From contig NZ_JAVDYG010000001.1 of the NCBI RefSeq assembly GCF_031458325.1, positions 1,984,001 to 2,048,000 on the forward strand: a stretch of DNA of 64,000 bases, in the 5' to 3' direction. Source of the stretch: Nocardioides marmoribigeumensis (lineage in GTDB: Bacteria; Actinomycetota; Actinomycetes; Propionibacteriales; Nocardioidaceae). Below the pieces are notes generated by a model. It was not told the DNA's origin, did not search any database, and worked only from the letters and a program-made list of their open reading frames with translations. Shown here one piece after another: positions 1 to 64,000 of this stretch; position 1 is the first letter of the stretch; every line of letters starts with the position of its first letter. Made by a program: the position numbers and the translations under genes.

Positions 1-1
1 C

Positions 2-814
2 GTGGAGGAGTACCCCTCCCTGCCCTCGATGCCCGAAGCCGCCGGCAGCGTGAGCAGCGAGGTCTTCTCCCAGGCCGTCGCCCAGGCCGTCACCGCCGCG
101 GGGCGCGACGACATGCTCCCGGTGCTGACCGGCGTGCGGATCGAGATCGAGGGGAGCCAGATCGCGCTGCTGGCCACCGACCGCTTCCGTCTCGCCCTGC
201 GCGAGCTGACCTGGGACCCGGGCACCACCGACGCCGAGGCCAACGCACTCGTGCCCGCCCGCGTGCTGGCCGACACCGCCAAGGCGCTCAACACCGGCTC
301 CACCGTCACGATCGCGCTCTCGGGCAGCGGGTCGGGCGACGGGCTGATCGGCTTCGAGGGCGAGGTCAACGGCGGCTTCCGCCGCACCACGACCCGCCTG
401 CTCGACGGGGAGTTCCCCCGCGTCCGCACGCTGTTCCCCAGCGAGCACCTGACCACGGTCCGGATCGACCGCGCGGCGCTGGTCGAGGCCGTCAAGCGCG
501 TCGCGCTGGTCGCCGAGCGCAACGCCGCCGTGCAGCTGCGCTTCGACGACAGCGGGCTCACCCTCGACGCCGGCCACAGCGACGAGGCCCTGGCCACCGA
601 GCTCATCGAGGCCCAGGTCAAGGGCGAGAGCATCACCACCGGGTTCAACCCGCAGTTCCTGCTCGAGGGCCTCACCGCGATCGACCACCCCGTCGTCGAG
701 CTGGCGTTCACCCAGCCCAGCAAGCCCGCGGTGATCACCGGGGTGCCCGACCTCGACGGCGAGAAGGACTCCTCGTTCCAGTACCTCCTCATGCCGCGTC
801 GCCTGCTCGGCTGA
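2..814 (+). CDS. dnaN: DNA polymerase III sliding clamp (beta), 5' partial
   Basis: This is the last 270 residues of the beta sliding clamp, the ring that tethers the replicative polymerase to DNA. The reading frame is open from the window edge, so about 100 N-terminal residues and the true start lie upstream. The visible part has the middle and C-terminal clamp domains. It includes the ATDRFRLAL strand typical of the family and ends in the terminal motif YLLMPRRLLG, matching the MPxR(L) C-terminus of clamps. The neighbours gnd, recF and gyrB are the standard actinobacterial partners downstream of dnaA-dnaN, so dnaA and the origin should be just outside the window. Identification is firm; only the start is missing. 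Confidence 0.97.
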   Translation: MEEYPSLPSMPEAAGSVSSEVFSQAVAQAVTAAGRDDMLPVLTGVRIEIEGSQIALLATDRFRLALRELTWDPGTTDAEANALVPARVLADTAKALNTGSTVTIALSGSGSGDGLIGFEGEVNGGFRRTTTRLLDGEFPRVRTLFPSEHLTTVRIDRAALVEAVKRVALVAERNAAVQLRFDDSGLTLDAGHSDEALATELIEAQVKGESITTGFNPQFLLEGLTAIDHPVVELAFTQPSKPAVITGVPDLDGEKDSSFQYLLMPRRLLG

Positions 815-838
815 GCGGACCGACCTACGGTGGAGGGC

Positions 839-871
839 ATGAGCGGAGACAGCGAGGGCGTGGACGCATGA
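839..871 (+). CDS. possible 10-residue leader peptide ahead of gnd
   Basis: A short frame (MSGDSEGVDA) starts at the ATG at 839 and ends in a TGA that overlaps the gnd ATG as ATGA. A TACGGT hexamer at 826-831 lies 7 nt before this ATG, the spacing seen at other apparently leaderless starts in this window. This suggests a leaderless transcript whose first short frame is translationally coupled to gnd, which has only a weak ribosome binding site of its own. It could equally be chance; no homologue is known to me. Confidence 0.3.
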   Translation: MSGDSEGVDA

Positions 872-1824
872 AGATCGGGCTCGTCGGACTCGGCCGCATG
901 GGCGGCAACATGCGCCAGCGACTGCGGGACGCGGGGCACGAGGTGGTCGGTTTCGACCGCAACCCCGAGGTCCGCGACGCCGACTCGCTCGAGGCGATGG
1001 TCGAGCAGCTGGAGGCCCCCCGCGTGGTGTGGGTGATGGTCCCCTCCGGTGACCCGACCCACGAGACGGTCGCGACCCTGGGTGACCTGCTCGACGAGGG
1101 CGACCTGGTCATCGACGGCGGCAACTCCCGCTGGACCGACGACCAGCGGCACGCCGACGAGCTCGCCGCCAAGGGCATCGGCTTCGTCGACTGCGGCGTC
1201 TCGGGGGGCGTCTGGGGTCTCAAGGAGGGCTACGCGCTGATGGCGGGCGGGGAGGCCGACCAGGTCGAGATCGCCCAGCCGATCTTCGACGCGCTCCGCC
1301 CCGAGGGTGAGTTCGGGTGGGTCCACGCCGGCCGCACCGGCGCCGGCCACTTCGCCAAGATGGTCCACAACGGCATCGAGTACGCCGTGATGCAGGCCTA
1401 CGCCGAGGGCTGGGAGCTGCTGGAGGCGGCCGACGCCGTCGACAACGTGACCGACGTCTTCCGCTCCTGGCGCGAGGGCACCGTGATCCGGTCCTGGCTG
1501 CTCGACCTGCTGGTGGCCGCGCTCGACGACGACCCGGGCCTGGAGTCGATCCGTGGCTACGCCGACGACTCCGGCGAGGGCCGGTGGACCGTCGAGGCCG
1601 CGATCGAGCACGCCGTGCCCGCGCCCGCCATCGCCGCGGCGCTGTTCGCGCGCTTCGCCTCCCGCCAGGACGACAGCCCGGCGATGAAGGCGGTCGCCGC
1701 CATGCGCAACCAGTTCGGAGGACACGCGGTCAAGGCCGACGACCGCCACGCCGGGGCCGACCAGGCCCCCGAGAAGGGCCGCGACACCTCGTCCGGCGAC
1801 GCCACCGACCGGCAGGACGCCTGA
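868..1824 (+). CDS. gnd: 6-phosphogluconate dehydrogenase (decarboxylating), short type
   Basis: This cytosolic enzyme oxidatively decarboxylates 6-phosphogluconate to ribulose 5-phosphate in the pentose phosphate pathway. The N-terminus carries the dinucleotide-binding turn GLVGLGRMGGNM (residues 4-15). The substrate and catalytic region GHFAKMVHNGIEY includes the catalytic lysine, and GGNSRWTDD is the expected substrate loop. At 318 residues it is the shorter, often NAD-linked bacterial form rather than the roughly 470-residue NADP enzyme. It lies between dnaN and recF, as in Streptomyces and Mycobacterium. The last 30 or so residues are hydrophilic and look disordered. The ATG overlaps the stop of a possible leader frame. 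Confidence 0.93.
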   Translation: MKIGLVGLGRMGGNMRQRLRDAGHEVVGFDRNPEVRDADSLEAMVEQLEAPRVVWVMVPSGDPTHETVATLGDLLDEGDLVIDGGNSRWTDDQRHADELAAKGIGFVDCGVSGGVWGLKEGYALMAGGEADQVEIAQPIFDALRPEGEFGWVHAGRTGAGHFAKMVHNGIEYAVMQAYAEGWELLEAADAVDNVTDVFRSWREGTVIRSWLLDLLVAALDDDPGLESIRGYADDSGEGRWTVEAAIEHAVPAPAIAAALFARFASRQDDSPAMKAVAAMRNQFGGHAVKADDRHAGADQAPEKGRDTSSGDATDRQDA

Positions 1825-1836
1825 GCCGGGCGGCGC

Positions 1837-2964
1837 ATGTACGTCTCCCACCTGACGCTCCACCAGTTCCGCTCCCACGCCGCCCTCGAGGTGGCGCTCG
1901 AGCCGGGGGTCACCGCGTTCCTCGGCCCCAACGGCCAGGGCAAGACCAACATCGTCGAGGCCGTCGACTACCTCGCCCGGCTGTCGTCCCACCGCGTCGC
2001 CTCCGACGCCCCCCTTGTCGCGCAGGGCGCGGAGCAGGCGCTGGTCAGGGCGGCCGTGGTCAAGGACGGCCGCACCGCCGTGCTCGAGGTGGAGATCAAC
2101 CCCGGTCGGGCCAACCGGGCCCGGGTGAACCGGTCGCCGCTGCCGCGGGCACGCGACATCGTCGGGCTGCTCCGGACGGTGCTGTTCTCCCCGGAGGACC
2201 TGTCCCTGGTCAAGGGTGACCCGAGCGAGCGACGCCGCTTCCTCGACGACCTCCTCGTGCTCCGCACCCCGCGCCTGGCCGGGGTCCGGGCCGACTTCGA
2301 CCGGGTGCTCAAGCAGCGCAACGCCCTGCTCAAGCAGGCCGGTGCCGAGCGCCGGGGACGCTCCTCCCGCCCCGACGAGCACTTCGAGAGCACGCTGGCG
2401 GTCTGGGACGAGCAGCTCGTGCGCCTGGGCAGCGAGATCACCGCGGCCCGGGCGGCGCTGGTCGACGACCTGCTCCACCCCCTGGCCGAGGCCTACGCCA
2501 CGGTCGCCAAGGAGTCCGGGCGCAACGAGGCGACGGTGACCCACCAGCCGTCGGTGGTGGCCGAGGACCCTCACGACCGGGAGTCGCTGGCCCAGGCCTA
2601 CGCGACCCAGCTGGCCGAGCGACGCCGCGAGGAGGTGCAGCGCGGCCTCACCCTGGTCGGGCCGCACCGCGACGAGCTCGCCCTCGCGGTGGGCACGATG
2701 CCGGTCAAGGGCTACGCCTCCCACGGCGAGACCTGGTCCTACGCGCTGGCGCTGCGGCTGGCGTCCTACTCCCTGTTGCGGGAGGAGGGTGACGACCCGA
2801 TCCTGGTCCTCGACGACGTCTTCGCCGAGCTCGACACCGACCGCCGCACGCGGCTGGCCGAGATCGCCGCCGGGGCCGAGCAGGTCCTGGTCACCGCCGC
2901 CGTCGAGGACGACGTCCCCCAGGCGCTGGCCGGCGCCCGGGTCCACGTACGACGGGAGGGCTGA
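1837..2964 (+). CDS. recF: DNA replication/repair ATPase RecF
   Basis: RecF is an SMC-like ATPase that loads RecA at single-strand gaps with RecO and RecR. The Walker A motif GPNGQGKTN is at residues 30-38, the ABC-type signature region ([14 protein letters not shown]) is near residues 290-305, and the Walker B/D-loop ([12 protein letters not shown]) follows about 25 residues later. The protein is 375 residues, normal for the family. It starts 12 nt after gnd stops and its TGA is immediately followed by the GTG of the dciA gene, so the three genes form one operon. Identification is certain from motifs and position. Confidence 0.97.
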
Positions 2965-2965
2965 G

Positions 2966-3529
2966 GTGCCGGACCAGCCCACCCCCGAGCCGTCCGAGCC
3001 GACCGGACAGCCCGAGGCCCCACCCCACGACGAGGCCGGGCTCGAGCTCGCGCGGGCCGTCGCCCGGTCCCTGTCCGGGGTGCGGCCGCTGGGGCGTCGC
3101 CGACCCCGGACCCGACGCATCGACCCCCGGCTCTCCGGAGCCCACCCCGACGACCGCGACCCGCAGACCCTGGACGCGACGCTGGGCCGGCTGGTGGCCG
3201 AGCAGGGCTGGGCCACCGAGATCCGCATGCACGGCGCGCTCGCGCGGTGGGCCGCGGTCGTCGGTCCGGAGATCGCCCAGCACGTCTCGCCGGTGACCTT
3301 CGAGGCCGGTGACGAGGGCAGGCCGGGGCGCCTGGTGGTGCAGGCCGACTCGACCGCGTGGGCCACCCAGATGCGGCTCCTGGCGTCCACGGTGGTGCAG
3401 CGGCTCAACCAGGAGCTCGGCGACGGCACCGTCGGGCTGATCGACGTCCGGGGACCGTCGGGACCCTCGTGGACCAAGGGTCGGCGATCCGTCCGCGGGG
3501 GTCGCGGACCACGGGACACCTACGGCTGA
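2966..3529 (+). CDS. dciA: DciA-type DUF721 protein, replicative helicase operator
   Basis: This 187-residue protein belongs to DUF721. The family was identified as DciA, which helps the DnaB helicase load in bacteria lacking DnaC/DnaI. The start is the GTG one base after the recF stop. The N-terminal ~60 residues are proline-rich and charged, followed by a basic patch (GRRRPRTRR). The folded core spans roughly residues 70-165, with the family pattern RWAAVVGPEIAQHV and a C-terminal TAWATQMRLL strand-helix. Its place between recF and gyrB is the conserved actinobacterial position (Rv0004 in M. tuberculosis). The assignment to DciA is by family and synteny. Confidence 0.9.
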   Translation: MPDQPTPEPSEPTGQPEAPPHDEAGLELARAVARSLSGVRPLGRRRPRTRRIDPRLSGAHPDDRDPQTLDATLGRLVAEQGWATEIRMHGALARWAAVVGPEIAQHVSPVTFEAGDEGRPGRLVVQADSTAWATQMRLLASTVVQRLNQELGDGTVGLIDVRGPSGPSWTKGRRSVRGGRGPRDTYG

Positions 3530-5961
<2,432 letters not shown>

Positions 5962-6026
5962 CTCGCCGGTCGAGCCTGTCGAGACCACACCCGCCGTACT
6001 CCTCCGTCTGAGCAGAGAGACCTCGA

Positions 6027-8660
6027 ATGACTGACACCCCGACCACGCCGCCGCCCAGCCCGGGCGGCCGGATCGAGCCGGTCGAGCTGCAGGTGGAGAT
6101 GCAGCGCTCCTACATCGACTACGCGATGACCGTGATCGTGGGTCGTGCGCTGCCCGACGTGCGCGACGGGCTCAAGCCGGTGCACCGGCGCGTGCTCTAC
6201 GCGATGTACGACGGTGGCTACCGTCCCGACCGCGGCTTCAGCAAGTGCGCCCGCGTGGTCGGCGAGGTGATGGGTCAGTACCACCCCCACGGCGACTCGG
6301 CGATCTACGACACCCTCGTGCGCCTGGCGCAGCCGTGGGTGATGCGGGCGCCGCTGGTCGACAGCCAGGGCAACTTCGGCTCGCCGGGCAACGACCCGGC
6401 CGCGGCCATGAGGTACACCGAGTGCCGCATGGCGCCGCTGGCGATGGAGATGGTGCGCGGGATCGACGAGGAGACCGTCGACTTCACGCCCAACTACGAC
6501 GGCCGCTCCGAGGAGCCGTCGATCCTGCCGGCCCGCTTCCCCAACCTCCTGGTCAACGGCTCGGCGGGCATCGCGGTCGGCATGGCCACCAACATCCCGC
6601 CGCACAGCCTGCGTGAGGTCGCCGAGGGCGTGCAGTGGTCGCTGGAGCACCCCGACGCGTCCCGTGAGGACCTGCTCGAGGCGCTCATGGAGCGGATCAA
6701 GGGCCCCGACTTCCCGACCAAGGGCCTCATCGTCGGGCGCCAGGGCATCGAGCAGGCCTACCGCACCGGTCGCGGCTCGGTCACGATGCGGGCCGTCGTC
6801 GACGTCGACGAGGACGCCCGCGGCCGGACCCAGCTGGTGATCACCGAGCTGCCCTACCAGGTCAACCCCGACAACCTGGCGATGAAGATCGCCGAGCTCG
6901 CCGACTCAGGCAAGATCCAGGGGATCGCCGACGTCAAGGACAACACCTCGGCGCGCACCGGCCAGCAGCTCATCGTGGTGCTCAAGCGCGACGCGGTCGC
7001 CCGGGTGGTGCTCAACAACCTCTACAAGCACACCGAGCTGCAGACCAACTTCGCCTGCAACATGCTCGCCCTGGTCGACGGCGTGCCCCGCACGCTCACC
7101 CTCGACCAGTTCGTCTCCCACTGGGTGACCCACCAGCTCGAGGTCATCCAGCGGCGCACGCGCTTCCGCCTCCGCAAGGCCGAGGAGCGGGCCCACATCC
7201 TGCGCGGCCTGGCCAAGGCGCTCGACATGCTCGACGACGTGATCGCGCTGATCCGGGCGAGCGCCAGCGCCGAGGCCGCCCGTGAGGGCCTGAAGGACCT
7301 GCTCGACATCGACGACCTGCAGGCTCGCGCGATCCTCGACATGCAGCTGCGCCAGCTCGCGGCCCTGGAGCGCCAGCGGATCGTCGATGAACTCAACGAG
7401 CTCGAGATCAGGATCGCCGACCTCAAGGACATCCTCGACAGGCCCGAGCGTCAGCGTCAGATCGTCTCGGAGGAGCTCGCCGAGATCGTCGCCAAGTACG
7501 GCGACGACCGGCGTGCGCAGATCATCGCGGCCGACGGCGACCTGTCCATGGAGGACCTGATCCCCGACGAGGACCTCGTCGTCACGATCACCCGCGGCGG
7601 CTACGCCAAGCGCACTCGCGCGGATCTCTACCGGACGCAGAAGCGCGGCGGCAAGGGCGTGCGCGGCGCGACCCTGCGCGGCGACGACGTGGTCGACCAC
7701 TTCATGGCGACCAGCAACCACCACTGGCTGCTGTTCTTCACCACGGCGGGCCGGGTCTACCGGATGAAGGCCTACCAGCTGCCTGAGGGCGGCCGGGACG
7801 CCAAGGGCGGTCACGTCGCGGGCCTGCTGAGCTTCCAGCCCGACGAGCGGATCGCCCAGGTCCTCGCGATCAGGGACTACGAGCAGGCGCCCTACCTCGT
7901 GCTGGCGACCAAGGCCGGGCTGGTCAAGAAGACCCGTCTCGGCGACTACAACTCGCCCCGCCAGGCCGGGGTCATCGCGATCAACTTCCGCGAGGACGAC
8001 GACGAGCTGATCGGCGCCGAGCTGTGCTCGCAGGAGGACGACATCCTGCTGATCTCCCGCAAGGGCCAGGCGATCCGTTTCCGGGCCGACGACGCCCAGC
8101 TGCGGCCGATGGGCCGCGCGACCTCGGGCGTCAAGGGCATGGACTTCCGCGGCGAGGACCAGATGCTCTCGATGTCGGTGATCAAGGCCGACAGCGAGTC
8201 CGAGGAGACCCCGCAGCAGTACGTCTTCACCATCACCGACGGCGGCTTCGCCAAGCGGTCCCGCATCGAGGACTACCGCACCCAGTCCCGCGGTGGTCTC
8301 GGCATCAAGACCATGAAGCAGGACGACGACCGAGGGGTCCTCGTCGGTGGCTTCATCGTCGTCGACGGCGACGAGGTGCTGGCGATCAAGTCCTCGGGAC
8401 AGGTCACGCGCAGTGCCATCGACGACTCCCTGCGACCGACCAGCCGCGACACCAAGGGCGTCAAGTTCGTGGGGGTCCGCGAGGGTGACGCCGTCGCCGT
8501 GGTCGCGCGGTCGATCGAGTCCACCCTCGAGCGGACGCTGGAGGAGTCGGAGGGACCGGTAGCCTCTACGGAGGACGAGCCCGCAGGGACCGACGGTCCC
8601 GACGAGCCCGTCGCGGACGAGACAGTGGTCGCCGACGGGGAGACGGAGGAGAAGTCCTGA
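6027..8660 (+). CDS. gyrA: DNA gyrase subunit A
   Basis: This is the DNA-cleaving subunit of gyrase. The catalytic tyrosine is Y130 in [11 protein letters not shown]. The quinolone-resistance-determining loop reads [10 protein letters not shown], with S91 and D95 at the positions where resistance substitutions occur, so the site looks wild type. The GyrA-box QKRGGKG is near residue 540 and the C-terminal half has the beta-pinwheel repeats. The last ~40 residues are an acidic tail rich in Glu and Asp. The TGA stop overlaps the ATG of the next gene by one base, indicating translational coupling to the DUF3566 membrane protein. Confidence 0.98.
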
Positions 8661-9298
8661 TGGCCGAACGTGCAGCGGGTGACGCCGCCTCCGCGGCGTC
8701 CGCGGGGTCGGGTCGCTCCGGGTCGGGTCGCTCGGGGTCGACGCCGGCCTCCGGCAAGACGCAGGAGCGGATCAAGGAGGCCTACGCCCACTCCTCCCCC
8801 GTCGTCTCCGACGACACCGGGGAGAGCAAGCCCAGCGCCGCCGACCGGTTCGCCGCCGCGATGGCGGTCGCGAAGAACGCCGCGTCCTCCAACCCCTCCT
8901 CGGCGCCGACCCCGGCCCAGGCGGGCCGCAAGGTCCGCAAGGCCCGGCTCCGCCTGAGCCACATCGACCCCTGGTCGGTGATGAAGACCGCCTTCCTGCT
9001 GTCCATCGCGCTGGGCATCGTCACGGTCGTCGCCGTCGCGGTGATCTGGTCGGTCCTGGGCGCGGCCGGGGTGTGGGAGTCGATCGACAGCGCCGTGGGT
9101 GACGTCGTCGGCGGCACCGGCGCGTCGTTCGCCATCGAGGACTACCTCGGCACCTCCCGGGTCCTCGGCTTCACGATGCTCGTGGCCGTCGTCGACGTGG
9201 TGCTCGTGACCGTCGTCGCGACCCTCGGCGCGTTCCTCTACAACCTCGCGGCGGCCCTGCTCGGCGGCCTCGAGGTGACGCTGGCCGAGGACGCCTGA
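8660..9298 (+). CDS. DUF3566 membrane protein
   Basis: This 212-residue protein has a ~100-residue Ser/Gly/Ala-rich cytoplasmic N-terminus, then the DUF3566 domain with two hydrophobic helices (roughly residues 105-135 and 170-205). The segment RLRLSHIDPWSVMKTAFLLSI is characteristic of the family. It is the homologue, by position and architecture, of the Rv0007 type protein that follows gyrA in M. tuberculosis. Function is unknown. DNA near the start has the tandem repeat gggtcgggtcgctcc, giving a GSGRSGSGRSGS run. The one-base overlap with gyrA suggests coupled translation. Confidence 0.88.
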   Translation: MAERAAGDAASAASAGSGRSGSGRSGSTPASGKTQERIKEAYAHSSPVVSDDTGESKPSAADRFAAAMAVAKNAASSNPSSAPTPAQAGRKVRKARLRLSHIDPWSVMKTAFLLSIALGIVTVVAVAVIWSVLGAAGVWESIDSAVGDVVGGTGASFAIEDYLGTSRVLGFTMLVAVVDVVLVTVVATLGAFLYNLAAALLGGLEVTLAEDA

Positions 9299-9304
9299 TC
9301 CGGT

Positions 9305-9334
9305 TTGGGGCGGTCCCGGCGGGTGCGGTAATCT
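9305..9334 (+). promoter_or_regulatory. candidate promoter of tRNA-Ile
   Basis: TTGGGG at 9305-9310 and TAATCT at 9329-9334 are separated by 18 nt and lie about 43 nt before the tRNA. The same layout (TTGGGT, 18 nt, TATCGT) is found before tRNA-Leu at 37833-37862, which supports both calls. Confidence 0.5.
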
Positions 9335-9376
9335 CTCTCGTCGGCCGGGCTGTCCATCTGCCCGGCCTCGTTGCGA

Positions 9377-9453
9377 GGGCCTATAGCTCAGACGGTTAGA
9401 GCGCTTCCCTGATAAGGAAGAGGTCACAGGTTCAAGTCCTGTTAGGCCCACCA
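9377..9453 (+). tRNA. tRNA-Ile (anticodon GAT), CCA encoded
   Basis: The cloverleaf is clear: acceptor GGGCCTA pairs with TAGGCCC, the anticodon loop CTGATAA has GAT, and the T-loop is GGTTCAAGTCC. The discriminator A is at 9450 and CCA is encoded at 9451-9453. The tRNA-Ile then tRNA-Ala order downstream of gyrA is conserved in actinobacteria. Confidence 0.97.
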
Positions 9454-9487
9454 CCCAGCACCTTTCGGCGAAGGGACACCCTCTGCG

Positions 9488-9616
9488 ATGAAGAAGCTCC
9501 TCCTGCTGGTCGTCGCCGGTGCCGGCGCCGCCCTGGCCCTCAAGAAGAACCAGGAGGCCCAGCACGAGCTGGCCCTCTGGTCCGAGGTCACCGACCGGGT
9601 GAAGAAGTCCTCCTGA
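9488..9616 (+). CDS. DLW-39 family small protein
   Basis: This 42-residue protein (MKKLLLLVVAGAGAALALKK at its start) has one short hydrophobic helix at residues 3-18, then a hydrophilic amphipathic tail with ALWSEVTDRV. It fits the DLW-39 family, tiny actinobacterial membrane-associated proteins named after a Asp/Glu-Leu-Trp tail motif and encoded between gyrA and nearby tRNA genes. Its function is unknown. It sits between tRNA-Ile and tRNA-Ala, starting 35 nt after the tRNA-Ile CCA, so it may be cotranscribed with the tRNAs. No strong ribosome binding site is seen. Confidence 0.8.
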   Translation: MKKLLLLVVAGAGAALALKKNQEAQHELALWSEVTDRVKKSS

Positions 9617-9647
9617 GCCACCCTGCCGTCGTACGACGGCGGCACCC

Positions 9648-9723
9648 GGGGCCATGGCGCAATTGGTAGCGCACCTGCTTTGCAAGCAGGGGGTTAGGGG
9701 TTCGAGTCCCCTTGGCTCCACCA
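9648..9723 (+). tRNA. tRNA-Ala (anticodon TGC), CCA encoded
   Basis: Acceptor GGGGCCA pairs with TGGCTCC (one G-U pair). The anticodon loop CTTTGCA gives TGC, the T-loop is GGTTCGAGTCC, and CCA is encoded at 9721-9723. It forms a pair with the upstream tRNA-Ile. Confidence 0.97.
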
Positions 9724-9804
9724 CGATCCCCGGTCCGGTCCCGGGGTCGATCCCGGGCCCGAGGTCCCTGGACACCCCCCAGACCCGGGCGTCTACTGCC
9801 AGAC

Positions 9805-9966
9805 ATGACGTGGTCCGACGCGCACGAGCACACCCCCCGCTGCTGGTGGGACCACCGCCGTGCCGGGTGGACGTGTCCGCCTCCCGTCGCCGTCACGACG
9901 CTGCCGGCCCAGGCGTCCCCCGTGGAGCTCGAGACGGAGGTCGGGGCGCTCGCCGACGTCCCGTAG
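9805..9966 (+). CDS. small hypothetical protein, weak support
   Basis: A 53-residue frame beginning MTWSDAHEHTPRCWWDH has no domain I recognise. Support is a TCTACT hexamer 7 nt before the ATG (a possible leaderless promoter) and a His/Cys/Trp-rich N-terminus unlike the arginine-rich shadow frames around it. Its stop codon falls inside the candidate riboswitch promoter at 9964-9969. It may be a chance frame in GC-rich DNA. Confidence 0.3.
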   Translation: MTWSDAHEHTPRCWWDHRRAGWTCPPPVAVTTLPAQASPVELETEVGALADVP

Positions 9967-9969
9967 GAT
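9940..9969 (+). promoter_or_regulatory. candidate promoter of the riboswitch-TMEM165 transcript
   Basis: TAGGAT at 9964-9969 is a good actinobacterial -10, with GTCGGG at 9940-9945 at 18-nt spacing as a weak -35. Transcription would start near 9976, just before the first helix of the predicted riboswitch. Confidence 0.45.
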
Positions 9970-9975
9970 GGGCGG

Positions 9976-10100
9976 CGTCGAGAGGGAGTAGTCCCCAACA
10001 GTCGCATCGACACACTGGCTCCTCCGGGGGCCCGGTGCGACCGGCCACCAGGTCCCGTGCGGACCGTGGCGGACGAGACTCTCGGCCGATGCAGTGACCT
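9976..10100 (+). ncRNA. yybP-ykoY manganese riboswitch
   Basis: The leader shows the hallmarks of this Mn2+-sensing class. Helix P1 is formed by CGAGAG (9979-9984) and CTCTCG (10079-10084). The 5' loop has GGGAGTAG (9983-9990) and the partner loop has GGACGAGAC (10071-10079). In the known structures the two loops dock together around Mn2+. The downstream gene is a TMEM165/GDT1 exporter, one of the classes most often under this riboswitch. Between the aptamer and the GTG is a GCGGC-CGG-GCCGC hairpin just before GAAGGAG, which could serve as an RBS-masking or termination platform. Exact boundaries are approximate. Confidence 0.8.
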
Positions 10101-10187
10101 GTCGTCGACGCCCGTCGACCCGACCCCACTGCCCGGCCGAGGGACGTCTGAGAGGGCAGACCGCGGCCGGGCCGCGAAGGAGCCCCT

Positions 10188-10769
10188 GTGTATGCCTTCT
10201 GGCTGAGCACCGCCGTCATCTTCGTCGCCGAGCTCGGCGACAAGAGCCAGCTCATGGCCATGACGTTCGCCACCCGCTACCGCGCCCGCGACGTGCTGCT
10301 CGGCATCACCGTGGCGACCGCGGTCGTGCACCTGGCCTCGGTGGCCATCGGCCACACGGTCGGGGCGGCCTTCGGGGACTACCAGGGCTGGATCTCGGTG
10401 GCCGCCGGCGCGGCGTTCCTGGCGTTCGCCGTCTGGACGCTGCGCGGCGACGAGCTGACCGACGAGGAGGCCGACAAGGCCCGCAGGGCCACCGGCGCCG
10501 CGATCCTCGCCGTCGGCACGGCCTTCTTCCTCGCCGAGCTCGGCGACAAGACGATGCTCGCGACGATCACCCTGGCCACCAAGGAGAACTGGCTCGGCAC
10601 CTGGATCGGCTCGACGGTCGGCATGGTGGTGGCCGACGCGCTCGCCATCGGGGTCGGGGCGGTGCTCGGCAAGAAGCTGCCCGAGCGGGCGATCACGATC
10701 GGCGCGACCATCGCCTTCGTGCTGTTCGGCCTGGCGCTCATCGTCCAGGGCACACGCGCGATCGCCTGA
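10188..10769 (+). CDS. TMEM165/GDT1 (UPF0016) family cation exporter, probable Mn2+
   Basis: This 193-residue membrane protein has two inverted halves, each with the family signature ELGDK(S/T): E15-S20 in the first half and again near residues 120-125. About six transmembrane helices are visible, with a charged cytoplasmic loop (RGDELTDEEADKARR) between halves. The family exchanges Ca2+/Mn2+ for H+; bacterial members such as MneA of Vibrio export Mn2+. The GTG start follows GAAGGAG by 5 nt. The upstream yybP-ykoY element predicts induction by high Mn2+, which supports a manganese-efflux role. Confidence 0.88.
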   Translation: MYAFWLSTAVIFVAELGDKSQLMAMTFATRYRARDVLLGITVATAVVHLASVAIGHTVGAAFGDYQGWISVAAGAAFLAFAVWTLRGDELTDEEADKARRATGAAILAVGTAFFLAELGDKTMLATITLATKENWLGTWIGSTVGMVVADALAIGVGAVLGKKLPERAITIGATIAFVLFGLALIVQGTRAIA

Positions 10770-10772
10770 GGC

Positions 10773-12245
10773 TCAATGGCCGTGCGGGGCCTCCGCGCCC
10801 TGGGGGAGCCGGTTGGGCAGCACGAACGCCAGGGCCACCACGACCAGCGCGAGGCCGGCCGCGACAGCGAAGGACGTGCGCAGTCCACCCACGAACGCAG
10901 CGTCGGCGCTCGCCCCACCGGCTGCGAGGGACGCGGCGCGGGACGACACGACGGTGACCGCGACGGCGGTGCCGATCGCGCCGGCGACCTGCTGGACCGT
11001 GCCGAGCATCGAGCTGCCGTGGGAGTACAGGTGCTGCGGCAGCGCCCCCAGCCCGAGCGTGAACGCGGGGGTGAAGAGGGCGGCCAGGCTGATCATGAGG
11101 AGCAGGTGCGCCCCCAGGATCACGGCGTACGGCGTCGACTCGCCGATGCGGGACAGCGCGGCGAGCGCGGCGACCACGCCGATCGACCCGGGGATCACGA
11201 GCATGCGGCCGCCGAAGGAGTCGAACGCCTTGCCGACGCGCGGCCCCAGCAGGCCCATCGCGATGCCACCGGGCGCCACGAGGAGACCGGTCTGCAGCGG
11301 GGTGAGGCCGCGCAGCTGCTGGAGGTAGAGCGGCAGCAGGATCATCGAGCCGAGCATCGCCATGAACGCCACCGACTGGAGGAGCAGGCTCACCGTGAAG
11401 GTGCGGTGGGTCAGCGTGCGCAGGTCGAGCAGGGCGCCCTTGCCCTGGGCCAGGCGGTGCTGGCGCAGGGCGAAGCCGCCGATGACGAGCAGGCCGAACC
11501 CGATGTAGGCCAGGGGCGGCACCGCGCCACTGTGCGTGGAGCCGATCTCGCTCAGGCCGTAGACCAGCGTGCCGAAGCCGAAGGCGGCCATCACGACGCT
11601 GGACCAGTCGACCTGGCTGGCCTGCGGCTCGCCGACGTCCTCGAGCCGGCGCAGACCGAGCACCGCGACCGCGCCGGCGATGGGCAGCACCACGAGGAAC
11701 AGCCCGCGCCACGAGGTGAACTGCAGCACCAGGCCGGAGACGGCGGGGCCGAGCGCCGGCGCCACCGAGATCGCCAGCATCACGTTGCCCATCACCCGGC
11801 CGCGGTCGTGCTCGGGCACCACCATCATCAGCGTCGTCATGAGCAGCGGCATCATCACCGCGGTGCCGGAGGCCTGCACGACCCGGGCGCCCACGAGCAG
11901 CCAGAAGAACGGCGCGACCGCGGCGACCGCGGTGCCGCCGATGAACAGCGACATCGCCACGGTGAAGGCGGTGCGCGTGGTGACCCGCTGGAGGAACCAG
12001 CCGGTCACGGGGATCACCACGGCCATCGTCAGCATGAACGCGGTGGACAGCCACTGCGCGCTGCGGGCGGTCACCTCGAAGTCGGTCATGAGGCGCGGGA
12101 TCGCGTTGACCATGATCGTCTCGTTGAGGATCACCACGAACGTTGCGGTCACCAACCAGCGCAGCACGGCGTAGGGGTGGGCGACCGTGGTCTCGGCGGC
12201 GGTGGTCGGCGCCTCGAGGACGGGGTCGGACATGGGGCTGGTCAC
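10773..12245 (-). CDS. MFS drug/H+ antiporter, 14-TM (DHA2, EmrB/QacA type)
   Basis: This 490-residue exporter has about 14 hydrophobic helices. N-terminal MFS features are LNETIMVNAIPRLM in helix 1 and the motif-C region SVAPALGPAVSGLVL in helix 5, which marks antiporters. The start is the GTG at 12245, preceded by AGGAG at 5-nt spacing. An internal ATG (MSDPVLEAP) 12 nt downstream is the alternative. Substrate is not predictable. It converges on the TMEM165 gene with 3 nt between them. The thioredoxin-reductase-like remnant lies divergently just upstream. Confidence 0.85.
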   Translation of the reverse strand: MTSPMSDPVLEAPTTAAETTVAHPYAVLRWLVTATFVVILNETIMVNAIPRLMTDFEVTARSAQWLSTAFMLTMAVVIPVTGWFLQRVTTRTAFTVAMSLFIGGTAVAAVAPFFWLLVGARVVQASGTAVMMPLLMTTLMMVVPEHDRGRVMGNVMLAISVAPALGPAVSGLVLQFTSWRGLFLVVLPIAGAVAVLGLRRLEDVGEPQASQVDWSSVVMAAFGFGTLVYGLSEIGSTHSGAVPPLAYIGFGLLVIGGFALRQHRLAQGKGALLDLRTLTHRTFTVSLLLQSVAFMAMLGSMILLPLYLQQLRGLTPLQTGLLVAPGGIAMGLLGPRVGKAFDSFGGRMLVIPGSIGVVAALAALSRIGESTPYAVILGAHLLLMISLAALFTPAFTLGLGALPQHLYSHGSSMLGTVQQVAGAIGTAVAVTVVSSRAASLAAGGASADAAFVGGLRTSFAVAAGLALVVVALAFVLPNRLPQGAEAPHGH

Positions 12246-12411
12246 GGAGTCTCCTGCACGGTGCTCAGGGCTGGTCTCGGGTTGTTCGGCGGATGGCGCT
12301 CGTGGAGGGTCAGACCGCTCGCCGCGCCAGAACTCATCGGACCATGCCGGTGATCCTCCCCCGTGAAGGTGCGACCGGTCATCCGGTTTTCGGCCGACCA
12401 CGACGGCTGCG

Positions 12412-12778
12412 CGGGTGGGCAGCGGTGTCCCGCCGCGCGAGCTGCTGGCCCGTGCCCGCGCCGAGGTCAGGGCGTACGGCGGCCGGGTCGTCGGCGGTGA
12501 GGTCGCCACGGTGGTCCGCGAGGACGGCGGCTTCCGGGTGCACCTGTCCGACGGTCGCGCGACCCGGTGCCGCCGCCTGGTCCTCGCGACCGGGGTGGTC
12601 GACCACCTCCCCGAGGTGCCCGGGCTCGCGCGGCACTGGGGTGGCGACGTGGTGCACTGCCCCTACTGCCACGGGTGGGAGGTGCGTGGTCGGCGCGTCG
12701 GCGGCGGCCGGGGCCCTCGCCGGGGCGCACGTCAACGGCGACCTCGTGCTGGAGGAGAGCGACCCGGACCTGGTGTGA
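12412..12778 (+). pseudogene. thioredoxin-reductase-like flavoprotein, internally deleted remnant
   Basis: Frame 1 (from 12415) encodes a middle piece of an FAD/NAD(P) oxidoreductase of the thioredoxin-reductase family: VPPRELLARARAEV, RRLVLATGVVDHLPEVPG and the redox motif HCPYCHGWEV. After that motif the frame runs into low-complexity arginine-rich sequence. A second frame resumes with the family's C-terminal helix (AGALAGAHVNGDLVLEESD) and stops at 12778. So the FAD-binding N-terminus, the region after the CxxC motif and the NADPH domain are missing, joined by an out-of-frame deletion near 12690. It cannot make a working enzyme. Confidence 0.75.
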
Positions 12779-12782
12779 GGGC

Positions 12783-13256
12783 TCAGGCCCCGGGGGTGCG
12801 GCTGGCCGGGAAGGACGCGGGCTCGGGCCGCAGCTCGGGCAGGAAGTGCCCGAGCAGGTCGCGCCAGGTGACCGCCCCGAGCGGGCGGCCGGACGGCTCG
12901 ACGACGGGCAGCCAGGAGAAGCGGTGCGTGGCGAACAGCCGCGCGACCTCCTCCAGCGTCGCCTCCGGCCCCACGGTCACGGGGTGGTGGTCCATCACCT
13001 GGTGCACCGGGCGGCGCAGGGTCTGCAGGTCGCGCGCCTGCTCCGAGGCGGTGTCGAGGTAGGGGCTCAGCGCTCGCAGCACCTCGCGGTCGGAGACGAC
13101 ACCGCGCAGCGTCGAGTCCTCGACGACCAGGACGTGCTGCACCCCGTGGCTGACGAAGACCTGGCGGACCGTGCCCAGCGTGGCGTCGGGCCCCACCGTG
13201 ATCGGCGGGCCGCTCATCAGGTCGGCGGCACGGACCGTGCCCAGGCTCAGCTCCAC
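12783..13256 (-). CDS. tandem CBS-domain protein
   Basis: This 157-residue protein is made almost entirely of two CBS domains: residues ~10-65 (ADLMSGPPITVGPDATLGTV to DREVLRAL) and ~80-140 (VHQVMDHHPVTVGPEATLEEV to WRDLLGHF). Paired CBS modules bind adenine nucleotides and act as energy or ligand sensors. The GTG at 13256 is preceded by TACCGT with 6 nt between, so translation is probably leaderless. No partner enzyme is fused or adjacent, so its target is unknown. A longer frame extends upstream but is arginine-rich and overlaps the divergent gene. Confidence 0.8.
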   Translation of the reverse strand: MELSLGTVRAADLMSGPPITVGPDATLGTVRQVFVSHGVQHVLVVEDSTLRGVVSDREVLRALSPYLDTASEQARDLQTLRRPVHQVMDHHPVTVGPEATLEEVARLFATHRFSWLPVVEPSGRPLGAVTWRDLLGHFLPELRPEPASFPASRTPGA

Positions 13257-13383
13257 CCCGCGACGGTACGACGGGCCGCGGGTCCGTGACCGGCGGAAAC
13301 GACTGCTTCGGGACGCAGGACCGTGTGAGCCAGGACCTAGGACCCGGATGCGTATCGACCGCCACCGGGGGCACCCTGCGGGC

Positions 13384-14496
13384 ATGACACGTCACGCACC
13401 CCAGCGCGTCCTGGTGACCGGCGCCGGCGGCTACATCGGCTCCCGCCTGGTGCCCGAGCTGCTGCGGCGCGGTCACCACGTGCGGGCGACGTTCTCCCGG
13501 GGCACGTCCGACCCGGCCCTGTGGTGGGTGCACGAGCGCGGCTGGGCCGACCGGCTCGAGGTGGTCGGCATGGACGCCGGCGAGCCCGAGCAGGTCGAGG
13601 CGGCCGTCGAGGGCGTGGACGCGGTCTACTGGCTGGTCCACGCGATGGGCGGCCCCGACTTCGCCGCCCGCGACCGCGAGTGGGCGGGCACGATGAGCAA
13701 GGCGGCCGCCCAGGCCGGGGTGGGCCGCATCGTCTACCTCTCCGGACTGGTCCCCGACGTCGAGGAGAGCCGGCTCTCCGAGCACATCGCCTCGCGGCTG
13801 GAGGTCGAGCGGCTGCTGTCCACCGACGGCGTCCCCACCCTGACGATCCGGGCGGCGATCGTGATGGGGTCGGGCTCCACGTCCTTCGAGATGCTGCGTC
13901 ACCTCAGCGAGCGGCTGTGGGTGCGCGGGGTGCCGATCTGGCTGCGCTCCAAGGTCCAGCCGATCGCCGTGTCCGACGTCGTCGAGGCCCTCATGGGCGC
14001 GCTCTCCGCGGACCCGGTCACCCGCTCCTACGACGTGGGTGGCCCCGACGTCGTGCCCTACCCCGCCCTCATGGCCACCGCCTCGCGGCAGATGCGGCTG
14101 GTGCGGCCCAGCCTGCCGCTGCTGCTCGCCCCGACGCGGCTGGTCGGGTTCGTCGGCGGTCGTATCGCACCGGTGCCCACCACCACGGCCGAGTCGCTGG
14201 TCGGGAGCCTGCACCACGACATGGTGTGCGGGCCCGACGCCGAGGACTTCCTCCGCGACCTGATGCCCGAGGGCCACCGGCTCGTCGGGGTCGAGGAAGC
14301 CGTGACGCGGTCGCTGACCCGGCCGCGCGCCGGCGTACGCGCGCGGGACCGGGACCCGCTCGGTCCCCTGCCCGGTGACCCGGCGTGGGCAGGCGGCACG
14401 ACCCACCTCTTCGACGGCCGGGTGAGGCGCCGCGGTGGCCTCCTGCGCCGCCTGGCGCTCGGCCCGGTGTGGCCGGAGTGGCCGCCCTACGACTGA
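13384..14496 (+). CDS. NAD(P)-binding atypical SDR (NmrA/complex I NDUFA9-like)
   Basis: This 370-residue protein begins with VLVTGAGGYIGSRLVPELL, the GxxGxxG Rossmann motif of extended/atypical short-chain dehydrogenases. The pattern AVYWLVHAMG and GVGRIVYLSGL is typical of NAD(P)H-binding proteins that lack a classical catalytic Tyr-Lys pair. The substrate is unknown. The C-terminal ~80 residues are basic and do not match the core fold. It ends overlapping the convergent LuxR regulator by 10 nt. The ATG at 13384 gives the conserved fold only 8 residues from the start; a longer upstream frame is a shadow. Confidence 0.75.
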   Translation: MTRHAPQRVLVTGAGGYIGSRLVPELLRRGHHVRATFSRGTSDPALWWVHERGWADRLEVVGMDAGEPEQVEAAVEGVDAVYWLVHAMGGPDFAARDREWAGTMSKAAAQAGVGRIVYLSGLVPDVEESRLSEHIASRLEVERLLSTDGVPTLTIRAAIVMGSGSTSFEMLRHLSERLWVRGVPIWLRSKVQPIAVSDVVEALMGALSADPVTRSYDVGGPDVVPYPALMATASRQMRLVRPSLPLLLAPTRLVGFVGGRIAPVPTTTAESLVGSLHHDMVCGPDAEDFLRDLMPEGHRLVGVEEAVTRSLTRPRAGVRARDRDPLGPLPGDPAWAGGTTHLFDGRVRRRGGLLRRLALGPVWPEWPPYD

Positions 14497-15176
14497 GAGG
14501 GGTCGGTGCGACGCTCCGGGCTGAACCCGTGGTCGAGGCCCCACAGCACGGCGTTGGTGCGGCTGGTGACGCCCATCTTGCGATAGCTGGTGCGGATGTA
14601 GGACTTGACCGAGTTGATCGACAGTGAGGCGTGCTCGGCGATCTCCTGGTTGGACAGCCCCTGGGTGATCAGCGCGATCACCTCCGCCTCACGAGCGGTC
14701 AGGCCGGCGTCGCGTCCGGGCCACCCGTCCTGGGCGTCAGAGTGCGAAGACCCGTTGGCCCGGCCGTCGACGACCCGGTCGGCGCCGTGGACGCCGTCGA
14801 AGGTGCCGTGGTGCCCGTCGACCACGCACTCCCCGGCGTGGACCCGTCGGAGCGCGGAGACCAGGTCACGGGCGTTCGCGGTCTTGGAGAGGTAGGCCGA
14901 CGCCCCGCGCTGGAGCGCCTCGTCCACCAGACGCCGGTCGAGGTTCCAGGAGTAGACCGCGACGCGACGCACGCGCGGGTGACCGACCAGCTCGTGCAGC
15001 GCGGCGGAGCGGCCGTGCAGGGCGACGTCGACCAGGGCGACGTCGAGGTCGTGGTCGAGGGGCTGGCGCGAGTCGAGGGAGCGGAGCTCGACCTCCTCGG
15101 CGAAGGGTCGCAGCATCTCGGCAAGTCCGCGGACGACGACCTCGGCGTCGTCGATGATGGCCAGACGGATGGGCAT
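14487..15176 (-). CDS. orphan LuxR/NarL-family response regulator
   Basis: This 229-residue protein has a receiver-like domain (residues 1-120; acidic pair at D9-D10, candidate phospho-acceptor D50 in LVDVALHG, conserved Lys in YLSKTAN) and a C-terminal LuxR helix-turn-helix (residues ~155-215; LTAREAEVIALITQGLSNQEIAEHASLSINSVKSYI). A ~30-residue Gly/His/Asp-rich linker joins them. No histidine kinase is adjacent, so the partner is unknown. TAAACT lies 7 nt before the ATG, suggesting leaderless expression. It overlaps the convergent SDR gene by 10 nt. Confidence 0.85.
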   Translation of the reverse strand: MPIRLAIIDDAEVVVRGLAEMLRPFAEEVELRSLDSRQPLDHDLDVALVDVALHGRSAALHELVGHPRVRRVAVYSWNLDRRLVDEALQRGASAYLSKTANARDLVSALRRVHAGECVVDGHHGTFDGVHGADRVVDGRANGSSHSDAQDGWPGRDAGLTAREAEVIALITQGLSNQEIAEHASLSINSVKSYIRTSYRKMGVTSRTNAVLWGLDHGFSPERRTDPSQS

Positions 15177-15268
15177 GCCAAGGAGTTTATGTAATCAGCA
15201 TCCGTCACCCCTCAGGGTGATGCTCGCCGCGGACACCCCATCATCGCAGGTCAGGGCGCCGCGGGGCC

Positions 15269-16141
15269 TCAGACCAGCGGCCGTCCGAGCCGGTGGCGCA
15301 GCCGCATGTCCCACACGTTGAGGTGGATCGGCCCCCACCACAGCACCGACGGCGTGAGCGCCTTCACCCGGCGTACGACGGCACACAGCCGCCGCAGCCG
15401 CCGCTCGTCGCGCTCGGTCCACCGCAGGCCCATGGCGTCGCGGAACTCGGGGTGCAGGAAGCCGGTGTTGACCCAGCGCATCCACCGGCCCATGAGGAGC
15501 TGCAGCGGCCGAGGGAGGAAGCGCACCTCGAGGATGTCGAGCAGGTAGGCACGCGTGCGCTCGTCGATCGAGATGCGCTGCTTGCCGGCCTCCCAGTAGT
15601 CCCAGAAGTCGGCCAGCGTCGGGGGCCACAGCTCGCGCGGCACCTGCAGCGAGGTGGCGAAGCGGGTCGCGTGGCGGTAGAACTCCTCGGCGTCCTCCGG
15701 TGACGGCTCGCCGTGCACCCGGCAGCGGTAGTCCCACGGTCCCAGGAACAGGCACGCCGCGACCCAGCGCTGCAGCTGGGGCGAGAAGGCGTTGTAGCGC
15801 ACCGGGCTCGACGCCCGCGAGCGCACCTGGCGGTGGACGGTGTCGACGGCCGTGCGGAACAGCTCGCGGTCGCGGTCGGAGCCCACCAGCGCGACCGCGA
15901 GGTAGGTGCCGGTCGTGCGCGCCCGCTTCCACGGGTGGAGGAAGATCTTGCCGCTGTCGACCACGCTCTCCTGGACGCCGTAGCCCACCTCCGGCCACGC
16001 CAGCTGCATGACGACGTTGGCGCCCCCGCCGAAGGCGACGGCGGTCAGGTCGATCCACGGCCTCAGGTCGTACGCCGGGTCGGGGTCGGGCACGACCCGG
16101 CCGCCCCAGTCGCCGGGTCCGGGCAGGTGACGGGTGCTCAT
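15269..16141 (-). CDS. MpaB/DUF2236 family oxygenase-like protein (second of pair)
   Basis: This 290-residue protein belongs to the DUF2236 family, which includes fungal MpaB oxygenase and latex-clearing proteins. Family features visible are AFGGGANVVMQLAWPEVGYGV near the N-terminus, HRQVR, and RYNAFSPQLQRWVAACLFLG, followed by a helical C-terminus ending in RHRLGRPLV. These proteins are predicted haem-dependent oxygenases; the substrate here is unknown. It starts 5 nt after the stop of its paralogue (16147-17058), with which it shares the same layout and the terminal RxxLGRPLV, so the two arose by duplication and form an operon. Confidence 0.8.
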   Translation of the reverse strand: MSTRHLPGPGDWGGRVVPDPDPAYDLRPWIDLTAVAFGGGANVVMQLAWPEVGYGVQESVVDSGKIFLHPWKRARTTGTYLAVALVGSDRDRELFRTAVDTVHRQVRSRASSPVRYNAFSPQLQRWVAACLFLGPWDYRCRVHGEPSPEDAEEFYRHATRFATSLQVPRELWPPTLADFWDYWEAGKQRISIDERTRAYLLDILEVRFLPRPLQLLMGRWMRWVNTGFLHPEFRDAMGLRWTERDERRLRRLCAVVRRVKALTPSVLWWGPIHLNVWDMRLRHRLGRPLV

Positions 16142-16146
16142 GCTCG

Positions 16147-17058
16147 TCAGACCAGGGGACGGCCCAGACGGCGTCGCACCGCGACGTCGACGAGCAGCAG
16201 GTTGAACGGGAAGGCGCGCAGCGCGTCGGGCAGCGGCCACAGCGCCGCGCCGAGCACGCGCAGGAACGTGGCGTGCCACAGGTCCTGGGTGCTGCTCCAC
16301 TCCAGGCCGAGGAGCTCACGGACCTCCGGCGGAAGGAACCCGGTGTTGGAGAAGCGGACGAGCGGCGCCAGGGCCGCCGAGAGGGGGAAGGGCAGCACGC
16401 GGGCCTCGAGCAGCGAGCGGAGCATCCGGACCGTGTCGTCGTCCATGCCGCTCGCGGTGGCCTGGGCCAGCCCGTTGGCCCAGTACTCCTCGAAGGCCTC
16501 GAGGCTCTCGTGCCACATCTCGTCGGTCACCTGGAGGGTGGTGCCGAAGCGGCGGCCCATCTCGAAGACCTCCCGCTCCTGCTCCGGGTCGAGCGGGCCG
16601 TGCATGCGCTGCGCCATGTCGCGCGCGCCGTAGTACAGGCACGAGGCGACCCACAGCTGCAGGCCGCGGTCGAAGGCGTTGTAGGGCACCTCGGCGCCCG
16701 GCGCCGACCGCACCTGGCGGTGGGAGCCGTTGACCGCCTCGCGGTAGGCGGCGCGGGTCTCCTCGTCGCCGTACATCGCGACCGCGAGGTAGGTCAGCGT
16801 GGTGCGGGTGCGCTTGAGGGGGCGGGTGAAGATGCTGCCCGAGCTGACCGGCGACTCCAGGACGCCGCGCGCCACCGGGCGCCACGAGAGCTGCAGGGCG
16901 ACGTTGGCCCCACCAGCCAGGACGGCTCCGATGCCGTCGACCTTGCGGTGCAGGCGGCGGCGCTGGTCGGGGTCGCGGCCCAGCAGGTCGCCCCGGCGCG
17001 TGCCGGTCGGGAGGTGCCGGACCGGCGCGTCCGCGGCGGATGCCCTCGTGGAGACCAC
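16147..17058 (-). CDS. MpaB/DUF2236 family oxygenase-like protein (first of pair)
   Basis: This 303-residue paralogue of the neighbouring DUF2236 protein has the matching blocks VLAGGANVALQLSWRPVARGV, GSHRQVRSAPG and PYNAFDRGLQLWVASCLYYG. The GTG start at 17058 follows a purine-rich GGGAAGGGG sequence by 6 nt. The gene is first in a two-gene operon and is divergent from the TetR regulator at 17152, with 93 nt between them containing a palindromic operator candidate. That layout suggests the regulator controls the pair. Whether both proteins act together (for example as a heterodimer) cannot be seen. Confidence 0.8.
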   Translation of the reverse strand: MVSTRASAADAPVRHLPTGTRRGDLLGRDPDQRRRLHRKVDGIGAVLAGGANVALQLSWRPVARGVLESPVSSGSIFTRPLKRTRTTLTYLAVAMYGDEETRAAYREAVNGSHRQVRSAPGAEVPYNAFDRGLQLWVASCLYYGARDMAQRMHGPLDPEQEREVFEMGRRFGTTLQVTDEMWHESLEAFEEYWANGLAQATASGMDDDTVRMLRSLLEARVLPFPLSAALAPLVRFSNTGFLPPEVRELLGLEWSSTQDLWHATFLRVLGAALWPLPDALRAFPFNLLLVDVAVRRRLGRPLV

Positions 17059-17102
17059 GGTCGACCCCTTCCCGTGCGTTACCGTTTCCTGGACCCTAGG
17101 AG

Positions 17103-17120
17103 TGACAACACCCGTAGTCA
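17103..17120. promoter_or_regulatory. candidate TetR operator
   Basis: The 18-bp imperfect palindrome TGACAACACCCGTAGTCA has arms TGACnAC and GTnGTCA. It lies in the 93-nt divergent gap between the oxygenase operon and the TetR gene, where a local regulator would bind. Confidence 0.5.
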
Positions 17121-17151
17121 ATCGCCCGGACGTGCCAGAGAGGGGTGGGTC

Positions 17152-17775
17152 GTGGACCAGCCCGGTGCCGACGACGAGCACCGCCTCTGGGGCGGCACGA
17201 CGCTGGCCGACCGCCGGGCCGGGCGTCGCGAGAAGCTCCTCGCCGCCGGCCTCGACCTGCTCGGCTCCGACGAGACCGGCGGGGTCTCGGTGCGGGCGGT
17301 GTGCCGCCGCGCCCAGCTGACCGAGCGCTACTTCTACGAGTCCTACCGCGACCGCGACGCCCTCGTCGTCGCGGTGTACGACGAGGTGGCGGCCGAGACC
17401 CAGCGGGTGCTCCACGAGGCGACCCAGGGGCTGGAGGACCAGGAGGCCGTGGCCCGGGCCGCGGTCGAGGCGATGGTCGGTCTCGTCCTCGACGACCCGC
17501 GCAAGGGCCGGGTGCTCCTCCTGGCCCCGATCACCGAGCCCCAGCTCGCCGGCCGCGGGATGCGCTTCATCCCCGCGGTGATCGACATGGTCCGCGAGCA
17601 CCTCTCGCGCGACGTCTCCGACCAGGACCGCGCGATGATCGCGACGGGCCTGATCGGCGCGCTCATGGGGCTGTTCCACGGGTTCCTCACCGGCACGCTC
17701 GACGGGGTCACCCGCGACCAGTTCGTCGAGCACTGCGTCAAGCTGCTCGTGACGGCCGACCGCCTCGAGTCCTGA
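17152..17775 (+). CDS. TetR/AcrR family regulator
   Basis: This 207-residue protein has an N-terminal TetR helix-turn-helix (residues ~22-68; LADRRAGRREKLLAAGLDLL, then VSVRAVCRRAQLTERYFYESYRDRDAL) and an all-helical ligand-binding C-terminal domain. The GTG start lies after an AGAGAGGGG purine stretch. Divergent orientation to the two DUF2236 oxygenase genes suggests it represses them and itself through the palindrome at 17103-17120. The ligand is unknown. Confidence 0.88.
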   Translation: MDQPGADDEHRLWGGTTLADRRAGRREKLLAAGLDLLGSDETGGVSVRAVCRRAQLTERYFYESYRDRDALVVAVYDEVAAETQRVLHEATQGLEDQEAVARAAVEAMVGLVLDDPRKGRVLLLAPITEPQLAGRGMRFIPAVIDMVREHLSRDVSDQDRAMIATGLIGALMGLFHGFLTGTLDGVTRDQFVEHCVKLLVTADRLES

Positions 17776-17781
17776 GGGCCG

Positions 17782-17800
17782 GCGCGGCGCTCAGCCGCGC
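17782..17800. terminator. bidirectional terminator hairpin
   Basis: GCGCGGC and GCCGCGC form a perfect 7-bp stem with loop GCTCA between the convergent TetR and metallo-hydrolase genes. No T-run follows, as is usual in actinobacteria. Part of the right arm lies in the hydrolase C-terminal codons. Confidence 0.4.
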
Positions 17801-18594
17801 AGGGCGTCGTACTCCTGCTGGTCGTGGGCGCTGAACACCCGGACCTCGTCCCCGTGCTCGGCGTGCAGGGTCTGCAGCCGGGCGAGGTTGTCCACGCGCC
17901 GCCGGTCGTCGGCGGCCAGGACCCGCTGGAACGCCCTGAGCGCCGGCGGGCAGGTGCGCGGGGTGGCCTTGTCGCCGTGGAAGAAGTAGGCGTCGCCGGC
18001 GTGCAGCAGCCAGCCCTCGTCGCCCGGCCGGCGCACCGCGACCGCGCTGTGGCCGCGGCTGTGGCCGTGCAGGGGCACGAGGAGCACGTCGTCGGCGACC
18101 ACGCTCGCCCCGCCCAGCCCGAAGAAGTCCTCGCCCGGCTCGTCGTGCTCGACCCACCGCGGGCCGTGCGCCCACTGGGCCGGGACGTAGCGCATCCGCT
18201 CGTCCAGCCGGGGGTGGCGGGCGGCCTCGAGCTCGCGCCGGTGCACGTGGACCCGTGCCTGGGGGAAGTCGCCCAGCCCCCCGGCGTGGTCGAGGTCGAG
18301 GTGGGTCAGGACGACGTCGGTGACCGCTGCGGGGTCGACCCCGCGGCCGGGCAGCTGCGCGAGGGCGGTGTCCTCCCGGCGCAGGTCGAACCCGATCAGA
18401 GCCGGGGCCACGTGACCGATGCGGCTCCGGCCCTCGCGCACGTCGGCGGTGCCGAAGCCGGTGTCGACCAGGACGACCCGGTCCCCGGTCTCGACCAGCA
18501 GACAGTGGGCCACCCAGTCCCGCGGGACGAGCCCGACCCGGCCCGCCAGGGGGTGCATGCTCGCGCAGCTGAGGTGCTGGATCCGTGTGGTCAC
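17791..18594 (-). CDS. MBL-fold metallo-hydrolase (lactonase-like)
   Basis: This 267-residue cytosolic hydrolase has the metallo-beta-lactamase zinc motif HLDLDHAGG (HxHxDH form with Leu-Asp, as in AHL lactonases). Downstream metal ligands are in HGHSRGHSAV and LHAGDAYFFHGD, with a final His in FSAHDQQEYD. The pattern resembles AiiA-type quorum-quenching lactonases and related N-acyl hydrolases, but the substrate is not established. The GTG start at 18594 has a CAGGAT hexamer 6 nt before it, possibly a leaderless promoter. Confidence 0.82.
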   Translation of the reverse strand: MTTRIQHLSCASMHPLAGRVGLVPRDWVAHCLLVETGDRVVLVDTGFGTADVREGRSRIGHVAPALIGFDLRREDTALAQLPGRGVDPAAVTDVVLTHLDLDHAGGLGDFPQARVHVHRRELEAARHPRLDERMRYVPAQWAHGPRWVEHDEPGEDFFGLGGASVVADDVLLVPLHGHSRGHSAVAVRRPGDEGWLLHAGDAYFFHGDKATPRTCPPALRAFQRVLAADDRRRVDNLARLQTLHAEHGDEVRVFSAHDQQEYDALRG

Positions 18595-18646
18595 CGCGAC
18601 ATCCTGGCAGGACCGGCGACCCCCGCTGCTCACGTACGCTCGAGGG

Positions 18647-19525
18647 GTGCCTCCCACACCCGCGCGACACCCCTCGACGGTGCGTGTGCTGGTCGGGCCT
18701 CCCCTCCTCCTGCTGCACCTGGCCGGCGTCCTCGCCGTGAGCGCGGCCGGGTGGCTGGGCTGGTGGCAGGTCGGGGCCTGGCAGGCCCACCGCGAGGACC
18801 GTGCGGCGGCCATCGCCACGGCCGACCCCGTCCCGCTCGACCGGGCCCTCGGCCCCGACGACGCGTTCTCGGGCGAGGACGTCGGCCGGCCGGTGGAGGT
18901 GCGTGGGCAGTGGCTCCCGCAGGTGCTGCACGTCGACCAACGACACCGCACCGCCGACCCCGCCTCGGCGTCCGGGGCCTGGCAGGTCGGCCTGCTCCAG
19001 GTCTGCGACGACGGCGCCGACTGTGCCGGGGCCTCCACCCTCCCGGTGGTGCTCGGCTGGACCCCGACCACGCAGGGGGGACTCGCCCCGCGCGGTCGGG
19101 TCGACCTGACCGGCTGGCTTCAGCCCTCGGAGAGCAGCGACGAGGTGGGCGGACCGGTGACCGGGGACGTCCTTCCCGCCCTGCGGACCGCCGACCTGCT
19201 CGACCGGGTGCCCCACGACGTCTACAGCGGCTACGTCATCCTCCGCTCGCCTGCCGCCCAGCGGGGCGACCTGGTCCCGGTCACGCCCGAGTCGCTGCCC
19301 GACCCCCCGGCCTCGACCGCGCTGCGCAACCTGTTCTACGGGGTGGAGTGGTGGGTCTTCGCCGGGTTCGCGGCCTACCTGTGGTTCCAGTGGTCCCGCG
19401 ACGCGGTGCGCACGGCCCAGGGACGCGGCGGCACCGACGGCACCGACGGCACCGCCGGCACCGACGGTGAGGGGCCGACCGCCGACCCGACCCCGGACCC
19501 CCGCCCGATAGTTTCGAGCCCATGA
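18647..19525 (+). CDS. SURF1-family cytochrome oxidase assembly protein
   Basis: This 292-residue membrane protein matches SURF1: an N-terminal helix (LLLHLAGVLAVSAAGWLGWWQVGAWQ with the family WQ motif), a large extracytoplasmic domain with EVRGQWLPQVLHV and TLPVVLGWTP, and a C-terminal helix (YGVEWWVFAGFAAYLWFQW). SURF1 proteins help assemble the haem a centre of cytochrome c oxidase. The GTG start is 6 nt after TACGCT, consistent with leaderless translation. The tail is a GTDG repeat encoded by a 9-bp tandem repeat (about 19430-19470). It overlaps the DUF3817 gene by ATGA. Confidence 0.85.
   Translation: MPPTPARHPSTVRVLVGPPLLLLHLAGVLAVSAAGWLGWWQVGAWQAHREDRAAAIATADPVPLDRALGPDDAFSGEDVGRPVEVRGQWLPQVLHVDQRHRTADPASASGAWQVGLLQVCDDGADCAGASTLPVVLGWTPTTQGGLAPRGRVDLTGWLQPSESSDEVGGPVTGDVLPALRTADLLDRVPHDVYSGYVILRSPAAQRGDLVPVTPESLPDPPASTALRNLFYGVEWWVFAGFAAYLWFQWSRDAVRTAQGRGGTDGTDGTAGTDGEGPTADPTPDPRPIVSSP
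19430..19470 (+). repeat. 9-bp tandem repeat in the SURF1 tail
   Basis: The unit GGCACCGAC is repeated about four times (one variant GGCACCGCC), encoding GTD repeats. Such a repeat can slip without breaking the frame, so tail length may vary between strains. Confidence 0.7.
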
Positions 19526-19938
19526 GCACCGGGACCGACGGCGTGACTGGCACCGACCGCATCCGGCTGGCCGCGGCGCTGGCGCGCTACCGCGCGCTGG
19601 CCAACGTCGTGGGGGTGCTGCTGATCGTGCTGTGCCTGGTCGGCCTGCCCCTCAACGAGGCCCACCTGGTCGATCCGGCGTGGTTCCCCGTCGGCAGCAC
19701 CGGCCAGCAGGTCGGGGACGCGATCTCGAAGTACCTCGGCGTCGCGCACGGCTGGCTCTACATGCTGTTCCTGCTGCTCGCCTTCGTGCTCTCGCGGCGG
19801 GCCCGCTGGGCGCCGGGCTTCACCCTCGTGACGCTGGTGTGCGGCACCGTGCCGATCTTGTCCTTCTGGGCAGAGCACCGCGCCACCCAGCAGGTGCGAG
19901 CACAGCTGGATGGCGCGGATGGTGGGACTGCCGGCTGA
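19522..19938 (+). CDS. DUF3817 membrane protein
   Basis: This 138-residue protein has three hydrophobic helices (around residues 28-45, 72-90 and 97-113) and the DUF3817 pattern RYRALANVVGVLLIVLCL followed by HGWLYMLFLL. The family is common beside SURF1 or synthase genes in actinobacteria and has no known function. Its ATG overlaps the SURF1 stop (ATGA), so the two are translationally coupled and may share a role in respiratory membrane assembly, which is inference. Confidence 0.82.
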   Translation: MSTGTDGVTGTDRIRLAAALARYRALANVVGVLLIVLCLVGLPLNEAHLVDPAWFPVGSTGQQVGDAISKYLGVAHGWLYMLFLLLAFVLSRRARWAPGFTLVTLVCGTVPILSFWAEHRATQQVRAQLDGADGGTAG

Positions 19939-19972
19939 CCCAGCCGCCGAGTCGGTCCCGGTGTTCTCCCGA

Positions 19973-20605
19973 TCAGTTCTTGCTGACGTCGACCTGCTCG
20001 GCCGGAGCGTCGGGCGTGGTGGGCTCGTGGGGCTCGTCGACCTGGTCGGAGGCAACCTCGCCCGGGGTGCCGCCCGCGGCGTCGCCCTCCGCACCCGAGG
20101 CGGGAGCGGCCGGGGTCACCGGGGTCTGCGCGGTCGGGGCGCCGGCGGCCGGACGCGGCGCGGGGGCCGGCGGCGGGGTGGCGGCCTGCCACGTGGGGGC
20201 GGGGTCACCCTGCAGGCGCTTGACCACCAGGGCGGCGACGCCGCCCAGCCCGGCCAGCACGAGCAGCTTGCGCAGCTTGCCGCCCTTCTTGTTGGTCGAG
20301 GCGTCCGCGATGAAGTCCGGCGTGCGGTCGTCGGGCAGCCGGTCGTCGAGGCGGGTGGCGACGTTGGCCGCGGCGTCGGCCAGCCGCACGCGGGCGGCGT
20401 CACGGGCACGCTCGGCCGCGGGGACGGCGCGGTCACGCGCGTCCTCCAGGACCGGGGTGATGCGCTCGCGGGCGTCCTCCAGCGCCGGCCCGAGGCGGTC
20501 GCGGGCGTCGCTGAGGGCGGGTCCGACGCGCTCGGAGAGCTCGGCGGCCTGCTCCTTCGCCTGCGCGGCGACCTTCGCCAGCTTGTCGGACTTCGAGGAC
20601 CTCAT
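19973..20605 (-). CDS. coiled-coil, one-TM protein with Pro/Ala-rich tail
   Basis: This 210-residue protein starts at the ATG 20605 with GGAG 7 nt upstream. Residues 1-95 form a charged helical region with an 11-residue-like repeat (PALSDARDRL, PALEDARERI, PVLEDARDRA), which resembles apolipoprotein or YtxH-like helices. Residues ~113-128 (LLVLAGLGGVAALVV) are a membrane helix, followed by a Pro/Ala/Thr-rich tail of 80 residues. It holds the position of CwsA in mycobacteria and of DUF5324 proteins in Streptomyces, next to the cyclophilin gene. Sequence support for either name is weak, so I leave it unnamed. Confidence 0.75.
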   Translation of the reverse strand: MRSSKSDKLAKVAAQAKEQAAELSERVGPALSDARDRLGPALEDARERITPVLEDARDRAVPAAERARDAARVRLADAAANVATRLDDRLPDDRTPDFIADASTNKKGGKLRKLLVLAGLGGVAALVVKRLQGDPAPTWQAATPPPAPAPRPAAGAPTAQTPVTPAAPASGAEGDAAGGTPGEVASDQVDEPHEPTTPDAPAEQVDVSKN

Positions 20606-20798
20606 CGTGTCTCCTTCACAGAACCTGGGTGAGCCCGGCTGAGCCCGGTGGGGCTGCGGGCCTCTACATGGCGACCGTGCCCGTCGCCCCGAGGGCGAAA
20701 CCTCGCCCGGCTGGGGCCGGATGAGAGGATCGACGGGTCCGGACCCCGGACACGTCCCTGACCCAGAGTCCGACGAGACCCGAACGAGAGAGGCACTC

Positions 20799-21320
20799 GT
20801 GGCCGACCAGCTCGCAACGCTCCGCACCAACCGTGGAGACATCACCATCACGCTCTTCCCCCACCACGCCCCGGCGACGGTGGAGAACTTCGTCGGCCTG
20901 GCCACCGGCACCAAGGAGTACGCCGACCCGGAGACCGGCGCCAAGCGCACCGGCAACTTCTACGACGGCCTGACCTTCCACCGGGTCATCGACGGTTTCA
21001 TGATCCAGGGCGGCTGCCCGCGCGGCGACGGCCGCGGCGGCCCGGGCTACCAGTTCAAGGACGAGTTCCACCCCGAGCTGCAGTTCGACCGCCCCTACCT
21101 CCTGGCGATGGCCAACGCCGGCCCGGGCACCAACGGCTCGCAGTTCTTCATCACCGTCGGCCCGACGCCCCACCTCAACCGTCGCCACACCATCTTCGGC
21201 GAGGTCGCCGACCAGGCCAGCCGCGAGGTCGTCGACGCGATCGCGACCACCGCGACCGGCCGCGGCGACGTCCCGGTCGAGCCCGTGGTGATCGAGTCGG
21301 TCACCATCGAGGAGCGCTGA
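20799..21320 (+). CDS. ppiA: cyclophilin-type peptidyl-prolyl isomerase
   Basis: This 173-residue cytosolic cyclophilin catalyses cis-trans isomerisation of X-Pro bonds. Core motifs are all present: FHRVIDGFMIQGGCPRGDG (with catalytic Arg), LAMANAGPGTNGSQFFIT and HLNRRHTIFGEV. There is no signal peptide. The start is the GTG at 20799, after a GAGAGAGGCA purine stretch. A longer in-frame extension is not conserved. Its position next to rhomboid and crgA matches ppiA (Rv0009) in M. tuberculosis. Confidence 0.95.
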   Translation: MADQLATLRTNRGDITITLFPHHAPATVENFVGLATGTKEYADPETGAKRTGNFYDGLTFHRVIDGFMIQGGCPRGDGRGGPGYQFKDEFHPELQFDRPYLLAMANAGPGTNGSQFFITVGPTPHLNRRHTIFGEVADQASREVVDAIATTATGRGDVPVEPVVIESVTIEER

Positions 21321-21346
21321 GCGCGCCCGACCCCGACCCCGACCCC

Positions 21347-22252
21347 ATGAGCCAGCACGAGACCGGGGCGGCCTCCGAGGCCGTCCCGGTCTGCTACCGC
21401 CACACCGACCGCGAGTCCCACATCCGGTGCCAGCGCTGCGAGCGCTCGATCTGCCCGGACTGCATGCGCCCCGCCGCGGTCGGGTTCCAGTGCCCCGACT
21501 GCGTCAAGGAGGGGGCGCGGACCACCCGTCAGGCCCGCACGCCGTACGGCGGCACGCGGCACGGGGGCGGCCCCGTCGTCACCTGGACCCTGCTCGGGCT
21601 CAACGTGCTGGTGTTCCTCGCGATCAGCTCGACCGGCGGCAACAGCAGCCGCGTGCTGAGCACCCTCGGGCTGCTGCCCCGCAGCGTCGGCTTCCCCGAC
21701 CCGTCGTCGCCGCAGGGGTTCTACGTCGCGCGCGGCGTCGCCGACGGGGCCTACTGGCAGCTGCTGACCTCGACGTTCGTGCACGTCCAGGTCTGGCACG
21801 TCTTCTTCAACATGATGGCGCTCTACCTGCTCGGCCCCCAGCTCGAGCTGGTGCTGGGCCGGCTGCGCTTCGCCGCGGTCTACCTGCTCTCGGGCCTGGT
21901 CGGGTCGGCCACCGTCTACTGGCTGGCCCCCGCCTCCTCCCTCACCGTCGGCGCCTCGGGGGCGATCTTCGGGCTGATGGGAGCGCTGCTCGTGCTGGCG
22001 CTCAAGGTGGGGGGCAACGTGCAGGGCCTGCTCACCCTGGTGGCCGTCAACGGCGTCATCACGGTGCTCGGCGCGCAGTACATCTCCTGGCAGGGCCACC
22101 TGGGTGGTCTAGTCGGGGGCGTCGTCCTGGGGGCCGTGATGGTTTACGCCCCGCGTGAGCGGAGAGGAATGCTGCAGATCGTGGGCTCTGGCCTCGTGGC
22201 TGCCCTGATCCTCGCCGCGGTGGTCGCGCGGTCGGCGGTGCTCTCGGGCTAG
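21347..22252 (+). CDS. rhomboid intramembrane serine protease with N-terminal zinc finger
   Basis: This 301-residue protein begins with a B-box-like zinc finger (residues ~11-50: CYRH, CQRCERSICPDCM, CPDCV). It is followed by a linker and a six-helix rhomboid core. The catalytic Ser is in TVGASGAIFGLMGAL and the partner His in SWQGHLGGLVGG; the WxxF-type HVFFNMMALYLLG loop is also present. Rhomboids cleave membrane proteins within the bilayer; the substrate is unknown. The zinc-finger fusion is common in actinobacterial rhomboids. It follows ppiA by 26 nt, probably in one operon. Confidence 0.92.
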   Translation: MSQHETGAASEAVPVCYRHTDRESHIRCQRCERSICPDCMRPAAVGFQCPDCVKEGARTTRQARTPYGGTRHGGGPVVTWTLLGLNVLVFLAISSTGGNSSRVLSTLGLLPRSVGFPDPSSPQGFYVARGVADGAYWQLLTSTFVHVQVWHVFFNMMALYLLGPQLELVLGRLRFAAVYLLSGLVGSATVYWLAPASSLTVGASGAIFGLMGALLVLALKVGGNVQGLLTLVAVNGVITVLGAQYISWQGHLGGLVGGVVLGAVMVYAPRERRGMLQIVGSGLVAALILAAVVARSAVLSG

Positions 22253-22263
22253 CCGATCCGGAC

Positions 22264-22359
22264 GGGAGTCTTTCCACACCGCGGAACAACCATGTGGACA
22301 ACTACACCGGTGTGATTCCCTCACAGCCGTGGAGAACCCTGTGGATAACCCGGGGATGA
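22264..22359. promoter_or_regulatory. DnaA-box cluster between rhomboid and helicase genes
   Basis: The gap between convergent genes has two perfect DnaA-box matches in the same orientation: TGTGGACAA at 22293-22301 and TGTGGATAA at 22340-22348. Degenerate copies are CGTGGAGAA at 22328-22336 and an inverted TTTCCACA at 22271-22278. A perfect palindrome ACACCGGTGT lies at 22304-22313. This density in about 80 bp of otherwise GC-rich sequence is unlikely by chance. Function is inferred; it might titrate DnaA or be a minor initiator-binding site. Confidence 0.55.
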
Positions 22360-24501
22360 TCAGGCCGGCGGAGCCGACCGGGCCTCCAGCGCCTCGGTGA
22401 GCAGCCCGACCAGCGTGTCCAGCTGCGGCCCGGTGGTGTCGACCTCCTCGGCCGACCCGTCCAGCGCCCGCGCGGCCAGCCCGGCCTTGGTGCCGATCAG
22501 CTCTGCGACCCGCGCGTCCACGGTCTGGGCCGCGATGATGCGCCACGCGGTGACCGGGTCGCTCTGACCGATGCGGTGGACGCGGTCGATGGCCTGGGTC
22601 TGCTCGGCGTCGGTCCACGACAGCTCGGCCAGCACCACGTTGGAGGCGACCTGGAGGTTGACCCCCACCCCCGCTGCGGTGAGGGAACAGACGATGACCT
22701 GCACGTCCGGGTCGTTGACGAAGGCGTCGATGCTGGTCGCGCGCTGACGAGGGGTCTGGTCGCCGCGGATCGCCGACCAGCGGATGCCGCGCTTGGTGAA
22801 CGTCTCCTGGGCGGTGTCCATCACGTCGATGTGCTTGGCGAAGAACACGACCTTGCCGACGCTGCGGGCCAGCTGGGCGGTGTAGTCGGCCGCCAGGGGT
22901 GCCTTGGCGCGGCCGATGCGGCGCACCATCGAGAAGATGTTCTCCCCGCTCTCGGAGGAGGACTCCTCCAGCTCGCGGGTGGCGACGCGACGCACGAGCT
23001 CGAGGTCGAGTCCCTCCGCCGGCGGCTCGGCGGTGCGCGCCTCCACCGCGGCGTCGTAGCGACCCACCAGGCGCCGGACCAGCTGCTCCTCGGCGGCCCG
23101 GATCGAGGCGCCCGCCTCGTCGTCGAGCTCCACGGGCAGGTCGGCGATGCGGCGCTCGGGGATGTCGGCGGCCACGTCGACCTTGCGGCGGCGGACGATG
23201 CCGAGGTCGATGACGCAGCGGCGGGCCGCCGGGTAGAAGCCCGGGTCGAGCGGGGACAGCCCGGTCTCCTCCAGGGAGTCCATCAGCTCGGCGAGCGGCT
23301 TGCGGTCGTCGATCCAGCCGAGGAACTGCCAGATCGCCCGGAAGTCCTCGATGTCGTTGATCAGCGGGGTGCCGGTCAGGGCCATGAGCAGGGGCCGCGT
23401 CACCCGCGTCCGGATGCGCTCCGAGAGCTCGAGCACGTGCTGCGAGCGCTGGGAGGTCTTGTTCTTGATGAAGTGCGCCTCGTCGACGACCATGCCGCGG
23501 AAGCCCAGGTCACCGAGCCACCCGACGTGGCGGTCGAGCACCTCGTAGTTGACCACGATGATGTCGGCGAACCCGTCGATGGTCTCGCCGTCGCCGTGGA
23601 TGACGGTCGCCCGGTGGCGCGGGGTCCACAGCTCGGCCTCGTGGGCCCAGTTGGCCTTGACCACGTTGGGGACGACCGCGAGCAGCGGGTAGGCGTTGGC
23701 CGCCTGGGCCGCCAGCAGCGCCTGCGCGGTCTTGCCGAGACCCGGCTCGTCGGCGAGGAGGAACGTGCGGTGGCCCTGGCGCGCCGCCGTGACCAGCCGG
23801 GCCTGGTGGCGCATCAGACCACGGCCCTGGGGGACGAGCACGTCGTCGGCCTCGGGCAGGTCCATGCACGCCGACTCGCCCGGGACGGACTCCTCGAACG
23901 CCCGGAACAGGGGCCCGAGGAGCTCCCAGTGGGCCAGCTGGCCGCGGGGACGCGAGGGCCGCCGGGGCGCGCTGAAGTCGGGGGCGAGGAAGGGGTTGGC
24001 CAGCTGGCGGGAGACGACGGACTGGGGGACGACCCGCCGTTCGCCGCCCCCGCCGGGACCCGAGGTCGACAGTCGGTCGGTGGGCTCCTCCTCGGGGTCC
24101 GGCTCGAGGCCGGCAGCGGCCTGCATCTCCCGCTTGAGGCGGCGCGCCTCGGCCGAGACGACGGCGTCGTCGCCGAGGAGCTCCAGCAGCGAGGACTCAC
24201 GGGCCGCCGTCTTGGCCAGGATCGTGGCCACCCCGTCCAGACGCTTGAGCTGCTGGTCGCGGAACGACTCGCTCACGGTCTGGTCGGCGCGGACCGCGGC
24301 GCGGGCCTCGCGGACCAGCAGGGAGACCACCTGGAACCGGGTGCGCACCGAGGAGGTCACCCGGCCGCGCTCGACCGCGCTCTCGATCTCCCGCACGCCG
24401 CGCGCGAGCACGGGGATGATGCCGTCCTCGTCGTGCTGACGGCGCTCACCGCGCTGCGAACCCCCGCGCGACCGGGGCGGCTGCTGACGCCCTCGTGCCA
24501 A
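22360..24501 (-). CDS. SNF2-family DEAD/DEAH helicase-like ATPase
   Basis: This 713-residue protein has an N-terminal helical region (~200 residues), then a SNF2 ATPase. Walker A is in LLADEPGLGKTAQALL, the DExH box is VVDEAHFIKNK, motif III is LLMALTGTPLIND, and motif VI is QAIDRVHRIGQSDPV. SNF2 proteins translocate on double-stranded DNA and remodel protein-DNA complexes; the bacterial role is often unclear. The start is TTG at 24501 with GAGGAAGGA upstream, the only good choice. It is inserted between the rhomboid and crgA genes compared with M. tuberculosis. Confidence 0.88.
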   Translation of the reverse strand: MARGRQQPPRSRGGSQRGERRQHDEDGIIPVLARGVREIESAVERGRVTSSVRTRFQVVSLLVREARAAVRADQTVSESFRDQQLKRLDGVATILAKTAARESSLLELLGDDAVVSAEARRLKREMQAAAGLEPDPEEEPTDRLSTSGPGGGGERRVVPQSVVSRQLANPFLAPDFSAPRRPSRPRGQLAHWELLGPLFRAFEESVPGESACMDLPEADDVLVPQGRGLMRHQARLVTAARQGHRTFLLADEPGLGKTAQALLAAQAANAYPLLAVVPNVVKANWAHEAELWTPRHRATVIHGDGETIDGFADIIVVNYEVLDRHVGWLGDLGFRGMVVDEAHFIKNKTSQRSQHVLELSERIRTRVTRPLLMALTGTPLINDIEDFRAIWQFLGWIDDRKPLAELMDSLEETGLSPLDPGFYPAARRCVIDLGIVRRRKVDVAADIPERRIADLPVELDDEAGASIRAAEEQLVRRLVGRYDAAVEARTAEPPAEGLDLELVRRVATRELEESSSESGENIFSMVRRIGRAKAPLAADYTAQLARSVGKVVFFAKHIDVMDTAQETFTKRGIRWSAIRGDQTPRQRATSIDAFVNDPDVQVIVCSLTAAGVGVNLQVASNVVLAELSWTDAEQTQAIDRVHRIGQSDPVTAWRIIAAQTVDARVAELIGTKAGLAARALDGSAEEVDTTGPQLDTLVGLLTEALEARSAPPA

Positions 24502-24542
24502 CGGTGTCCTTCCTCTTTCCCTGGTGTCCTGCGACCGCCCGC

Positions 24543-24980
24543 TCACTCCCAGTGAGTGGCGTAGACGAACCCGACGGCCATGAAGGCGACGCCCACGATC
24601 AGGTTGTAGTTGCCCAGCTCGCGGACCAGCGGGAGGCTCGCGTCCTGGCTCGTCACGTAGTAGACGACGATCCAGACCAGTCCGAGCAGGAAACATCCCA
24701 ACATGCCGACCACGACCCCGCGACCGCGGCCCAGTGGGGTGGACGGACGGGCGGCGACCGCGAGGCCGAGGAAGATCAGGCCGAAGCCGATCAGCCAGTT
24801 CCAGTCCTTGAGGTCGGCGAGCTTCTTGGGCGTCTGGTCGTCGTAGACCTGCGTGACGTAGTAGACGACGTAGGCGATGCCGGCGACGACGAGCAGGGCC
24901 GCGAGCGCGGTCGGCACCACCTTGACCGGGTTGGCGGCCGGGGTCTCCAGACGGGTTGCGGTGCTGCGCGGCTTGGACAC
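24543..24980 (-). CDS. crgA: CrgA-like cell-division protein with internal duplication
   Basis: This 145-residue protein has four hydrophobic helices in two similar halves. The first half has AYVVYYVTQVYDD then DWNWLIGFGLIFLGLAV. The second has VWIVVYYVTSQDASLP then NYNLIVGVAFMAVGFVYATHW. The YYVT and NxxxGxxF pattern is that of CrgA, a small two-helix divisome protein (usually 80-95 residues) that interacts with FtsZ, FtsI and FtsQ partners. The extra length comes from a tandem second copy. Position beside DUF881 and near the pkn cluster matches Rv0011c. Confidence 0.85.
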   Translation of the reverse strand: MSKPRSTATRLETPAANPVKVVPTALAALLVVAGIAYVVYYVTQVYDDQTPKKLADLKDWNWLIGFGLIFLGLAVAARPSTPLGRGRGVVVGMLGCFLLGLVWIVVYYVTSQDASLPLVRELGNYNLIVGVAFMAVGFVYATHWE

Positions 24981-25036
24981 GGAGGTGCTCCTCGGGGCGG
25001 TTCGGTCACGGGTGGCCGTCCGTTAGCGTAGTCAAC

Positions 25037-25780
25037 GTGCGCTGGAGACCTGACTGGAGCCGCCGGACCGTGGTCGCACGCACGCTCACGGTCACCGTCT
25101 TCGCGGCTGCCGGGCTGCTCATGGTCACCAGCGCCGAGCACGCCGCGGGCACCGACCTGCGGCCGGAGAGGTACGACGACCTGGCGGGCCTGGCCCGCGA
25201 GCAGGCCGGCCGGGTGGCCGACCTGCGCGCCGAGGTGACCCGGCTCAACCGGGAGGTCGACGCGCTCAGCAAGGGCGCTGCCGGCTCCGCCCTGCGCACC
25301 GTGCGCGACCGGGCCCCGGCCGAGCGGCGCGCGGCGAGCCTCGACCCGCTGATCGGGCCCGGGCTCGTGGTGACCCTCGACGACGCCCCCAAGGACGTGC
25401 TCGCCTCGGCCGGTGACCTGGTCAACCAGGCCCTGGTGCACCAGCAGGACATCCAGGGGGTGGCCAACGCGCTGTGGGCCGGCGGTGCCGAGGCGTTGAC
25501 CATCCGCGGGGTGCGGGTCATCTCCACCACCGGCATCAAGTGCGTGGGCAACACCGTGATCCTCAACGGCGTGCCCTACGCCCCGCCGTACGACATCGCC
25601 GCGATCGGCGACCCCGAGCGCCTGCGGCAGGCGGTCGAGGACAGCCCCTACGTGCAGGCCTACCTCGACCGGGTCGACGTGTGGGAGCTCGGCTGGCAGG
25701 TCGAGGCGCAGGAGCGGCTCAGGGCCCCGGCGTTCAGCGGGCTGCTCGACCTGCGGCACGCGAAGGTCATCACCCCCTGA
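25037..25780 (+). CDS. DUF881 membrane-anchored protein
   Basis: This 247-residue protein has one N-terminal helix (residues ~15-33), a coiled coil (LAREQAGRVADLRAEVTRLNR) and the DUF881 domain to the C-terminus (GPGLVVTLDDAP, LVNQALVHQQDIQGVANALWAGGAEAL, GNTVILNGVPYAPPYDI). The family is extracytoplasmic and linked to cell division loci in Gram-positives. It is the counterpart of Rv0012. GTG at 25037 lies 7 nt after TAGCGT, so it is probably leaderless. It is divergent from crgA with a 56-nt gap. Confidence 0.88.
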   Translation: MRWRPDWSRRTVVARTLTVTVFAAAGLLMVTSAEHAAGTDLRPERYDDLAGLAREQAGRVADLRAEVTRLNREVDALSKGAAGSALRTVRDRAPAERRAASLDPLIGPGLVVTLDDAPKDVLASAGDLVNQALVHQQDIQGVANALWAGGAEALTIRGVRVISTTGIKCVGNTVILNGVPYAPPYDIAAIGDPERLRQAVEDSPYVQAYLDRVDVWELGWQVEAQERLRAPAFSGLLDLRHAKVITP

Positions 25781-25792
25781 CCCCGGGCAGGG

Positions 25793-26242
25793 TCAGCCGG
25801 GATCGACCGCCAGCACCGAGTTGGGCTCGAACCGTGGACGCTGGTCGAGGTCCTCCCGCGTGGGGCGGACGAACTCGAACCCGCCGGTGGTGACCAGGTG
25901 CCACTCGTGGTCACCGCCGGCACGTCCGAGCACGGGCTCGCTGACGCCGGCGTAGGCGTCGATGAGCCGGGTGGCGCACTCCAGGTGGCTCGGCGGGAAG
26001 TGGAAGGCGTTGCGGTCCACCTCCTCCTGGCTGCCCAGCAGCGTCAGCGGCCGGCCCAGGCTCGCCCCGCAGACCCCGCACACCCGGGACAGGGCGCACT
26101 GGATGACCCGGCTGCGCTGGAGCTCGCGGGCGGTCGGCGTGCGGGGCGACCCCGGCACGGGCGTCCCGCACGCGAACGGCACGGGAAGCCCGAGGTCGGG
26201 GTCGAGCGGCAGGTCGTCGAAGTCGCGTGGTGCGGGGTCCAC
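25793..26242 (-). CDS. hypothetical Cys-containing actinobacterial protein
   Basis: This 149-residue cytosolic protein is not recognised. Features are a CGVCG knuckle (CALSRVCGVCGASLG), a later LECATRLIDAY, and a polar C-terminus with VTTGGFEFVRPTREDL. The cysteines could bind a metal. The start at 26242 lies directly against the stop of the desaturase gene, so it is the last gene of that operon and may be cotranscribed with it. Codon usage is that of a real gene. Confidence 0.65.
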   Translation of the reverse strand: MDPAPRDFDDLPLDPDLGLPVPFACGTPVPGSPRTPTARELQRSRVIQCALSRVCGVCGASLGRPLTLLGSQEEVDRNAFHFPPSHLECATRLIDAYAGVSEPVLGRAGGDHEWHLVTTGGFEFVRPTREDLDQRPRFEPNSVLAVDPG

Positions 26243-27466
26243 TCAGACCTCCGCGGGGCTGCGCGACCAGCCACCGAGCTCCCGGCGACGCGAGGGCCGC
26301 TCGGCGTCGGATTTGCGGCGGTAGTCCCGGGTGTCCTCGTCGCCCCCACGGCCGGCGGGCGGCTCGGGGCGGGAGGGCTGGTTGCTGGAGGTGTACTTGT
26401 TGGGCAGCGACAGCTTCATGATCGTGCGCAGCGCCTGGCCGTACTGCTTGTACAGCGGCCCCGTCGTGTAGGGGATGTCGTACTTCGCGCACAGCTCCCG
26501 CACCCGCTCCGAGATCTGGCCGTAGCGGTTGCTCGGCAGGTCGGGGAACAGGTGGTGCTCGATCTGGTAGCCGAGGTTGCCCGACAGGATGTGCAGCAGC
26601 GGACCACCCTCGAAGTTCGCGGCACCGAGGATCTGGCGGAGGTACCACTCCGAGCGGGTCTCGTCCTCGATCTCCTCCTCGGTGAAGTGCATCGCACCGT
26701 CGGGGAAGTGCCCGCAGAAGATGATCATGTAGGACCACAGGTTGCGCATCAGGTTGGCCGTGGCGTTGGCCGTGATGGTGGTCTGCCAGTTGGGGCCGCT
26801 CAGGGCGGGGTAGACGACGTAGTCCTTGACCACCTGGCGGCGGACCTTGCGGCCGATCTGCTTGAGCTGCCGCATCATCTCCTTGGGGTCCTTCTCGCCC
26901 TTGCGGATCCGCTCGATGTCGAGGTCGTGCAGCGCGACGCCCCACTGGAAGAGCGTGGCCAGGAGTGCGTTGTAGACGGGCTGGCCGAGGTTGGCCGGGT
27001 GCCACTTCTGCTCGCGCGCCATGCGGAGGATGCCGTAGCCGATGTCGTTGTCGTAGCCCAGCACGTTGGTGAACTGGTGGTGCACGTAGTTGTGCGAGTG
27101 CTTCCACTGCTCGGCCGGCTGGGCGGTGTCCCACTCCCAGTTGCTGGAGTGGATCTCCGGGTCGTTCATCCAGTCCCACTGGCCGTGCATGACGTTGTGG
27201 CCGATCTCCATGTTCTCGAGGATCTTGGCGATCCCGAGCATGGCGGCGCCGGCGGCCCAGGCGGGCTTCTTGTTGCTGAACATCAAGGTGACGCGGCCGG
27301 CGAACGCCAGACCGCGCTGGACCTGGATCATCCGGTTGATGTAGGCGGCGTCGGCGTCGCCGCGCGACTCCTCGACCTCCTTGCGGAGGGCGTCGAGCTC
27401 GCGTCCGAGCTGCTCGACCTCCTCCTCGGTCAGGTGCATGTACTCCGCCACGTCCGAGATGGCCAT
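26243..27466 (-). CDS. membrane fatty-acid (acyl-CoA) desaturase, DesA3-like
   Basis: This 407-residue di-iron desaturase has the three histidine boxes: HNVMH (residues 90-94), HSHNYVHH (123-130) and QIEHHLFP (about 309-316). Spacing and the QIEHH box place it in the acyl-lipid/acyl-CoA desaturase family. It resembles mycobacterial DesA3 (Rv3229c), a stearoyl-CoA delta-9 desaturase. The upstream gene, 37 nt away, encodes the matching ferredoxin-reductase (Rv3230c-type) electron donor. The last 60 residues are charged and disordered. Substrate chain length is inferred, not shown. Confidence 0.88.
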   Translation of the reverse strand: MAISDVAEYMHLTEEEVEQLGRELDALRKEVEESRGDADAAYINRMIQVQRGLAFAGRVTLMFSNKKPAWAAGAAMLGIAKILENMEIGHNVMHGQWDWMNDPEIHSSNWEWDTAQPAEQWKHSHNYVHHQFTNVLGYDNDIGYGILRMAREQKWHPANLGQPVYNALLATLFQWGVALHDLDIERIRKGEKDPKEMMRQLKQIGRKVRRQVVKDYVVYPALSGPNWQTTITANATANLMRNLWSYMIIFCGHFPDGAMHFTEEEIEDETRSEWYLRQILGAANFEGGPLLHILSGNLGYQIEHHLFPDLPSNRYGQISERVRELCAKYDIPYTTGPLYKQYGQALRTIMKLSLPNKYTSSNQPSRPEPPAGRGGDEDTRDYRRKSDAERPSRRRELGGWSRSPAEV

Positions 27467-27503
27467 AGGTGTCCTTTCGTTGGGTCCGGTGGTGGGACCG
27501 GGG

Positions 27504-28598
27504 TCAGATGTCGAGGGTGCAGTCGCCGGACGCCGCGGTCACGCAGGTCTGGATCTGCTCGTTGGGCTGGTCGAAGACCTCGCCGTTGCGCAGGTCGACG
27601 GCCTTGCCGTCGATCTTGGTCAGGGTGCAGGTGTGGCAGATGCCCATCCGGCAGCCGTAGGGCATGCCGATGCCGACCTCCTCGCCGGCCTCGAGCAGCG
27701 TCGTGGCGCCGTCGGCGTCGAAGGTCTTGCTGCTGTTGCGGAACGTCACCGTCCCGCCCTCGCCGTCGCCGCCGAGCTCGAGGGTGAACCGCTCCAGGTG
27801 GAGCTTGTCCTCGAGGTCGTGGGACTCCCAGTGCTCGGTCAGCGCGTCGAGCATCGGGGCGGGACCACAGGCCCACACCTCGCGCTCCTTCCAGTCCGGG
27901 CAGAGCTCGTCGAGGTGCTGGGCCGGGTCGAACATGCCGGCCTCGTCGGTGTAGAGCTGGTGCAGCGTGAGGTGGTCGGCCTCGGACTCGAGCTTCTCCA
28001 GTTCCTCGCGGAAGATCATCCGCTCCTTGGTCGGCGAGGAGTAGTGCATGACCACGTCGGGAGCGTCCGCCCCGCTGAGCTGGCCGCGGCGCTGCATCGT
28101 GCGGATCATCGCCATCACCGGCGTGATGCCGCTGCCGGCGACCAGGAAGAGCATCTTGGACGGCGGCGGGTCGGGGAGGATGAAGTCGCCCTTGGGCGCC
28201 GCGAGCCGCACGATCGTGCCGGGCTCGAGGCCGTTGACCAGGTGGGAGGACAGCAGGCCCTCGGGCATCGCGCGCACCGTGATCGACAGGGTGCGCCCCT
28301 TGCGCTGCGGGGGCGAGCTGACGCTGTAGGAGCGCCACTGGAACTTGCCGTTCACCGGGATGCCGATGCCGACGTACTGCCCCGGCGCGTGGTCCCAGCG
28401 CCACCCCCAGCCGGGGCGGATCACGATCGTGGCGGCGTCCTCGGTCTCAGGGATCACCCGCTCGATGCGCCCCCGCAGCTCGCGCGAGGTCCACAGCGGG
28501 TTGACCAGCGAGAGGTAGTCGTCGGGGTGCAGCGGTGTGGTGAGCTGGGAACCGATGCGTCGGACGCGCTCCCACGGGACGGTGCTGCTGGACCCCAT
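27504..28598 (-). CDS. ferredoxin reductase with 2Fe-2S domain, desaturase electron donor
   Basis: This 364-residue protein has an FAD-binding domain (RSYSVSSPP, with the RxYS flavin motif), an NAD(P)-binding domain (FLVAGSGITPVMAMI and CGPAPMLD) and a C-terminal plant-type 2Fe-2S domain (CRMGICHTC then IQTCVT). That order matches Rv3230c, which feeds electrons to DesA3. The ATG at 28598 has GAAGGAG 5 nt upstream; an ATG nine codons earlier lacks a site. It is first in the operon reductase-desaturase-hypothetical. Confidence 0.9.
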   Translation of the reverse strand: MGSSSTVPWERVRRIGSQLTTPLHPDDYLSLVNPLWTSRELRGRIERVIPETEDAATIVIRPGWGWRWDHAPGQYVGIGIPVNGKFQWRSYSVSSPPQRKGRTLSITVRAMPEGLLSSHLVNGLEPGTIVRLAAPKGDFILPDPPPSKMLFLVAGSGITPVMAMIRTMQRRGQLSGADAPDVVMHYSSPTKERMIFREELEKLESEADHLTLHQLYTDEAGMFDPAQHLDELCPDWKEREVWACGPAPMLDALTEHWESHDLEDKLHLERFTLELGGDGEGGTVTFRNSSKTFDADGATTLLEAGEEVGIGMPYGCRMGICHTCTLTKIDGKAVDLRNGEVFDQPNEQIQTCVTAASGDCTLDI

Positions 28599-28722
28599 CG
28601 CGACTCCTTCACGAGACGACCTCATGGACAGACGGACGCCCGGACGAGGTGTCCCGAGCGACCCGGCTCAGTGAACAGGTGTTCGCTGGCCTGCGCAAGG
28701 GGTGTACCCGTGGTGACGCGTT

Positions 28723-30534
28723 CTAACCGGACGGCGTCGGAGTCGGGGTCACCGTCGTCCCAGGCTCCTCACCAGCCGCAGGAGTGGTCGCGGAGGTCGA
28801 CGAGGGGGCGGGCTGCGACGGGGTCGGGGTGGGCGTCGGGGTGGGCGTGGGCGTCGGGGTCGGCTCCTCGTAGGTGGAGACGACGATGCGCACGGTGGAG
28901 CCACGCGGGGCGGTGGTGCGCCCGGTCGGGTCCTGGTCGAGCACGATGCCCTTCTGCGCCGGTGTGTCGGGGTCCTCGTCGACCTGGACGTCGAACCCGG
29001 CGTCCTGGAGCCGCTGGCGGGCGGCGTCCTCGGTGTAGCCGATGACGTTGGGCACCTCGACCTGGCCGCGCGAGAGCACCAGCGTCACGCTCGAGCCGGC
29101 CGGCACGGTCTCGCCGGCATTGGGGTCGGTCTCGATGACCTGGTTGCGGGGAGCATCGGAGTCCCGCACCTTGTAGGTGACGTCCAGGCCGAGGTCCTGC
29201 ATCACCTGCGTGGCCTCGGCCTTGCTCATGCCGATGACGTACTTGACCACCACGTCGGACTTGCCGGCCGAGACCTTGAGGTCGACCGACGACCCCTTGT
29301 CGACCTCGTCGCCCGCCCCGGGGTCCGACTCGAGCACCTGCCCCTTGGGGACGCTCTCGTCGTTGACCCGCTCGACGTCGTTGACCGTGAGGCCGGCCTT
29401 CTGGAGCTTGGTGACCGCAGCCTGCTCGCGCAGCCCCACCACCTGGGGCACCGTCACCTGGGGGGTGTCGTCGCCGAAGAGCTTGAGGCCCGCCCAGAGC
29501 GCCCCGGCGAGCAGGAGCAGCGCGAGGAGGGTGAGCAGGACGACCGGCCACGAGCGCCGCTTGTCCTGGTCGTACTCCGCGACCGGGCCGCGGAAGATCG
29601 AGGTCTCCTCGGCGTCGGGGACGGGCACCGGCGGCGGGACGACGGCCGTGGGCGCGTCGACGGGGTGCCCGTCGAGGTAGCGGCGGATGTCGGCGAGCAT
29701 GTCGGCGGCGGACTGGTAGCGGTCCTCGACGCGCTTGGCGAGCGCCTTCATCACGATCGCGTCGAGCGCGGGGTCGAGGTCGGGGTTGAACCGCGACGGG
29801 GGCTCGGCCTGCTCGCGGACGTGCTGGTAGGCCACGGAGAACGGGGAGTCGCCCACGAACGGCGGGCGGCCGGTGAGCAGCTCGAAGAGCAGGCAGCCCG
29901 TGGAGTAGACGTCGGAGCGGGAGTCGACCGTCTCGCCACGGGCCTGCTCGGGGGAGAGGTACTGCGCGGTGCCGACGACCGCGGAGGTCTGGGTCATCGT
30001 GCTGGTCGCCTGGGAGATCGCCCGGGCGATGCCGAAGTCCATCACCTTGACGTCGCCGCTGGGCGTCAGCATCACGTTGCCGGGCTTGATGTCACGGTGC
30101 ACGATGCCGTTGCGGTGGCTGTAGTCGAGTGCCGACAGCACGCCGGAGATGATCTCCAGCGCCCGCTCGGGGAGGAGCTTGCGGCCGTCGTTGAGCACCT
30201 CGCGCAGGGTGCGTCCCTTGACGTACTCCATGACGATGTAGGGCTGGACGTGGCTGCCGTCGGGCGCCATCTCCTCGCCGGTGTCGTAGACCGACACGAT
30301 CTGCGGGTGGTTGAGGCCGGCTGCGGCCTGGGCCTCGCGGCGGAAGCGGGCCTGGAAGCTGGGGTCCGTGGCCAGGTCGGTGCGCAGCCGCTTGATCGCC
30401 ACCTCGCGCCCCAGGCGGACGTCCTGGCCGTGGCGCACCTCGGCCATGCCACCGCGGCCGAGCAGGTCGCCCACCTCGTAGCGACCCCCGAGGCGCAGGG
30501 GCTGGGGGTCCGCGGGGCCGTCGGTGCGGTCCAT
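28723..30534 (-). CDS. pknB: Ser/Thr protein kinase PknB with three PASTA domains
   Basis: This 603-residue transmembrane kinase senses peptidoglycan fragments and controls cell growth. Kinase motifs: LGRGGMAEV loop, VAIKRL lysine, HRDIKPGN, DFG, and an activation loop rich in Thr (TSTMTQTSAVVGT). A membrane helix (VVLLTLLALLLLAGALWAG) lies near residue 345. It is followed by three PASTA repeats and a Pro-Thr-rich tail (PTPTPTPT) of about 60 residues. M. tuberculosis PknB has four PASTA units. The start is the ATG 2 nt after the pknA stop. The frame stays open further upstream, but that part is shadow. Confidence 0.95.
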   Translation of the reverse strand: MDRTDGPADPQPLRLGGRYEVGDLLGRGGMAEVRHGQDVRLGREVAIKRLRTDLATDPSFQARFRREAQAAAGLNHPQIVSVYDTGEEMAPDGSHVQPYIVMEYVKGRTLREVLNDGRKLLPERALEIISGVLSALDYSHRNGIVHRDIKPGNVMLTPSGDVKVMDFGIARAISQATSTMTQTSAVVGTAQYLSPEQARGETVDSRSDVYSTGCLLFELLTGRPPFVGDSPFSVAYQHVREQAEPPSRFNPDLDPALDAIVMKALAKRVEDRYQSAADMLADIRRYLDGHPVDAPTAVVPPPVPVPDAEETSIFRGPVAEYDQDKRRSWPVVLLTLLALLLLAGALWAGLKLFGDDTPQVTVPQVVGLREQAAVTKLQKAGLTVNDVERVNDESVPKGQVLESDPGAGDEVDKGSSVDLKVSAGKSDVVVKYVIGMSKAEATQVMQDLGLDVTYKVRDSDAPRNQVIETDPNAGETVPAGSSVTLVLSRGQVEVPNVIGYTEDAARQRLQDAGFDVQVDEDPDTPAQKGIVLDQDPTGRTTAPRGSTVRIVVSTYEEPTPTPTPTPTPTPTPSQPAPSSTSATTPAAGEEPGTTVTPTPTPSG

Positions 30535-30536
30535 GC

Positions 30537-32018
30537 TCACCCCTCTCCCAGACCGGGCAGCCCGTCGACCGGGCCGCCCTTGCCCTTGCCCTTGCCCTTG
30601 CCGTCCTTCTCGTCCTTCGCGGGCTTGTCGGGCTTGTCGCCCTTGCCCGGGCCCGGCTGCGCCGGCTCGTCCCACACCTCGAGCGTCACCTGCGAGCCCC
30701 GGTCGACCTGGCCGGTGGGCCGCACTGCAGCGACCGTACCGGCCTGCTCGCCGCCCGGGTTGGTCCGACGCTCGGAGACGGGTTGCAGACCCTGGTCCTG
30801 CAGTCGCTGCGAGGCGGTGTCCTCGGGCTGCCCGACGTAGTCCGCCGGGTCGACCGTCACGGTGTCCGAGCCCTGGTCGGCACCCGACCCGGCACCCGAC
30901 CCGGCACCCGACCCGGTGCCGGAGCCGGTCCCGGAGCCGTCGTCGCCGGACCGGACGGCCCGCACGAACCCGGCGAGGAGCAGCAGGGCGAGGAGGGCGA
31001 GGAGGACCATCAGCGCCACGCGGCCCCGGCCGGCACCGCGGCGTCGGCCGGAGCCGGCGTACGACGGCAGGTGGGTGGTCGGGGGGCCGGGCGCCCCGGG
31101 CGCCCCGGGCGCCCCGGACGTCATGGCCAAGGTGGCGGTGGGGTCGTCGGAGGTGGCCGCGGCCCCGGGAGGCGCGCCCTCGGGCCACACCGGGGTGTCG
31201 CCGCGCAGGGCGGCCGCCATCTCGGCGCCGTCGGCGAAGCGCATCGCGGGGTCCTTGGCGCAGGCCCGGTCGACGACGGCGCGCATCCGCTCCGGCACGT
31301 GGTCCGGCAACGGCGGCAGCGGGTCGCGCACGTGGCGCAGGGCCGTCACCACCGGGGAGTCGGACTCGAACGGCTTGGTCCCGGTGAGGCACTCGAAGAG
31401 CACGACCCCGAGGGCGTAGACGTCGCTGCGCGGGGTGGCGCGCTCGCCCTCGGCCTGCTCGGGGGAGAGGTAGTGCGGGGTGCCGACCAGGTGGCCGGTC
31501 ATGGTGAGCGAGGCGGCGTCGGCGGCCCGGGCGATGCCGAAGTCGGTGACCTTGACGTGGCCCCGCGGGTCGACCAGGAGGTTGCCCGGCTTGACGTCGC
31601 GGTGGACCACTCCGCGGGTGTGCGCGGCGGCGAGGCCCTCACCCGCCTGCGCCACCAGGTCGGCGGCCCGCTCGGGAGTGAGCGCGGGGTCGCCGATGAT
31701 CGCCGACAGCGGCTGGCCCTCCACCAGCTCCATCACGAGCATCGGTCGCGGGGCGCCGCCGTCGGGGTCCTCGCGTTCGCCGTAGTCGAGGACCGAGGCC
31801 ACGTGGGGGTGCTGGATGGCCGCCGCCAGGCGCGCCTCCTGCACGAAGCGGGTGCGGAACAGCTCGTCGCCGGCGTACTCGGCCTTGAGCACCTTCACCG
31901 CGACGTCACGGTGGAGCAGGGTGTCCTCGGCGCGCCACACCTGGCCCATGCCGCCGGTGGCGATCAGCTCGACCAGGTCGTAGCGGGGCCTCGGCTGCGT
32001 GCCGGCCGGCTCAGTCAT
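30537..32018 (-). CDS. pknA: Ser/Thr protein kinase PknA with a PASTA-like domain
   Basis: This 493-residue kinase has the motifs ATGGMGQVW, VAVKVL, HRDVKPGN and DFGIA, and an activation loop with SLTMTGHLVGTPHY. After a linker with GAPGAPGAP repeats there is a membrane helix (VALMVLLALLALLLLAGF). Outside it lies a GSG-rich spacer and one PASTA-like unit (DYVGQPEDTASQRLQDQGLQ to GSQVTLEVWD), then a Lys/Gly-rich tail. M. tuberculosis PknA has no PASTA unit, so the extra domain is notable. It overlaps pbpA by 8 nt and leads directly into pknB. Confidence 0.93.
   Translation of the reverse strand: MTEPAGTQPRPRYDLVELIATGGMGQVWRAEDTLLHRDVAVKVLKAEYAGDELFRTRFVQEARLAAAIQHPHVASVLDYGEREDPDGGAPRPMLVMELVEGQPLSAIIGDPALTPERAADLVAQAGEGLAAAHTRGVVHRDVKPGNLLVDPRGHVKVTDFGIARAADAASLTMTGHLVGTPHYLSPEQAEGERATPRSDVYALGVVLFECLTGTKPFESDSPVVTALRHVRDPLPPLPDHVPERMRAVVDRACAKDPAMRFADGAEMAAALRGDTPVWPEGAPPGAAATSDDPTATLAMTSGAPGAPGAPGPPTTHLPSYAGSGRRRGAGRGRVALMVLLALLALLLLAGFVRAVRSGDDGSGTGSGTGSGAGSGAGSGADQGSDTVTVDPADYVGQPEDTASQRLQDQGLQPVSERRTNPGGEQAGTVAAVRPTGQVDRGSQVTLEVWDEPAQPGPGKGDKPDKPAKDEKDGKGKGKGKGGPVDGLPGLGEG
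30879..30938. repeat. 12-bp tandem repeats in pknA (GSG spacer)
   Basis: Three perfect copies of GGCACCCGACCC (30879-30914) are followed by two diverged copies. They encode the extracellular Gly-Ser-rich spacer between the membrane helix and the PASTA-like unit, so copy number could set spacer length. Confidence 0.7.
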
Positions 32019-33480
32019 TGAAGATCACGGCTTCCATGACCCGCTTGGCGATCGGCGCGGCGAGGCCGCTGCCGGAGATCGCGTCGCGGGCGACGCCGGC
32101 GTCCTGGACGATGACCGCGACGGCGACCTTGGGGTTGTCGGCGGGGGCGAAGGAGACGAACCAGGCGTAGGGGTTGCGGTCCTCCGCGCTCTGGGCCGTG
32201 CCGGTCTTGCCGGCCACCTCGACCCCGGGGATCTGCGCCGGGGTGCCGGTGCCGCCCTTGACGACCTCGACCATCATCCGGGTCAGCTCCTGCGCCGACG
32301 AGGCCGACATCGCGCGCTCGGGCATCTGCTCGCCGTTGTTCTTGTCCAGCACGCTCAGGTCGGGGGAGCGCACCTCGTCGACGAGGTAGGGCTTCATGCC
32401 CTGCCCGCCGTTGGCCACGGTCGCCGCCACCAGCGCCATCTGCAGCGGCGAGGCGGCCACCTCGTACTGGCCGATCGCGGAGTAGGCGGGGTAGGGACCG
32501 GGTGCCTCGGCGGGGAAACGGCTGATCGCCTGGGGTCCGATGCCGGAGAGGTACTTCTGGCCGAACCCGAACTTCTGGGCCTCCGCGCGCAGCTTGTCGA
32601 CCCCGAGGTCGAGGCCGATCTTGCCGAAGGAGACGTTGCACGAGGTCATCAGCGCCTGCGTGAGCGTGATCTTGTCACCGCCGCACGTCGAGCCGTTCTC
32701 GTTGGTCAGCGGCTTGCTGGCCTGCGGGAGCTTGAGCGAGGCGCCACCCTGCACGATCGTGTCGCCGTCGTACTTCCCGGTCTCCAGCGCGGCCGCGGCG
32801 GTGACCAGCTTGAACGTCGACCCGGGGGGATAGATCTCCTGGATCGCCCGGTTGACCAGCGGCTCGGTCGGGGCCTTGAGGAGCCGCTCGTAGGCCGTGG
32901 TCTGCTTGGCCGGGTCGTGGTCGGCGATCAGGTTGGGGTCGTACGTCGGGTTGGACACCATCGCGAGGATCTTGCCGCTGCGGGGCTCGAGGGCCACCAC
33001 GGCCGCCTGGGTCCCGGACCCGAGGGCCTGGATGCCGTCGAAGGCCGCGGTCTGGGCGGCGGGGTCGATGGTGAGGGTGACCGAGCCGCCCTTGGGCGGG
33101 GTGTTGGACAGCGTGTCGACCACGCGGTTGACGAACAGGCGCGGGTCGCTGCCCGAGAGGACGTCGTTCTGGCTGGCCTCGACGCCGGTCGCGCCGTAGA
33201 CGTAGGAGAAGAACCCGGTCAGGTGGGCGTACTTGAACGGCTGGGGGTAGCGGCGCTGGAAGGAGTAGCGGTCGCCGCTCTTGACGCTCTCGGCGACGGC
33301 CTTGCCGCCCACGAGGATCGCGCCGCGCTCCCGGGAGAACTCCGCGTCGCGCACCCGACGGTTGTCGCTGCGGTCGTTGAGGTCGCCCGCGTGGACGTAC
33401 TGCAGGTAGGTCGCGTTGAGCAGCAGGGCCAGGAAGAGCGCCAGGCACCCGACCGCCATCGTGCGGATCTGCTTGTTCAC
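32011..33480 (-). CDS. pbpA: penicillin-binding transpeptidase PbpA
   Basis: This 489-residue class B PBP crosslinks peptidoglycan. It has an N-terminal anchor (residues 7-25) and a dimerisation domain. The transpeptidase triad is STFK (catalytic Ser, in PPGSTFKLV), SCN (in MTSCNVSFG) and KTGT (in AGKTGTAQ). It pairs with the adjacent SEDS protein RodA (overlap of 4 nt), as in M. tuberculosis Rv0016c-Rv0017c. The two form a polymerase-transpeptidase unit, with activity set by the pknA/pknB kinases and the phosphatase in the same operon. Confidence 0.95.
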   Translation of the reverse strand: MNKQIRTMAVGCLALFLALLLNATYLQYVHAGDLNDRSDNRRVRDAEFSRERGAILVGGKAVAESVKSGDRYSFQRRYPQPFKYAHLTGFFSYVYGATGVEASQNDVLSGSDPRLFVNRVVDTLSNTPPKGGSVTLTIDPAAQTAAFDGIQALGSGTQAAVVALEPRSGKILAMVSNPTYDPNLIADHDPAKQTTAYERLLKAPTEPLVNRAIQEIYPPGSTFKLVTAAAALETGKYDGDTIVQGGASLKLPQASKPLTNENGSTCGGDKITLTQALMTSCNVSFGKIGLDLGVDKLRAEAQKFGFGQKYLSGIGPQAISRFPAEAPGPYPAYSAIGQYEVAASPLQMALVAATVANGGQGMKPYLVDEVRSPDLSVLDKNNGEQMPERAMSASSAQELTRMMVEVVKGGTGTPAQIPGVEVAGKTGTAQSAEDRNPYAWFVSFAPADNPKVAVAVIVQDAGVARDAISGSGLAAPIAKRVMEAVIFND

Positions 33481-34862
33481 CGCACGCTCACCACCTGGGT
33501 GTCGTCGTCCATGCCGGCGCCCTCGGGGCCGTCGGCGGGGCGGAAGTCGGGCGCGGGCCGCCGCACCTGGTCACTGATGCGCAGCAGCAGGGCGACCACG
33601 ACCCAGTTGGCGACCAGCGAGGAGCCGCCGTAGGACATGAACGGCGTGGTGAGGCCGGTCAGCGGGATCAGCTTGGTGACCCCGCCGATGACCACGAACA
33701 CCTGGATCGCGAAGACGACGCCGAAGCCGGTGGCCATCAGCTTGCCGAAGTCGTCGCGGGCGATGAGGGCGGTGCGGAGCGCGCGCTCGACCACGATGCC
33801 GTAGAGCAGCACGACCGCGATGAGGCCGGTCAGGCCCAGCTCCTCGCCGACGGCCGCCACGATGAAGTCGGACTCGGCGAACGGGATGCGCCACGGCGAG
33901 CCCTGGCCCAGGCCGCGGCCGACCAGCCCGCCCCACGCCATGCCGTACATCCCCTCGATGATCTGGCCGTACTTGCCCGGGTCGGAGAACGGGTCGAGCC
34001 AGCCGCCCACGCGGGTCTGGACGTGGGTGAACGCGGCGTAGCCCATCGCGGCGCCGCCGACGAACATCACGCCGCCGAGGACGAGCCACCCGGGGCGCTC
34101 GGTGGCGACGTACAGCATGACCACGAAGATCCCGAAGAACAGCAGGCTCGAGCCGAGGTCCTTCTGGAAGACGAGGATCGAGAGGCTGATCAGCCACATC
34201 ACGAGGATCGGGCCGAGGTCGCGGCCGCGGGGCAGGTCGATGCCGGCCACCCGGCGACCGGCGAGGGCCAGCGCGTCGCGGTGGAGCACGAGGTAGCCCG
34301 CGAAGGCGACCACGAGCGCGAGCTTGGCGACCTCGCCGGGCTGGAAGGAGAAGCCGCCGATGCCGATCCAGATGCGGGCACCGTGGATGTTGCGGCCGAG
34401 CCCCGGCACGAACGGCAACAGCAGGAGGACGACGGCGGCCAGGCCGGCGGTGTAGGTGAACGCCTGCAGGCGGCGGTGGTCGCGCAGCACGAGCAGGACG
34501 ACCGCGAACAGCACCACCCCGAGCGTGGTCCACATCAGCTGCTTGGAGGACAGGTCACGGTCGAGCGCGAGGTCGAGGCGGTAGATCACCGCGAGACCGA
34601 GCCCGTTGAGCGCGGTCACGACCGGGAGGAGCACGGGGTCGGCGTAGGGCGCGGCCAGGCGGACGACGACGTGGGCGCCCACGGCGAGCACGGCGAGCCA
34701 GGAGGCGTAGCCGACCATGTCGGCCGGGATCTTGCCCTCGCGCCCGAGCCCGACGGCGGCGTACGCCCCGATCCCGACGGCGAGGGCGAGGAGGAGCAGC
34801 ACCAGCTCCGCACCGCGCCGGCGACGGTGGACGAACTGCTCCACGCCGGCGAGCACGCTCAC
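33477..34862 (-). CDS. rodA: SEDS glycosyltransferase RodA/FtsW
   Basis: This 461-residue polytopic protein (about 10 helices) is a SEDS peptidoglycan polymerase. Family motifs include GIGGFSFQPGEVAKLALVVAFAGYL, FQKDLGSSLLFFGIF, the catalytic-loop region WGGLVGRGLGQGSPWRIPFAESDFI and GLTTPFMSYGGSSLVANW. The start is the GTG at 34862, whose GTGA overlaps the stop of the pstP gene; a GTG two codons later is an alternative. It is followed by the cognate PBP gene pbpA. Confidence 0.95.
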   Translation of the reverse strand: MSVLAGVEQFVHRRRRGAELVLLLLALAVGIGAYAAVGLGREGKIPADMVGYASWLAVLAVGAHVVVRLAAPYADPVLLPVVTALNGLGLAVIYRLDLALDRDLSSKQLMWTTLGVVLFAVVLLVLRDHRRLQAFTYTAGLAAVVLLLLPFVPGLGRNIHGARIWIGIGGFSFQPGEVAKLALVVAFAGYLVLHRDALALAGRRVAGIDLPRGRDLGPILVMWLISLSILVFQKDLGSSLLFFGIFVVMLYVATERPGWLVLGGVMFVGGAAMGYAAFTHVQTRVGGWLDPFSDPGKYGQIIEGMYGMAWGGLVGRGLGQGSPWRIPFAESDFIVAAVGEELGLTGLIAVVLLYGIVVERALRTALIARDDFGKLMATGFGVVFAIQVFVVIGGVTKLIPLTGLTTPFMSYGGSSLVANWVVVALLLRISDQVRRPAPDFRPADGPEGAGMDDDTQVVSVR

Positions 34863-36403
34863 GAGCTGCCTCCGGAGGGGCTGGCGGACGACGAGGGGCC
34901 GGGAGAGGGCGACGCGGTGCCACCGGGGCACTCGGCGCCGACGGAGCCGCTGCCGCCCGGGGAGGCCGAGGAGGCCGGGGAGCTCGGCGCGGCGCCGGGG
35001 CTCGCGGTCGCGCGCGGGGAGCGCGACGCCTTGGGCGACCGGGAGGCCTTCGGTGAGGCGGCGGTGGTCGGGCTGACCGCCGGGCAGTCGGACTTCTCCT
35101 TGTCGCGGGCCAGGTTGGCCACGACCTTGCGGGCCCCGGTGAGGCTCTCGGCGGTGATGCCGTCCTCGACCAGGCCCCGGTTGTAGGAGGTGAGGTCGGA
35201 CAGTGCGAGGTCGGTCGGCTGCTCGACGTGGCTGAGGCTGACCAGCGGGAGGTCGACCTGGACCCCGCGGTAGATCGCGACGGTGTCGCCGTCGTCGGCG
35301 ACGTAGTACTGGCTCTGGGTCCAGGTGTAGCCGGCGTAGAGCGCGCCGATCGCGAGCAGGAGGGGCACCAGCAGCAGGAGGCCGCGCCGCAGGGTGAGTC
35401 CACGCCGAGGCGGGCGGGGGGCGTAGCGCAGCTCCTCGGGGTCGAGGGCGTCCGCGGCGTCGGCGGGCACGGCCTCGATCTCCCCGGTGTCGTGCGGCCG
35501 CCCGCGCAGGCGCGACAGGACGCCGCGCCGAGGCTGGGCGGCAGCGGCGCCGACCAGCATCGGGCCGACCGAGGCGGCGGCCGACTCGGGGTCGTCGGCG
35601 ACGTCGGCACCCACGACCTCGGCCGTGATCACCGTGACGTTGTCGGTCGAGCCGTGGTCCAGCGCGGACTGCACGAGCCCGAGCGCCGCGGAGTCGACCG
35701 AGCCCTCGCCCAGCAGCTCGGCGATCTGGGCGTCGGACAGGGCGCCCGAGCAGCCGTCGCTGCACAGCATCACCCGGTCGCCCGGCTCGAGGTCGACGTA
35801 GAACAGGTCGGGCTCGGTCTCGTGCACGCCGTCGACCGCCCGCAGGATGATGTTGCGGTGGGGGTGGACCCGGGACTCCTCCTCGGTGATCCGGCCCTCG
35901 TCGACCAGCGTCTGCACGAACGTGTGGTCGGCCGTGACCTGGCGCAGGGTGCCGTCGCGCAGGAGGTAGGCGCGGGAGTCGCCGACGTGGGCGAACCCGA
36001 GCCGGTGACCCTCGAGGAGCGCCGCAGTGAGGGTGGTGCTCGTGCCGTCGAGCTCACGGTCCTGCTCGACCATCTCGGCGAGCCGGTCGTGCACCTTGAG
36101 CACCGCCCCGGCCAGCGCGGTCAGGGCGGCGTCGTCACCGGCGTGCCCCGCGGGGGCGGGACCCTCGGGCGCGTCGAGGCGCCGCAGGATCGAGATGGCG
36201 GTCGAGCTGGCCACGTCGCCGTAGGCCTGGCCACCCACCCCGTCGGCCACCACGAGGAGCCGGCCGCTGGCGTAGCCCGAGTCCTGGTTGTCCTTGCGGT
36301 GGCGACCGACGTCGGAGACGGCCGCGAAGCGCAGCCGCACGGCGTCGTCCGGGAGGTCGCCCGGGAGGTCGCCCGGGGTGGTGGCCGGGGTGTCGTCGGT
36401 CAT
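34859..36403 (-). CDS. pstP: PP2C-type Ser/Thr phosphatase PstP
   Basis: This 514-residue membrane phosphatase reverses PknA/PknB signalling. The PP2C motifs are RKDNQDSGYA, VVADGVGGQAYGD, FAHVGDSRAYLL, LCSDGCSGAL and STDNVTV, which hold the metal-binding aspartates. One membrane helix (LLLLVPLLLAIGALYAGY) lies near residue 345. It is followed by an extracellular domain (~100 residues) and a Ser/Pro/Ala-rich tail. The ATG overlaps the fhaB stop (ATGA), and its own stop overlaps the rodA start (GTGA). The low-complexity tail has ASPKASRSPKASRSP repeats. Confidence 0.94.
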   Translation of the reverse strand: MTDDTPATTPGDLPGDLPDDAVRLRFAAVSDVGRHRKDNQDSGYASGRLLVVADGVGGQAYGDVASSTAISILRRLDAPEGPAPAGHAGDDAALTALAGAVLKVHDRLAEMVEQDRELDGTSTTLTAALLEGHRLGFAHVGDSRAYLLRDGTLRQVTADHTFVQTLVDEGRITEEESRVHPHRNIILRAVDGVHETEPDLFYVDLEPGDRVMLCSDGCSGALSDAQIAELLGEGSVDSAALGLVQSALDHGSTDNVTVITAEVVGADVADDPESAAASVGPMLVGAAAAQPRRGVLSRLRGRPHDTGEIEAVPADAADALDPEELRYAPRPPRRGLTLRRGLLLLVPLLLAIGALYAGYTWTQSQYYVADDGDTVAIYRGVQVDLPLVSLSHVEQPTDLALSDLTSYNRGLVEDGITAESLTGARKVVANLARDKEKSDCPAVSPTTAASPKASRSPKASRSPRATASPGAAPSSPASSASPGGSGSVGAECPGGTASPSPGPSSSASPSGGSS

Positions 36404-36885
36404 TTCTTGAGCTCGAGGGTCGTCTTGCCGACCCGCACCCGGGTGCCCAGGGAGATCGCGGTGGCCTGGGTCAGTCGCTGGGAGCCGAGGTAGGTGCCGT
36501 TGGTCGAGCCGAGGTCCTCGACGTACCAGGTCTCCCCGGACCTGGCGATGCGGGCGTGTCGCGTGGAGACGTAGTCGTCCTCGAGCCGGATCGCCGCGTC
36601 GGTGCCCCGGCCGACCAGGATCGGGGCGTCGGCCAGCGAGACGGTGGTGCCACGGCTGGGTCCGTCCAGCACGACCACCTTGGTGGGTTGGCCGCGACCG
36701 GCCTTGGGCGGCTTGGCCGCGGCCCGCTCGGCGGCCTTGCGCTCGCGGCGGCTCGGCGTGGCCGGGGCGCTGTCGACCCGGGCGCCGAACATGTCGGACC
36801 GGATCACCGAGATCGCCCCGAAGACGAAGATCCACAGGATCGCCAGGTAGGCGAAGCGGATCAGCATGAGGGTGAGCTCCTGCAT
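36400..36885 (-). CDS. fhaB: FHA-domain protein FhaB (FipA type)
   Basis: This 161-residue protein has an N-terminal membrane helix (residues 8-28), a basic linker and a C-terminal FHA domain (residues ~80-160) with ILVGRGTDAAIRLEDDYVSTRHARI and EDLGSTNGTYLG. FHA domains bind phosphothreonine, so FhaB reads PknA/PknB phosphorylation. Mycobacterial FhaB links to FtsZ and FtsQ. It lies between fhaA (starts 1 nt after it) and pstP. Identification is by domain and synteny (Rv0019c). Confidence 0.93.
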   Translation of the reverse strand: MQELTLMLIRFAYLAILWIFVFGAISVIRSDMFGARVDSAPATPSRRERKAAERAAAKPPKAGRGQPTKVVVLDGPSRGTTVSLADAPILVGRGTDAAIRLEDDYVSTRHARIARSGETWYVEDLGSTNGTYLGSQRLTQATAISLGTRVRVGKTTLELKK

Positions 36886-37580
36886 CAGGCGTCCCCCACC
36901 CGTACGACGATGTCGGTGTTGCCCAGGCGGACGGTCGCGCCGTCGCGGACCGTGGTCTCGCGGATCTTGTGCCCGTCGACCAGCGTGCCGTTGGTCGAGC
37001 CGAGGTCGGCGACCTTGACCTGGCGGCCGTCGAGGCGGAACTCCGCGTGGCGGCGGCTGATGCCCGGGTCGTTGATGCGCAGGTCGGCCTCGGCGCCACG
37101 ACCGACCACGAGGCCGTCGTCGGTGATCGCGTGGCGTGAGCCGTTGACCTCGACGGTCGCACGCCGGCTGCCCGCCTGGGTCTCCGGCGCCTTGCTGCCG
37201 CCCTGGACGCTGGCTGTCGCGCTGCTGCGCACCCGGAAGCGCCCGGTGACCAGGTCCTCCTGCTCGCTGAGGTCGATCGTGACCTGACCGGCGAAGACGT
37301 AGTGCTGCTCGTCGGCGTGCTCGCGCAGCATCTCGATCAGCTCGGTGGTGAGCGTCTCCTGGTAGGGGCTCAGCCGGTCGTAGTCCATCGGGGAGAGCTC
37401 GATGTGGAACGTGTTGGGGACCAGCCGCCGGTTGCGGGAGAGGATCTGGGCGGAGTTGTCGACCTCGCGCTGGAGCGCCGCGGCCAGCTCGACCGGCTGC
37501 ACCGCGCTCCGGAACGCCTTGGCGAAGGCTCCGGAGACGGCGTGCTCCAGTCGCATCTCGAACCGCTGCAGCATGCCCAT
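36885..37580 (-). CDS. fhaA: FHA-domain protein FhaA (DUF3662-FHA)
   Basis: This 231-residue protein has the N-terminal DUF3662 domain (MGMLQRFEMRLEHAVSGAF through VTIDLSEQEDLVTGRFRV) and a C-terminal FHA domain (GLVVGRGAEADLRINDPGISRRHAEF, DLGSTNGTLVDG). The linker of about 30 residues is much shorter than in M. tuberculosis FhaA (527 residues). FhaA binds phosphorylated MviN-type partners and links kinase signalling to peptidoglycan precursor export. The start is the ATG 37580 with AGGAGG 8 nt upstream. It is first in the seven-gene kinase/cell-wall operon. Confidence 0.93.
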   Translation of the reverse strand: MGMLQRFEMRLEHAVSGAFAKAFRSAVQPVELAAALQREVDNSAQILSRNRRLVPNTFHIELSPMDYDRLSPYQETLTTELIEMLREHADEQHYVFAGQVTIDLSEQEDLVTGRFRVRSSATASVQGGSKAPETQAGSRRATVEVNGSRHAITDDGLVVGRGAEADLRINDPGISRRHAEFRLDGRQVKVADLGSTNGTLVDGHKIRETTVRDGATVRLGNTDIVVRVGDA

Positions 37581-37875
37581 GCGGGTGCCTCCTCTCGATC
37601 GCCGGCTCGAAACCCCTGCGCGTGGGGGCGCGCGGGGTGCCCGCCTCGGTCGTGCGGGGTCGGTGGACACCGCTTGGACACTGCCCAGCCCGACCCGGTC
37701 CTGAACACCCGTGAGGGTGTGTCTCCGGTCATGCCCGGGGACACGGTCGATGCTATCGGGGGTGGTCGCCGTGGACGCGTCGCCCCGCGCCGCCCGTGCG
37801 ACCGGGGGGCGACGGGCGTGCGGCGGCCCGGTTTGGGTGGCCCGGACGCCGTGGGATATCGTGAGCGCGCTTCTG
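37581..37875. promoter_or_regulatory. divergent region: fhaA operon promoter and tRNA-Leu promoter
   Basis: No gene is seen in these 295 nt. On the plus strand TTGGGT (37833-37838) and TATCGT (37857-37862), 18 nt apart, are a good promoter for tRNA-Leu. On the minus strand TAGCAT (37755-37750) may be the -10 of the fhaA operon. A perfect hairpin ACACCC-GTGA-GGGTGT is at 37705-37720 in the likely operon leader. Confidence 0.5.
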
Positions 37876-37959
37876 GCGCGAGTGGCGGAATAGGCAGACG
37901 CGCACGGTTCAGGTCCGTGTGCCCGAAAGGGCGTGGGGGTTCAACTCCCCCCTCGCGCA
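37876..37959 (+). tRNA. tRNA-Leu (anticodon CAG), island integration site
   Basis: Acceptor GCGCGAG pairs with CTCGCGC, the anticodon loop TTCAGGT gives CAG, and there is a long variable arm (TGCCCGAAAGGGCG) as expected for a class II tRNA. The discriminator is A37959. No CCA is encoded: the next bases are CAA. tRNA-Leu(CAG) also follows fhaA in M. tuberculosis (leuT). Its 3' end is duplicated at 46464-46485, marking the integrated island. Confidence 0.96.
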
Positions 37960-37960
37960 C
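37939..37960 (+). repeat. attL, 22-bp core direct repeat (copy 1)
   Basis: This copy forms the T-arm and acceptor 3' strand of tRNA-Leu. It is identical over 22 bp to 46464-46485. Outside it the sequences differ (next base A here, C at the other end). Confidence 0.93.
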
Positions 37961-37965
37961 AAGAC

Positions 37966-38008
37966 AACGAGCCCCTGGCCTGCGGTAACGCAGAGCCAGG
38001 GGCTCGTT
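37966..38008 (+). terminator. island-borne terminator hairpin downstream of tRNA-Leu
   Basis: A 14-bp perfect outer stem (AACGAGCCCCTGGC with GCCAGGGGCTCGTT) continues into an inner CTGCG-GTAA-CGCAG stem-loop with one bulged A. It lies 6 nt after the tRNA and likely terminates it, replacing the native terminator now at 46497-46535. Confidence 0.7.
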
Positions 38009-38019
38009 CGTTCGCCCGC

Positions 38020-38040
38020 GATACTCGCGGCGATACTTAC
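38020..38040 (+). repeat. candidate integrase arm-type site, left end
   Basis: Contains GATACT twice, 12 bp apart. It matches the segment at 46339-46359 near the other end at 17 of 21 positions in the same orientation. Paired direct repeats flanking the core are typical arm-binding sites of tyrosine integrases. Confidence 0.5.
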
Positions 38041-38119
38041 GCCTCGCGCATGTCGGCTTCCCTGTGTGGCCCTAGCCTTGTGGTGTGTTGCCGTCGAGGG
38101 TGTGCTGGAGGAACCGGCC

Positions 38120-39031
38120 ATGAGTTTGCCGCCGTGGGACTACTTCATGATCCCCGTGTTGCAAGTCCTGAGCGGCGGCGAGGTCCAGAGCCTTCGGGAG
38201 CTTCGGGATGCCACCACGACCTTGACTGGACTGACCGAGGCGCAGCTGGCTGAGACACTTCCAACGGGAAAGTCCATGGCCGCCAATCGAATTGGCTGGG
38301 CAGCGTCGTACCTCACCCGCGTCGGCGCACTCGATCGTCCCCGTCGTGGGCATTACCAGGCGACGGACCTCGGCATGGAGCTCCTCGCTGAGCATCCGGC
38401 AGGGATCACCGAGGCTGAGCTCAGAAAATTGGCGAAGGAGGGGGACGAGTGGTGGCTCGCTGGCCGAGCAGTCGACGCGAGCGTCGGACCTAGTGTCGAG
38501 CCAGTTCCGGTCACCGCGATTGATCCGACCGAGCAGGTTGAGCAGGGTGTTGCTCGGATTCACCAAGACGTGGCGGCGGAGTTGCTAGAGAGATTGGTCG
38601 CCAACGAGCCGACATTCTTTGAGCGGGTGGTCGTCGATCTGCTTGTCGCGATGGGATACGGCGGAGCTGACGGTCGCGCTTCAGTCACGAAGCAATCGGG
38701 CGATGAAGGCATCGACGGGATCATCGATCAAGACGCCCTTGGCCTCAACCGTGTATACGTTCAGGCGAAGCGCTACGCCGTAGACCGGGCCATTGGGCGG
38801 CCGGACCTCCAAGCCTTCGTCGGCGCCCTGAGTGGCAAAGCTGACGGCGGTGTCTTCATCACTACTGCCCGCTTCTCGCGGGATGCGAGCGTGTACGCCG
38901 ACGGAGTTCCTACCCGCCTCGTTCTCATCGACGGCGCCCGGCTGACGAGTCTGATGATCCGATACGGCGTCGGGGTGCAGGTCAAGGACACCTATCGAAT
39001 CGTCGAGATCGACGAGGACTTCTTCGAGTAA
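38120..39031 (+). CDS. Mrr-type restriction endonuclease (modification-dependent?)
   Basis: This 303-residue protein has an N-terminal winged-helix Mrr_N-like domain (residues ~1-95; LPPWDYFMIPVLQVLSGGE) and a C-terminal Mrr catalytic domain of the PD-(D/E)XK fold. Catalytic residues are D199 in GDEGIDG and Q215-x-K217 in VYVQAKR, with FVGALSGKADGGVFITT after. Such enzymes cut methylated foreign DNA (type IV restriction). It starts at an ATG with GGAGG 8 nt upstream and is the first gene inside the island. Co-location with methyltransferases means it must tolerate the island's own methylation. Confidence 0.85.
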   Translation: MSLPPWDYFMIPVLQVLSGGEVQSLRELRDATTTLTGLTEAQLAETLPTGKSMAANRIGWAASYLTRVGALDRPRRGHYQATDLGMELLAEHPAGITEAELRKLAKEGDEWWLAGRAVDASVGPSVEPVPVTAIDPTEQVEQGVARIHQDVAAELLERLVANEPTFFERVVVDLLVAMGYGGADGRASVTKQSGDEGIDGIIDQDALGLNRVYVQAKRYAVDRAIGRPDLQAFVGALSGKADGGVFITTARFSRDASVYADGVPTRLVLIDGARLTSLMIRYGVGVQVKDTYRIVEIDEDFFE

Positions 39032-39045
39032 GGCTGGGTGGGTGC

Positions 39046-40275
39046 CTACGAGTTGTGGTTGTAGAGCATCGCCCCAAGTTGGGCCGCGGCTTCCTTGCCC
39101 ATCGACGGCATCACGTGGGAGTAGATGTCCATCGTGATCCCGATCGTCTCGTGGCCGAGGCGCTCCTGGACCACCTTCGGGTGGACACCAGCCTTGAGCA
39201 GCCAGACCGCGTGGGTGTGGCGCAGCGAGTGAAAGTGGATCGCCGGGATTTGGTGGTTCACCGGCTGGGTACGACGGAAGCGGGCGAGTTGCTGGCGGAA
39301 GGTTCGGGAAAACGACTCCGGCAGCCTCCACGAACCTTCCTCGTCGCCGAAGACGACCATGTCGGGGTTCACGAGCTTGATGGCGAGGTTGCCCGCCCGG
39401 TAGACGCGGAACCAGCGGAGCCGGTTGGCCGTCTGCTCGTCGATATCGACCACGCGGGTGCGCCCGCTCTTGGTGGGCCCTTCGACGAGTCGCTGCTTCT
39501 CACCCTTGACCTTGACGGTGGTGACAGAGCGGGCGACGGCGATGGTGCGGTTGTCGAGGTCGATGTCCTTCCAGCGCAGCCCGAGCAGCTCGCCGCGGCG
39601 CATGCCGGTTGCTAGGGCGACCTTCCAGGCAACGACGTACTCGTCGCCGACGTTGTCCTCTGCCCAGGTGAGGAACTGTTGGGCGTCCTCGGGCGACCAC
39701 CACATCATCTCGGGGGCCTTCGCTGCCTTGGCGCTCGGCGGGCGGGCGTTGTCGGCCGGATTGGTGGGAAGGCCACGGCCGGCGTCCTTGATCGCGTCCG
39801 CGAGGGCCTTGCGGAGAATCGTGTGGACGTAACGGACCGTGCGCGCGGAGAGCCCGCCCGTCCCGTCCGCCCGTCCCTCCCGTTCCAGGTCGCGGTAGAA
39901 CGCGTCGATCTTCGACGTGGAGAGGTGGGCGAGAGTGATCGAGCCGATGCGCGGCTTGATGTGGATGCGCACATTCTTGCGGTACGACGCCTCGGTGGAC
40001 GGCGCGACCCGGATGCCGTCGAGCCACTCGTCCAGATACTCCCCAAGCGTCTGCCTTGTCGGCGGGACGTAGCCGCCCGCCTGCTCACCGGAGCGGATCA
40101 GGTCTCGTAACCCCTTGGCTGCCTCCTTCTGCGTCAGGAAGCCACGCTTGACCCGCTGGCGGGGAGTGCCCGTGTCGTCAGGGACGGTGGCCTTGACGTA
40201 GTAGCGGCGACCGGCCTTGGTGTCGTACTCGACGATCGACCCTTCACCACGCGCCCGCCTGGGCCGGCCAGTCAT
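39046..40275 (-). CDS. int: tyrosine recombinase (phage-type integrase)
   Basis: This 409-residue integrase has an N-terminal arm-binding domain, a SAM-like core-binding domain (residues ~75-165) and a catalytic domain. The catalytic residues are visible: R226 (ATGMRRGELLGLRW), K269, H349 and R352 (HFHSLRHTHA), H375 (RLGHETIGI) and Y385 (MDIYSH). It integrates the element into tRNA-Leu at the 22-bp core. The ATG at 40275 overlaps the stop of the XRE regulator (ATGA), so both are expressed together. Unlike most islands, the gene is about 1.1 kb from the tRNA, behind the mrr gene. Confidence 0.95.
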   Translation of the reverse strand: MTGRPRRARGEGSIVEYDTKAGRRYYVKATVPDDTGTPRQRVKRGFLTQKEAAKGLRDLIRSGEQAGGYVPPTRQTLGEYLDEWLDGIRVAPSTEASYRKNVRIHIKPRIGSITLAHLSTSKIDAFYRDLEREGRADGTGGLSARTVRYVHTILRKALADAIKDAGRGLPTNPADNARPPSAKAAKAPEMMWWSPEDAQQFLTWAEDNVGDEYVVAWKVALATGMRRGELLGLRWKDIDLDNRTIAVARSVTTVKVKGEKQRLVEGPTKSGRTRVVDIDEQTANRLRWFRVYRAGNLAIKLVNPDMVVFGDEEGSWRLPESFSRTFRQQLARFRRTQPVNHQIPAIHFHSLRHTHAVWLLKAGVHPKVVQERLGHETIGITMDIYSHVMPSMGKEAAAQLGAMLYNHNS

Positions 40276-40805
40276 GTCCGCTTCGCCTTCTTCGCCCTTG
40301 TGGTGCCGAGCACCGCGTCGACTGCTTGGACCTCGGCGGTCTCGCCCTCGGGGTCGGTCTCCAGAAGCCGTTCGCGATGCCACTTCAGCCGTGGCGTGAG
40401 TCCCGCATGCTCGTCGACCAGTGCGCGAGCCTGGGCGACGGCAGCGTCGTACTCGGTCCGTGCCTCACGCAGCCTCTCCAGCTTGTCGACCGCTGTCATG
40501 TACGCACCCCAACCGCCGACCTCGTAGGTGATCGAGGTGGGCAGGACGAACTCGTCCATCGGGATGCCGAAGACGCGGACGAACGCGAGCAGGTCGTCGA
40601 CAGTGATCTCGCGCGGGTTGTCGTATGCGAGCATGCGGCTGATCGCACCCTGGGACAGGTGGTAGGGCGGACGCAGGTCGGCCAGACGACGGCTCAGTTC
40701 GCTCTGCGACCAGCCGCGTGCCTCGAGCTCGCTGCGGAGCCGCTCCACGACCGAGTCCTGAGCGCCGTACCGCTCGACGAGCCGGAACGTTTCGTGCGGG
40801 AGCAT
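40272..40805 (-). CDS. XRE-family helix-turn-helix regulator
   Basis: This 177-residue protein has an N-terminal XRE helix-turn-helix (VVERLRSELEARGWSQSELSRRLAD then LSQGAISRMLAYDNPREITVDDLLAFVRVFG). A C-terminal helical region of ~80 residues may form a coiled coil (VDKLERLREARTEYDAAVAQARAL). The ATG 40805 has AGGAGG 5 nt upstream; the GTG two codons earlier overlaps that site. It is cotranscribed with the integrase and divergent from the excisionase-like gene, so it probably acts as the element's control switch through the repeats at 40823-40883. Confidence 0.85.
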   Translation of the reverse strand: MLPHETFRLVERYGAQDSVVERLRSELEARGWSQSELSRRLADLRPPYHLSQGAISRMLAYDNPREITVDDLLAFVRVFGIPMDEFVLPTSITYEVGGWGAYMTAVDKLERLREARTEYDAAVAQARALVDEHAGLTPRLKWHRERLLETDPEGETAEVQAVDAVLGTTRAKKAKRT

Positions 40806-40930
40806 GGGCACCTCCTAACGGAATACGCTAGAAATCTACGCCGGTATCCGCTAGACAGCAAGAGGGGGCGCGCGTAGCGTTATCGGACAACGGAGCAACG
40901 TTCCCCTCGTTCTCCGATAGGAGCCGATCC
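40806..40930. promoter_or_regulatory. divergent control region of the island with repeated operator motif
   Basis: Three related sites lie between the XRE/integrase operon and the excisionase-like gene: ATACGCTAGA (40823-40832), TATCCGCTAGA (40845-40855) and, inverted, GTAGCGTTAT (40874-40883). The shared core is CGCTA. This arrangement fits binding of the XRE repressor to control both directions. Confidence 0.5.
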
Positions 40931-41131
40931 ATGAACCCGACCGAGCTGGAGACCCGCACCTTCATCAAGACGACCGAGTGGGCAGAGCTGACGCTCACCG
41001 ACGCGCGCACCGTCCGTCGCGCTATCGAAGCCGGCCAGATACCCGCCGTCCACATCTGCGCAGCGATCAGGATCCCCGCGGAATGGGCACGCCGACAGCT
41101 TCGTCTCGGGCTCGATCGTGAGGCGTCGTGA
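40931..41131 (+). CDS. excisionase-like / MerR-type HTH small protein
   Basis: This 66-residue protein (TEWAELTLTDARTVRRAIEAG then IPAVHICAAIRIPAEWARRQL) has the winged-helix fold pattern of excisionase-family DNA-binding domains, where a residue pair after the recognition helix reads the insert site. AGGAG lies 7 nt before the ATG. Divergence from the integrase operon suggests it is the recombination directionality factor (Xis) for the island. A helper role for transcription is the alternative. Confidence 0.75.
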   Translation: MNPTELETRTFIKTTEWAELTLTDARTVRRAIEAGQIPAVHICAAIRIPAEWARRQLRLGLDREAS

Positions 41132-41184
41132 TGCTTACGACGAATCCGTACGCCACGACATACACGTCATGCAGAACGAGGGCG

Positions 41185-41215
41185 GGTTCCGTCCGTACGG
41201 ATCACGGGCAAGCCC
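41185..41215 (+). repeat. imperfect 31-bp inverted repeat, left copy
   Basis: Pairs with 41878-41908 in inverse orientation, 26 of 31 positions identical and all five differences transitions. It ends one base before the ATG at 41217. It contains the short palindrome TCCGTACGGA. Confidence 0.7.
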
Positions 41216-41216
41216 G

Positions 41217-41870
41217 ATGACCGGGGAAGGGCGCATCAAACGCCACGTCAACGTCTGCCCGCGCTGCGGCGAGCCCGTGCCGGTCAAGACGACTGGCCGG
41301 CCCGCCAAGTGGTGCTCCCAACGGTGTCGGCGAGCAGCCTACGAGGAGCGCCGCGCCGCCAAGCGGGGCGCCATCGCCGTCGAAGTCGTCGAGCATGTGA
41401 AGTACGTCGAGCACGACCTCGACCAGTGCCTCGCCGAAGTGCTGACCTCATCACTGATGTGCCGCCGAGCCGTCTACCGCTGGCGACAGATGCTCCGAGA
41501 CGGCGAGCTCCACCAGGCCGGCTGGCGTGAGCTCATCGCACCGCTCCTCGGGCTGGCGGAAGCGATCGAATGGCGAGCCAAGGGCGACGGCCGCGAGAAG
41601 ATCGACCTCCCGAACGACCACGGGCGACCGCGTCGGAGCAGCGAGATCACCTTTACCCGCGACCATTTCTCCCGCGAGATCCGCTGGCTCATCTCGAAGG
41701 CGGATGCCGACCCGTGGGAGTGGGAGCGCCAGGGCCTCCGCGAGTTCCTCCGGGCGCTCGCTGCGGCGCTCACGCAGATGGAGCGCTACTACGAAGTCCG
41801 CCGCATGAAGGTGCCGATCAACCAGCTCGTCGTCGCGGCTGACGCGGTCCACTTGGCGAGGGCGCAATGA
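41217..41870 (+). CDS. hypothetical protein with zinc-finger N-terminus
   Basis: A 217-residue protein from the ATG at 41217 begins with a Cys4 zinc-knuckle (NVCPRCGEPVPVKTTGRPAKWCSQRC). This resembles small ribbon proteins found in actinobacterial phages and integrative elements. It is followed by a long helical region (residues ~45-215) with no known domain. The frame is open further upstream and other starts are possible: GTG 41118 (overlapping the excisionase stop) or ATG 41169. I prefer 41217 because inverted repeats bracket exactly this stretch, but no good ribosome binding site is present, so the start is uncertain. Function is unknown. Confidence 0.65.
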   Translation: MTGEGRIKRHVNVCPRCGEPVPVKTTGRPAKWCSQRCRRAAYEERRAAKRGAIAVEVVEHVKYVEHDLDQCLAEVLTSSLMCRRAVYRWRQMLRDGELHQAGWRELIAPLLGLAEAIEWRAKGDGREKIDLPNDHGRPRRSSEITFTRDHFSREIRWLISKADADPWEWERQGLREFLRALAAALTQMERYYEVRRMKVPINQLVVAADAVHLARAQ

Positions 41871-41877
41871 CCGTGGG

Positions 41878-41908
41878 GGACTCGCCCATGACCCGTATGG
41901 ACGGAACC
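41878..41908 (-). repeat. imperfect 31-bp inverted repeat, right copy
   Basis: Inverse partner of 41185-41215. It begins 8 nt after the stop at 41870, so the pair encloses the zinc-finger gene. The rest of the gap to 42051 shows no gene; TAGCCT at 42039-42044 is a promoter candidate for the next one. Confidence 0.7.
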
Positions 41909-42051
41909 AAACCTCGCGGTGCCAGACGTGTGGGCACATTCGACGGGCGGCGCCGCGGCGTTGGGTGCTGCATCCGCCTCTGGCGGACGACGGGTGCCAG
42001 ATCCAGGTGAACGCCGACGCGGTCACATGGTGAGGCAATAGCCTTCCCCGT

Positions 42052-43164
42052 ATGTCGCACGTCGTCGAGCTCTTCTGGCGCGCAATCACAGCCGCTGACT
42101 TCTTCAACATCGAGCGCAAGCGCAAGTACGCCCCTGCGGGTGGCGGTGGCCAGACCTACATCAGCATCTCCTTCCGTGGCCTCTCCTACGCCGAACTAGG
42201 CAAGTTCCTGGGAATCACGCCGCCGGGGTTGGTAGGGACGACTCGGCCCGAGAAGACACTGAGGGCCGTCGTGACCGCCTACGACCCGAAGGCTGCTGCG
42301 GACCTGACCTTCCGAGCGCGCTACCGTCCGCCGCAGTCCGACGATCGGTACTACATCGCGACGCAGAATCGCCAGTACCCGAATCAGTTGCGGCACCCAG
42401 CGTGGACGGCGCAATATGGCTTCCCGCAGGCGCACGACGAGGTTTCGTCGTCCCAGGATCCCCGCATGCCGGACCTCACCTACCTGAAGGTGTGGGTGGC
42501 GAAGCTTGACGACGGCTCGTATGCGGCTGGCTACTTCAACTCCGGTTCCGTCCCTCCGGCGCTAGCGTCCGTGACTGCTCTTCGCCCGCTATTCGAGCCA
42601 TATGACGAAGGGAATTCGGCTGGTGTCATCGATCTCGGCGGACGTGGAATCACGTTGGCTGACCTCGCGGGCGACGCCAACCCGGACCAAGAGCTGGCAA
42701 GAGAGTCGCCCGAAATCCTCGAGGCCCTCGATGCCACCAAGCGAGCGTCGGGTCGCCGAGCAAGCGGCCAGGGACTACGAGCCAGTGCTGCCGAGCGTCA
42801 GGCTATCGAGAGGCGGGCAGTCGAAGTCGCAACCGCTGCGCTGAAGGCAGACAAGTGGAAGGTGGAGGACGTGGGGCTCTACCGGCCGTACGACCTCCAC
42901 TGCACACGCAGGGGCGCAGAGAAACGTGTTGAGGTGAAGGGCACGACTGGTGATGGGTCCGCCGTGCTTCTCACTCCTGGTGAGGTCGCGCATGCTCGCG
43001 ACAATGCCAACGTCGCGCTCATGATTGTTTCCGGCATCACTCTCACGGCCCAGAGCGACGGCTCGGTTGTGGCATCGGGCGGTGTCTTGCGAGTCATGGA
43101 CCCCTGGGCCATCGATGGCGATGGGGAGCTGACGCCGACCGGCTACGGCTACCGGCTGGTGTAA
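42052..43164 (+). CDS. DUF3883 PD-(D/E)XK nuclease, probable restriction endonuclease
   Basis: This 370-residue protein ends in a DUF3883 nuclease domain (residues ~255-370). The catalytic triad is visible as D281 (YRPYDLHC) and E294-x-K296 (VEVKGTTG), followed by the family helix LTPGEVAHARDNAN. The N-terminal 200 residues match no domain I know and may recognise DNA. TAGCCT lies 7 nt before the ATG (leaderless). It converges on the D12 methyltransferase (6-nt gap) in an island with two methyltransferases, so it is the likely cutting enzyme. An Mrr-type partner role is the alternative. Confidence 0.75.
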   Translation: MSHVVELFWRAITAADFFNIERKRKYAPAGGGGQTYISISFRGLSYAELGKFLGITPPGLVGTTRPEKTLRAVVTAYDPKAAADLTFRARYRPPQSDDRYYIATQNRQYPNQLRHPAWTAQYGFPQAHDEVSSSQDPRMPDLTYLKVWVAKLDDGSYAAGYFNSGSVPPALASVTALRPLFEPYDEGNSAGVIDLGGRGITLADLAGDANPDQELARESPEILEALDATKRASGRRASGQGLRASAAERQAIERRAVEVATAALKADKWKVEDVGLYRPYDLHCTRRGAEKRVEVKGTTGDGSAVLLTPGEVAHARDNANVALMIVSGITLTAQSDGSVVASGGVLRVMDPWAIDGDGELTPTGYGYRLV

Positions 43165-43170
43165 GCCCGC

Positions 43171-44193
43171 TCAGTCCGTTCGGATCATGTAGAGGTACTC
43201 GGTGACCGTGCCGCCTACGCCACCTCGGTTCGACTTGAATCGCTGATGCGGGAAGTCGAAACGCTTCACCTCGCCGAACTCTGAGAAGAGGCCGGTCATG
43301 GTGCCCACGTCAAGCAGGCCGTCCTCGCTGTAACTCACGAAGAACAGTGAGCAGTCCATCTTGTTGAACGTCGCGGCGAAGGCATCCGCAATGTTCCGCT
43401 TGCTGCAGAAATCCGAGTACTGATCCCACCAGTCACGGAGTCCGCTAACGCCGATGGCCTCAGGGTCGTCACCTCGGGCCAACGTCTCCAGGATGTGGTA
43501 GTTGGCGGCGTACTGGCGCTTCATGTACGGCGGATCCAGGTAGCAAGCGTCCGCGCTGATCTCGCTCGCAATCTCCTCGACAGCACCTTGAAGGACGATG
43601 TGGTCCTCGGTAGGCCCTTGCTCGAAGCCAGTCGGGCGCAGTGTGATTTCGCGGAGGGCGCTGGAAGACCAGGTCGAGCGGTAGTGACCGTACGTGCCCG
43701 CGATGTTCGCAACACGGTTCGCCGCGAGCACGAGGTCGTGGTGCAACAACGACGACTCGACATCTGACAACCTCGGCTGCCAAGCTCGGAGTTGCTCGCG
43801 GATCGCGTCGATTCGTGCAGCGTTTGTTGAGCTGAAGTACTTGCGGGCGGCACACCCGGCAGCGGGCGTTCCGTCGGGGCTGTACTCCCGCCAGAACAGA
43901 CCCTCAGTCGGTTCAAGAGCGTTCAGGCTCGCGAGGACTCCGGCGTAGTTCATCCCGAGGCCATCGAAGGACGGAGCCGCATCAAGCTGCAATCGGACCC
44001 GTGCGTGATGGACTGCGAAGGTGAGGAGATCGCTAGCCACAACTCGGTATCCGCGCTGGCGGAGAGCCGCTGACATGGAGGCGGTTCCGCACATCGGGTC
44101 CGCGACGACGGCTTGGGGGGGCAGGTAGTCCGCCACCACGCCGAGGATTACATCGGCGATGCGAGTCTTGTTGCCGATGTAGCGGTATGACAT
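43171..44193 (-). CDS. adenine-specific DNA methyltransferase, D12/Dam class
   Basis: This 340-residue protein starts RYIGNKTRIADVI, the D12-class N-terminal signature. The SAM-binding motif I is ADPMCGTASM (residues 31-40) and the catalytic motif IV is DPPY (220-223), indicating N6-adenine methylation. The target-recognition region lies between (residues ~85-200). Its ATG overlaps the stop of the larger methyltransferase by one base, so the two are translationally coupled. Two methyltransferases side by side are typical of systems with an asymmetric site, one enzyme for each strand. Confidence 0.85.
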   Translation of the reverse strand: MSYRYIGNKTRIADVILGVVADYLPPQAVVADPMCGTASMSAALRQRGYRVVASDLLTFAVHHARVRLQLDAAPSFDGLGMNYAGVLASLNALEPTEGLFWREYSPDGTPAAGCAARKYFSSTNAARIDAIREQLRAWQPRLSDVESSLLHHDLVLAANRVANIAGTYGHYRSTWSSSALREITLRPTGFEQGPTEDHIVLQGAVEEIASEISADACYLDPPYMKRQYAANYHILETLARGDDPEAIGVSGLRDWWDQYSDFCSKRNIADAFAATFNKMDCSLFFVSYSEDGLLDVGTMTGLFSEFGEVKRFDFPHQRFKSNRGGVGGTVTEYLYMIRTD

Positions 44194-45893
44194 CAGGCAG
44201 CTCTCTCGGCCTGCAGGCGACCAGCAGCCTCGGTCCGAAGATGCGCGAAGGCCTGCAGCGACTGAGTGCCAGAGAGAACGGAGTCGACCCAGGCACACCC
44301 TTCTGAGTCCAGTCCATACAGGCCGGCCACTAGCCGGTCTACTGCGGACTCGGCTTCTGCACGGCCTTCCATGGGTGCTGAGCGTACGTTGCGCGCCGCA
44401 CGCGCGATTGCCTGGGCCTGGAGCCAGTCGGGCGTGTCAGGCTTCGGAGTTGGGATGGGGAGAGTCGACAAGACCTTTGGTGTGACGTATGGGTGGGACC
44501 GCCACTCCGTTTCGCCGGTTCGCGAAAGGTGGACTGCGAGCAGGACACGCGAGCACAACATGCCCTCCAAGTAGTCCAGCACAAACTCTGGGGCGTGGGG
44601 CTTCGGCGTGTAGTGAAAGACGACCTGCGTGGTGTAACTGCCGGAGGTGTCAAGCGACGCGTTGAGTCCAAGGCCGGTCTTGCGAACGAGCAGCTTGTCA
44701 CCTGCGTAGAGCGACTCGTCCTTGTACTGCACTCCGTCAAGTCCGATGCGCAGCCAGCGTGAAGGCGATGCGTCGTAGCGACGCACGTCCTCGCCGACGA
44801 TCAGAGGCACCCATCCTGCGGGGTCTGCGGGATCCTGAAGTGAAGCGGCCGTCACGACCTCCCAGGAAAACGTATTGCCGCATGCAGTGCACATGGGGTC
44901 TCCGGCTCGGGGAGGCTGGCGGTGAATGCCGCACGCCCCGCATCGGACTAAGGCTCCAGACTTGCCCATTTCAACGCCGCGGCCGGCTGTGACCCAGGAG
45001 GTCCATTTTCCCCCACGCGACTCGATGTGGCGGATGCTTCGAGCTGCTTCCGCGGAGCCCGCCGGCAGGAAGTTCGCTGCGGGATCCGCGGCCCACTCCC
45101 GCTGCTCGCACACCGTTTCGATCCGTGTGACCTCTTCTGCCAAGGTGACGCTTCCGTCGCGAATGCGTCGGCGGGCGTGGTACGGAAGGCGAATGCACTG
45201 GATCGTTCCGTCAGTGACCTCGCCTGTCGTGAAGACAATCACGGCGACGCCGCGGAAGACACCTTCGAACCACCCCTCACCTAGTCGGGCGACTGAATGC
45301 AACCGCGTGCGGGTGAGCAGAAGACGGCGAGCTGCCTCGTGCTCGGGAAGGAAGATCGCATCGGGCAGGATTGCCGCGACCGTAGTGCCGACCGGCAGTG
45401 CCTTGACGCTCCACTCAACGAAGAGGTCCCAACTGTCGTACTGCCCGTTGGCGAGCTCGTAGCCGAGTTCCCGCAGTTCGGCACGAGAGATGTCGAGTTC
45501 CGCCCCCCAGGGCGGATTCATAATCGCGGCGTCCGCGTCGCTGACCGCGGGGGCTGTCAACCGCAGGGAATCAGCAACGAGTGTCGTCGCGCGCTCCCCC
45601 CAACGGACCTTGACCTCGTTGGTCGCGGCAGCCGAGAGATCGATGCCTACGACAGACTCCAGCTCAGGCACTTCGGCGCTGACTGCGCCGAGTAATGCGC
45701 CGTCTCCGCAAGCGGGGTCGAGTACACGCCGGATCGGGCGACGCGAGTGGCTGCGCAATAGCGAGGCGACCCAGCGCGCGAGTAGATCCGGCGTGTAGAC
45801 AGCGCCTAAGAGTCGCCTATCTGACTGCGGTCGGATGCCTCCGACAACCGGCGTGGCCGCGTCCACCTCGAAGAGTGCGAGCTCCGCAGTCAT
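44193..45893 (-). CDS. N6-adenine DNA methyltransferase with zinc ribbon and TaqI-like C-terminus
   Basis: This 566-residue methyltransferase has motif X/I region LGAVYTPDLLARWV and DPACGDG (residues 59-65), and catalytic NPPW (126-129). A four-Cys zinc ribbon (RCGACGIHRQPPRAGDPMCTACGN) is inserted near residue 325. It is followed by a specificity-type C-terminal region (LLVRKTGLGLNASLDTSGSYTTQVV, SHPYVTPKVLSTLPIP). This resembles TaqI-like/type IIG methylases but without a fused nuclease. GAGGAGG precedes the ATG by 4 nt. It is divergent from the RHH-like gene and leads the methylase pair. Confidence 0.85.
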   Translation of the reverse strand: MTAELALFEVDAATPVVGGIRPQSDRRLLGAVYTPDLLARWVASLLRSHSRRPIRRVLDPACGDGALLGAVSAEVPELESVVGIDLSAAATNEVKVRWGERATTLVADSLRLTAPAVSDADAAIMNPPWGAELDISRAELRELGYELANGQYDSWDLFVEWSVKALPVGTTVAAILPDAIFLPEHEAARRLLLTRTRLHSVARLGEGWFEGVFRGVAVIVFTTGEVTDGTIQCIRLPYHARRRIRDGSVTLAEEVTRIETVCEQREWAADPAANFLPAGSAEAARSIRHIESRGGKWTSWVTAGRGVEMGKSGALVRCGACGIHRQPPRAGDPMCTACGNTFSWEVVTAASLQDPADPAGWVPLIVGEDVRRYDASPSRWLRIGLDGVQYKDESLYAGDKLLVRKTGLGLNASLDTSGSYTTQVVFHYTPKPHAPEFVLDYLEGMLCSRVLLAVHLSRTGETEWRSHPYVTPKVLSTLPIPTPKPDTPDWLQAQAIARAARNVRSAPMEGRAEAESAVDRLVAGLYGLDSEGCAWVDSVLSGTQSLQAFAHLRTEAAGRLQAERAA

Positions 45894-45957
45894 TGGCCCT
45901 CCTCTCGGGCAGTTGGTCGAGGGCCTGCGGGGAGGCCGAGATCCGTGTCAGAGTAGT

Positions 45958-45973
45958 GAGTAGCACGCTACTC
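45958..45973. promoter_or_regulatory. palindromic operator candidate between methylase and RHH genes
   Basis: GAGTAGCACGCTACTC has 7-bp arms (GAGTAGC/GCTACTC) with a 2-nt centre. A further GAGTAGT half-site at 45951-45957 is tandem to it. RHH repressors bind such tandem half-sites. Confidence 0.5.
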
Positions 45974-45995
45974 GTTAGGACCGACAGAACCCGAC

Positions 45996-46244
45996 ATGAC
46001 AAGCCGCCAGCTCAACATTCGGCTGAGTCCGGATGCCCGGGATCAGCTCGAAGCGCTTGCCTTCGTGCGGCGGACATACGCTTCAACGTTGGCTCGGGAC
46101 GTCGTGCTGGACTACCTCGGTCGGTACGCCAATGAGCCCGGGGTGAAAGAGGCCTTGGCAGCCCTTGCCGCCCATGACGCTGCCGATCAACCCAAGCGCA
46201 ACGTGCACCGGCTCGACGTCGCGTGGACCGATCCTCCGCGCTGA
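45996..46244 (+). CDS. small ribbon-helix-helix-like protein
   Basis: This 82-residue protein begins SRQLNIRLSPDARDQLEALA, the beta-strand-helix pattern of CopG/Arc ribbon-helix-helix DNA-binding proteins, followed by TLARDVVLDYL and a polar tail. It is divergent from the methylase operon with the palindrome 45958-45973 between them. It probably regulates the methylases, playing the part of a controller protein, although classical C proteins are XRE-type. No toxin gene is adjacent. The 219 nt after it up to attR contain no gene, only an arm-site repeat. Confidence 0.65.
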   Translation: MTSRQLNIRLSPDARDQLEALAFVRRTYASTLARDVVLDYLGRYANEPGVKEALAALAAHDAADQPKRNVHRLDVAWTDPPR

Positions 46245-46338
46245 AGTAGCCGACCCTCTGAGGTTGACCTCGCGAGTCGCCAGTCAGCAACTCGTCTCGG
46301 CGTCGCGGTGGAAAACCGAGCCTGTGGAAGGTGCTGCT

Positions 46339-46359
46339 GATACTCAGAGCGATACTGAC
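46339..46359 (+). repeat. candidate integrase arm-type site, right end
   Basis: Partner of 38020-38040 (17/21 identical, same orientation, two GATACT units 12 bp apart). In the excised circle the core would have this site about 105 bp on one side and 38020-38040 about 60 bp on the other. Confidence 0.5.
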
Positions 46360-46463
46360 TCTGACGTGCATGGAGTCTCCGGCGGCGCTCGTCGAGCGGG
46401 GACCTCGGGTATCGCACGCTCAGCCCGCCCGCGTCGGACCCCAATGTCACCGCTGAAAGTTGA

Positions 46464-46485
46464 GTTCAACTCCCCCCTCGCGCAC
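46464..46485 (+). repeat. attR, 22-bp core direct repeat (copy 2)
   Basis: Identical to 37939-37960. Here the sequence continues CGCACCAGCA, so the CCA end of the original tRNA-Leu gene is preserved at this junction. Confidence 0.93.
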
Positions 46486-46496
46486 CAGCAGACAGC

Positions 46497-46535
46497 CCGA
46501 GGGCCGTCCGTCCGACGAGGACGGACGGCCCTCGG
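46497..46535. terminator. strong bidirectional terminator, native to tRNA-Leu
   Basis: A perfect 17-bp stem with loop GACGA (arms begin CCGAGGGCCG). It lies 12 nt after attR, where the tRNA-Leu terminator would be before integration. It can also terminate the minus-strand usp gene. Confidence 0.75.
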
Positions 46536-46568
46536 TGCTTCCTGGGCCTCGGAGGCGACCGGAGTCGC

Positions 46569-47123
46569 TCAGTCGCGGTCCGGGTCGTACGGCGGCCGGA
46601 AGCCGGCGCGTCCGCTCGTGCCGGCCGAGCGCAGGGCGGCGCGACCGACGGCGCGAGCCGACCGGGTGAGGGAGGACTCGGGGAGACCGGAGATCGCCGG
46701 CGGCATCACCACGACGGGGCACATGGCGGCGTAGACGATCCGCTGGGCCAGCAGCGGCGACATCGACGGCGCCCGCGGCGCGTCGATCACCAGCACGTCG
46801 GCGTCGTGAGAGGCGTTGATCAGGCCGCGGCGCTTGCTGCCGTGGATCACGATGGTCTCCGCACCGTGGTCCTCGCCCAGCACCTCGGCCACGTCGCGGG
46901 CCAGGGCGGCCCGCTGCTCCTCCCTCGAGTGCTCGGCTGCCTGGGCGGCCGGGGACGGCGGTCCGGACGCCACCTCGGTCGAGGGTCCCGGGTGGACGCG
47001 GACGGCGACCAGCCGACCGCCGTTGGACCGGGCCAGCGACTGCCCCCACCTCAGCGCGGTCGGTGACTTCGACGTGGCGCTCACACCGACGACGACGGTG
47101 TAGGGCCTCTCCTGCTCGTTCAT
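46569..47123 (-). CDS. universal stress protein (UspA family)
   Basis: This 184-residue protein contains one Usp domain: YTVVVGVSATSKSPTALRWG at the N-terminus, a long charged helix, then ETIVIHGSKRRGLINAS and a C-terminal PVVVMPP strand. The usual ATP-binding G-2x-G-9x-G-S/T signature is not obvious, so nucleotide binding is doubtful. The last 45 residues are a basic extension outside the domain. It is 42 nt downstream of the MFS symporter and likely cotranscribed. Role beyond stress response cannot be inferred. Confidence 0.75.
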   Translation of the reverse strand: MNEQERPYTVVVGVSATSKSPTALRWGQSLARSNGGRLVAVRVHPGPSTEVASGPPSPAAQAAEHSREEQRAALARDVAEVLGEDHGAETIVIHGSKRRGLINASHDADVLVIDAPRAPSMSPLLAQRIVYAAMCPVVVMPPAISGLPESSLTRSARAVGRAALRSAGTSGRAGFRPPYDPDRD

Positions 47124-47165
47124 GACGCTCCCATGCTCTCGTCGTTCGGTGGCTGTCGGTCCTGC

Positions 47166-48638
47166 TCAGACCGGCAGGTGGGTGATCTGGTTGCCCTCCT
47201 CGTCGTGCTCGGTCAGCGGCGGGGCGATCTCCTCCAGGGACTTGCCCTCGGCGTCGACGCCCCACACCGCGGCCGTCAGGGCACCGAGGAGCATGACGGC
47301 CGTCGCCCCGAGGTAGCCCCAGAACATCGGCGTGCGGTCCGTGCCGTCCCCGATGAGTGCGCCGTAGAGGACCGGACCGAGGGCGCCGAAGCACTGCGCG
47401 ATCGCGAAGAAGTAGGAGATCGCCTGACCGCGGACCTCCTGGGGGAAGATCTCCGAGACGGTGAGGTAGCCGGCCGACGCCCCCGCCGAGGCGAAGAAGA
47501 ACGAGACGCACCAGAACGCGGTGTGCGTGTAGGGGTTGAGCGAGTCGGCCATGAAGAAGAACGCCGAGATGCCCAGCACGATGCCGCTGATCGCGTAGCA
47601 GCCGCCGATCATCTTGCGCCGGCCGACGGTGTCGAACAGCGGTCCGAGCAGCAGCGGCCCGAGCAGGTTGCCGACGGCGAAGGGGAAGAAGTAGAGCGCC
47701 GCGGTCGACGAGCTGAGGTCGTAGAAGTTCTTCAGCACCAGTGCGTAGGTGAAGAAGATCGCGTTGTAGAGGAAGCTCTGGGTGATCATCAAGGTGGCAC
47801 CCAGGACGGTCCGGGTCGGGTAGAGCTTGAAGAAGACGTAGACCAGCTGCTTGGGGGTCAGACCCGAACCGGCCTTGATCCACTTGGCGTCCGAGTCGGG
47901 GTGGTCGGGGAGCTTGTTGCCCGAGTCCCGCACCTGCTGCTCGATCCCCTCCACGATCTCCTCGGCCTCGTCGGCGTGGCCGTGGGTGACCATCCAGCGC
48001 GGGCTCTCGGGGATGTGGCGGCGCAGGTAGATGATCCCCAGGCCCAGGATCGGGCCGATGAAGAACGCGATGCGCCAGCCGATGTCCTGGCCGAATCGGT
48101 CGGTGTCCAGGAGGATCGAGCTGGCCACGGCACCGAGGGCGGCACCGGCCCAGTAGGTCCCGTTGATCGCGAGGTCGACGCGTCCTCGGTGCTTGCCCGG
48201 GATCAGCTCGTCGATGGCGGAGTTGACCGCGGAGTACTCACCGCCGATGCCCATGCCGGAGATGAAGCGGAAGAGCAGGAACACCCACATGTTGGGGGCC
48301 AGACCGGCGAGCGCGGCGCCCACGAGGTAGACGACCAGCGTCAGGGTGAACATCTTCTTGCGACCGAGGGTGTCGGTGAGGCGGCCGAACAGCAGTGCTC
48401 CCACGACCTCGCCCGCGAGGTAGACCGTGCCGGCGAGCCCGACGTCGGCCGAGCTCATGTGGAGGGTCTTCTCGAACCCACCCGCGGCGACGATCTGGAT
48501 CTCCAGGCCGTCCAGGATCCACGCGGTCCCGAGCCCGAAGATCACCATCCAGTGGAAACGCGACCACGGCATGTCGTGCATGCGGGCCGGAATCATGCTC
48601 TTGACCGGCTTCTCCTGCACTTCTGCGGAGGCGGACAT
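47166..48638 (-). CDS. MFS metabolite:H+ symporter (sugar-porter-like)
   Basis: This 490-residue transporter has about 12 helices. Signatures: GRLTDTLGRKKMF between helices 2 and 3, RFISGMGIGGEYSAVNS in helix 4, PESPRWM after helix 6, and GRRKM in the second half. This pattern fits the metabolite:H+ symporter branch (dicarboxylate, benzoate, shikimate or sugar type); the substrate is open. The ATG at 48638 (MSASAEVQEK) has GAAGGGG upstream. It is separated by 452 nt from the divergent polysaccharide operon. Confidence 0.85.
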   Translation of the reverse strand: MSASAEVQEKPVKSMIPARMHDMPWSRFHWMVIFGLGTAWILDGLEIQIVAAGGFEKTLHMSSADVGLAGTVYLAGEVVGALLFGRLTDTLGRKKMFTLTLVVYLVGAALAGLAPNMWVFLLFRFISGMGIGGEYSAVNSAIDELIPGKHRGRVDLAINGTYWAGAALGAVASSILLDTDRFGQDIGWRIAFFIGPILGLGIIYLRRHIPESPRWMVTHGHADEAEEIVEGIEQQVRDSGNKLPDHPDSDAKWIKAGSGLTPKQLVYVFFKLYPTRTVLGATLMITQSFLYNAIFFTYALVLKNFYDLSSSTAALYFFPFAVGNLLGPLLLGPLFDTVGRRKMIGGCYAISGIVLGISAFFFMADSLNPYTHTAFWCVSFFFASAGASAGYLTVSEIFPQEVRGQAISYFFAIAQCFGALGPVLYGALIGDGTDRTPMFWGYLGATAVMLLGALTAAVWGVDAEGKSLEEIAPPLTEHDEEGNQITHLPV

Positions 48639-49090
48639 GGAACACCCCTTCTCTCCCTCGACGTATGTGCCCTTTACCCGATGTGTCCTCACTCACACGG
48701 GTCGGCGCGAGCCGTTTCCGCGGCAGGCATGCCTCGACGGCACGTCTGGCGGTGCGCGGCTTCCGTGGCTCGGGCAGGTGTGGTTGCGAGGGGCGCTGGG
48801 TCCGTTCTCGGGCGTGACCCGGCCCGGACGTGGGTCCCTTTGCCTTCGTGCCCAATGGCACTCACGTCGCCCGCCCGACTGACCTACACATGACTCAGCG
48901 CCCAGACCCCGCGCCACTGTCGAAGCAGTTGAGGCAGACGCTCAGCGTCTGCAGACGGGGAGCAAGCCGTGGGCGCACTTCTTCCAAGCACGCAAGGGAT
49001 TCCGAGGCTTCTGCCGCCTGATCCCCGCTGTGCCGCCCCCTCCCCTCACCGCGTCCCCGCCACCCCGGCCCATCCCCTCCGGAGGCTCGC
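48639..49090. promoter_or_regulatory. 452-nt divergent intergenic region before the polysaccharide operon
   Basis: No convincing gene is seen. A perfect 17-bp palindrome CAGACGCTCAGCGTCTG at 48935-48951, about 140 nt before the deacetylase ATG, is a good operator or hairpin candidate. No clear -10/-35 pair stands out. GGAGG at 49080-49084 is the ribosome binding site of the first operon gene. Confidence 0.45.
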
Positions 49091-51328
49091 ATGAGCAGCT
49101 TCGCCCTGCCCCTACGTCACGGTCGGCGGACCGCCGCCGTCCTCGGTGCGGCGGCCCTCGTCGCGGCCACGCTCGGCTCCGGTGCGTCGGCCGAGACCGC
49201 GGTCGCGCCCGCGGGTCCGGCCCCCGGCTATCCCGCACCGGTGTCGCCGGACGTCGCGCCGGCAGGACCCCTGCCGGTGCGGGGCGGAAGCGTCCCGGTG
49301 ACCAGCGGGCTCACCGTCGTCGGCGGCACGGCGAAGGCGTCGACGACCACGAGGACCGCCACCAAGGCCCCGTCCACCACGTCCACCACCTCCACCACGT
49401 CCACCACTGCGTCGACGACGAGCACGGCAGGCACCACGAACACCGTGGCGACCTCGACCAGGAAGGTCGCGCTGAGGGCGCTCGTGCTCGCGCAGTCCGA
49501 CGACGACCTCGAGCTGCCGGCCTGGACCTCCACGCTGGACCGCCTCGGGGCGTCGTACGACGTCGTCCACACCCGGTCGCAGGACCTCACCGCCTCCTCC
49601 CTGGTGCGTCCCGACGGGACGGGCCGCTACAACGCCGTGCTGCTGACCGACGCCATGCAGGCCTACGTCGACGACTCGGGGGCGTTCGTGAGCGCGCTGT
49701 CCGCCGACGAGTGGAACCTCCTGTGGGCCTACGAGCGGGACTTCGGGGTGCGGCAGGCGACGCTCTACGCCAGCTACGGCTCGTGGCCGGAGGACTACTG
49801 CCTGACGCCGGTGTCGGAGGGCGGGACCGGCAGCTCGACGATCACCGCGGGGCTCACCGGTGCCGGCGCGCCGCTGATGAGCTTCCTCAAGCCGACCGCC
49901 CAGGTCCCGATCACCGAGTCCTACGTCTACCGCGACGCGATCGCCGACGGGTGCGACGCCCAGCCGGTCCTGACGGCCGACAACGGTGACGTGCTGGGGG
50001 TCAGGTCGGTCTCGACGGACGGCCGCGACCGGATGGCGCTGACCTTCACCTCCAACCAGTACCTGCTCCAGGCCAGGCTGCTCGCCTTCGGCCTGTTCCG
50101 CTGGGCCAGCCGGGGGATGTACTTCGGCGAGCAGCGGCACTACCTCGAGGTGGACGTCGACGACTGGTTCAACTCCACGGACGAGCGCTACCCCGACGCG
50201 ACGATCAATTCCGACCCCGGGTTCAGCATGTCCGGGCACGACGCCTACAACGCGAGCCAGCAGCAGAAGGCACTGATCGCGTCGTTCCCGCAGCTGAGCG
50301 GCTTCCAGCTCAACCTCGCCTACAACGCCGGCGACGCCGACACCTCGGCCGGGAAGACCTGCTGGCCCAACGGAGGGATCAACCGGCTCACCGCGACCTC
50401 TCGGTGCCTCAAGGGCGAGTTCCAGTGGCTCAACCACACCTTCACGCACCCGAAGATGAACTTCACCGACTACGCCACGAGCTACTCCGAGATCACCCAG
50501 AACCTCACCGTCGGCAAGGACCTCGGCCTCAACGCGCCCAAGGCGGTGCTCAAGACGGGTGAGTACTCCGGGCTCGGCGTCTACAACCCGGACCCGGACA
50601 ACGACATCGACCCGCCGATCGACCACGGGCTGATGGCGTCCAACCCCGACCTCCTGGCCGCGGCCAAGGCCGCCGGTGTCAAGTACGTGCACGGCAACAT
50701 GTCGTTCGCGTCCCACCGGCCGGCGTGCTTCAACTGCGGCGTGGTGCACCCGATGGAGCCGTCGATCATGGTCGTGCCCGACTGGCCGACGAACATCGCC
50801 TACTTCGCCACCACGCCCGACGAGGAGACCTCGTTCTACAACTGGTTCTACGGACCTGGCGGGAAGTTCCCGTTCTTCCCGGCCGACCAGACCTACCAGC
50901 AGGCGATCGACCACGAGTCCGACCAGGCGCTGCTGCAGCTGACCGAGGGGTCGATCTACACGCACACGATGCACATCGGCAACCTGCGGGACTACGGCTC
51001 GGGCAGCACCCTGGCCTTCGACTGGATCAGGGCCGTCGCCGCGAAGTACACCGCGCTGTACTCCGTGCCGCTGCTGAACCCCACGTGGCCCGAGCTCGCG
51101 TCCTACGTCGCGGACCGCAACAAGCACTTCGACGAGCTGCAGCAGGGCGTCGGCGCGGTCTACGACCCGGTCAACAACAACATCACCGTGCTCACCCCCA
51201 AGGCCGGCAAGGCGACCGTCAGTGGTGCCAGGGCAGGTGGCGCCACCACGTACGGCAGCGACGTCTCGTCGGCGCTCACCCTCAAGCGCAACACCGCCCT
51301 CGTCGTCCCCGCGAGCCCGCTGCCGTGA
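49091..51328 (+). CDS. secreted Agd3-like (CE18) polysaccharide deacetylase
   Basis: This 745-residue exported protein has a signal peptide (cleavage likely after ASA, residue 34), then a Ser/Thr-rich stalk (STTSTTSTTSTTAS). The rest resembles Agd3, the fungal galactosaminogalactan N-deacetylase. NodB-type metal and catalytic motifs are visible: HYLEVDVDDWF (Asp-Asp), NHTFTHPKMN (HxxxH metal pair), LKTGEYSGLG, and THTMHIGN for the final His. Such enzymes remove acetyl groups from GalNAc, giving a cationic adhesive polymer. GGAGG precedes the ATG by 6 nt. It is the first of eight overlap-coupled genes. Family assignment is from motifs and context. Confidence 0.78.
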   Translation: MSSFALPLRHGRRTAAVLGAAALVAATLGSGASAETAVAPAGPAPGYPAPVSPDVAPAGPLPVRGGSVPVTSGLTVVGGTAKASTTTRTATKAPSTTSTTSTTSTTASTTSTAGTTNTVATSTRKVALRALVLAQSDDDLELPAWTSTLDRLGASYDVVHTRSQDLTASSLVRPDGTGRYNAVLLTDAMQAYVDDSGAFVSALSADEWNLLWAYERDFGVRQATLYASYGSWPEDYCLTPVSEGGTGSSTITAGLTGAGAPLMSFLKPTAQVPITESYVYRDAIADGCDAQPVLTADNGDVLGVRSVSTDGRDRMALTFTSNQYLLQARLLAFGLFRWASRGMYFGEQRHYLEVDVDDWFNSTDERYPDATINSDPGFSMSGHDAYNASQQQKALIASFPQLSGFQLNLAYNAGDADTSAGKTCWPNGGINRLTATSRCLKGEFQWLNHTFTHPKMNFTDYATSYSEITQNLTVGKDLGLNAPKAVLKTGEYSGLGVYNPDPDNDIDPPIDHGLMASNPDLLAAAKAAGVKYVHGNMSFASHRPACFNCGVVHPMEPSIMVVPDWPTNIAYFATTPDEETSFYNWFYGPGGKFPFFPADQTYQQAIDHESDQALLQLTEGSIYTHTMHIGNLRDYGSGSTLAFDWIRAVAAKYTALYSVPLLNPTWPELASYVADRNKHFDELQQGVGAVYDPVNNNITVLTPKAGKATVSGARAGGATTYGSDVSSALTLKRNTALVVPASPLP

Positions 51329-52833
51329 GGATCGCCCTCGTCTCGGAAGGCACCTACCCCTTCGCCATGGGCGGTGTCAGCGTCTGGTTCGACCAGCTGA
51401 TCCGCGGGATGCCCCAGCACTCCTGGGGAGTCGTCGCGCTCACGGTCGACGGCACCGAGGAGCCGATGTGGGAGGCCCCGCCCAACCTGGTCGGGGTGCG
51501 CACCATCCCGCTGTGGGGCCCCCACCGGTTCCGGCCCGGCGCGGAGGTGGGCGAGGAGTTCGTCTTCCCGTTCTCGGTGCTGGTGGCCTCGATGATGGCC
51601 CCGGTCGCGACGCGGTCCGAGCAGGCGTCGAAGGACCGCACGGCGTTCCTCGTCGCCCTGGAGGCGCTGCACGACCTGGCGCAACGCCAGGACGTCGCCG
51701 ACGCCCTGACCTCGCCCGCCGCGCTGACCGTGCTGATGGACGAGTGGAACAGCCTGTACGGCGACGGGCTGAGCCTCGGCGACGCGCTGCAGGTGGCGCT
51801 GCTGCTGGAGCACATGCTGCGCCCCCTCTTCGCGGACGCGGTCCACGCCGACCTCGTGCACTGCTCGATGAACGGCCTGTCGATGTTGGTCGCCATGGCG
51901 GCCAAGTGGACCTACGGGACGCCGGTGCTGATGTCCGAGCACGGCATCTACCTTCGGGAGCGCTACCTGTCCTACGTCGAGGAGGACGCACCCCACGCGG
52001 TGAAGGTGCTGGTCCTCAGCTTCTTCCGCCTGCTGGCCGGGGCCGGCTACCTCGTCGCCGACGCACTCGCGCCGCACTCGAGCTACAACCGCCGCTGGCA
52101 GCTGGAGAACGGCGCGCGCCCCGAGCGCATGTGGACGATGTACAACGGTGTGTCCCCCGCGCACTTCCCCGAGGCCGTGGGTGAGCCGCACGTCCCGACC
52201 GTCGTCTTCATGGGGCGCATCGACCCGCTGAAGGACCTGCACACGCTGGTCCGCGCCTTCGAGATCGTGCACGCCGAGATGCCCGAGGCAGTGCTGCGCA
52301 TCTACGGCGGCACCGCGGCGGAGAGCCGGGACTACCGCGACAGCTGCGTGAAGCTGGTCCACACGCTCGGGCTGGAGGACTGCGTCGTGTTCGAGGGCCG
52401 GGTCGACTCACCGGTCGAGGCCTACCACGCCGGGAGCGTCGTCGCCCTGAGCAGCATCTCGGAGGGCTTCCCCTACACGGTGGTCGAGGCGATGGCCTGC
52501 GCGCGCACCGTCGTCTGCACCGACGTCGGTGGCGTCAAGGAGGCGGTGGGCGCCTGCGGCCTCGTCGTGCCGCCGCGCGACAGCGCCGCCTTCGCCGCCG
52601 CCTGCCTGCGGCTGCTCCGCGACCACGAGCTGCGGCGGTCGCTCGCCGCGGGCGCACGGGCACGCATCCTCGAGCACTTCACGCTGGACCACTCCCTCGC
52701 CGCCTACTCGCGCCTCTACGACCACCTGACCGGGGTGGCCCCCCAGGAGGGTCCGCCTCCCGGGGCCGACGGCCTCGAGTGGACCGCGCTCGACGCCAGC
52801 CTCGTCGCCGGACCGGGGGTGGGTGAGCGATGA
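51325..52833 (+). CDS. pelF: PelF-type GT4 glycosyltransferase
   Basis: This 502-residue cytosolic glycosyltransferase has the N-terminal DUF3492 region (RIALVSEGTYPFAMGGVSVWFDQLI, LMDEWNSLYG, LVHCSMNGLSMLVAMAAKW, SEHGIYLRERYL) and a GT4 C-terminal domain (VVFMGRIDPLKDLHTLVRAF, RIYGG, SSISEGFPYTVVEAMAC, GGVKEAVG). That architecture is diagnostic of PelF, the Pel polymerase that uses UDP-GalNAc/GlcNAc. The GTG overlaps the deacetylase stop as GTGA. The linked PelA-type hydrolase supports the pel call. Sugar specificity is inferred. Confidence 0.85.
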   Translation: MRIALVSEGTYPFAMGGVSVWFDQLIRGMPQHSWGVVALTVDGTEEPMWEAPPNLVGVRTIPLWGPHRFRPGAEVGEEFVFPFSVLVASMMAPVATRSEQASKDRTAFLVALEALHDLAQRQDVADALTSPAALTVLMDEWNSLYGDGLSLGDALQVALLLEHMLRPLFADAVHADLVHCSMNGLSMLVAMAAKWTYGTPVLMSEHGIYLRERYLSYVEEDAPHAVKVLVLSFFRLLAGAGYLVADALAPHSSYNRRWQLENGARPERMWTMYNGVSPAHFPEAVGEPHVPTVVFMGRIDPLKDLHTLVRAFEIVHAEMPEAVLRIYGGTAAESRDYRDSCVKLVHTLGLEDCVVFEGRVDSPVEAYHAGSVVALSSISEGFPYTVVEAMACARTVVCTDVGGVKEAVGACGLVVPPRDSAAFAAACLRLLRDHELRRSLAAGARARILEHFTLDHSLAAYSRLYDHLTGVAPQEGPPPGADGLEWTALDASLVAGPGVGER

Positions 52834-54284
52834 GCCGTCTCGACACGCCCTCGGCCGGCGTGGTCGCCGCGATGCAGTCCCTCGAGGAGCGGGTCGGTCC
52901 CGTCATCGCGCAGACCGTGGACGCGCTCCAGGTCGCCGCGCTCCTCGAAGCCGACGGCATCACCGACGAGGTCGCCCGCGACGTCTACGGCTGCAGCGAC
53001 GTCTTCCGGCTGGCCGTCAAGGTGCGCCGACGCTGCCTGCCCGGCGCGGAGACGAGCCGGAGGGCACCGACCGTCCAGGCCTTCGGAGACCTGCGGGGCG
53101 TCGACCGGCACGGTCCGCGGCTCCTCGCCCACGGTCCGCTCTACCTCCTCCCGGCGACGCTCTTCCCGCCGGTGCTCGCGCTGCTGGGCTCGCACCGACT
53201 GGTCACCGGCCTCGTCGTGGGAGCCGGGCTCGCGTGGGTCTGGGCAGGGGTCTCGACGTGGCTGGCCTACCGGCTGCTCGGCCTGCACCGCGACACCGAC
53301 GCGGCACGCCTGCTGCAGCTGTCCGCCCTCACCGGGCTCCCGCTCGCGGCCGGCGGCGCGGTGGTCGTGACGCTGACCAGTGGTGGGGGACCTGGGCTCG
53401 TCGCCGTGGCCTGCGGGCAGATGGCCTACCAGATGGGCGCCACGCTCCTGATGTTCCACCACCGCGAGCGACACCTGCTCCTCGCGATGCTCCCGGCCGT
53501 GCTCGCCGGCCTCACCTACCTCGCGCTGCCGCGGGCCGACGCGTCGGCCGTCCTGGCGGTCGCCGTCGGGACCGTGTCCGTCGTCGCGGTGCTCGTCCTC
53601 TCGCTGGACGACCTGCACGGGATCGCCCCACGCACGAGCCTCGCGGGGATGCTCCGGGCAGCGGCCGAGGCCCGGGACTCGGTCCGCACGGCGCCCGGTC
53701 AGGTCGGCCTCGTCGCGCTCCACACCGCGCTCTCGGCCGCCTACCTGCTCCACGCGCAGTCCCGCTACCTCGGGGGGTCGCTCCAGGTCTCGGCCGGCCT
53801 GCTGCCGCTCATCGTCGGGATGGGTCTCGTGGAGCTCCTCGCGCACCGCTTCCGTGCCCGGGCGCACGCGCTCCTCGGCGTGGTGAGCTATCCGTCCGAG
53901 CTCGCCGGACGGGTGCTCCGGCTCGTGATCGGCGACGTCGTGGCGTGCGTGGTCGGCGTGCTGGTGCTCGGCTCCGTCCTCCTCGTCGCCCTGGACTCCC
54001 AGGGTCTGCTGACCCCCGCGGGCGTCGCGATGACGGTGGCCGGTGCCTTCCTCGCCGCCGCCTACTACGTGAGCTTCCTGCTGATCGGGATGGGCATGCT
54101 CGGGCCCCTCATCGCGTCGGTCGGCCTCGCCCTGGCGGTGCACGTCCTCGTCGCCGCTCTCGTGCCGGCGGCCCGTCACGGGCTCGCCGACACCTCCGCC
54201 TTCGCCGGGACCGCCCTGCTGCTGCTGGTGGTCTCGCTGTCCCGACTCGTGCCGGCCGTGACCGACCCGAGGGCCCACGCATGA
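52830..54284 (+). CDS. ~12-TM membrane protein, candidate polysaccharide translocase
   Basis: This 484-residue protein has a ~90-residue cytoplasmic N-terminus (VDALQVAALLEADGITDEVA, CSDVFRLAVKVRRR) followed by about 12 hydrophobic helices, the size and topology of a Wzx/MATE-like flippase. It sits directly after pelF, where Pel clusters place the 12-TM transporter PelG. The N-terminal sequence does not look like PelG, so I call it a functional analogue candidate only. Its ATG overlaps the pelF stop (ATGA). Partner interaction with PelF is inference. Confidence 0.65.
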   Translation: MSRLDTPSAGVVAAMQSLEERVGPVIAQTVDALQVAALLEADGITDEVARDVYGCSDVFRLAVKVRRRCLPGAETSRRAPTVQAFGDLRGVDRHGPRLLAHGPLYLLPATLFPPVLALLGSHRLVTGLVVGAGLAWVWAGVSTWLAYRLLGLHRDTDAARLLQLSALTGLPLAAGGAVVVTLTSGGGPGLVAVACGQMAYQMGATLLMFHHRERHLLLAMLPAVLAGLTYLALPRADASAVLAVAVGTVSVVAVLVLSLDDLHGIAPRTSLAGMLRAAAEARDSVRTAPGQVGLVALHTALSAAYLLHAQSRYLGGSLQVSAGLLPLIVGMGLVELLAHRFRARAHALLGVVSYPSELAGRVLRLVIGDVVACVVGVLVLGSVLLVALDSQGLLTPAGVAMTVAGAFLAAAYYVSFLLIGMGMLGPLIASVGLALAVHVLVAALVPAARHGLADTSAFAGTALLLLVVSLSRLVPAVTDPRAHA

Positions 54285-55117
54285 CCACCACGTCAGAGAG
54301 GGAGAACCCGATGCACGCCGTCGTCCTCGCTGGGGGCAAAGGTGTCCGCCTGCGTCCCTACACCACCTCGTTGCCCAAGCCGCTGGTCCCGATCGGGGAC
54401 CACCACGTGATCCTCGACATCATCCTCGAGCAGCTGGCGCAGCACGGGTTCCGCTCGGCCACGCTGGCGATCAACCACCTGGGCCGGCTCATCCGGGCCT
54501 ACGTCGGCGACGGGTCGTCCTGGGGACTGGAGATCGACTACGTCGAGGAGACGCACCCGCTGTCGACGTGCGGCCCGCTGTTCGGCATCCCGGACCTGCC
54601 CGAGCACTTCTTGGTGATGAACGGCGACCTGCTCACCGACCTGGACTTCGGCGACCTGATGCGACGCCACGTCGCGTCGGGTGCGCCGCTCACGGTCGCC
54701 ACGGTGCCGACCACGGCCAGGATCGACTTCGGCGTCCTGGACGTGCAGGAGCAGCAGATCCGCGGCTTCGCGGAGAAGCCGTCGATGGTCTACTCGGTCA
54801 GCACCGGGATCTACGGGATGTCCCGTTCCACGATCGAGCCCTACCCGGCCGGCCTCGCCTACGGCTTCGACCAGCTCATCCTCGACCTCATCGCCGAGGG
54901 CCGTTACCCGGCCAACTACCGGCTGGACGGCTACTGGTCCGACATCGGCCGACCGGAGGACTACGACGAGGCCAACCGCACCTGCGACGGGCTGCTCGAG
55001 AGGCTGCTCCCGGCCCGACGGGCAGCGGCGCAGGAGGTCCCGGCCCAGGTCGCGGCGGAGGTGCCGCGCCAGGTCCGCCGCGAGGTCCCGGACCCCGTCG
55101 AGCAGGCGACGGCATGA
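54281..55117 (+). CDS. sugar-phosphate nucleotidyltransferase
   Basis: This 278-residue enzyme has the nucleotidyltransferase signature VVLAGGKGVRLRPYTTSLPKPLVPIG, the Mg-binding VMNGDLLTDLDF and EKPSMVYSVSTGIYGM. It activates a sugar 1-phosphate to an NDP-sugar. RmlA/ManC-like enzymes are similar, so the base and sugar are open. The ATG 54281 overlaps the upstream stop; an internal ATG at 54311 (MHAVVLAGG) has a better GAGAGGGAG ribosome site and could be the true start. The last 40 residues are a charged tail with an EVPxQV repeat, unusual for this family. Confidence 0.85.
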   Translation: MTTTSERENPMHAVVLAGGKGVRLRPYTTSLPKPLVPIGDHHVILDIILEQLAQHGFRSATLAINHLGRLIRAYVGDGSSWGLEIDYVEETHPLSTCGPLFGIPDLPEHFLVMNGDLLTDLDFGDLMRRHVASGAPLTVATVPTTARIDFGVLDVQEQQIRGFAEKPSMVYSVSTGIYGMSRSTIEPYPAGLAYGFDQLILDLIAEGRYPANYRLDGYWSDIGRPEDYDEANRTCDGLLERLLPARRAAAQEVPAQVAAEVPRQVRREVPDPVEQATA

Positions 55118-56082
55118 CGACCGCACTCGTGCTCGGGGGGTCGGGCTTCCTCGGGCGGCACGTGGTCGCGGCGCTCGCAGCAGACCCCCGGATCACCCGG
55201 GTGCTGAGCCCCCCGCGGAACAGCTGCGACGTGATGACCGCCGCGCCGGGCAAGCTCCAGGAGGTGCTGGCGGGGTTCGACCCGGACGTGGTCGTCAACT
55301 GCACGGGCCGCCTCGACGGCAGCGCGGAGCACCTCGCCGAGGCCAACACCGCGGTCACCGCCAAGCTGCTCGCGGTGATGGAGCGGAGCCGTGCGCGCCT
55401 GGTGCGGATCGGCTCGGCCGGGGAGTACGGCGTGGTGCCGGTCGGGGTCCCGGTCGCCGAGGACGCCCCGGCCGCGCCGGTCGGGCCCTACGGTGCCTCC
55501 CACCTCGAGGCGACCCGCCTGGTGGAGCAGGCGCACCGCACCGGCCGGGTCGACGCCCTCACCCTGCGGGTGTTCAACCCCATCGGGACCGGCCTGAACG
55601 GCAGCACCGTCCTGGGCAGCGCGGCCACGCAGATGCGGGAGGTCCTGCGCGGAGCGCGGCACCACGTCCGCCTCGGCCCGCTCGGTGCCTTCCGTGACTT
55701 CGTCGACGCCCGCGACGTCGCCTCGGCCGTCGTCGCGGCGACGTTCGCGCCCTCGACCCGGCCGACGTACAACGTCGCCGGCGGGCGTGCCACGAGCGTG
55801 CGCGACGCGGTGAGCCTGCTGGCCCAGGTGGCCGGCTACACCGGGGAGGTCCGGGAGGCACCCTCGCTGCCCGGCCGCTCGGCCGGCGTGGACTGGATCC
55901 AGGCCGACATCGGTCGCGCCCGGGAGGACCTCGGCTGGCAGCCGCAGCACGCGCTGCGGGACTCGCTGACCTGCATCTGGCGCGACGTCGCGCCCGTCGA
56001 CCGGCGTCCTGGGATGGACGCACCCACCGTGCCCCGCCGACCGGCGGCGGCCACCTCGATCCCACTTGGGGGAAGATCCTGA
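55114..56082 (+). CDS. NAD-dependent sugar epimerase/dehydratase-like protein, atypical active site
   Basis: This 322-residue extended SDR begins ALVLGGSGFLGRHVVAAL (GxxGxxG). The serine is in RIGSAGEYG, and the usual YxxxK appears as YGASH: the catalytic lysine is replaced by histidine. Other blocks fit the epimerase family (LRVFNPIGTGL, FRDFVDARDVASAV, YNVAGG, DIGRAREDLGWQP). It may be a reductase, a weak epimerase or a binding protein. Its ATG overlaps the upstream stop (ATGA). The ~30-residue C-terminal extension is Pro/Ala/Arg-rich. Confidence 0.75.
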   Translation: MTTALVLGGSGFLGRHVVAALAADPRITRVLSPPRNSCDVMTAAPGKLQEVLAGFDPDVVVNCTGRLDGSAEHLAEANTAVTAKLLAVMERSRARLVRIGSAGEYGVVPVGVPVAEDAPAAPVGPYGASHLEATRLVEQAHRTGRVDALTLRVFNPIGTGLNGSTVLGSAATQMREVLRGARHHVRLGPLGAFRDFVDARDVASAVVAATFAPSTRPTYNVAGGRATSVRDAVSLLAQVAGYTGEVREAPSLPGRSAGVDWIQADIGRAREDLGWQPQHALRDSLTCIWRDVAPVDRRPGMDAPTVPRRPAAATSIPLGGRS

Positions 56083-57401
56083 TGAGCAAGAACATCGGCA
56101 TCGTCGGCATGGGCTACGTCGGCCTGACCCTGACCGCCGCCCTGGCCGAGGCCGGCCACACCGTCCACGGCGTCGACGTGCAGCAGTCCGTCGTGGACGC
56201 GCTGTCGCAGGGGCGGCCGCACATCTTCGAGCCCGGCCTGGAGGAGGTGTTCCGGGAGCTGGTCGGGTCGCGGATCCTGATCAGCACCCAGCTGCCCCGC
56301 ACCGGCCTGGACGCGGTCATCATCTCGGTGTCCACACCGGTGGACGAGGCGACCCAGGAGCCCAACCTGGCCAACCTCGCCGCCGCAGCGCGCGACATCG
56401 CCCGCTGGTGCGACCCGGACACGCTGGTGGTCGTCCGGAGCACCGTGCCCATCGGCGCGTCGCGCTCCGTGGTGCTCCCGGCGCTGCTCGAGGCCTGGCC
56501 CACCGCCCGCCTCGCGATGGCGCCGGAGCGCACGATCCAGGGTCAGGCCCTGCGCGAGCTGGTGGAGCTGCCGCAGGTGGTCGGTGGGCTGGACGAGCGC
56601 AGCCTCCAGGCCTGCATCGAGGTGTTCAGCGAGCTCTCGCGGGAGATCGTGCCGGTCTCGAGCCTCGAGGCGGCCGAGATGGTGAAGCTGTCGAACAACT
56701 GCCACACGGACCTGATCTACGCCTTCGGCAACGAGCTGGCGCTCATCGCGGGCGCCCACGGCCTCGACCCGCTGGAGGTCATCCGGGCCACGAACCTGCA
56801 CTACCCGCGACCGGACCTGGCCAAGCCGGGCTACGTCGGCGGGGGCTGCCTGACCAAGGACCCCTATATCATGATCGACAGCTCCCGGGACCACGAGCCG
56901 TTCCTGGTGCGGCGGGCCCGTGAGCTCAACGAGCACATGCCGCGACACGTCGCCCAGACCGTGGTCGACATGCTGGTCGAGCGCCGCGGGACGGCGGCGG
57001 GCGCGTGCCTGGCGGTCCTGGGCTGGGCCTACAAGGGGGTGCCGGCGACCGACGACATGCGCGGGACCCCGATCGCGGCGATGATGCCGGTGTTCGCCGA
57101 GGCGGGCGTCACGGTCCTGGGGCACGACCCGGTCGTGACCGACGAGGTGATCCACGCCTACGGCGGGGAGCCGGTGAGCCTGGACAAGGCGCTCGGCGAG
57201 GCCGACGCCGTGCTGGTGATCAACGACCACCCCGACTACCGAGCCATCCAGGTCGACACGGTGTGGAGCGAGCGGCACCCCCTGTTCGTCTTCGACTCGT
57301 GGCGGGTGCTGGACGAGCGGGCCGTCACCGGGGCGGGCGCCCACTACGCGAGCCTGGGGTACGCCGGTCGGGGAGCCGAGCCGCAGGCGGTGCCGGCATG
57401 A
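56082..57401 (+). CDS. UDP-sugar 6-dehydrogenase (UDP-HexNAc dehydrogenase type)
   Basis: This 439-residue enzyme has the NAD-binding GIVGMGYVGLTLTAALAEAGH, the STVPIGAS motif, the lysine/asparagine block EMVKLSNNCHTDLIYAFGNELA, and the catalytic cysteine in GGGCLTKDP. It resembles the UDP-N-acetylhexosamine dehydrogenases (WecC/TviB/WbpA group) rather than UDP-glucose dehydrogenase, suggesting it makes a HexNAc uronic acid. If so, the polymer may contain an acidic residue in addition to hexosamine. The ATG overlaps the preceding TGA by one base. The last 20 residues are a flexible tail. Confidence 0.85.
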   Translation: MSKNIGIVGMGYVGLTLTAALAEAGHTVHGVDVQQSVVDALSQGRPHIFEPGLEEVFRELVGSRILISTQLPRTGLDAVIISVSTPVDEATQEPNLANLAAAARDIARWCDPDTLVVVRSTVPIGASRSVVLPALLEAWPTARLAMAPERTIQGQALRELVELPQVVGGLDERSLQACIEVFSELSREIVPVSSLEAAEMVKLSNNCHTDLIYAFGNELALIAGAHGLDPLEVIRATNLHYPRPDLAKPGYVGGGCLTKDPYIMIDSSRDHEPFLVRRARELNEHMPRHVAQTVVDMLVERRGTAAGACLAVLGWAYKGVPATDDMRGTPIAAMMPVFAEAGVTVLGHDPVVTDEVIHAYGGEPVSLDKALGEADAVLVINDHPDYRAIQVDTVWSERHPLFVFDSWRVLDERAVTGAGAHYASLGYAGRGAEPQAVPA

Positions 57402-58366
57402 GGGTCCTGGTGCTCGGCGGCGCGGGCTTCATCGGTGTCCACCTCTCCCGCCGCCTGCTCGCCGAGGGGGCGGACCTGACCATCGTCGACGACTTCTCCC
57501 GCGGGCAGGACGACCCGGAGCTCGCCGCCATCCGCGACCACCCGGCCGTCACCGTCGTCTCGGCGGACCTGACCTCGCCCGCGACGTGGGCTGCGCTGCC
57601 GCACGGCTGGGACCAGGCCTACCTCCTGGCGGCGATCGTCGGGGTGCGCAACGTCGAGCGCGACCCCGCCCGCGTGCTGCGGGTCAACACGCTGAGCGTC
57701 CTGCACCTCCTGGACTGGGTGCGGGGTGAACCGCGGGTGTTCTTCTCCTCGACCAGCGAGGTCTACGCCGGCGGGGTGGACGCCGGGATCGTGCCCGTGC
57801 CGACCGGCGAGGACGTGCCGGTGATGATCGAGGACGTCCGGTCCCCCCGGTTCGCCTATGCGATCAGCAAGCTCCTGGGCGAGGCGGCCTTCCTGCACGC
57901 GGCCACTCCGACCGGTGTGCGGGCCGTGGTGGGCCGGTTCCACAACGTCTACGGACCCCGCATGGGGTGCGACCACGTCGTCCCGGAGATGGCGCTGCGG
58001 GCGATGGGCGGGGAGGACCCGTTCCTCGTGCCCGGGGCCGACCAGTACCGCTCCTTCTGCTTCGTCGACGACGCCGTGGACGCGGTCGTCCGGCTCATGG
58101 CCGACGACCGGGCGGTGGGGCAGGTCGTGCACATCGGCGACGACACCGAGGAGACCAACATCGGGGACCTGGCCAAGCTGGTGTGCCGGGTCGCGGACGT
58201 CAGCCCGCGGATCCTTCCGCGTCCGGCGCCACCGGGCTCGGTCCACCGCAGACGCCCCGACCTGTCGAGGCTGCGGTCCCTGACCGGCTACGAGCCGGCC
58301 ACCTCCCTCGAGGAGGGCGTGGAGCGCACGGTCGCGTGGTACCGCACGAGGTACGCACCCACATGA
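57398..58366 (+). CDS. NAD-dependent nucleotide-sugar epimerase
   Basis: This 322-residue extended SDR has VLVLGGAGFIGVHLSRRLL, the VVDDFSRG-type NAD loop (IVDDFSRGQ), the serine block FSSTSEVYAGG and an intact YxxxK (YAISK). FHNVYGPRMG and DQYRSFCFVDDAVDAV are typical of UDP-glucose/GalNAc 4-epimerases and uronate epimerases. With the dehydrogenase upstream, it may convert UDP-GlcNAc to UDP-GalNAc or epimerise the uronic acid. The ATG overlaps the upstream stop (ATGA) and its own stop overlaps the hydrolase ATG. Confidence 0.85.
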   Translation: MRVLVLGGAGFIGVHLSRRLLAEGADLTIVDDFSRGQDDPELAAIRDHPAVTVVSADLTSPATWAALPHGWDQAYLLAAIVGVRNVERDPARVLRVNTLSVLHLLDWVRGEPRVFFSSTSEVYAGGVDAGIVPVPTGEDVPVMIEDVRSPRFAYAISKLLGEAAFLHAATPTGVRAVVGRFHNVYGPRMGCDHVVPEMALRAMGGEDPFLVPGADQYRSFCFVDDAVDAVVRLMADDRAVGQVVHIGDDTEETNIGDLAKLVCRVADVSPRILPRPAPPGSVHRRRPDLSRLRSLTGYEPATSLEEGVERTVAWYRTRYAPT

Positions 58367-59079
58367 CCCGGCGACCGCTGGCGTTCTACTACGGGACCGG
58401 TGCGGTGCCCGAGCTGACCGCCTACCAGCGGGTCGTGCTGCAGCGCGGCTCCTACTCACCGCTGCAGCTCGCTTCTCTGACAGGGGCACGCACGCACCCA
58501 CTGGCGTACGTGTCCCTGTCGGAGGACGAGGGACCGCCGGCGCCCTGGCAGCGCCGGGACCGGGACCCGGACTGGGGCGGGGTGCGCGTGCACCTGGACG
58601 ACCCCCGGTGGACCCGGCACGTGACCCAGCAGGCTGCCGAGGCCCTGGAGGCGGGCTTCGCGGGCCTCTTCCTGGACACGCTCAACGTGGAGTGGACCCA
58701 TCCCGAGGACATCCCCCACCTGCTGGCCCTGGTGGCCACGCTCCGGGAGGTGGTCGGGACGGCCTACCTCCTCGCCAACCGCGGCTTCGCGCTCCTGCCG
58801 ATGCTGGCCGAGCTGGTCGACGGGGTGGTCTTCGAGTCGTTCTCGGTGCGCTGGCTGGCCGGTGACGGCTATGCGCCCTGGCCGCCGGACGTGCTCGAGG
58901 GCCATGCTCGCGTCGCCGAGCGGCTGCTGGGCTTCGACCTGGACCTCTTCGCGCTCGACTACGCCGACGACGAGGCGCTGGCCGCCTTCGCCGAGCGCAG
59001 GGCCCGCCAGTTCGGGATGAGCTGCTTCGTCTCGGACCGGTTGCTCTCGCGCCTCCCCCAGCGAGCACCGGTCGGCTGA
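58363..59079 (+). CDS. PelA-type hydrolase domain protein (GH166/GH114-like), stand-alone
   Basis: This 238-residue protein matches the hydrolase domain of PelA. The start is PLAFYYGTGAVPELTAYQRVVL. Later blocks are PLAYVSLSEDEG, GFAGLFLDTLNVEW (acidic catalytic region), YLLANRGFALLPML and GVVFESFSVRW. PelA's domain cleaves alpha-1,4-linked GalNAc. Here it is a separate gene with no signal peptide, so it is either cytosolic or uses another export route. It ends the operon, with the stop inside the terminator hairpin. Identification is strong for the fold and moderate for substrate. Confidence 0.78.
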   Translation: MTRRPLAFYYGTGAVPELTAYQRVVLQRGSYSPLQLASLTGARTHPLAYVSLSEDEGPPAPWQRRDRDPDWGGVRVHLDDPRWTRHVTQQAAEALEAGFAGLFLDTLNVEWTHPEDIPHLLALVATLREVVGTAYLLANRGFALLPMLAELVDGVVFESFSVRWLAGDGYAPWPPDVLEGHARVAERLLGFDLDLFALDYADDEALAAFAERRARQFGMSCFVSDRLLSRLPQRAPVG

Positions 59080-59102
59080 GCCCCCAGAGCCGACCGGTGC
59101 TC
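59063..59102. terminator. strong terminator between convergent operons
   Basis: Perfect 14-bp arms GAGCACCGGTCGGC (59063-59076) and GCCGACCGGTGCTC (59089-59102) with a 12-nt loop, followed by CCCCTTCCC. The left arm overlaps the last codons of the hydrolase gene. It likely stops transcription from both sides. Confidence 0.75.
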
Positions 59103-59115
59103 CCCTTCCCTCAGC

Positions 59116-60093
59116 TCACCAGACGGTGGGCGAGGTGGTCGCGCACGGGACGCGCCCACCGTTGTTGGGCAGGCCCAGCTGGAACCTCGCGGTGTTGAAG
59201 TGCCGGTTCCTGGAGTCGCTGCAGATCGTGCTCCACCGCTTGAGCATCGGCTTGTACTCCGCGACCCAGACCGCCTTGTTGAGCTTGGTGAAGCTCTGGA
59301 GGCCGGGATAGGTCTTGCCGTCGGCGGGGTTGTAGACGCTCGTGCACTCGCGGTACTGGTAGCACTCCTCGGTGAGGTTCCAGTCGAAGTACGGCGCGAG
59401 GTCGTGGGCCTGCTCCAGGTCGCCCTTCATGCCGACGCTCAGCCCGAGCTCGTGGGCCCAGGACGCGACGGCGATGTTGTAGCGGATCTGGTCGGCGTAG
59501 GTGAGCGGGAACCCGGACCGGTTGCTCCACCCGGTCATCTCGTCGGGCTCCACGGCGTCGAAGCCCTTGTCCTTGCAGCGCTGCATGCGTGCCTTCATGA
59601 TCGGCGCCAGCTCGTCGACGCGACGGATGTCGAGCCAGTAGGAGTCGTTCCAGCCCGAGTCGGCGTTGCCCCAGATGCGGGGGGTGATGGCCTGGAACTT
59701 CGCGGCGTCGTCGCGGTAGGTCTCGTAGACGCCGACGTCGATGTAGCAGATCACCTTCTTGCCCATCGCGTGCAGGGCGCTGACCGTCGCCGCGGAGTTG
59801 TACTCCAGGTCGATGTCGTAGACGTCGGGTGCCGGCAGCGGCTTGCCGGTGGGGTCCTGCAACCCCATCTGCACGGGGTCGTCGAGGTCGAGCGTGTCCT
59901 CCAGGACCCACTGGAAGGCCAGGGGCCTGTCGGCGGTCGGTGACCAGACTCCGGTGGCGGCGCCGGCCGGGCTGGAGAGGCCGACGGCCGTGAGGCCGGC
60001 GGCGCTGGTGAGCGCGAGAGCGGCGAGCGCTCCCGAGCGGAGTCGGCGCACCAGCCGTGGGGCGTGGCGGTGCAGGTGGTGGGTGAACGACAT
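59116..60093 (-). CDS. secreted GH114 endo-alpha-1,4-galactosaminidase-like protein (copy 1)
   Basis: This 325-residue protein has a long signal peptide (cleavage near AGA, residue ~46) and a GH114 TIM-barrel domain: VYDIDLEYN, VICYIDVGVYETYR, SGWNDSYWLDIRRV, KGFDAVEPDEMTGW (catalytic acidic cluster) and YFDWNLTEECYQY. GH114 enzymes such as fungal Ega3 cleave alpha-1,4-galactosaminoglycans, a close match to the adjacent polymer locus. GGGAGGG precedes the ATG by 7 nt. The core is almost identical in DNA to copy 2. Roles could be release, remodelling or biofilm dispersal. Confidence 0.85.
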   Translation of the reverse strand: MSFTHHLHRHAPRLVRRLRSGALAALALTSAAGLTAVGLSSPAGAATGVWSPTADRPLAFQWVLEDTLDLDDPVQMGLQDPTGKPLPAPDVYDIDLEYNSAATVSALHAMGKKVICYIDVGVYETYRDDAAKFQAITPRIWGNADSGWNDSYWLDIRRVDELAPIMKARMQRCKDKGFDAVEPDEMTGWSNRSGFPLTYADQIRYNIAVASWAHELGLSVGMKGDLEQAHDLAPYFDWNLTEECYQYRECTSVYNPADGKTYPGLQSFTKLNKAVWVAEYKPMLKRWSTICSDSRNRHFNTARFQLGLPNNGGRVPCATTSPTVW

Positions 60094-60184
60094 GGAGTCC
60101 CTCCCAGGCTCTGTCGTGTGCGGGTCCCCCGAACACGGGAACACTAGGGAGGAAACGGATGAAGAAGAGTAAAACGGGACAAAT

Positions 60185-60240
60185 GGGTGCAGCACCCAAG
60201 CATCTGTCTAGAGGACTAGTCCGCGCGCCGGGAGCGCGCG
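60185..60240. promoter_or_regulatory. intergenic hairpins between the two GH114 genes
   Basis: GGGTGCAGCACCC (60185-60197) is a perfect 13-bp palindrome about 90 nt before the copy-1 ATG and could be an operator. A CGCGCGC/GCGCGCG stem at 60222-60240, next to the copy-2 stop, is a likely terminator for copy 2. Confidence 0.4.
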
Positions 60241-60243
60241 CCC

Positions 60244-61191
60244 TCACCACCGGCGCGGCGAGGTGGTCCGGCACGGCAGCCGGCCACCGCCGGTGGGCAG
60301 GCCGAGGCGGTAGCGCGCGGTGTTGACGTGGTGGGTCCGGGAGTCCGCGCAGATGCTGCGCCAGCGACTGCTGGAGAAGCGGTGGTACTCCGCGACCCAC
60401 ACCGCCTTGTGCAGCCTGGTGAAGCTCTGCAGCCCGGCGTGCACCCGACCGTCGGCCCCCGGCCCCTCGTTCCACACCCGCGTGCACTCGCGGTACTGGT
60501 AGCACTCCTCGGTGAGGTTCCAGTCGAAGTACGGCGCGAGGTCGTGGGCCTGCTCCAGGTCGCCCTTCATGCCGACGCTCAGCCCGAGCTCGTGGGCCCA
60601 GCGCGCGACCGCCTTGTTGTAGCGGATCTGGTCGGCGTAGGTGAGCGGGAACCCGGACCGGTTGCTCCACCCGGTCATCTCGTCGGGCTCGACGGCGTCG
60701 AAACCCTTGTCCTTGCAGCGCTGCATGCGTGCCTTCATGATCGGCGCCAGCGCGCGGACCCGTCGGATGTCGAGCCAGTAGGAGTCGTTCCAGCCCGAGT
60801 CGGCCCTGCCCCAGATGCGGGGCTTGATCGCCCGGAACTTCGCGGCGTCCTGGCGGTAGGTCTCGTAGACGCCGACGTCGATGTAGCAGATCACCTTCTT
60901 GCCGCGGGCGTGCAGCGCCCTCACCGTCGCCGCGGAGTTGTACTCCAGGTCGATGTCGTAGACGTCGGGTGCGGGCAGGCGCGCCCCGCCGAAGGTCCGC
61001 AGCCCCATCTGGACCGGGTCGTGCAGGTCGAGCCGGTCGGCCAGGACCCAGTGCAGCCTGGAGGGGTGCGCGGACGTCGGCCTCCACCACCCGGTCGCGG
61101 CGGCGCTCGTGGGGGCGGCGCGGACCAGGGTCGCGGCGCAGAGGAGGGCGAGCGCGACCAGGAGCAGACCGCGAGGGCGGGAGGTGGCCAT
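60244..61191 (-). CDS. secreted GH114 endo-alpha-1,4-galactosaminidase-like protein (copy 2)
   Basis: This 315-residue paralogue has a shorter signal peptide (LLLVALALLCAATLVRAAP, cleavage near residue 26-31) and the same GH114 blocks (VICYIDVGVYETYR, KGFDAVEPDEMTGW, EECYQYRECTRV). The segment 60481-60601 is identical in DNA to 59341-59461 over 121 bp, with constant offset 1140 across about 460 bp. The N- and C-terminal parts have diverged more, with a basic, Arg-rich composition. This points to tandem duplication with later gene conversion. It is divergent from the histidine kinase. Confidence 0.85.
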   Translation of the reverse strand: MATSRPRGLLLVALALLCAATLVRAAPTSAAATGWWRPTSAHPSRLHWVLADRLDLHDPVQMGLRTFGGARLPAPDVYDIDLEYNSAATVRALHARGKKVICYIDVGVYETYRQDAAKFRAIKPRIWGRADSGWNDSYWLDIRRVRALAPIMKARMQRCKDKGFDAVEPDEMTGWSNRSGFPLTYADQIRYNKAVARWAHELGLSVGMKGDLEQAHDLAPYFDWNLTEECYQYRECTRVWNEGPGADGRVHAGLQSFTRLHKAVWVAEYHRFSSSRWRSICADSRTHHVNTARYRLGLPTGGGRLPCRTTSPRRW

Positions 61192-61294
61192 GACCCAGCG
61201 TAGGTCGGTCGGACGGGCACCGTCAGGTCGGACGAAGGGTCCTCTTTCGGGGGTTCCGGTTGCCGGGCCCCCCGGGCTGGGGCAGAGTCACCCC

Positions 61295-62860
61295 GTGCCG
61301 TCCGAGTCCTCCGGCGACCCCTCGACCGGGGCGAGGAGGTTCACCTCCGTCCGGGAGTCCTGGGCCGAGTTCTGGGCCAGCCCGGTGCGCATGCGCGTCT
61401 ACTACTCCCTGGTCATCGTCTCCGCGCTCGTCCTGCCCTGGGCGGTCCCGCTCGGCCTGGAGGTCACCGCCCCGGAGTGGGCGACCGTCCTCACGCTCGT
61501 CGCGATCTCCGTGCTCAACGTCGAGATCAGCCGGCACCTCTCGGGCGGGATCGCGACCACGCACCAGCCCCACAAGGCGCTGTCGGCCTGGGCGTTCGCC
61601 AGCGGGCTCCTCCTCGCCACCCCGTGGCTGCTGGTCGTCGTGCCGCTCTCCTACGCCCACGCCCGGTGGCGGGGCATCCGGGTGCCGCTGTGGAAGTGGA
61701 TCGGCTCGGCGGCGTACCTCGTGCTGTGCGGCTACGCCGTCGCCTGGGTGCGTCACCTGCTGCTCGGCGACCGGGTCAACTGGATGGACGGCCAGGGCGG
61801 TCGAGGCCTCGCCGTCATGCTCCTGGCCGGGGTGGTGTTCCTGGCCCTGGAGGGGTCGCTGTTCTGGGGCAGCGCGCTCTTCAACCACCGCGAGGACGAG
61901 GTGTGGCTGCGCGCCACCCTGCTCAGCCCGAGCTTCTACCTCGCCGAGGGCGGCGTCCTGCTCGTCGGCGGCCTGCTCAGCGCGGTCTGGACGGGTGGGT
62001 CGTGGTTCAGCCTCTTCTTCGTCCCGATCTACGTGATGATCCAGCACGCCGTCCTGCTCGTGCCCCTGCGCGAGCGCGCCGCCGCCGCCGAGATGCTGGC
62101 GGCGAAGAACCGCGCGCTCGGCGAGCTCAACGAGGACCTCGAGGAGGCCAACCAGTTCAAGGTCGACCTGCTCGGCATGCTCGGACACGAGCTGGGCAAC
62201 CCGCTCACCTCCATCGTCGGCTTCGCGGAGTTCGGTGCCCTCTCGGCCGCGCGACGCCGCGAGACCGAGTCGCAGCGTTCCTTCGACGTGATCGGGCGCA
62301 ACGCCGAGCAGATGCGGACCGTCCTCGCCGACATCCTCAGCCTGGTCACCAGCGAGCGCGGCGCCCTGACCGCCGTGCCCGAGCCGTGCGTGCTGTCGCT
62401 GCGGCTGACCCACGTGCTCGCGGGCCTGCGCCGCGCCGACCTGCCGGCCGTCGACTGCCCACCGGACCTGACGGCCATGGTCCAGCCGTCACACCTGGAC
62501 CAGATCGTCGGCAACCTGCTCAGCAACGCCGAGAAGTACGGCGGCGGGGTCGTCGCCGTGCGGGCCTCGACCGTCGAGGACGGCTGGGTGGAGGTGGCCG
62601 TCGTGGACCACGGGTCGGGGGTGCCCGAGGAGTTCCGTCAGCACCTGTTCAACCGCTACACCCGGGACACCGCCACCGCCGAGCAGGTGATCGGCACCGG
62701 TCTCGGGCTCTTCATCAGCCGCGAGCTCGCGCACGCCAACGGTGGGGAGCTGCTCCACCGGGAGGCCGAGCCGCAGGGGTCGGAGTTCGTGCTCCGGCTG
62801 CCCGGGACCCGACCGGGTCCTAGGGCAGTGGGCGTCCCATCGGTCGCGCCCGCGCGCTGA
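61295..62860 (+). CDS. membrane sensor histidine kinase
   Basis: This 521-residue kinase has an N-terminal membrane domain (about eight helices, residues ~30-270) with no recognised extracellular sensor, a short coiled coil, and a HisKA/HATPase core. The H-box is LLGMLGHELGNPLTSIVGF, the N-box is IVGNLLSNAEKYG, G1 is DHGSGVP and G2 is GTGLGLFISRELAHANGG. No response regulator is adjacent; the orphan LuxR protein is 46 kb away. The GTG start has CAGAGT 6 nt upstream, perhaps leaderless. It might sense the envelope or polymer state, but that is speculation. Confidence 0.87.
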   Translation: MPSESSGDPSTGARRFTSVRESWAEFWASPVRMRVYYSLVIVSALVLPWAVPLGLEVTAPEWATVLTLVAISVLNVEISRHLSGGIATTHQPHKALSAWAFASGLLLATPWLLVVVPLSYAHARWRGIRVPLWKWIGSAAYLVLCGYAVAWVRHLLLGDRVNWMDGQGGRGLAVMLLAGVVFLALEGSLFWGSALFNHREDEVWLRATLLSPSFYLAEGGVLLVGGLLSAVWTGGSWFSLFFVPIYVMIQHAVLLVPLRERAAAAEMLAAKNRALGELNEDLEEANQFKVDLLGMLGHELGNPLTSIVGFAEFGALSAARRRETESQRSFDVIGRNAEQMRTVLADILSLVTSERGALTAVPEPCVLSLRLTHVLAGLRRADLPAVDCPPDLTAMVQPSHLDQIVGNLLSNAEKYGGGVVAVRASTVEDGWVEVAVVDHGSGVPEEFRQHLFNRYTRDTATAEQVIGTGLGLFISRELAHANGGELLHREAEPQGSEFVLRLPGTRPGPRAVGVPSVAPAR

Positions 62861-64000
62861 CCATCGCCGGGTCCGCGGACCGGGCGCGCCACACCTCGAG
62901 GTCGCCCTCCTGCCGCACCCGCTGGTAGTTGCGGGCCAGGACCTTCATCGCGTGGGTGTCGTCCATGCCCCAGTCCTGCAGCTTGTCGGTGCGCGTGACC
63001 ACCCAGGTCGCCCGCTGCTGGGCGAGGACGGGGGTGAGCTTGGTGAGGTCGGGGTCGTCGGTGAGGACCGGGACGCTCCACAGCTGGGGGTAGGGGCTGT
63101 TCATGTCGGCGGCCTCGAGGATGGTCGGGCGCCCGAACGCGACGACGGCGGTGCGGCCGAGGTGGGCGTGCTCGCGGAGGTAGGTCGCCACCGCCTTCTC
63201 GTCCGCCGAGCCCTGCGGCGGGTCCTGGAGGAAGGGCACGGTCACCACGCACGTGGCGGCGACCACGCCGCCGACGATCGCCAGGCGCGGCGCCCAGCGC
63301 CACCAGCCCGCCCGGGGGTGGAGCCGTCCCAGCGAGAGGGCGAGCACGAGCGTCAGCCCGGGCACGGTCCCGACCAGGTAGTGCAGCCAGAAGCCACCGC
63401 CCCCCTTGACCGAGAAGGCCTCGAACAGCACCAGTGCGGTCGCCACCCACGCCAGGGCCGGGTCGTCGGGACGGATGCTCCCGCGGGTGGCGGCCGGTCG
63501 CGCCGCCGCGCGCTCCGGCGTACGACGGACGCGGCGTGCCAGGGCGCGCCAGGCCCGGCGCGGGACCAGGAGGGTGGGGAGGAGCAGCAGGACCCACGGG
63601 GCCCCGCTGGAGGTGAACGCGCCGACCATCTCGCCCCAGCGCTCGGACTTGGCGTGGCTGGGACGACCGAGGACCTCGGCGGCGCGGAAGCGGTACATCA
63701 CGACCGCGTCCCACAGACCGCCCAGGCTCGTGCCGCGCTGGATCGCCAGGAGCAGGAGCGGGACGACGAGCGCGACCGCGCCGGCCAGGGCGCCGAGGAC
63801 GACGTCGCCCACCGGCCGCCAGGCCCGTCGTGCGGCGAGCACGAGCACCAGGCCGCCCAGCAGGACGCCGACGTCGAGGAGGTTCTGCTTGATCGAGAGG
63901 GCCGCCGCCCCCGAGGCGCCGGCGCAGACCGCCCACCACAGCCGGGCCCGGCGGGACGGGTCACCGACGGTGGCGCGGAGGGCGCCGAGGATGCCGGCCA
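62820..64000 (-). CDS. polytopic membrane protein (GT39/ArnT-like?), 5' partial
   Basis: The frame is open to the window edge, so the N-terminus is missing; about 393 residues are visible. The membrane part has several helices, with SIKQNLLDVGVLLGGLVLVLAA near the start and SVKGGGGFWLHYLVGTVPGL. An extracytoplasmic C-terminal domain of ~120 residues follows (EKAVATYLREHAHLGRTAVV). The layout resembles lipid-linked-sugar glycosyltransferases (PMT/ArnT group), where a KQN-type motif is common; no catalytic motif is visible in the part shown. It overlaps the histidine kinase 3' end by 41 nt in the convergent orientation. Confidence 0.6.
   Translation of the reverse strand, partial: AGILGALRATVGDPSRRARLWWAVCAGASGAAALSIKQNLLDVGVLLGGLVLVLAARRAWRPVGDVVLGALAGAVALVVPLLLLAIQRGTSLGGLWDAVVMYRFRAAEVLGRPSHAKSERWGEMVGAFTSSGAPWVLLLLPTLLVPRRAWRALARRVRRTPERAAARPAATRGSIRPDDPALAWVATALVLFEAFSVKGGGGFWLHYLVGTVPGLTLVLALSLGRLHPRAGWWRWAPRLAIVGGVVAATCVVTVPFLQDPPQGSADEKAVATYLREHAHLGRTAVVAFGRPTILEAADMNSPYPQLWSVPVLTDDPDLTKLTPVLAQQRATWVVTRTDKLQDWGMDDTHAMKVLARNYQRVRQEGDLEVWRARSADPAMVSARARPMGRPLP

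Follow-up and report, generated by a model that had tools for sequence, protein, structure and literature searches.

The window, a 64,000-nucleotide stretch of Nocardioides marmoribigeumensis DNA, carries eight genes on the + strand (positions 49091–59079, here designated A to H) that probably encode a synthase-type exopolysaccharide system, a bacterial relative of the galactosaminogalactan and Pel systems in which the membrane protein C takes PelG's place. The genes encode an Agd3-type deacetylase (A), a PelF-family glycosyltransferase (B), the multispanning protein C, four sugar-nucleotide enzymes (D–G) and a PelA-type hydrolase (H). C is a member of an unnamed family, described here for the first time, which accompanies one branch of PelF. 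Gene content, families, catalytic residues, conservation and the pairing of B with C were observed directly, whereas the polymer, its sugars, the export role of C and the location and substrate of H are inferred.

An earlier note on this DNA had described eight same-strand genes chained by overlaps, and direct reading of the frames bore this out. Overlaps of 4 bases join A/B (GTGA), B/C, C/D, D/E, F/G and G/H, a single base is shared by E/F, and GC at the third codon position is 92–97% in all eight genes. In 21 of 24 relatives, with starts picked by a simple rule, D begins 20–37 bases past the end of C. The overlapping ATG at 54281 is therefore probably not where D truly starts, and the ATG at 54311 is the probable site. 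An upstream + strand frame (47133–48893), a candidate ninth gene, was discounted, as the opposite strand (47166–48692) encodes a sugar transporter. The idea that the operon belongs to an island beside a tRNA-Leu was unsupported, a second copy of the tRNA end being absent from the window.

The eight-gene set is conserved. Two of 25 loci (L044 and L045) were dropped for partial matches (29% and 38%); among the 23 named loci that remained, tblastn located all eight genes together in 21, which argues that the set is held together beyond chance, and in the other two (L032 and L035) the contig ends after E. Three of the 21 loci (L039, L042 and L043) carry the F-G-H block turned to the other strand, and one gene was matched as two pieces in another two (L033 and L040). 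Carriers of the eight genes include strains of Actinoplanes and Micromonospora. Of the 26 close loci inspected for GH114 (L021–L043, L046, L047 and L057), 16 have such a gene inside or beside the E–F gap. The core recurs in other lineages: the gene order is A-pelF-C-Sph4-GH114 in Kocuria, A-pelF-C-LegB-D-E-Sph4-GH114 in Streptomyces californicus and pelF-C-LegB-D-E-A-A-GH-GH in Deinococcus; in Thermus, A-pelF-(C slot)-H is accompanied by a convergent GH114 gene, and the Thermus C is weakly matched (68%).

Gene A (49091–51328, 745 aa) encodes a secreted Agd3-type (CBM87 + CE18) de-N-acetylase, in agreement with the earlier assignment. The CBM87/CE pair of Pfam models, PF25116 and PF25115, matched at 44.9 and 30.0 bits (cut-offs 27.6), and Agd3 itself (6nwz) was the sole PDB match at E ≤ 0.01, with a profile E of 6e-28. 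The N-terminus is hydrophobic by hydropathy scan, the crude procedure by which signal peptides were judged throughout and which is noisy with respect to start codons. Agd3 residues D377, D378, H510, H514 and H668 (motifs CM1, CM2 and CM4) correspond to D357, D358, H449, H453 and H628 of A, all invariant in 11 aligned rows. The stretch of A that would hold the CM3 arginine (R613) gave no alignment to 6nwz, and no invariant Arg was found in the 11 rows between H453, the second metal His, and H628, the acid His. Sections of Bamford 2020 (PMC7229062) report that Agd3 acts on alpha-1,4 GalNAc oligomers, that R613 is needed for its activity, and that most of the bacterial homologues, though not every one, retain CM3. 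The Pfam Agd3_CE model matched in 7 of 396 genomes, in 6 of them over the cut-off (the window's own match has E 4e-4), and the window's own A protein as query matched in 7 of 293 genomes.

Gene B (51325–52833, 502 aa, GTG start) encodes a GT4 glycosyltransferase, and its earlier designation as PelF-type held, with 168 bits against the PelF model NF038011 (cut-off 100) and 156 bits against PF11997. The donor of PelF is UDP-GalNAc, according to part of PMC12345266. A PelF tree was built from 61 candidates, from which L068 and L166 were removed by a length/stop filter. The split between its PelG-linked and C-linked rows has 100/100 support, accompanied by long-branch warnings, and B falls on a branch apart from the PelG-linked PelF proteins. 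L058, for which neither C nor PelG was found, falls on the C-linked side. L177 is a second PelF in the family.

Gene C (52830–54284, 484 aa) had been described as a ~12-TM protein. It is indeed multispanning, and the count is approximate, as crude hydropathy gave 9 hydrophobic segments in the window's C and 6–11 in 24 relatives. C gave no Pfam, NCBIfam or PDB match, the PDB having been searched up to E 10, and a conserved N-terminal part precedes its first hydrophobic segment. The association with PelF is close. Within 246 genomes of the class, C was found in at least 26, PelF in 26 and both in at least 25; at most 6 candidates were scored per genome, so absences of C are not firm. All but one of 40 C-family matches follow PelF on the same strand at no more than 3.5 kb, and 42 of 44 PelF match segments adjoin C. 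Neighbourhoods were fetched for 34 of the 40 C places, the remainder being in G339 and G791, with one each in G275, G902, G319 and G153. Of these 40 matches, 21 span no more than the N-terminal stretch and end by model position 175, and in the 16 of those 21 loci that were checked the frames continue with 4–8 hydrophobic segments. For several distant members the link to the window's C family is weak (L068 68%, L050 30%, L052 12%).

The relation of C to PelG was examined with profile comparisons. The earlier statement that the membrane protein does not resemble PelG is correct for the window: hhalign gave 0.05% for the window's C against PelG, 0.20% for the C family against ten PelG sequences and 0.06–1.21% for wider sets, and the PelG profile PF16933, whose control matched in Thermotoga, had no match in the whole genome. 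The statement does not extend to the distant member L054, whose C-slot protein matches the C profile at 96.4% over 90 N-terminal columns and the PelG profile at 19.3% (E 0.0012, score 34.6 over 196 columns). Controls for the latter comparison reached at most 21.3 with seven unrelated membrane proteins and 18.1 with 30 shuffles, and the PelG-like stretch of L054 aligns against a conserved stretch of C. Furthermore, in two genomes of the phylum PelG itself lies between PelF and Agd3, the slot held by C elsewhere. Because L054 weakly matches both profiles, a remote C–PelG relation is possible, and its PelG match makes it less likely that C arose entirely apart from PelG. The chances therefore seem to us evenly divided as to whether C is an exporter of the PelG (MOP) type that has diverged nearly past sequence recognition and gained an N-terminal part. 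The system would then be a distant Pel lineage whose deacetylase is of the Agd3 type and whose exporter did not evolve separately. The shared slot after PelF and the position and score of the L054 match speak for such a descent; the low direct comparisons, the lack of any PelG match in the window's genome and the tree, with its long-branch warnings, speak against it, as does the fact that the bridge is one protein.

The four sugar-nucleotide enzymes listed in the earlier note were each confirmed by profile or PDB matches. D (54281–55117 with the overlapping start) is a sugar-1-phosphate nucleotidyltransferase (PF00483, 113 bits) whose PDB neighbours are UTP-glucose-1-P and mannose-1-P nucleotidyltransferases. 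E (55114–56082) is an SDR nucleotide-sugar enzyme matching PF01370; its nearest structure is a GDP-6-deoxy-mannose reductase (6x3b, 85 bits), and motif counts showed YxxxH replacing YxxxK. F (56082–57401) is a nucleotide-sugar 6-dehydrogenase (TIGR03026, 304 bits, cut-off 189.8) with Cys256 in 23 of 23 rows. UDP-ManNAc dehydrogenase models scored higher (222 and 207 bits) than UDP-glucose models (171 and 141 bits), all under their own cut-offs, and the PDB matches were 4r16 (190 bits) and CalS8 (172 bits); the substrate of F is probably a HexNAc. G (57398–58366) is an SDR of the UDP-glucuronate decarboxylase/dehydratase type (8vr2, 116 bits; UXS 4lk3, 114 bits) in which S118-T-S-E121, Y154 and K158 are invariant in 23 rows. 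No clear UDP-GlcNAc/UDP-GalNAc 4-epimerase was found in the operon.

The presence of a 6-dehydrogenase, which a pure GalNAc polymer does not need, argues against a plain GalNAc product. It is conceivable, if doubtful, that the glycan differs altogether, for example as a polymer containing HexNAc-uronic acid or pentosamine, and that A and H act on this and not on a plain GalNAc polymer. F is nearest to UDP-HexNAc 6-dehydrogenases and G to decarboxylases/dehydratases, and both genes occur in all 21 intact named loci, which speaks for such a glycan. Against this, the operon encodes a single glycosyltransferase, and the PelF, CE18, PelA hydrolase and GH114 (Ega3) enzymes whose tests are described in portions of PMC7229062, PMC12054363 and PMC12345266 act on GalNAc/GalN polymers. 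Another fungal GH114 enzyme gave no activity against Pel, as stated in a passage of PMC12054363. We retain a GalNAc-type chain as the preferred product.

Gene H (58363–59079, 238 aa) encodes a TIM barrel whose earlier identification as a PelA-type hydrolase was upheld by the PelA structure 5tcb (PDB E 2e-14; profile E 2.5e-22, with the next family at E 4e-4). D105 and E158 are kept in all 22 of the 23 rows that cover them. The residue called Glu223 of PelA in a section of PMC12054363 is 218 by our count (Ala in 5tsy), and the 5tsy alignment was relied on. Neither H nor its aligned relatives have an N-terminal hydrophobic segment by the crude hydropathy scan, so H is probably intracellular. Directly downstream of the operon, and absent from the earlier note, are two convergent genes on the − strand for GH114 proteins (the endo-alpha-1,4-galactosaminidase family; 59116–60195 and 60244–61191), which match PF03537 at 206.7 and 204.9 bits (cut-off 27) and are 78% identical over 287 residues by BLAST. 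Both are probably secreted, with N-terminal hydropathy of 1.86 and 3.06, and they are the only GH114 matches in the genome at E ≤ 0.001.

The operon had been read as containing a split PelA. Hydrolase and deacetylase do reside in separate genes, an arrangement already known from Bacillus (PMC7112168, in part), but as two halves of PelA the description is misleading, because the deacetylase is CE18 and H is without a signal peptide; the PelA deacetylase is CE21 in Pseudomonas and CE26 in Bacillus, as given in a portion of PMC13254593. Since H lacks a signal peptide, the membrane probably separates the sites where A and H act. It is improbable, in our judgement, that H instead leaves the cell through non-classical secretion and that the operon amounts to a divided PelA outside the cell. 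Such export would fit the PelA hydrolase domain as nearest relative of H and the periplasmic location of PelA in Pseudomonas (parts of PMC12345266). It is at odds with the missing hydrophobic segment in H and its aligned relatives and with the start chosen for H, which in 17 of 22 relatives makes the gene share 1 or 4 bases with G; moreover, the GH114 enzymes with their hydrophobic N-termini can take the outside role.

In the pathway that we favor, D–G would provide the nucleotide sugar or sugars, which PelF-type B would polymerize in the cytoplasm into an alpha-1,4 GalNAc-type chain. C would take the chain across the membrane where PelG otherwise would, and secreted A would strip N-acetyl groups to yield a cationic, adherent polymer that the two GH114 enzymes may cut or remodel outside, while H probably trims or clears chains in the cytoplasm. 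A further-reaching version strikes us as unlikely: that C represents a second export family with an origin apart from PelG, serving one PelF branch and docking the synthase through its N-terminal part; that a signal-less hydrolase, of PelA or Spherulin-4 type by lineage, acts on the growing chain in the cell; and that F and G supply an oxidized or pentose-type amino sugar for a mixed polymer in the clade of the window.

The NCBI PelF model or the DUF3492 profile recognizes the C-linked PelF proteins, nearly all of which adjoin a C-family protein in the 246 class genomes. The PelG profile does not recognize C in the window's genome. This branch would escape searches for Pel anchored on PelG, such as those in the relevant part of PMC7112168. 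Be it a distant relation of PelG or an exporter of its own kind, C would provide a second case in which to study how a GT4 enzyme passes its chain to a membrane channel, and the C-linked systems would offer parallels, in culturable bacteria, to galactosaminogalactan synthesis in fungi.

The earlier claim that no cluster of this composition had been described does not stand. A section of Bamford 2020 (PMC7229062) reports bacterial agd3 operons, Actinobacteria included, that share with the window CE18, a cytoplasmic glycosyltransferase, a multispanning membrane protein and GH114, with agd3 in or near such operons in 30 of 35 bacterial species. In the window, A, B and C adjoin and the two GH114 genes follow at 59116–61191, an arrangement within that definition. 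The section itself does not call the glycosyltransferase PelF, gives the membrane protein no family name and makes no mention of F, G or an intracellular hydrolase; among the literature searched, no title dealt with the C family or with PelF clusters of Actinoplanes, Micromonospora, Streptomyces or Deinococcus. Pseudomonas pelABCDEFG, as described in part of PMC12345266, shares PelF and a PelA-type hydrolase with the window, which by contrast lacks a fused PelA, gives no PelG match by profile and has a deacetylase of another family, and in which none of the eight genes was assigned to PelB, PelC or PelD; PF16963, searched for PelD, had no genome match, and its control matched nowhere. Bacillus cereus pelDEADAFG (sections of PMC7112168 and PMC13254593) shares PelF, separate deacetylase and hydrolase genes and a three-domain extracellular deacetylase, whereas the window has no PelG by profile and no assigned PelD, and its deacetylase is CE18, not CE26. 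The fungal galactosaminogalactan cluster (uge3, sph3, gtb3, ega3 and agd3; portions of PMC7229062 and PMC4817252) likewise combines Agd3, a GH114 enzyme (Ega3) and a further hydrolase beside one synthase. There, Gtb3 is one predicted membrane glycosyltransferase where the window has two genes, B and C, and the further hydrolase is of the Sph3 type in the fungal cluster and of the PelA type in the window's lineage.

All eight frames of the operon (genes A-H, window 49091-59079, + strand) are present as the earlier note described them, joined by overlaps of 1 or 4 bases. The start of D, a sugar-nucleotide enzyme, probably lies at 54311, because D begins 20-37 bases after the end of C in 21 of 24 relatives. 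The proposed identity of A as an Agd3-like deacetylase was upheld by CBM87 and CE18 domains, each scoring over its Pfam cut-off, and the structure of Agd3 (6nwz) was the sole PDB match. Five of six key Agd3 residues (D357, D358, H449, H453 and H628) are aligned in A and invariant across the 11 rows used; no counterpart of the CM3 arginine (R613 of Agd3) was found in these rows. The glycosyltransferase B proved to be of the PelF type, as claimed, with 168 bits on the curated PelF model (cut-off 100), and the PelA hydrolase domain was the closest match of H in PDB and profile comparisons, in keeping with its proposed role as a PelA-type hydrolase. Of 23 rows, 22 cover residues D105 and E158 of H, and all 22 keep both; E158 aligns to the position occupied by Ala in the PelA structure 5tsy. 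Against Pfam GH114, H scores 18.1 bits, under the cut-off of 27, and one of its relatives reaches 33.1. Profile and PDB searches identified D as a sugar-1-phosphate nucleotidyltransferase and F as a nucleotide-sugar 6-dehydrogenase nearest to the UDP-ManNAc type, and placed the SDR E nearest to GDP-6-deoxy-mannose reductase and the SDR G nearest to decarboxylase/dehydratase types.

Just downstream of the operon, on the opposite strand, lies a tandem pair of GH114 genes missed by the earlier note (59116-60195 and 60244-61191, both -). They score 206.7 and 204.9 bits on the Pfam model (cut-off 27), are 78% identical across 287 residues and both start with a hydrophobic stretch (crude hydropathy values of 1.86 and 3.06); the 4.44 Mb genome holds no other GH114 match at E<=0.001. 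The locus is flanked downstream by a histidine kinase (61109-62860, +) and upstream by a sugar-type MFS transporter (47166-48692, -). At 37876-45893, genes for an Mrr-type nuclease, a phage-type integrase and two DNA methylases come after a tRNA-Leu gene, resembling an integrated island; a second copy of the tRNA-Leu end was not found within the window.

Searches of Pfam, NCBIfam and the PDB found nothing that matches the membrane protein C. Among 246 genomes of the class, C was detected in 26 (at most six candidates being scored per genome), PelF in 26 and both in 25. Nearly all C matches (39 of 40) have a same-strand PelF match upstream of them, at a distance of <=3.5 kb; the lone C match away from PelF is the weakest (E 7e-4). 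Conversely, 42 of 44 PelF match segments adjoin C; one of the other two is at a contig end, and the second has a C match when a wider C model is used. Just over half of the C matches (21/40) span the N-terminal stretch only, ending by model position 175, and in the 16 such loci checked the frame continues with 4-8 hydrophobic segments.

Whether C is itself a very remote PelG was judged an even chance from these sequence comparisons. Near and distant C proteins match each other at 99.8%, and direct comparison of the C family with ten PelG sequences gave 0.20%, with no visible relation, and window C alone 0.05%, both of which speak against kinship. On the other side stands a distant protein in the C slot, adjoining PelF and Agd3 (L054, 2061-3653, -), whose N-terminal part matches C (96.4%, 90 columns) and whose membrane part matches PelG weakly (E 0.0012, score 34.6, 196 columns), above seven unrelated membrane proteins (<=21.3) and 30 shuffles of L054 (<=18.1). 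This protein may be a bridge between the two exporter families, C and PelG; with its sequence included among the C proteins, the C-PelG probability rose no higher than 1.21%. Of 296 phylum genomes, three score above the cut-off of the PelG profile itself, and three further genomes match it more weakly. Two of the three PelG genomes have the order PelF-PelG-Agd3, so that PelG occupies the slot held elsewhere by C. Both come from one distant genus of the phylum (L055, 6829-8202; L056, 6955-8328); their consecutive genes for PelF, a true PelG and an Agd3-type deacetylase form a hybrid between the Pel type and the Agd3 type. In a PelF tree of 59 rows, PelG-linked and C-linked rows split with 100/100 support, subject to long-branch and composition warnings.

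A search with B returned 25 loci, 23 of them close relatives, mostly titled as Micromonosporaceae, with two titled Kibdelosporangium and one Rhodococcus. All eight genes are present in 21 of the 23; the remaining two contigs stop after E. In three complete loci of the Kibdelosporangium type (L039, L042 and L043), A is doubled in tandem, and the opposite strand carries F-G-H. L043 is titled Rhodococcus rhodnii, yet in the tree its PelF and the one from Kibdelosporangium aridum form a close pair (end branches of 0.0035 and 0.021); the strain is possibly mislabelled. A GH114 gene lies within or beside the E-F gap in 16 of 26 close loci examined. Around the window the spread is patchy: among 341 genomes of the family two have PelF, the four other listed genomes of the genus lack a PelF match, and A was found in 7 of the 293 order genomes, the window's own genome included.

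Annotated plasmids carry the same core in other lineages: A-pelF-C-Sph4-GH114 in Kocuria rosea, A-pelF-C-LegB-D-E-Sph4-GH114 in Streptomyces californicus, pelF-C-LegB-D-E-A-A-GH-GH in Deinococcus aquaticus, and A-pelF-C slot-H with a convergent GH114 in Thermus brockianus, whose C-slot protein matches C weakly (68% over 61 columns; no match in a second comparison). We read 33 more class loci with profiles built for this analysis. Seventeen (L139-L154, L167) have A in 16, a Spherulin-4-type gene in 16 and, in the stretch fetched, GH114 in 9. The other 16 (L155-L166, L168-L171), probably from Streptomyces, contain PelF and E, and the Agd3 and GH114 profiles found neither family there. Spherulin-4 is present in 14 of these 16, and C in 13 with the built profiles or in all 16 by the class-genome C search, via its N-terminal part. 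Perhaps these loci make a fully acetylated polymer.

Lineages also differ in sugar supply. F and G accompany D and E in the window clade, and a LegB-type dehydratase does so in other lineages. A pentosamine route that uses a UDP-HexNAc dehydrogenase plus a decarboxylase is known. The motif of E (window 55114-56082) is YxxxH in 22 of 25 rows of the window type (YxxxK in L039, L042 and L043), YxxxK in 9 of 10 LegB loci read, the Deinococcus sequence failing to fit the pattern, and YxxxQ in 15 of 16 Agd3-less loci. As read from these motifs, the catalytic lysine of E and its relatives is lost lineage-specifically. Such variation in enzyme sets and E motifs suggests that the nucleotide sugars differ between lineages.

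In the most likely scheme, B would synthesize the polymer and C export it; outside the cell, A would deacetylate it and the GH114 enzymes cut it, and H would trim inside. The intracellular placement of H is drawn from its N-terminus: the PDB match starts at its residue 6, and among 22 relatives, 17 have a chosen start of H that overlaps G by 1 or 4 bases. By a crude hydropathy scan, most Spherulin-4 proteins beside C start at or near the domain start (secreted-looking exceptions are L055, L056 and the second copy in L140), and the N-terminus of most GH114 proteins is hydrophobic. This pattern suggests an intracellular hydrolase slot occupied by different families.

The earlier note had taken the composition of the cluster to be undescribed. 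Bamford et al. 2020 (PMC7229062) report bacterial agd3 operons, including those of Actinobacteria, in which a glycosyltransferase and a multispanning membrane protein occur together with GH114 and, in some cases, Spherulin-4; the window composition is therefore not new in kind. Within the literature searched, as far as its accessible text extends, we found no published account of the C family as a regular PelF partner or of a hydrolase without signal peptide in an agd3 operon. A Pel operon is expected to include PelG, for which the window gave no qualifying match, and by membership the locus is thus not a Pel operon. By analogy, its system would function like the Pel and galactosaminogalactan systems, as proposed.
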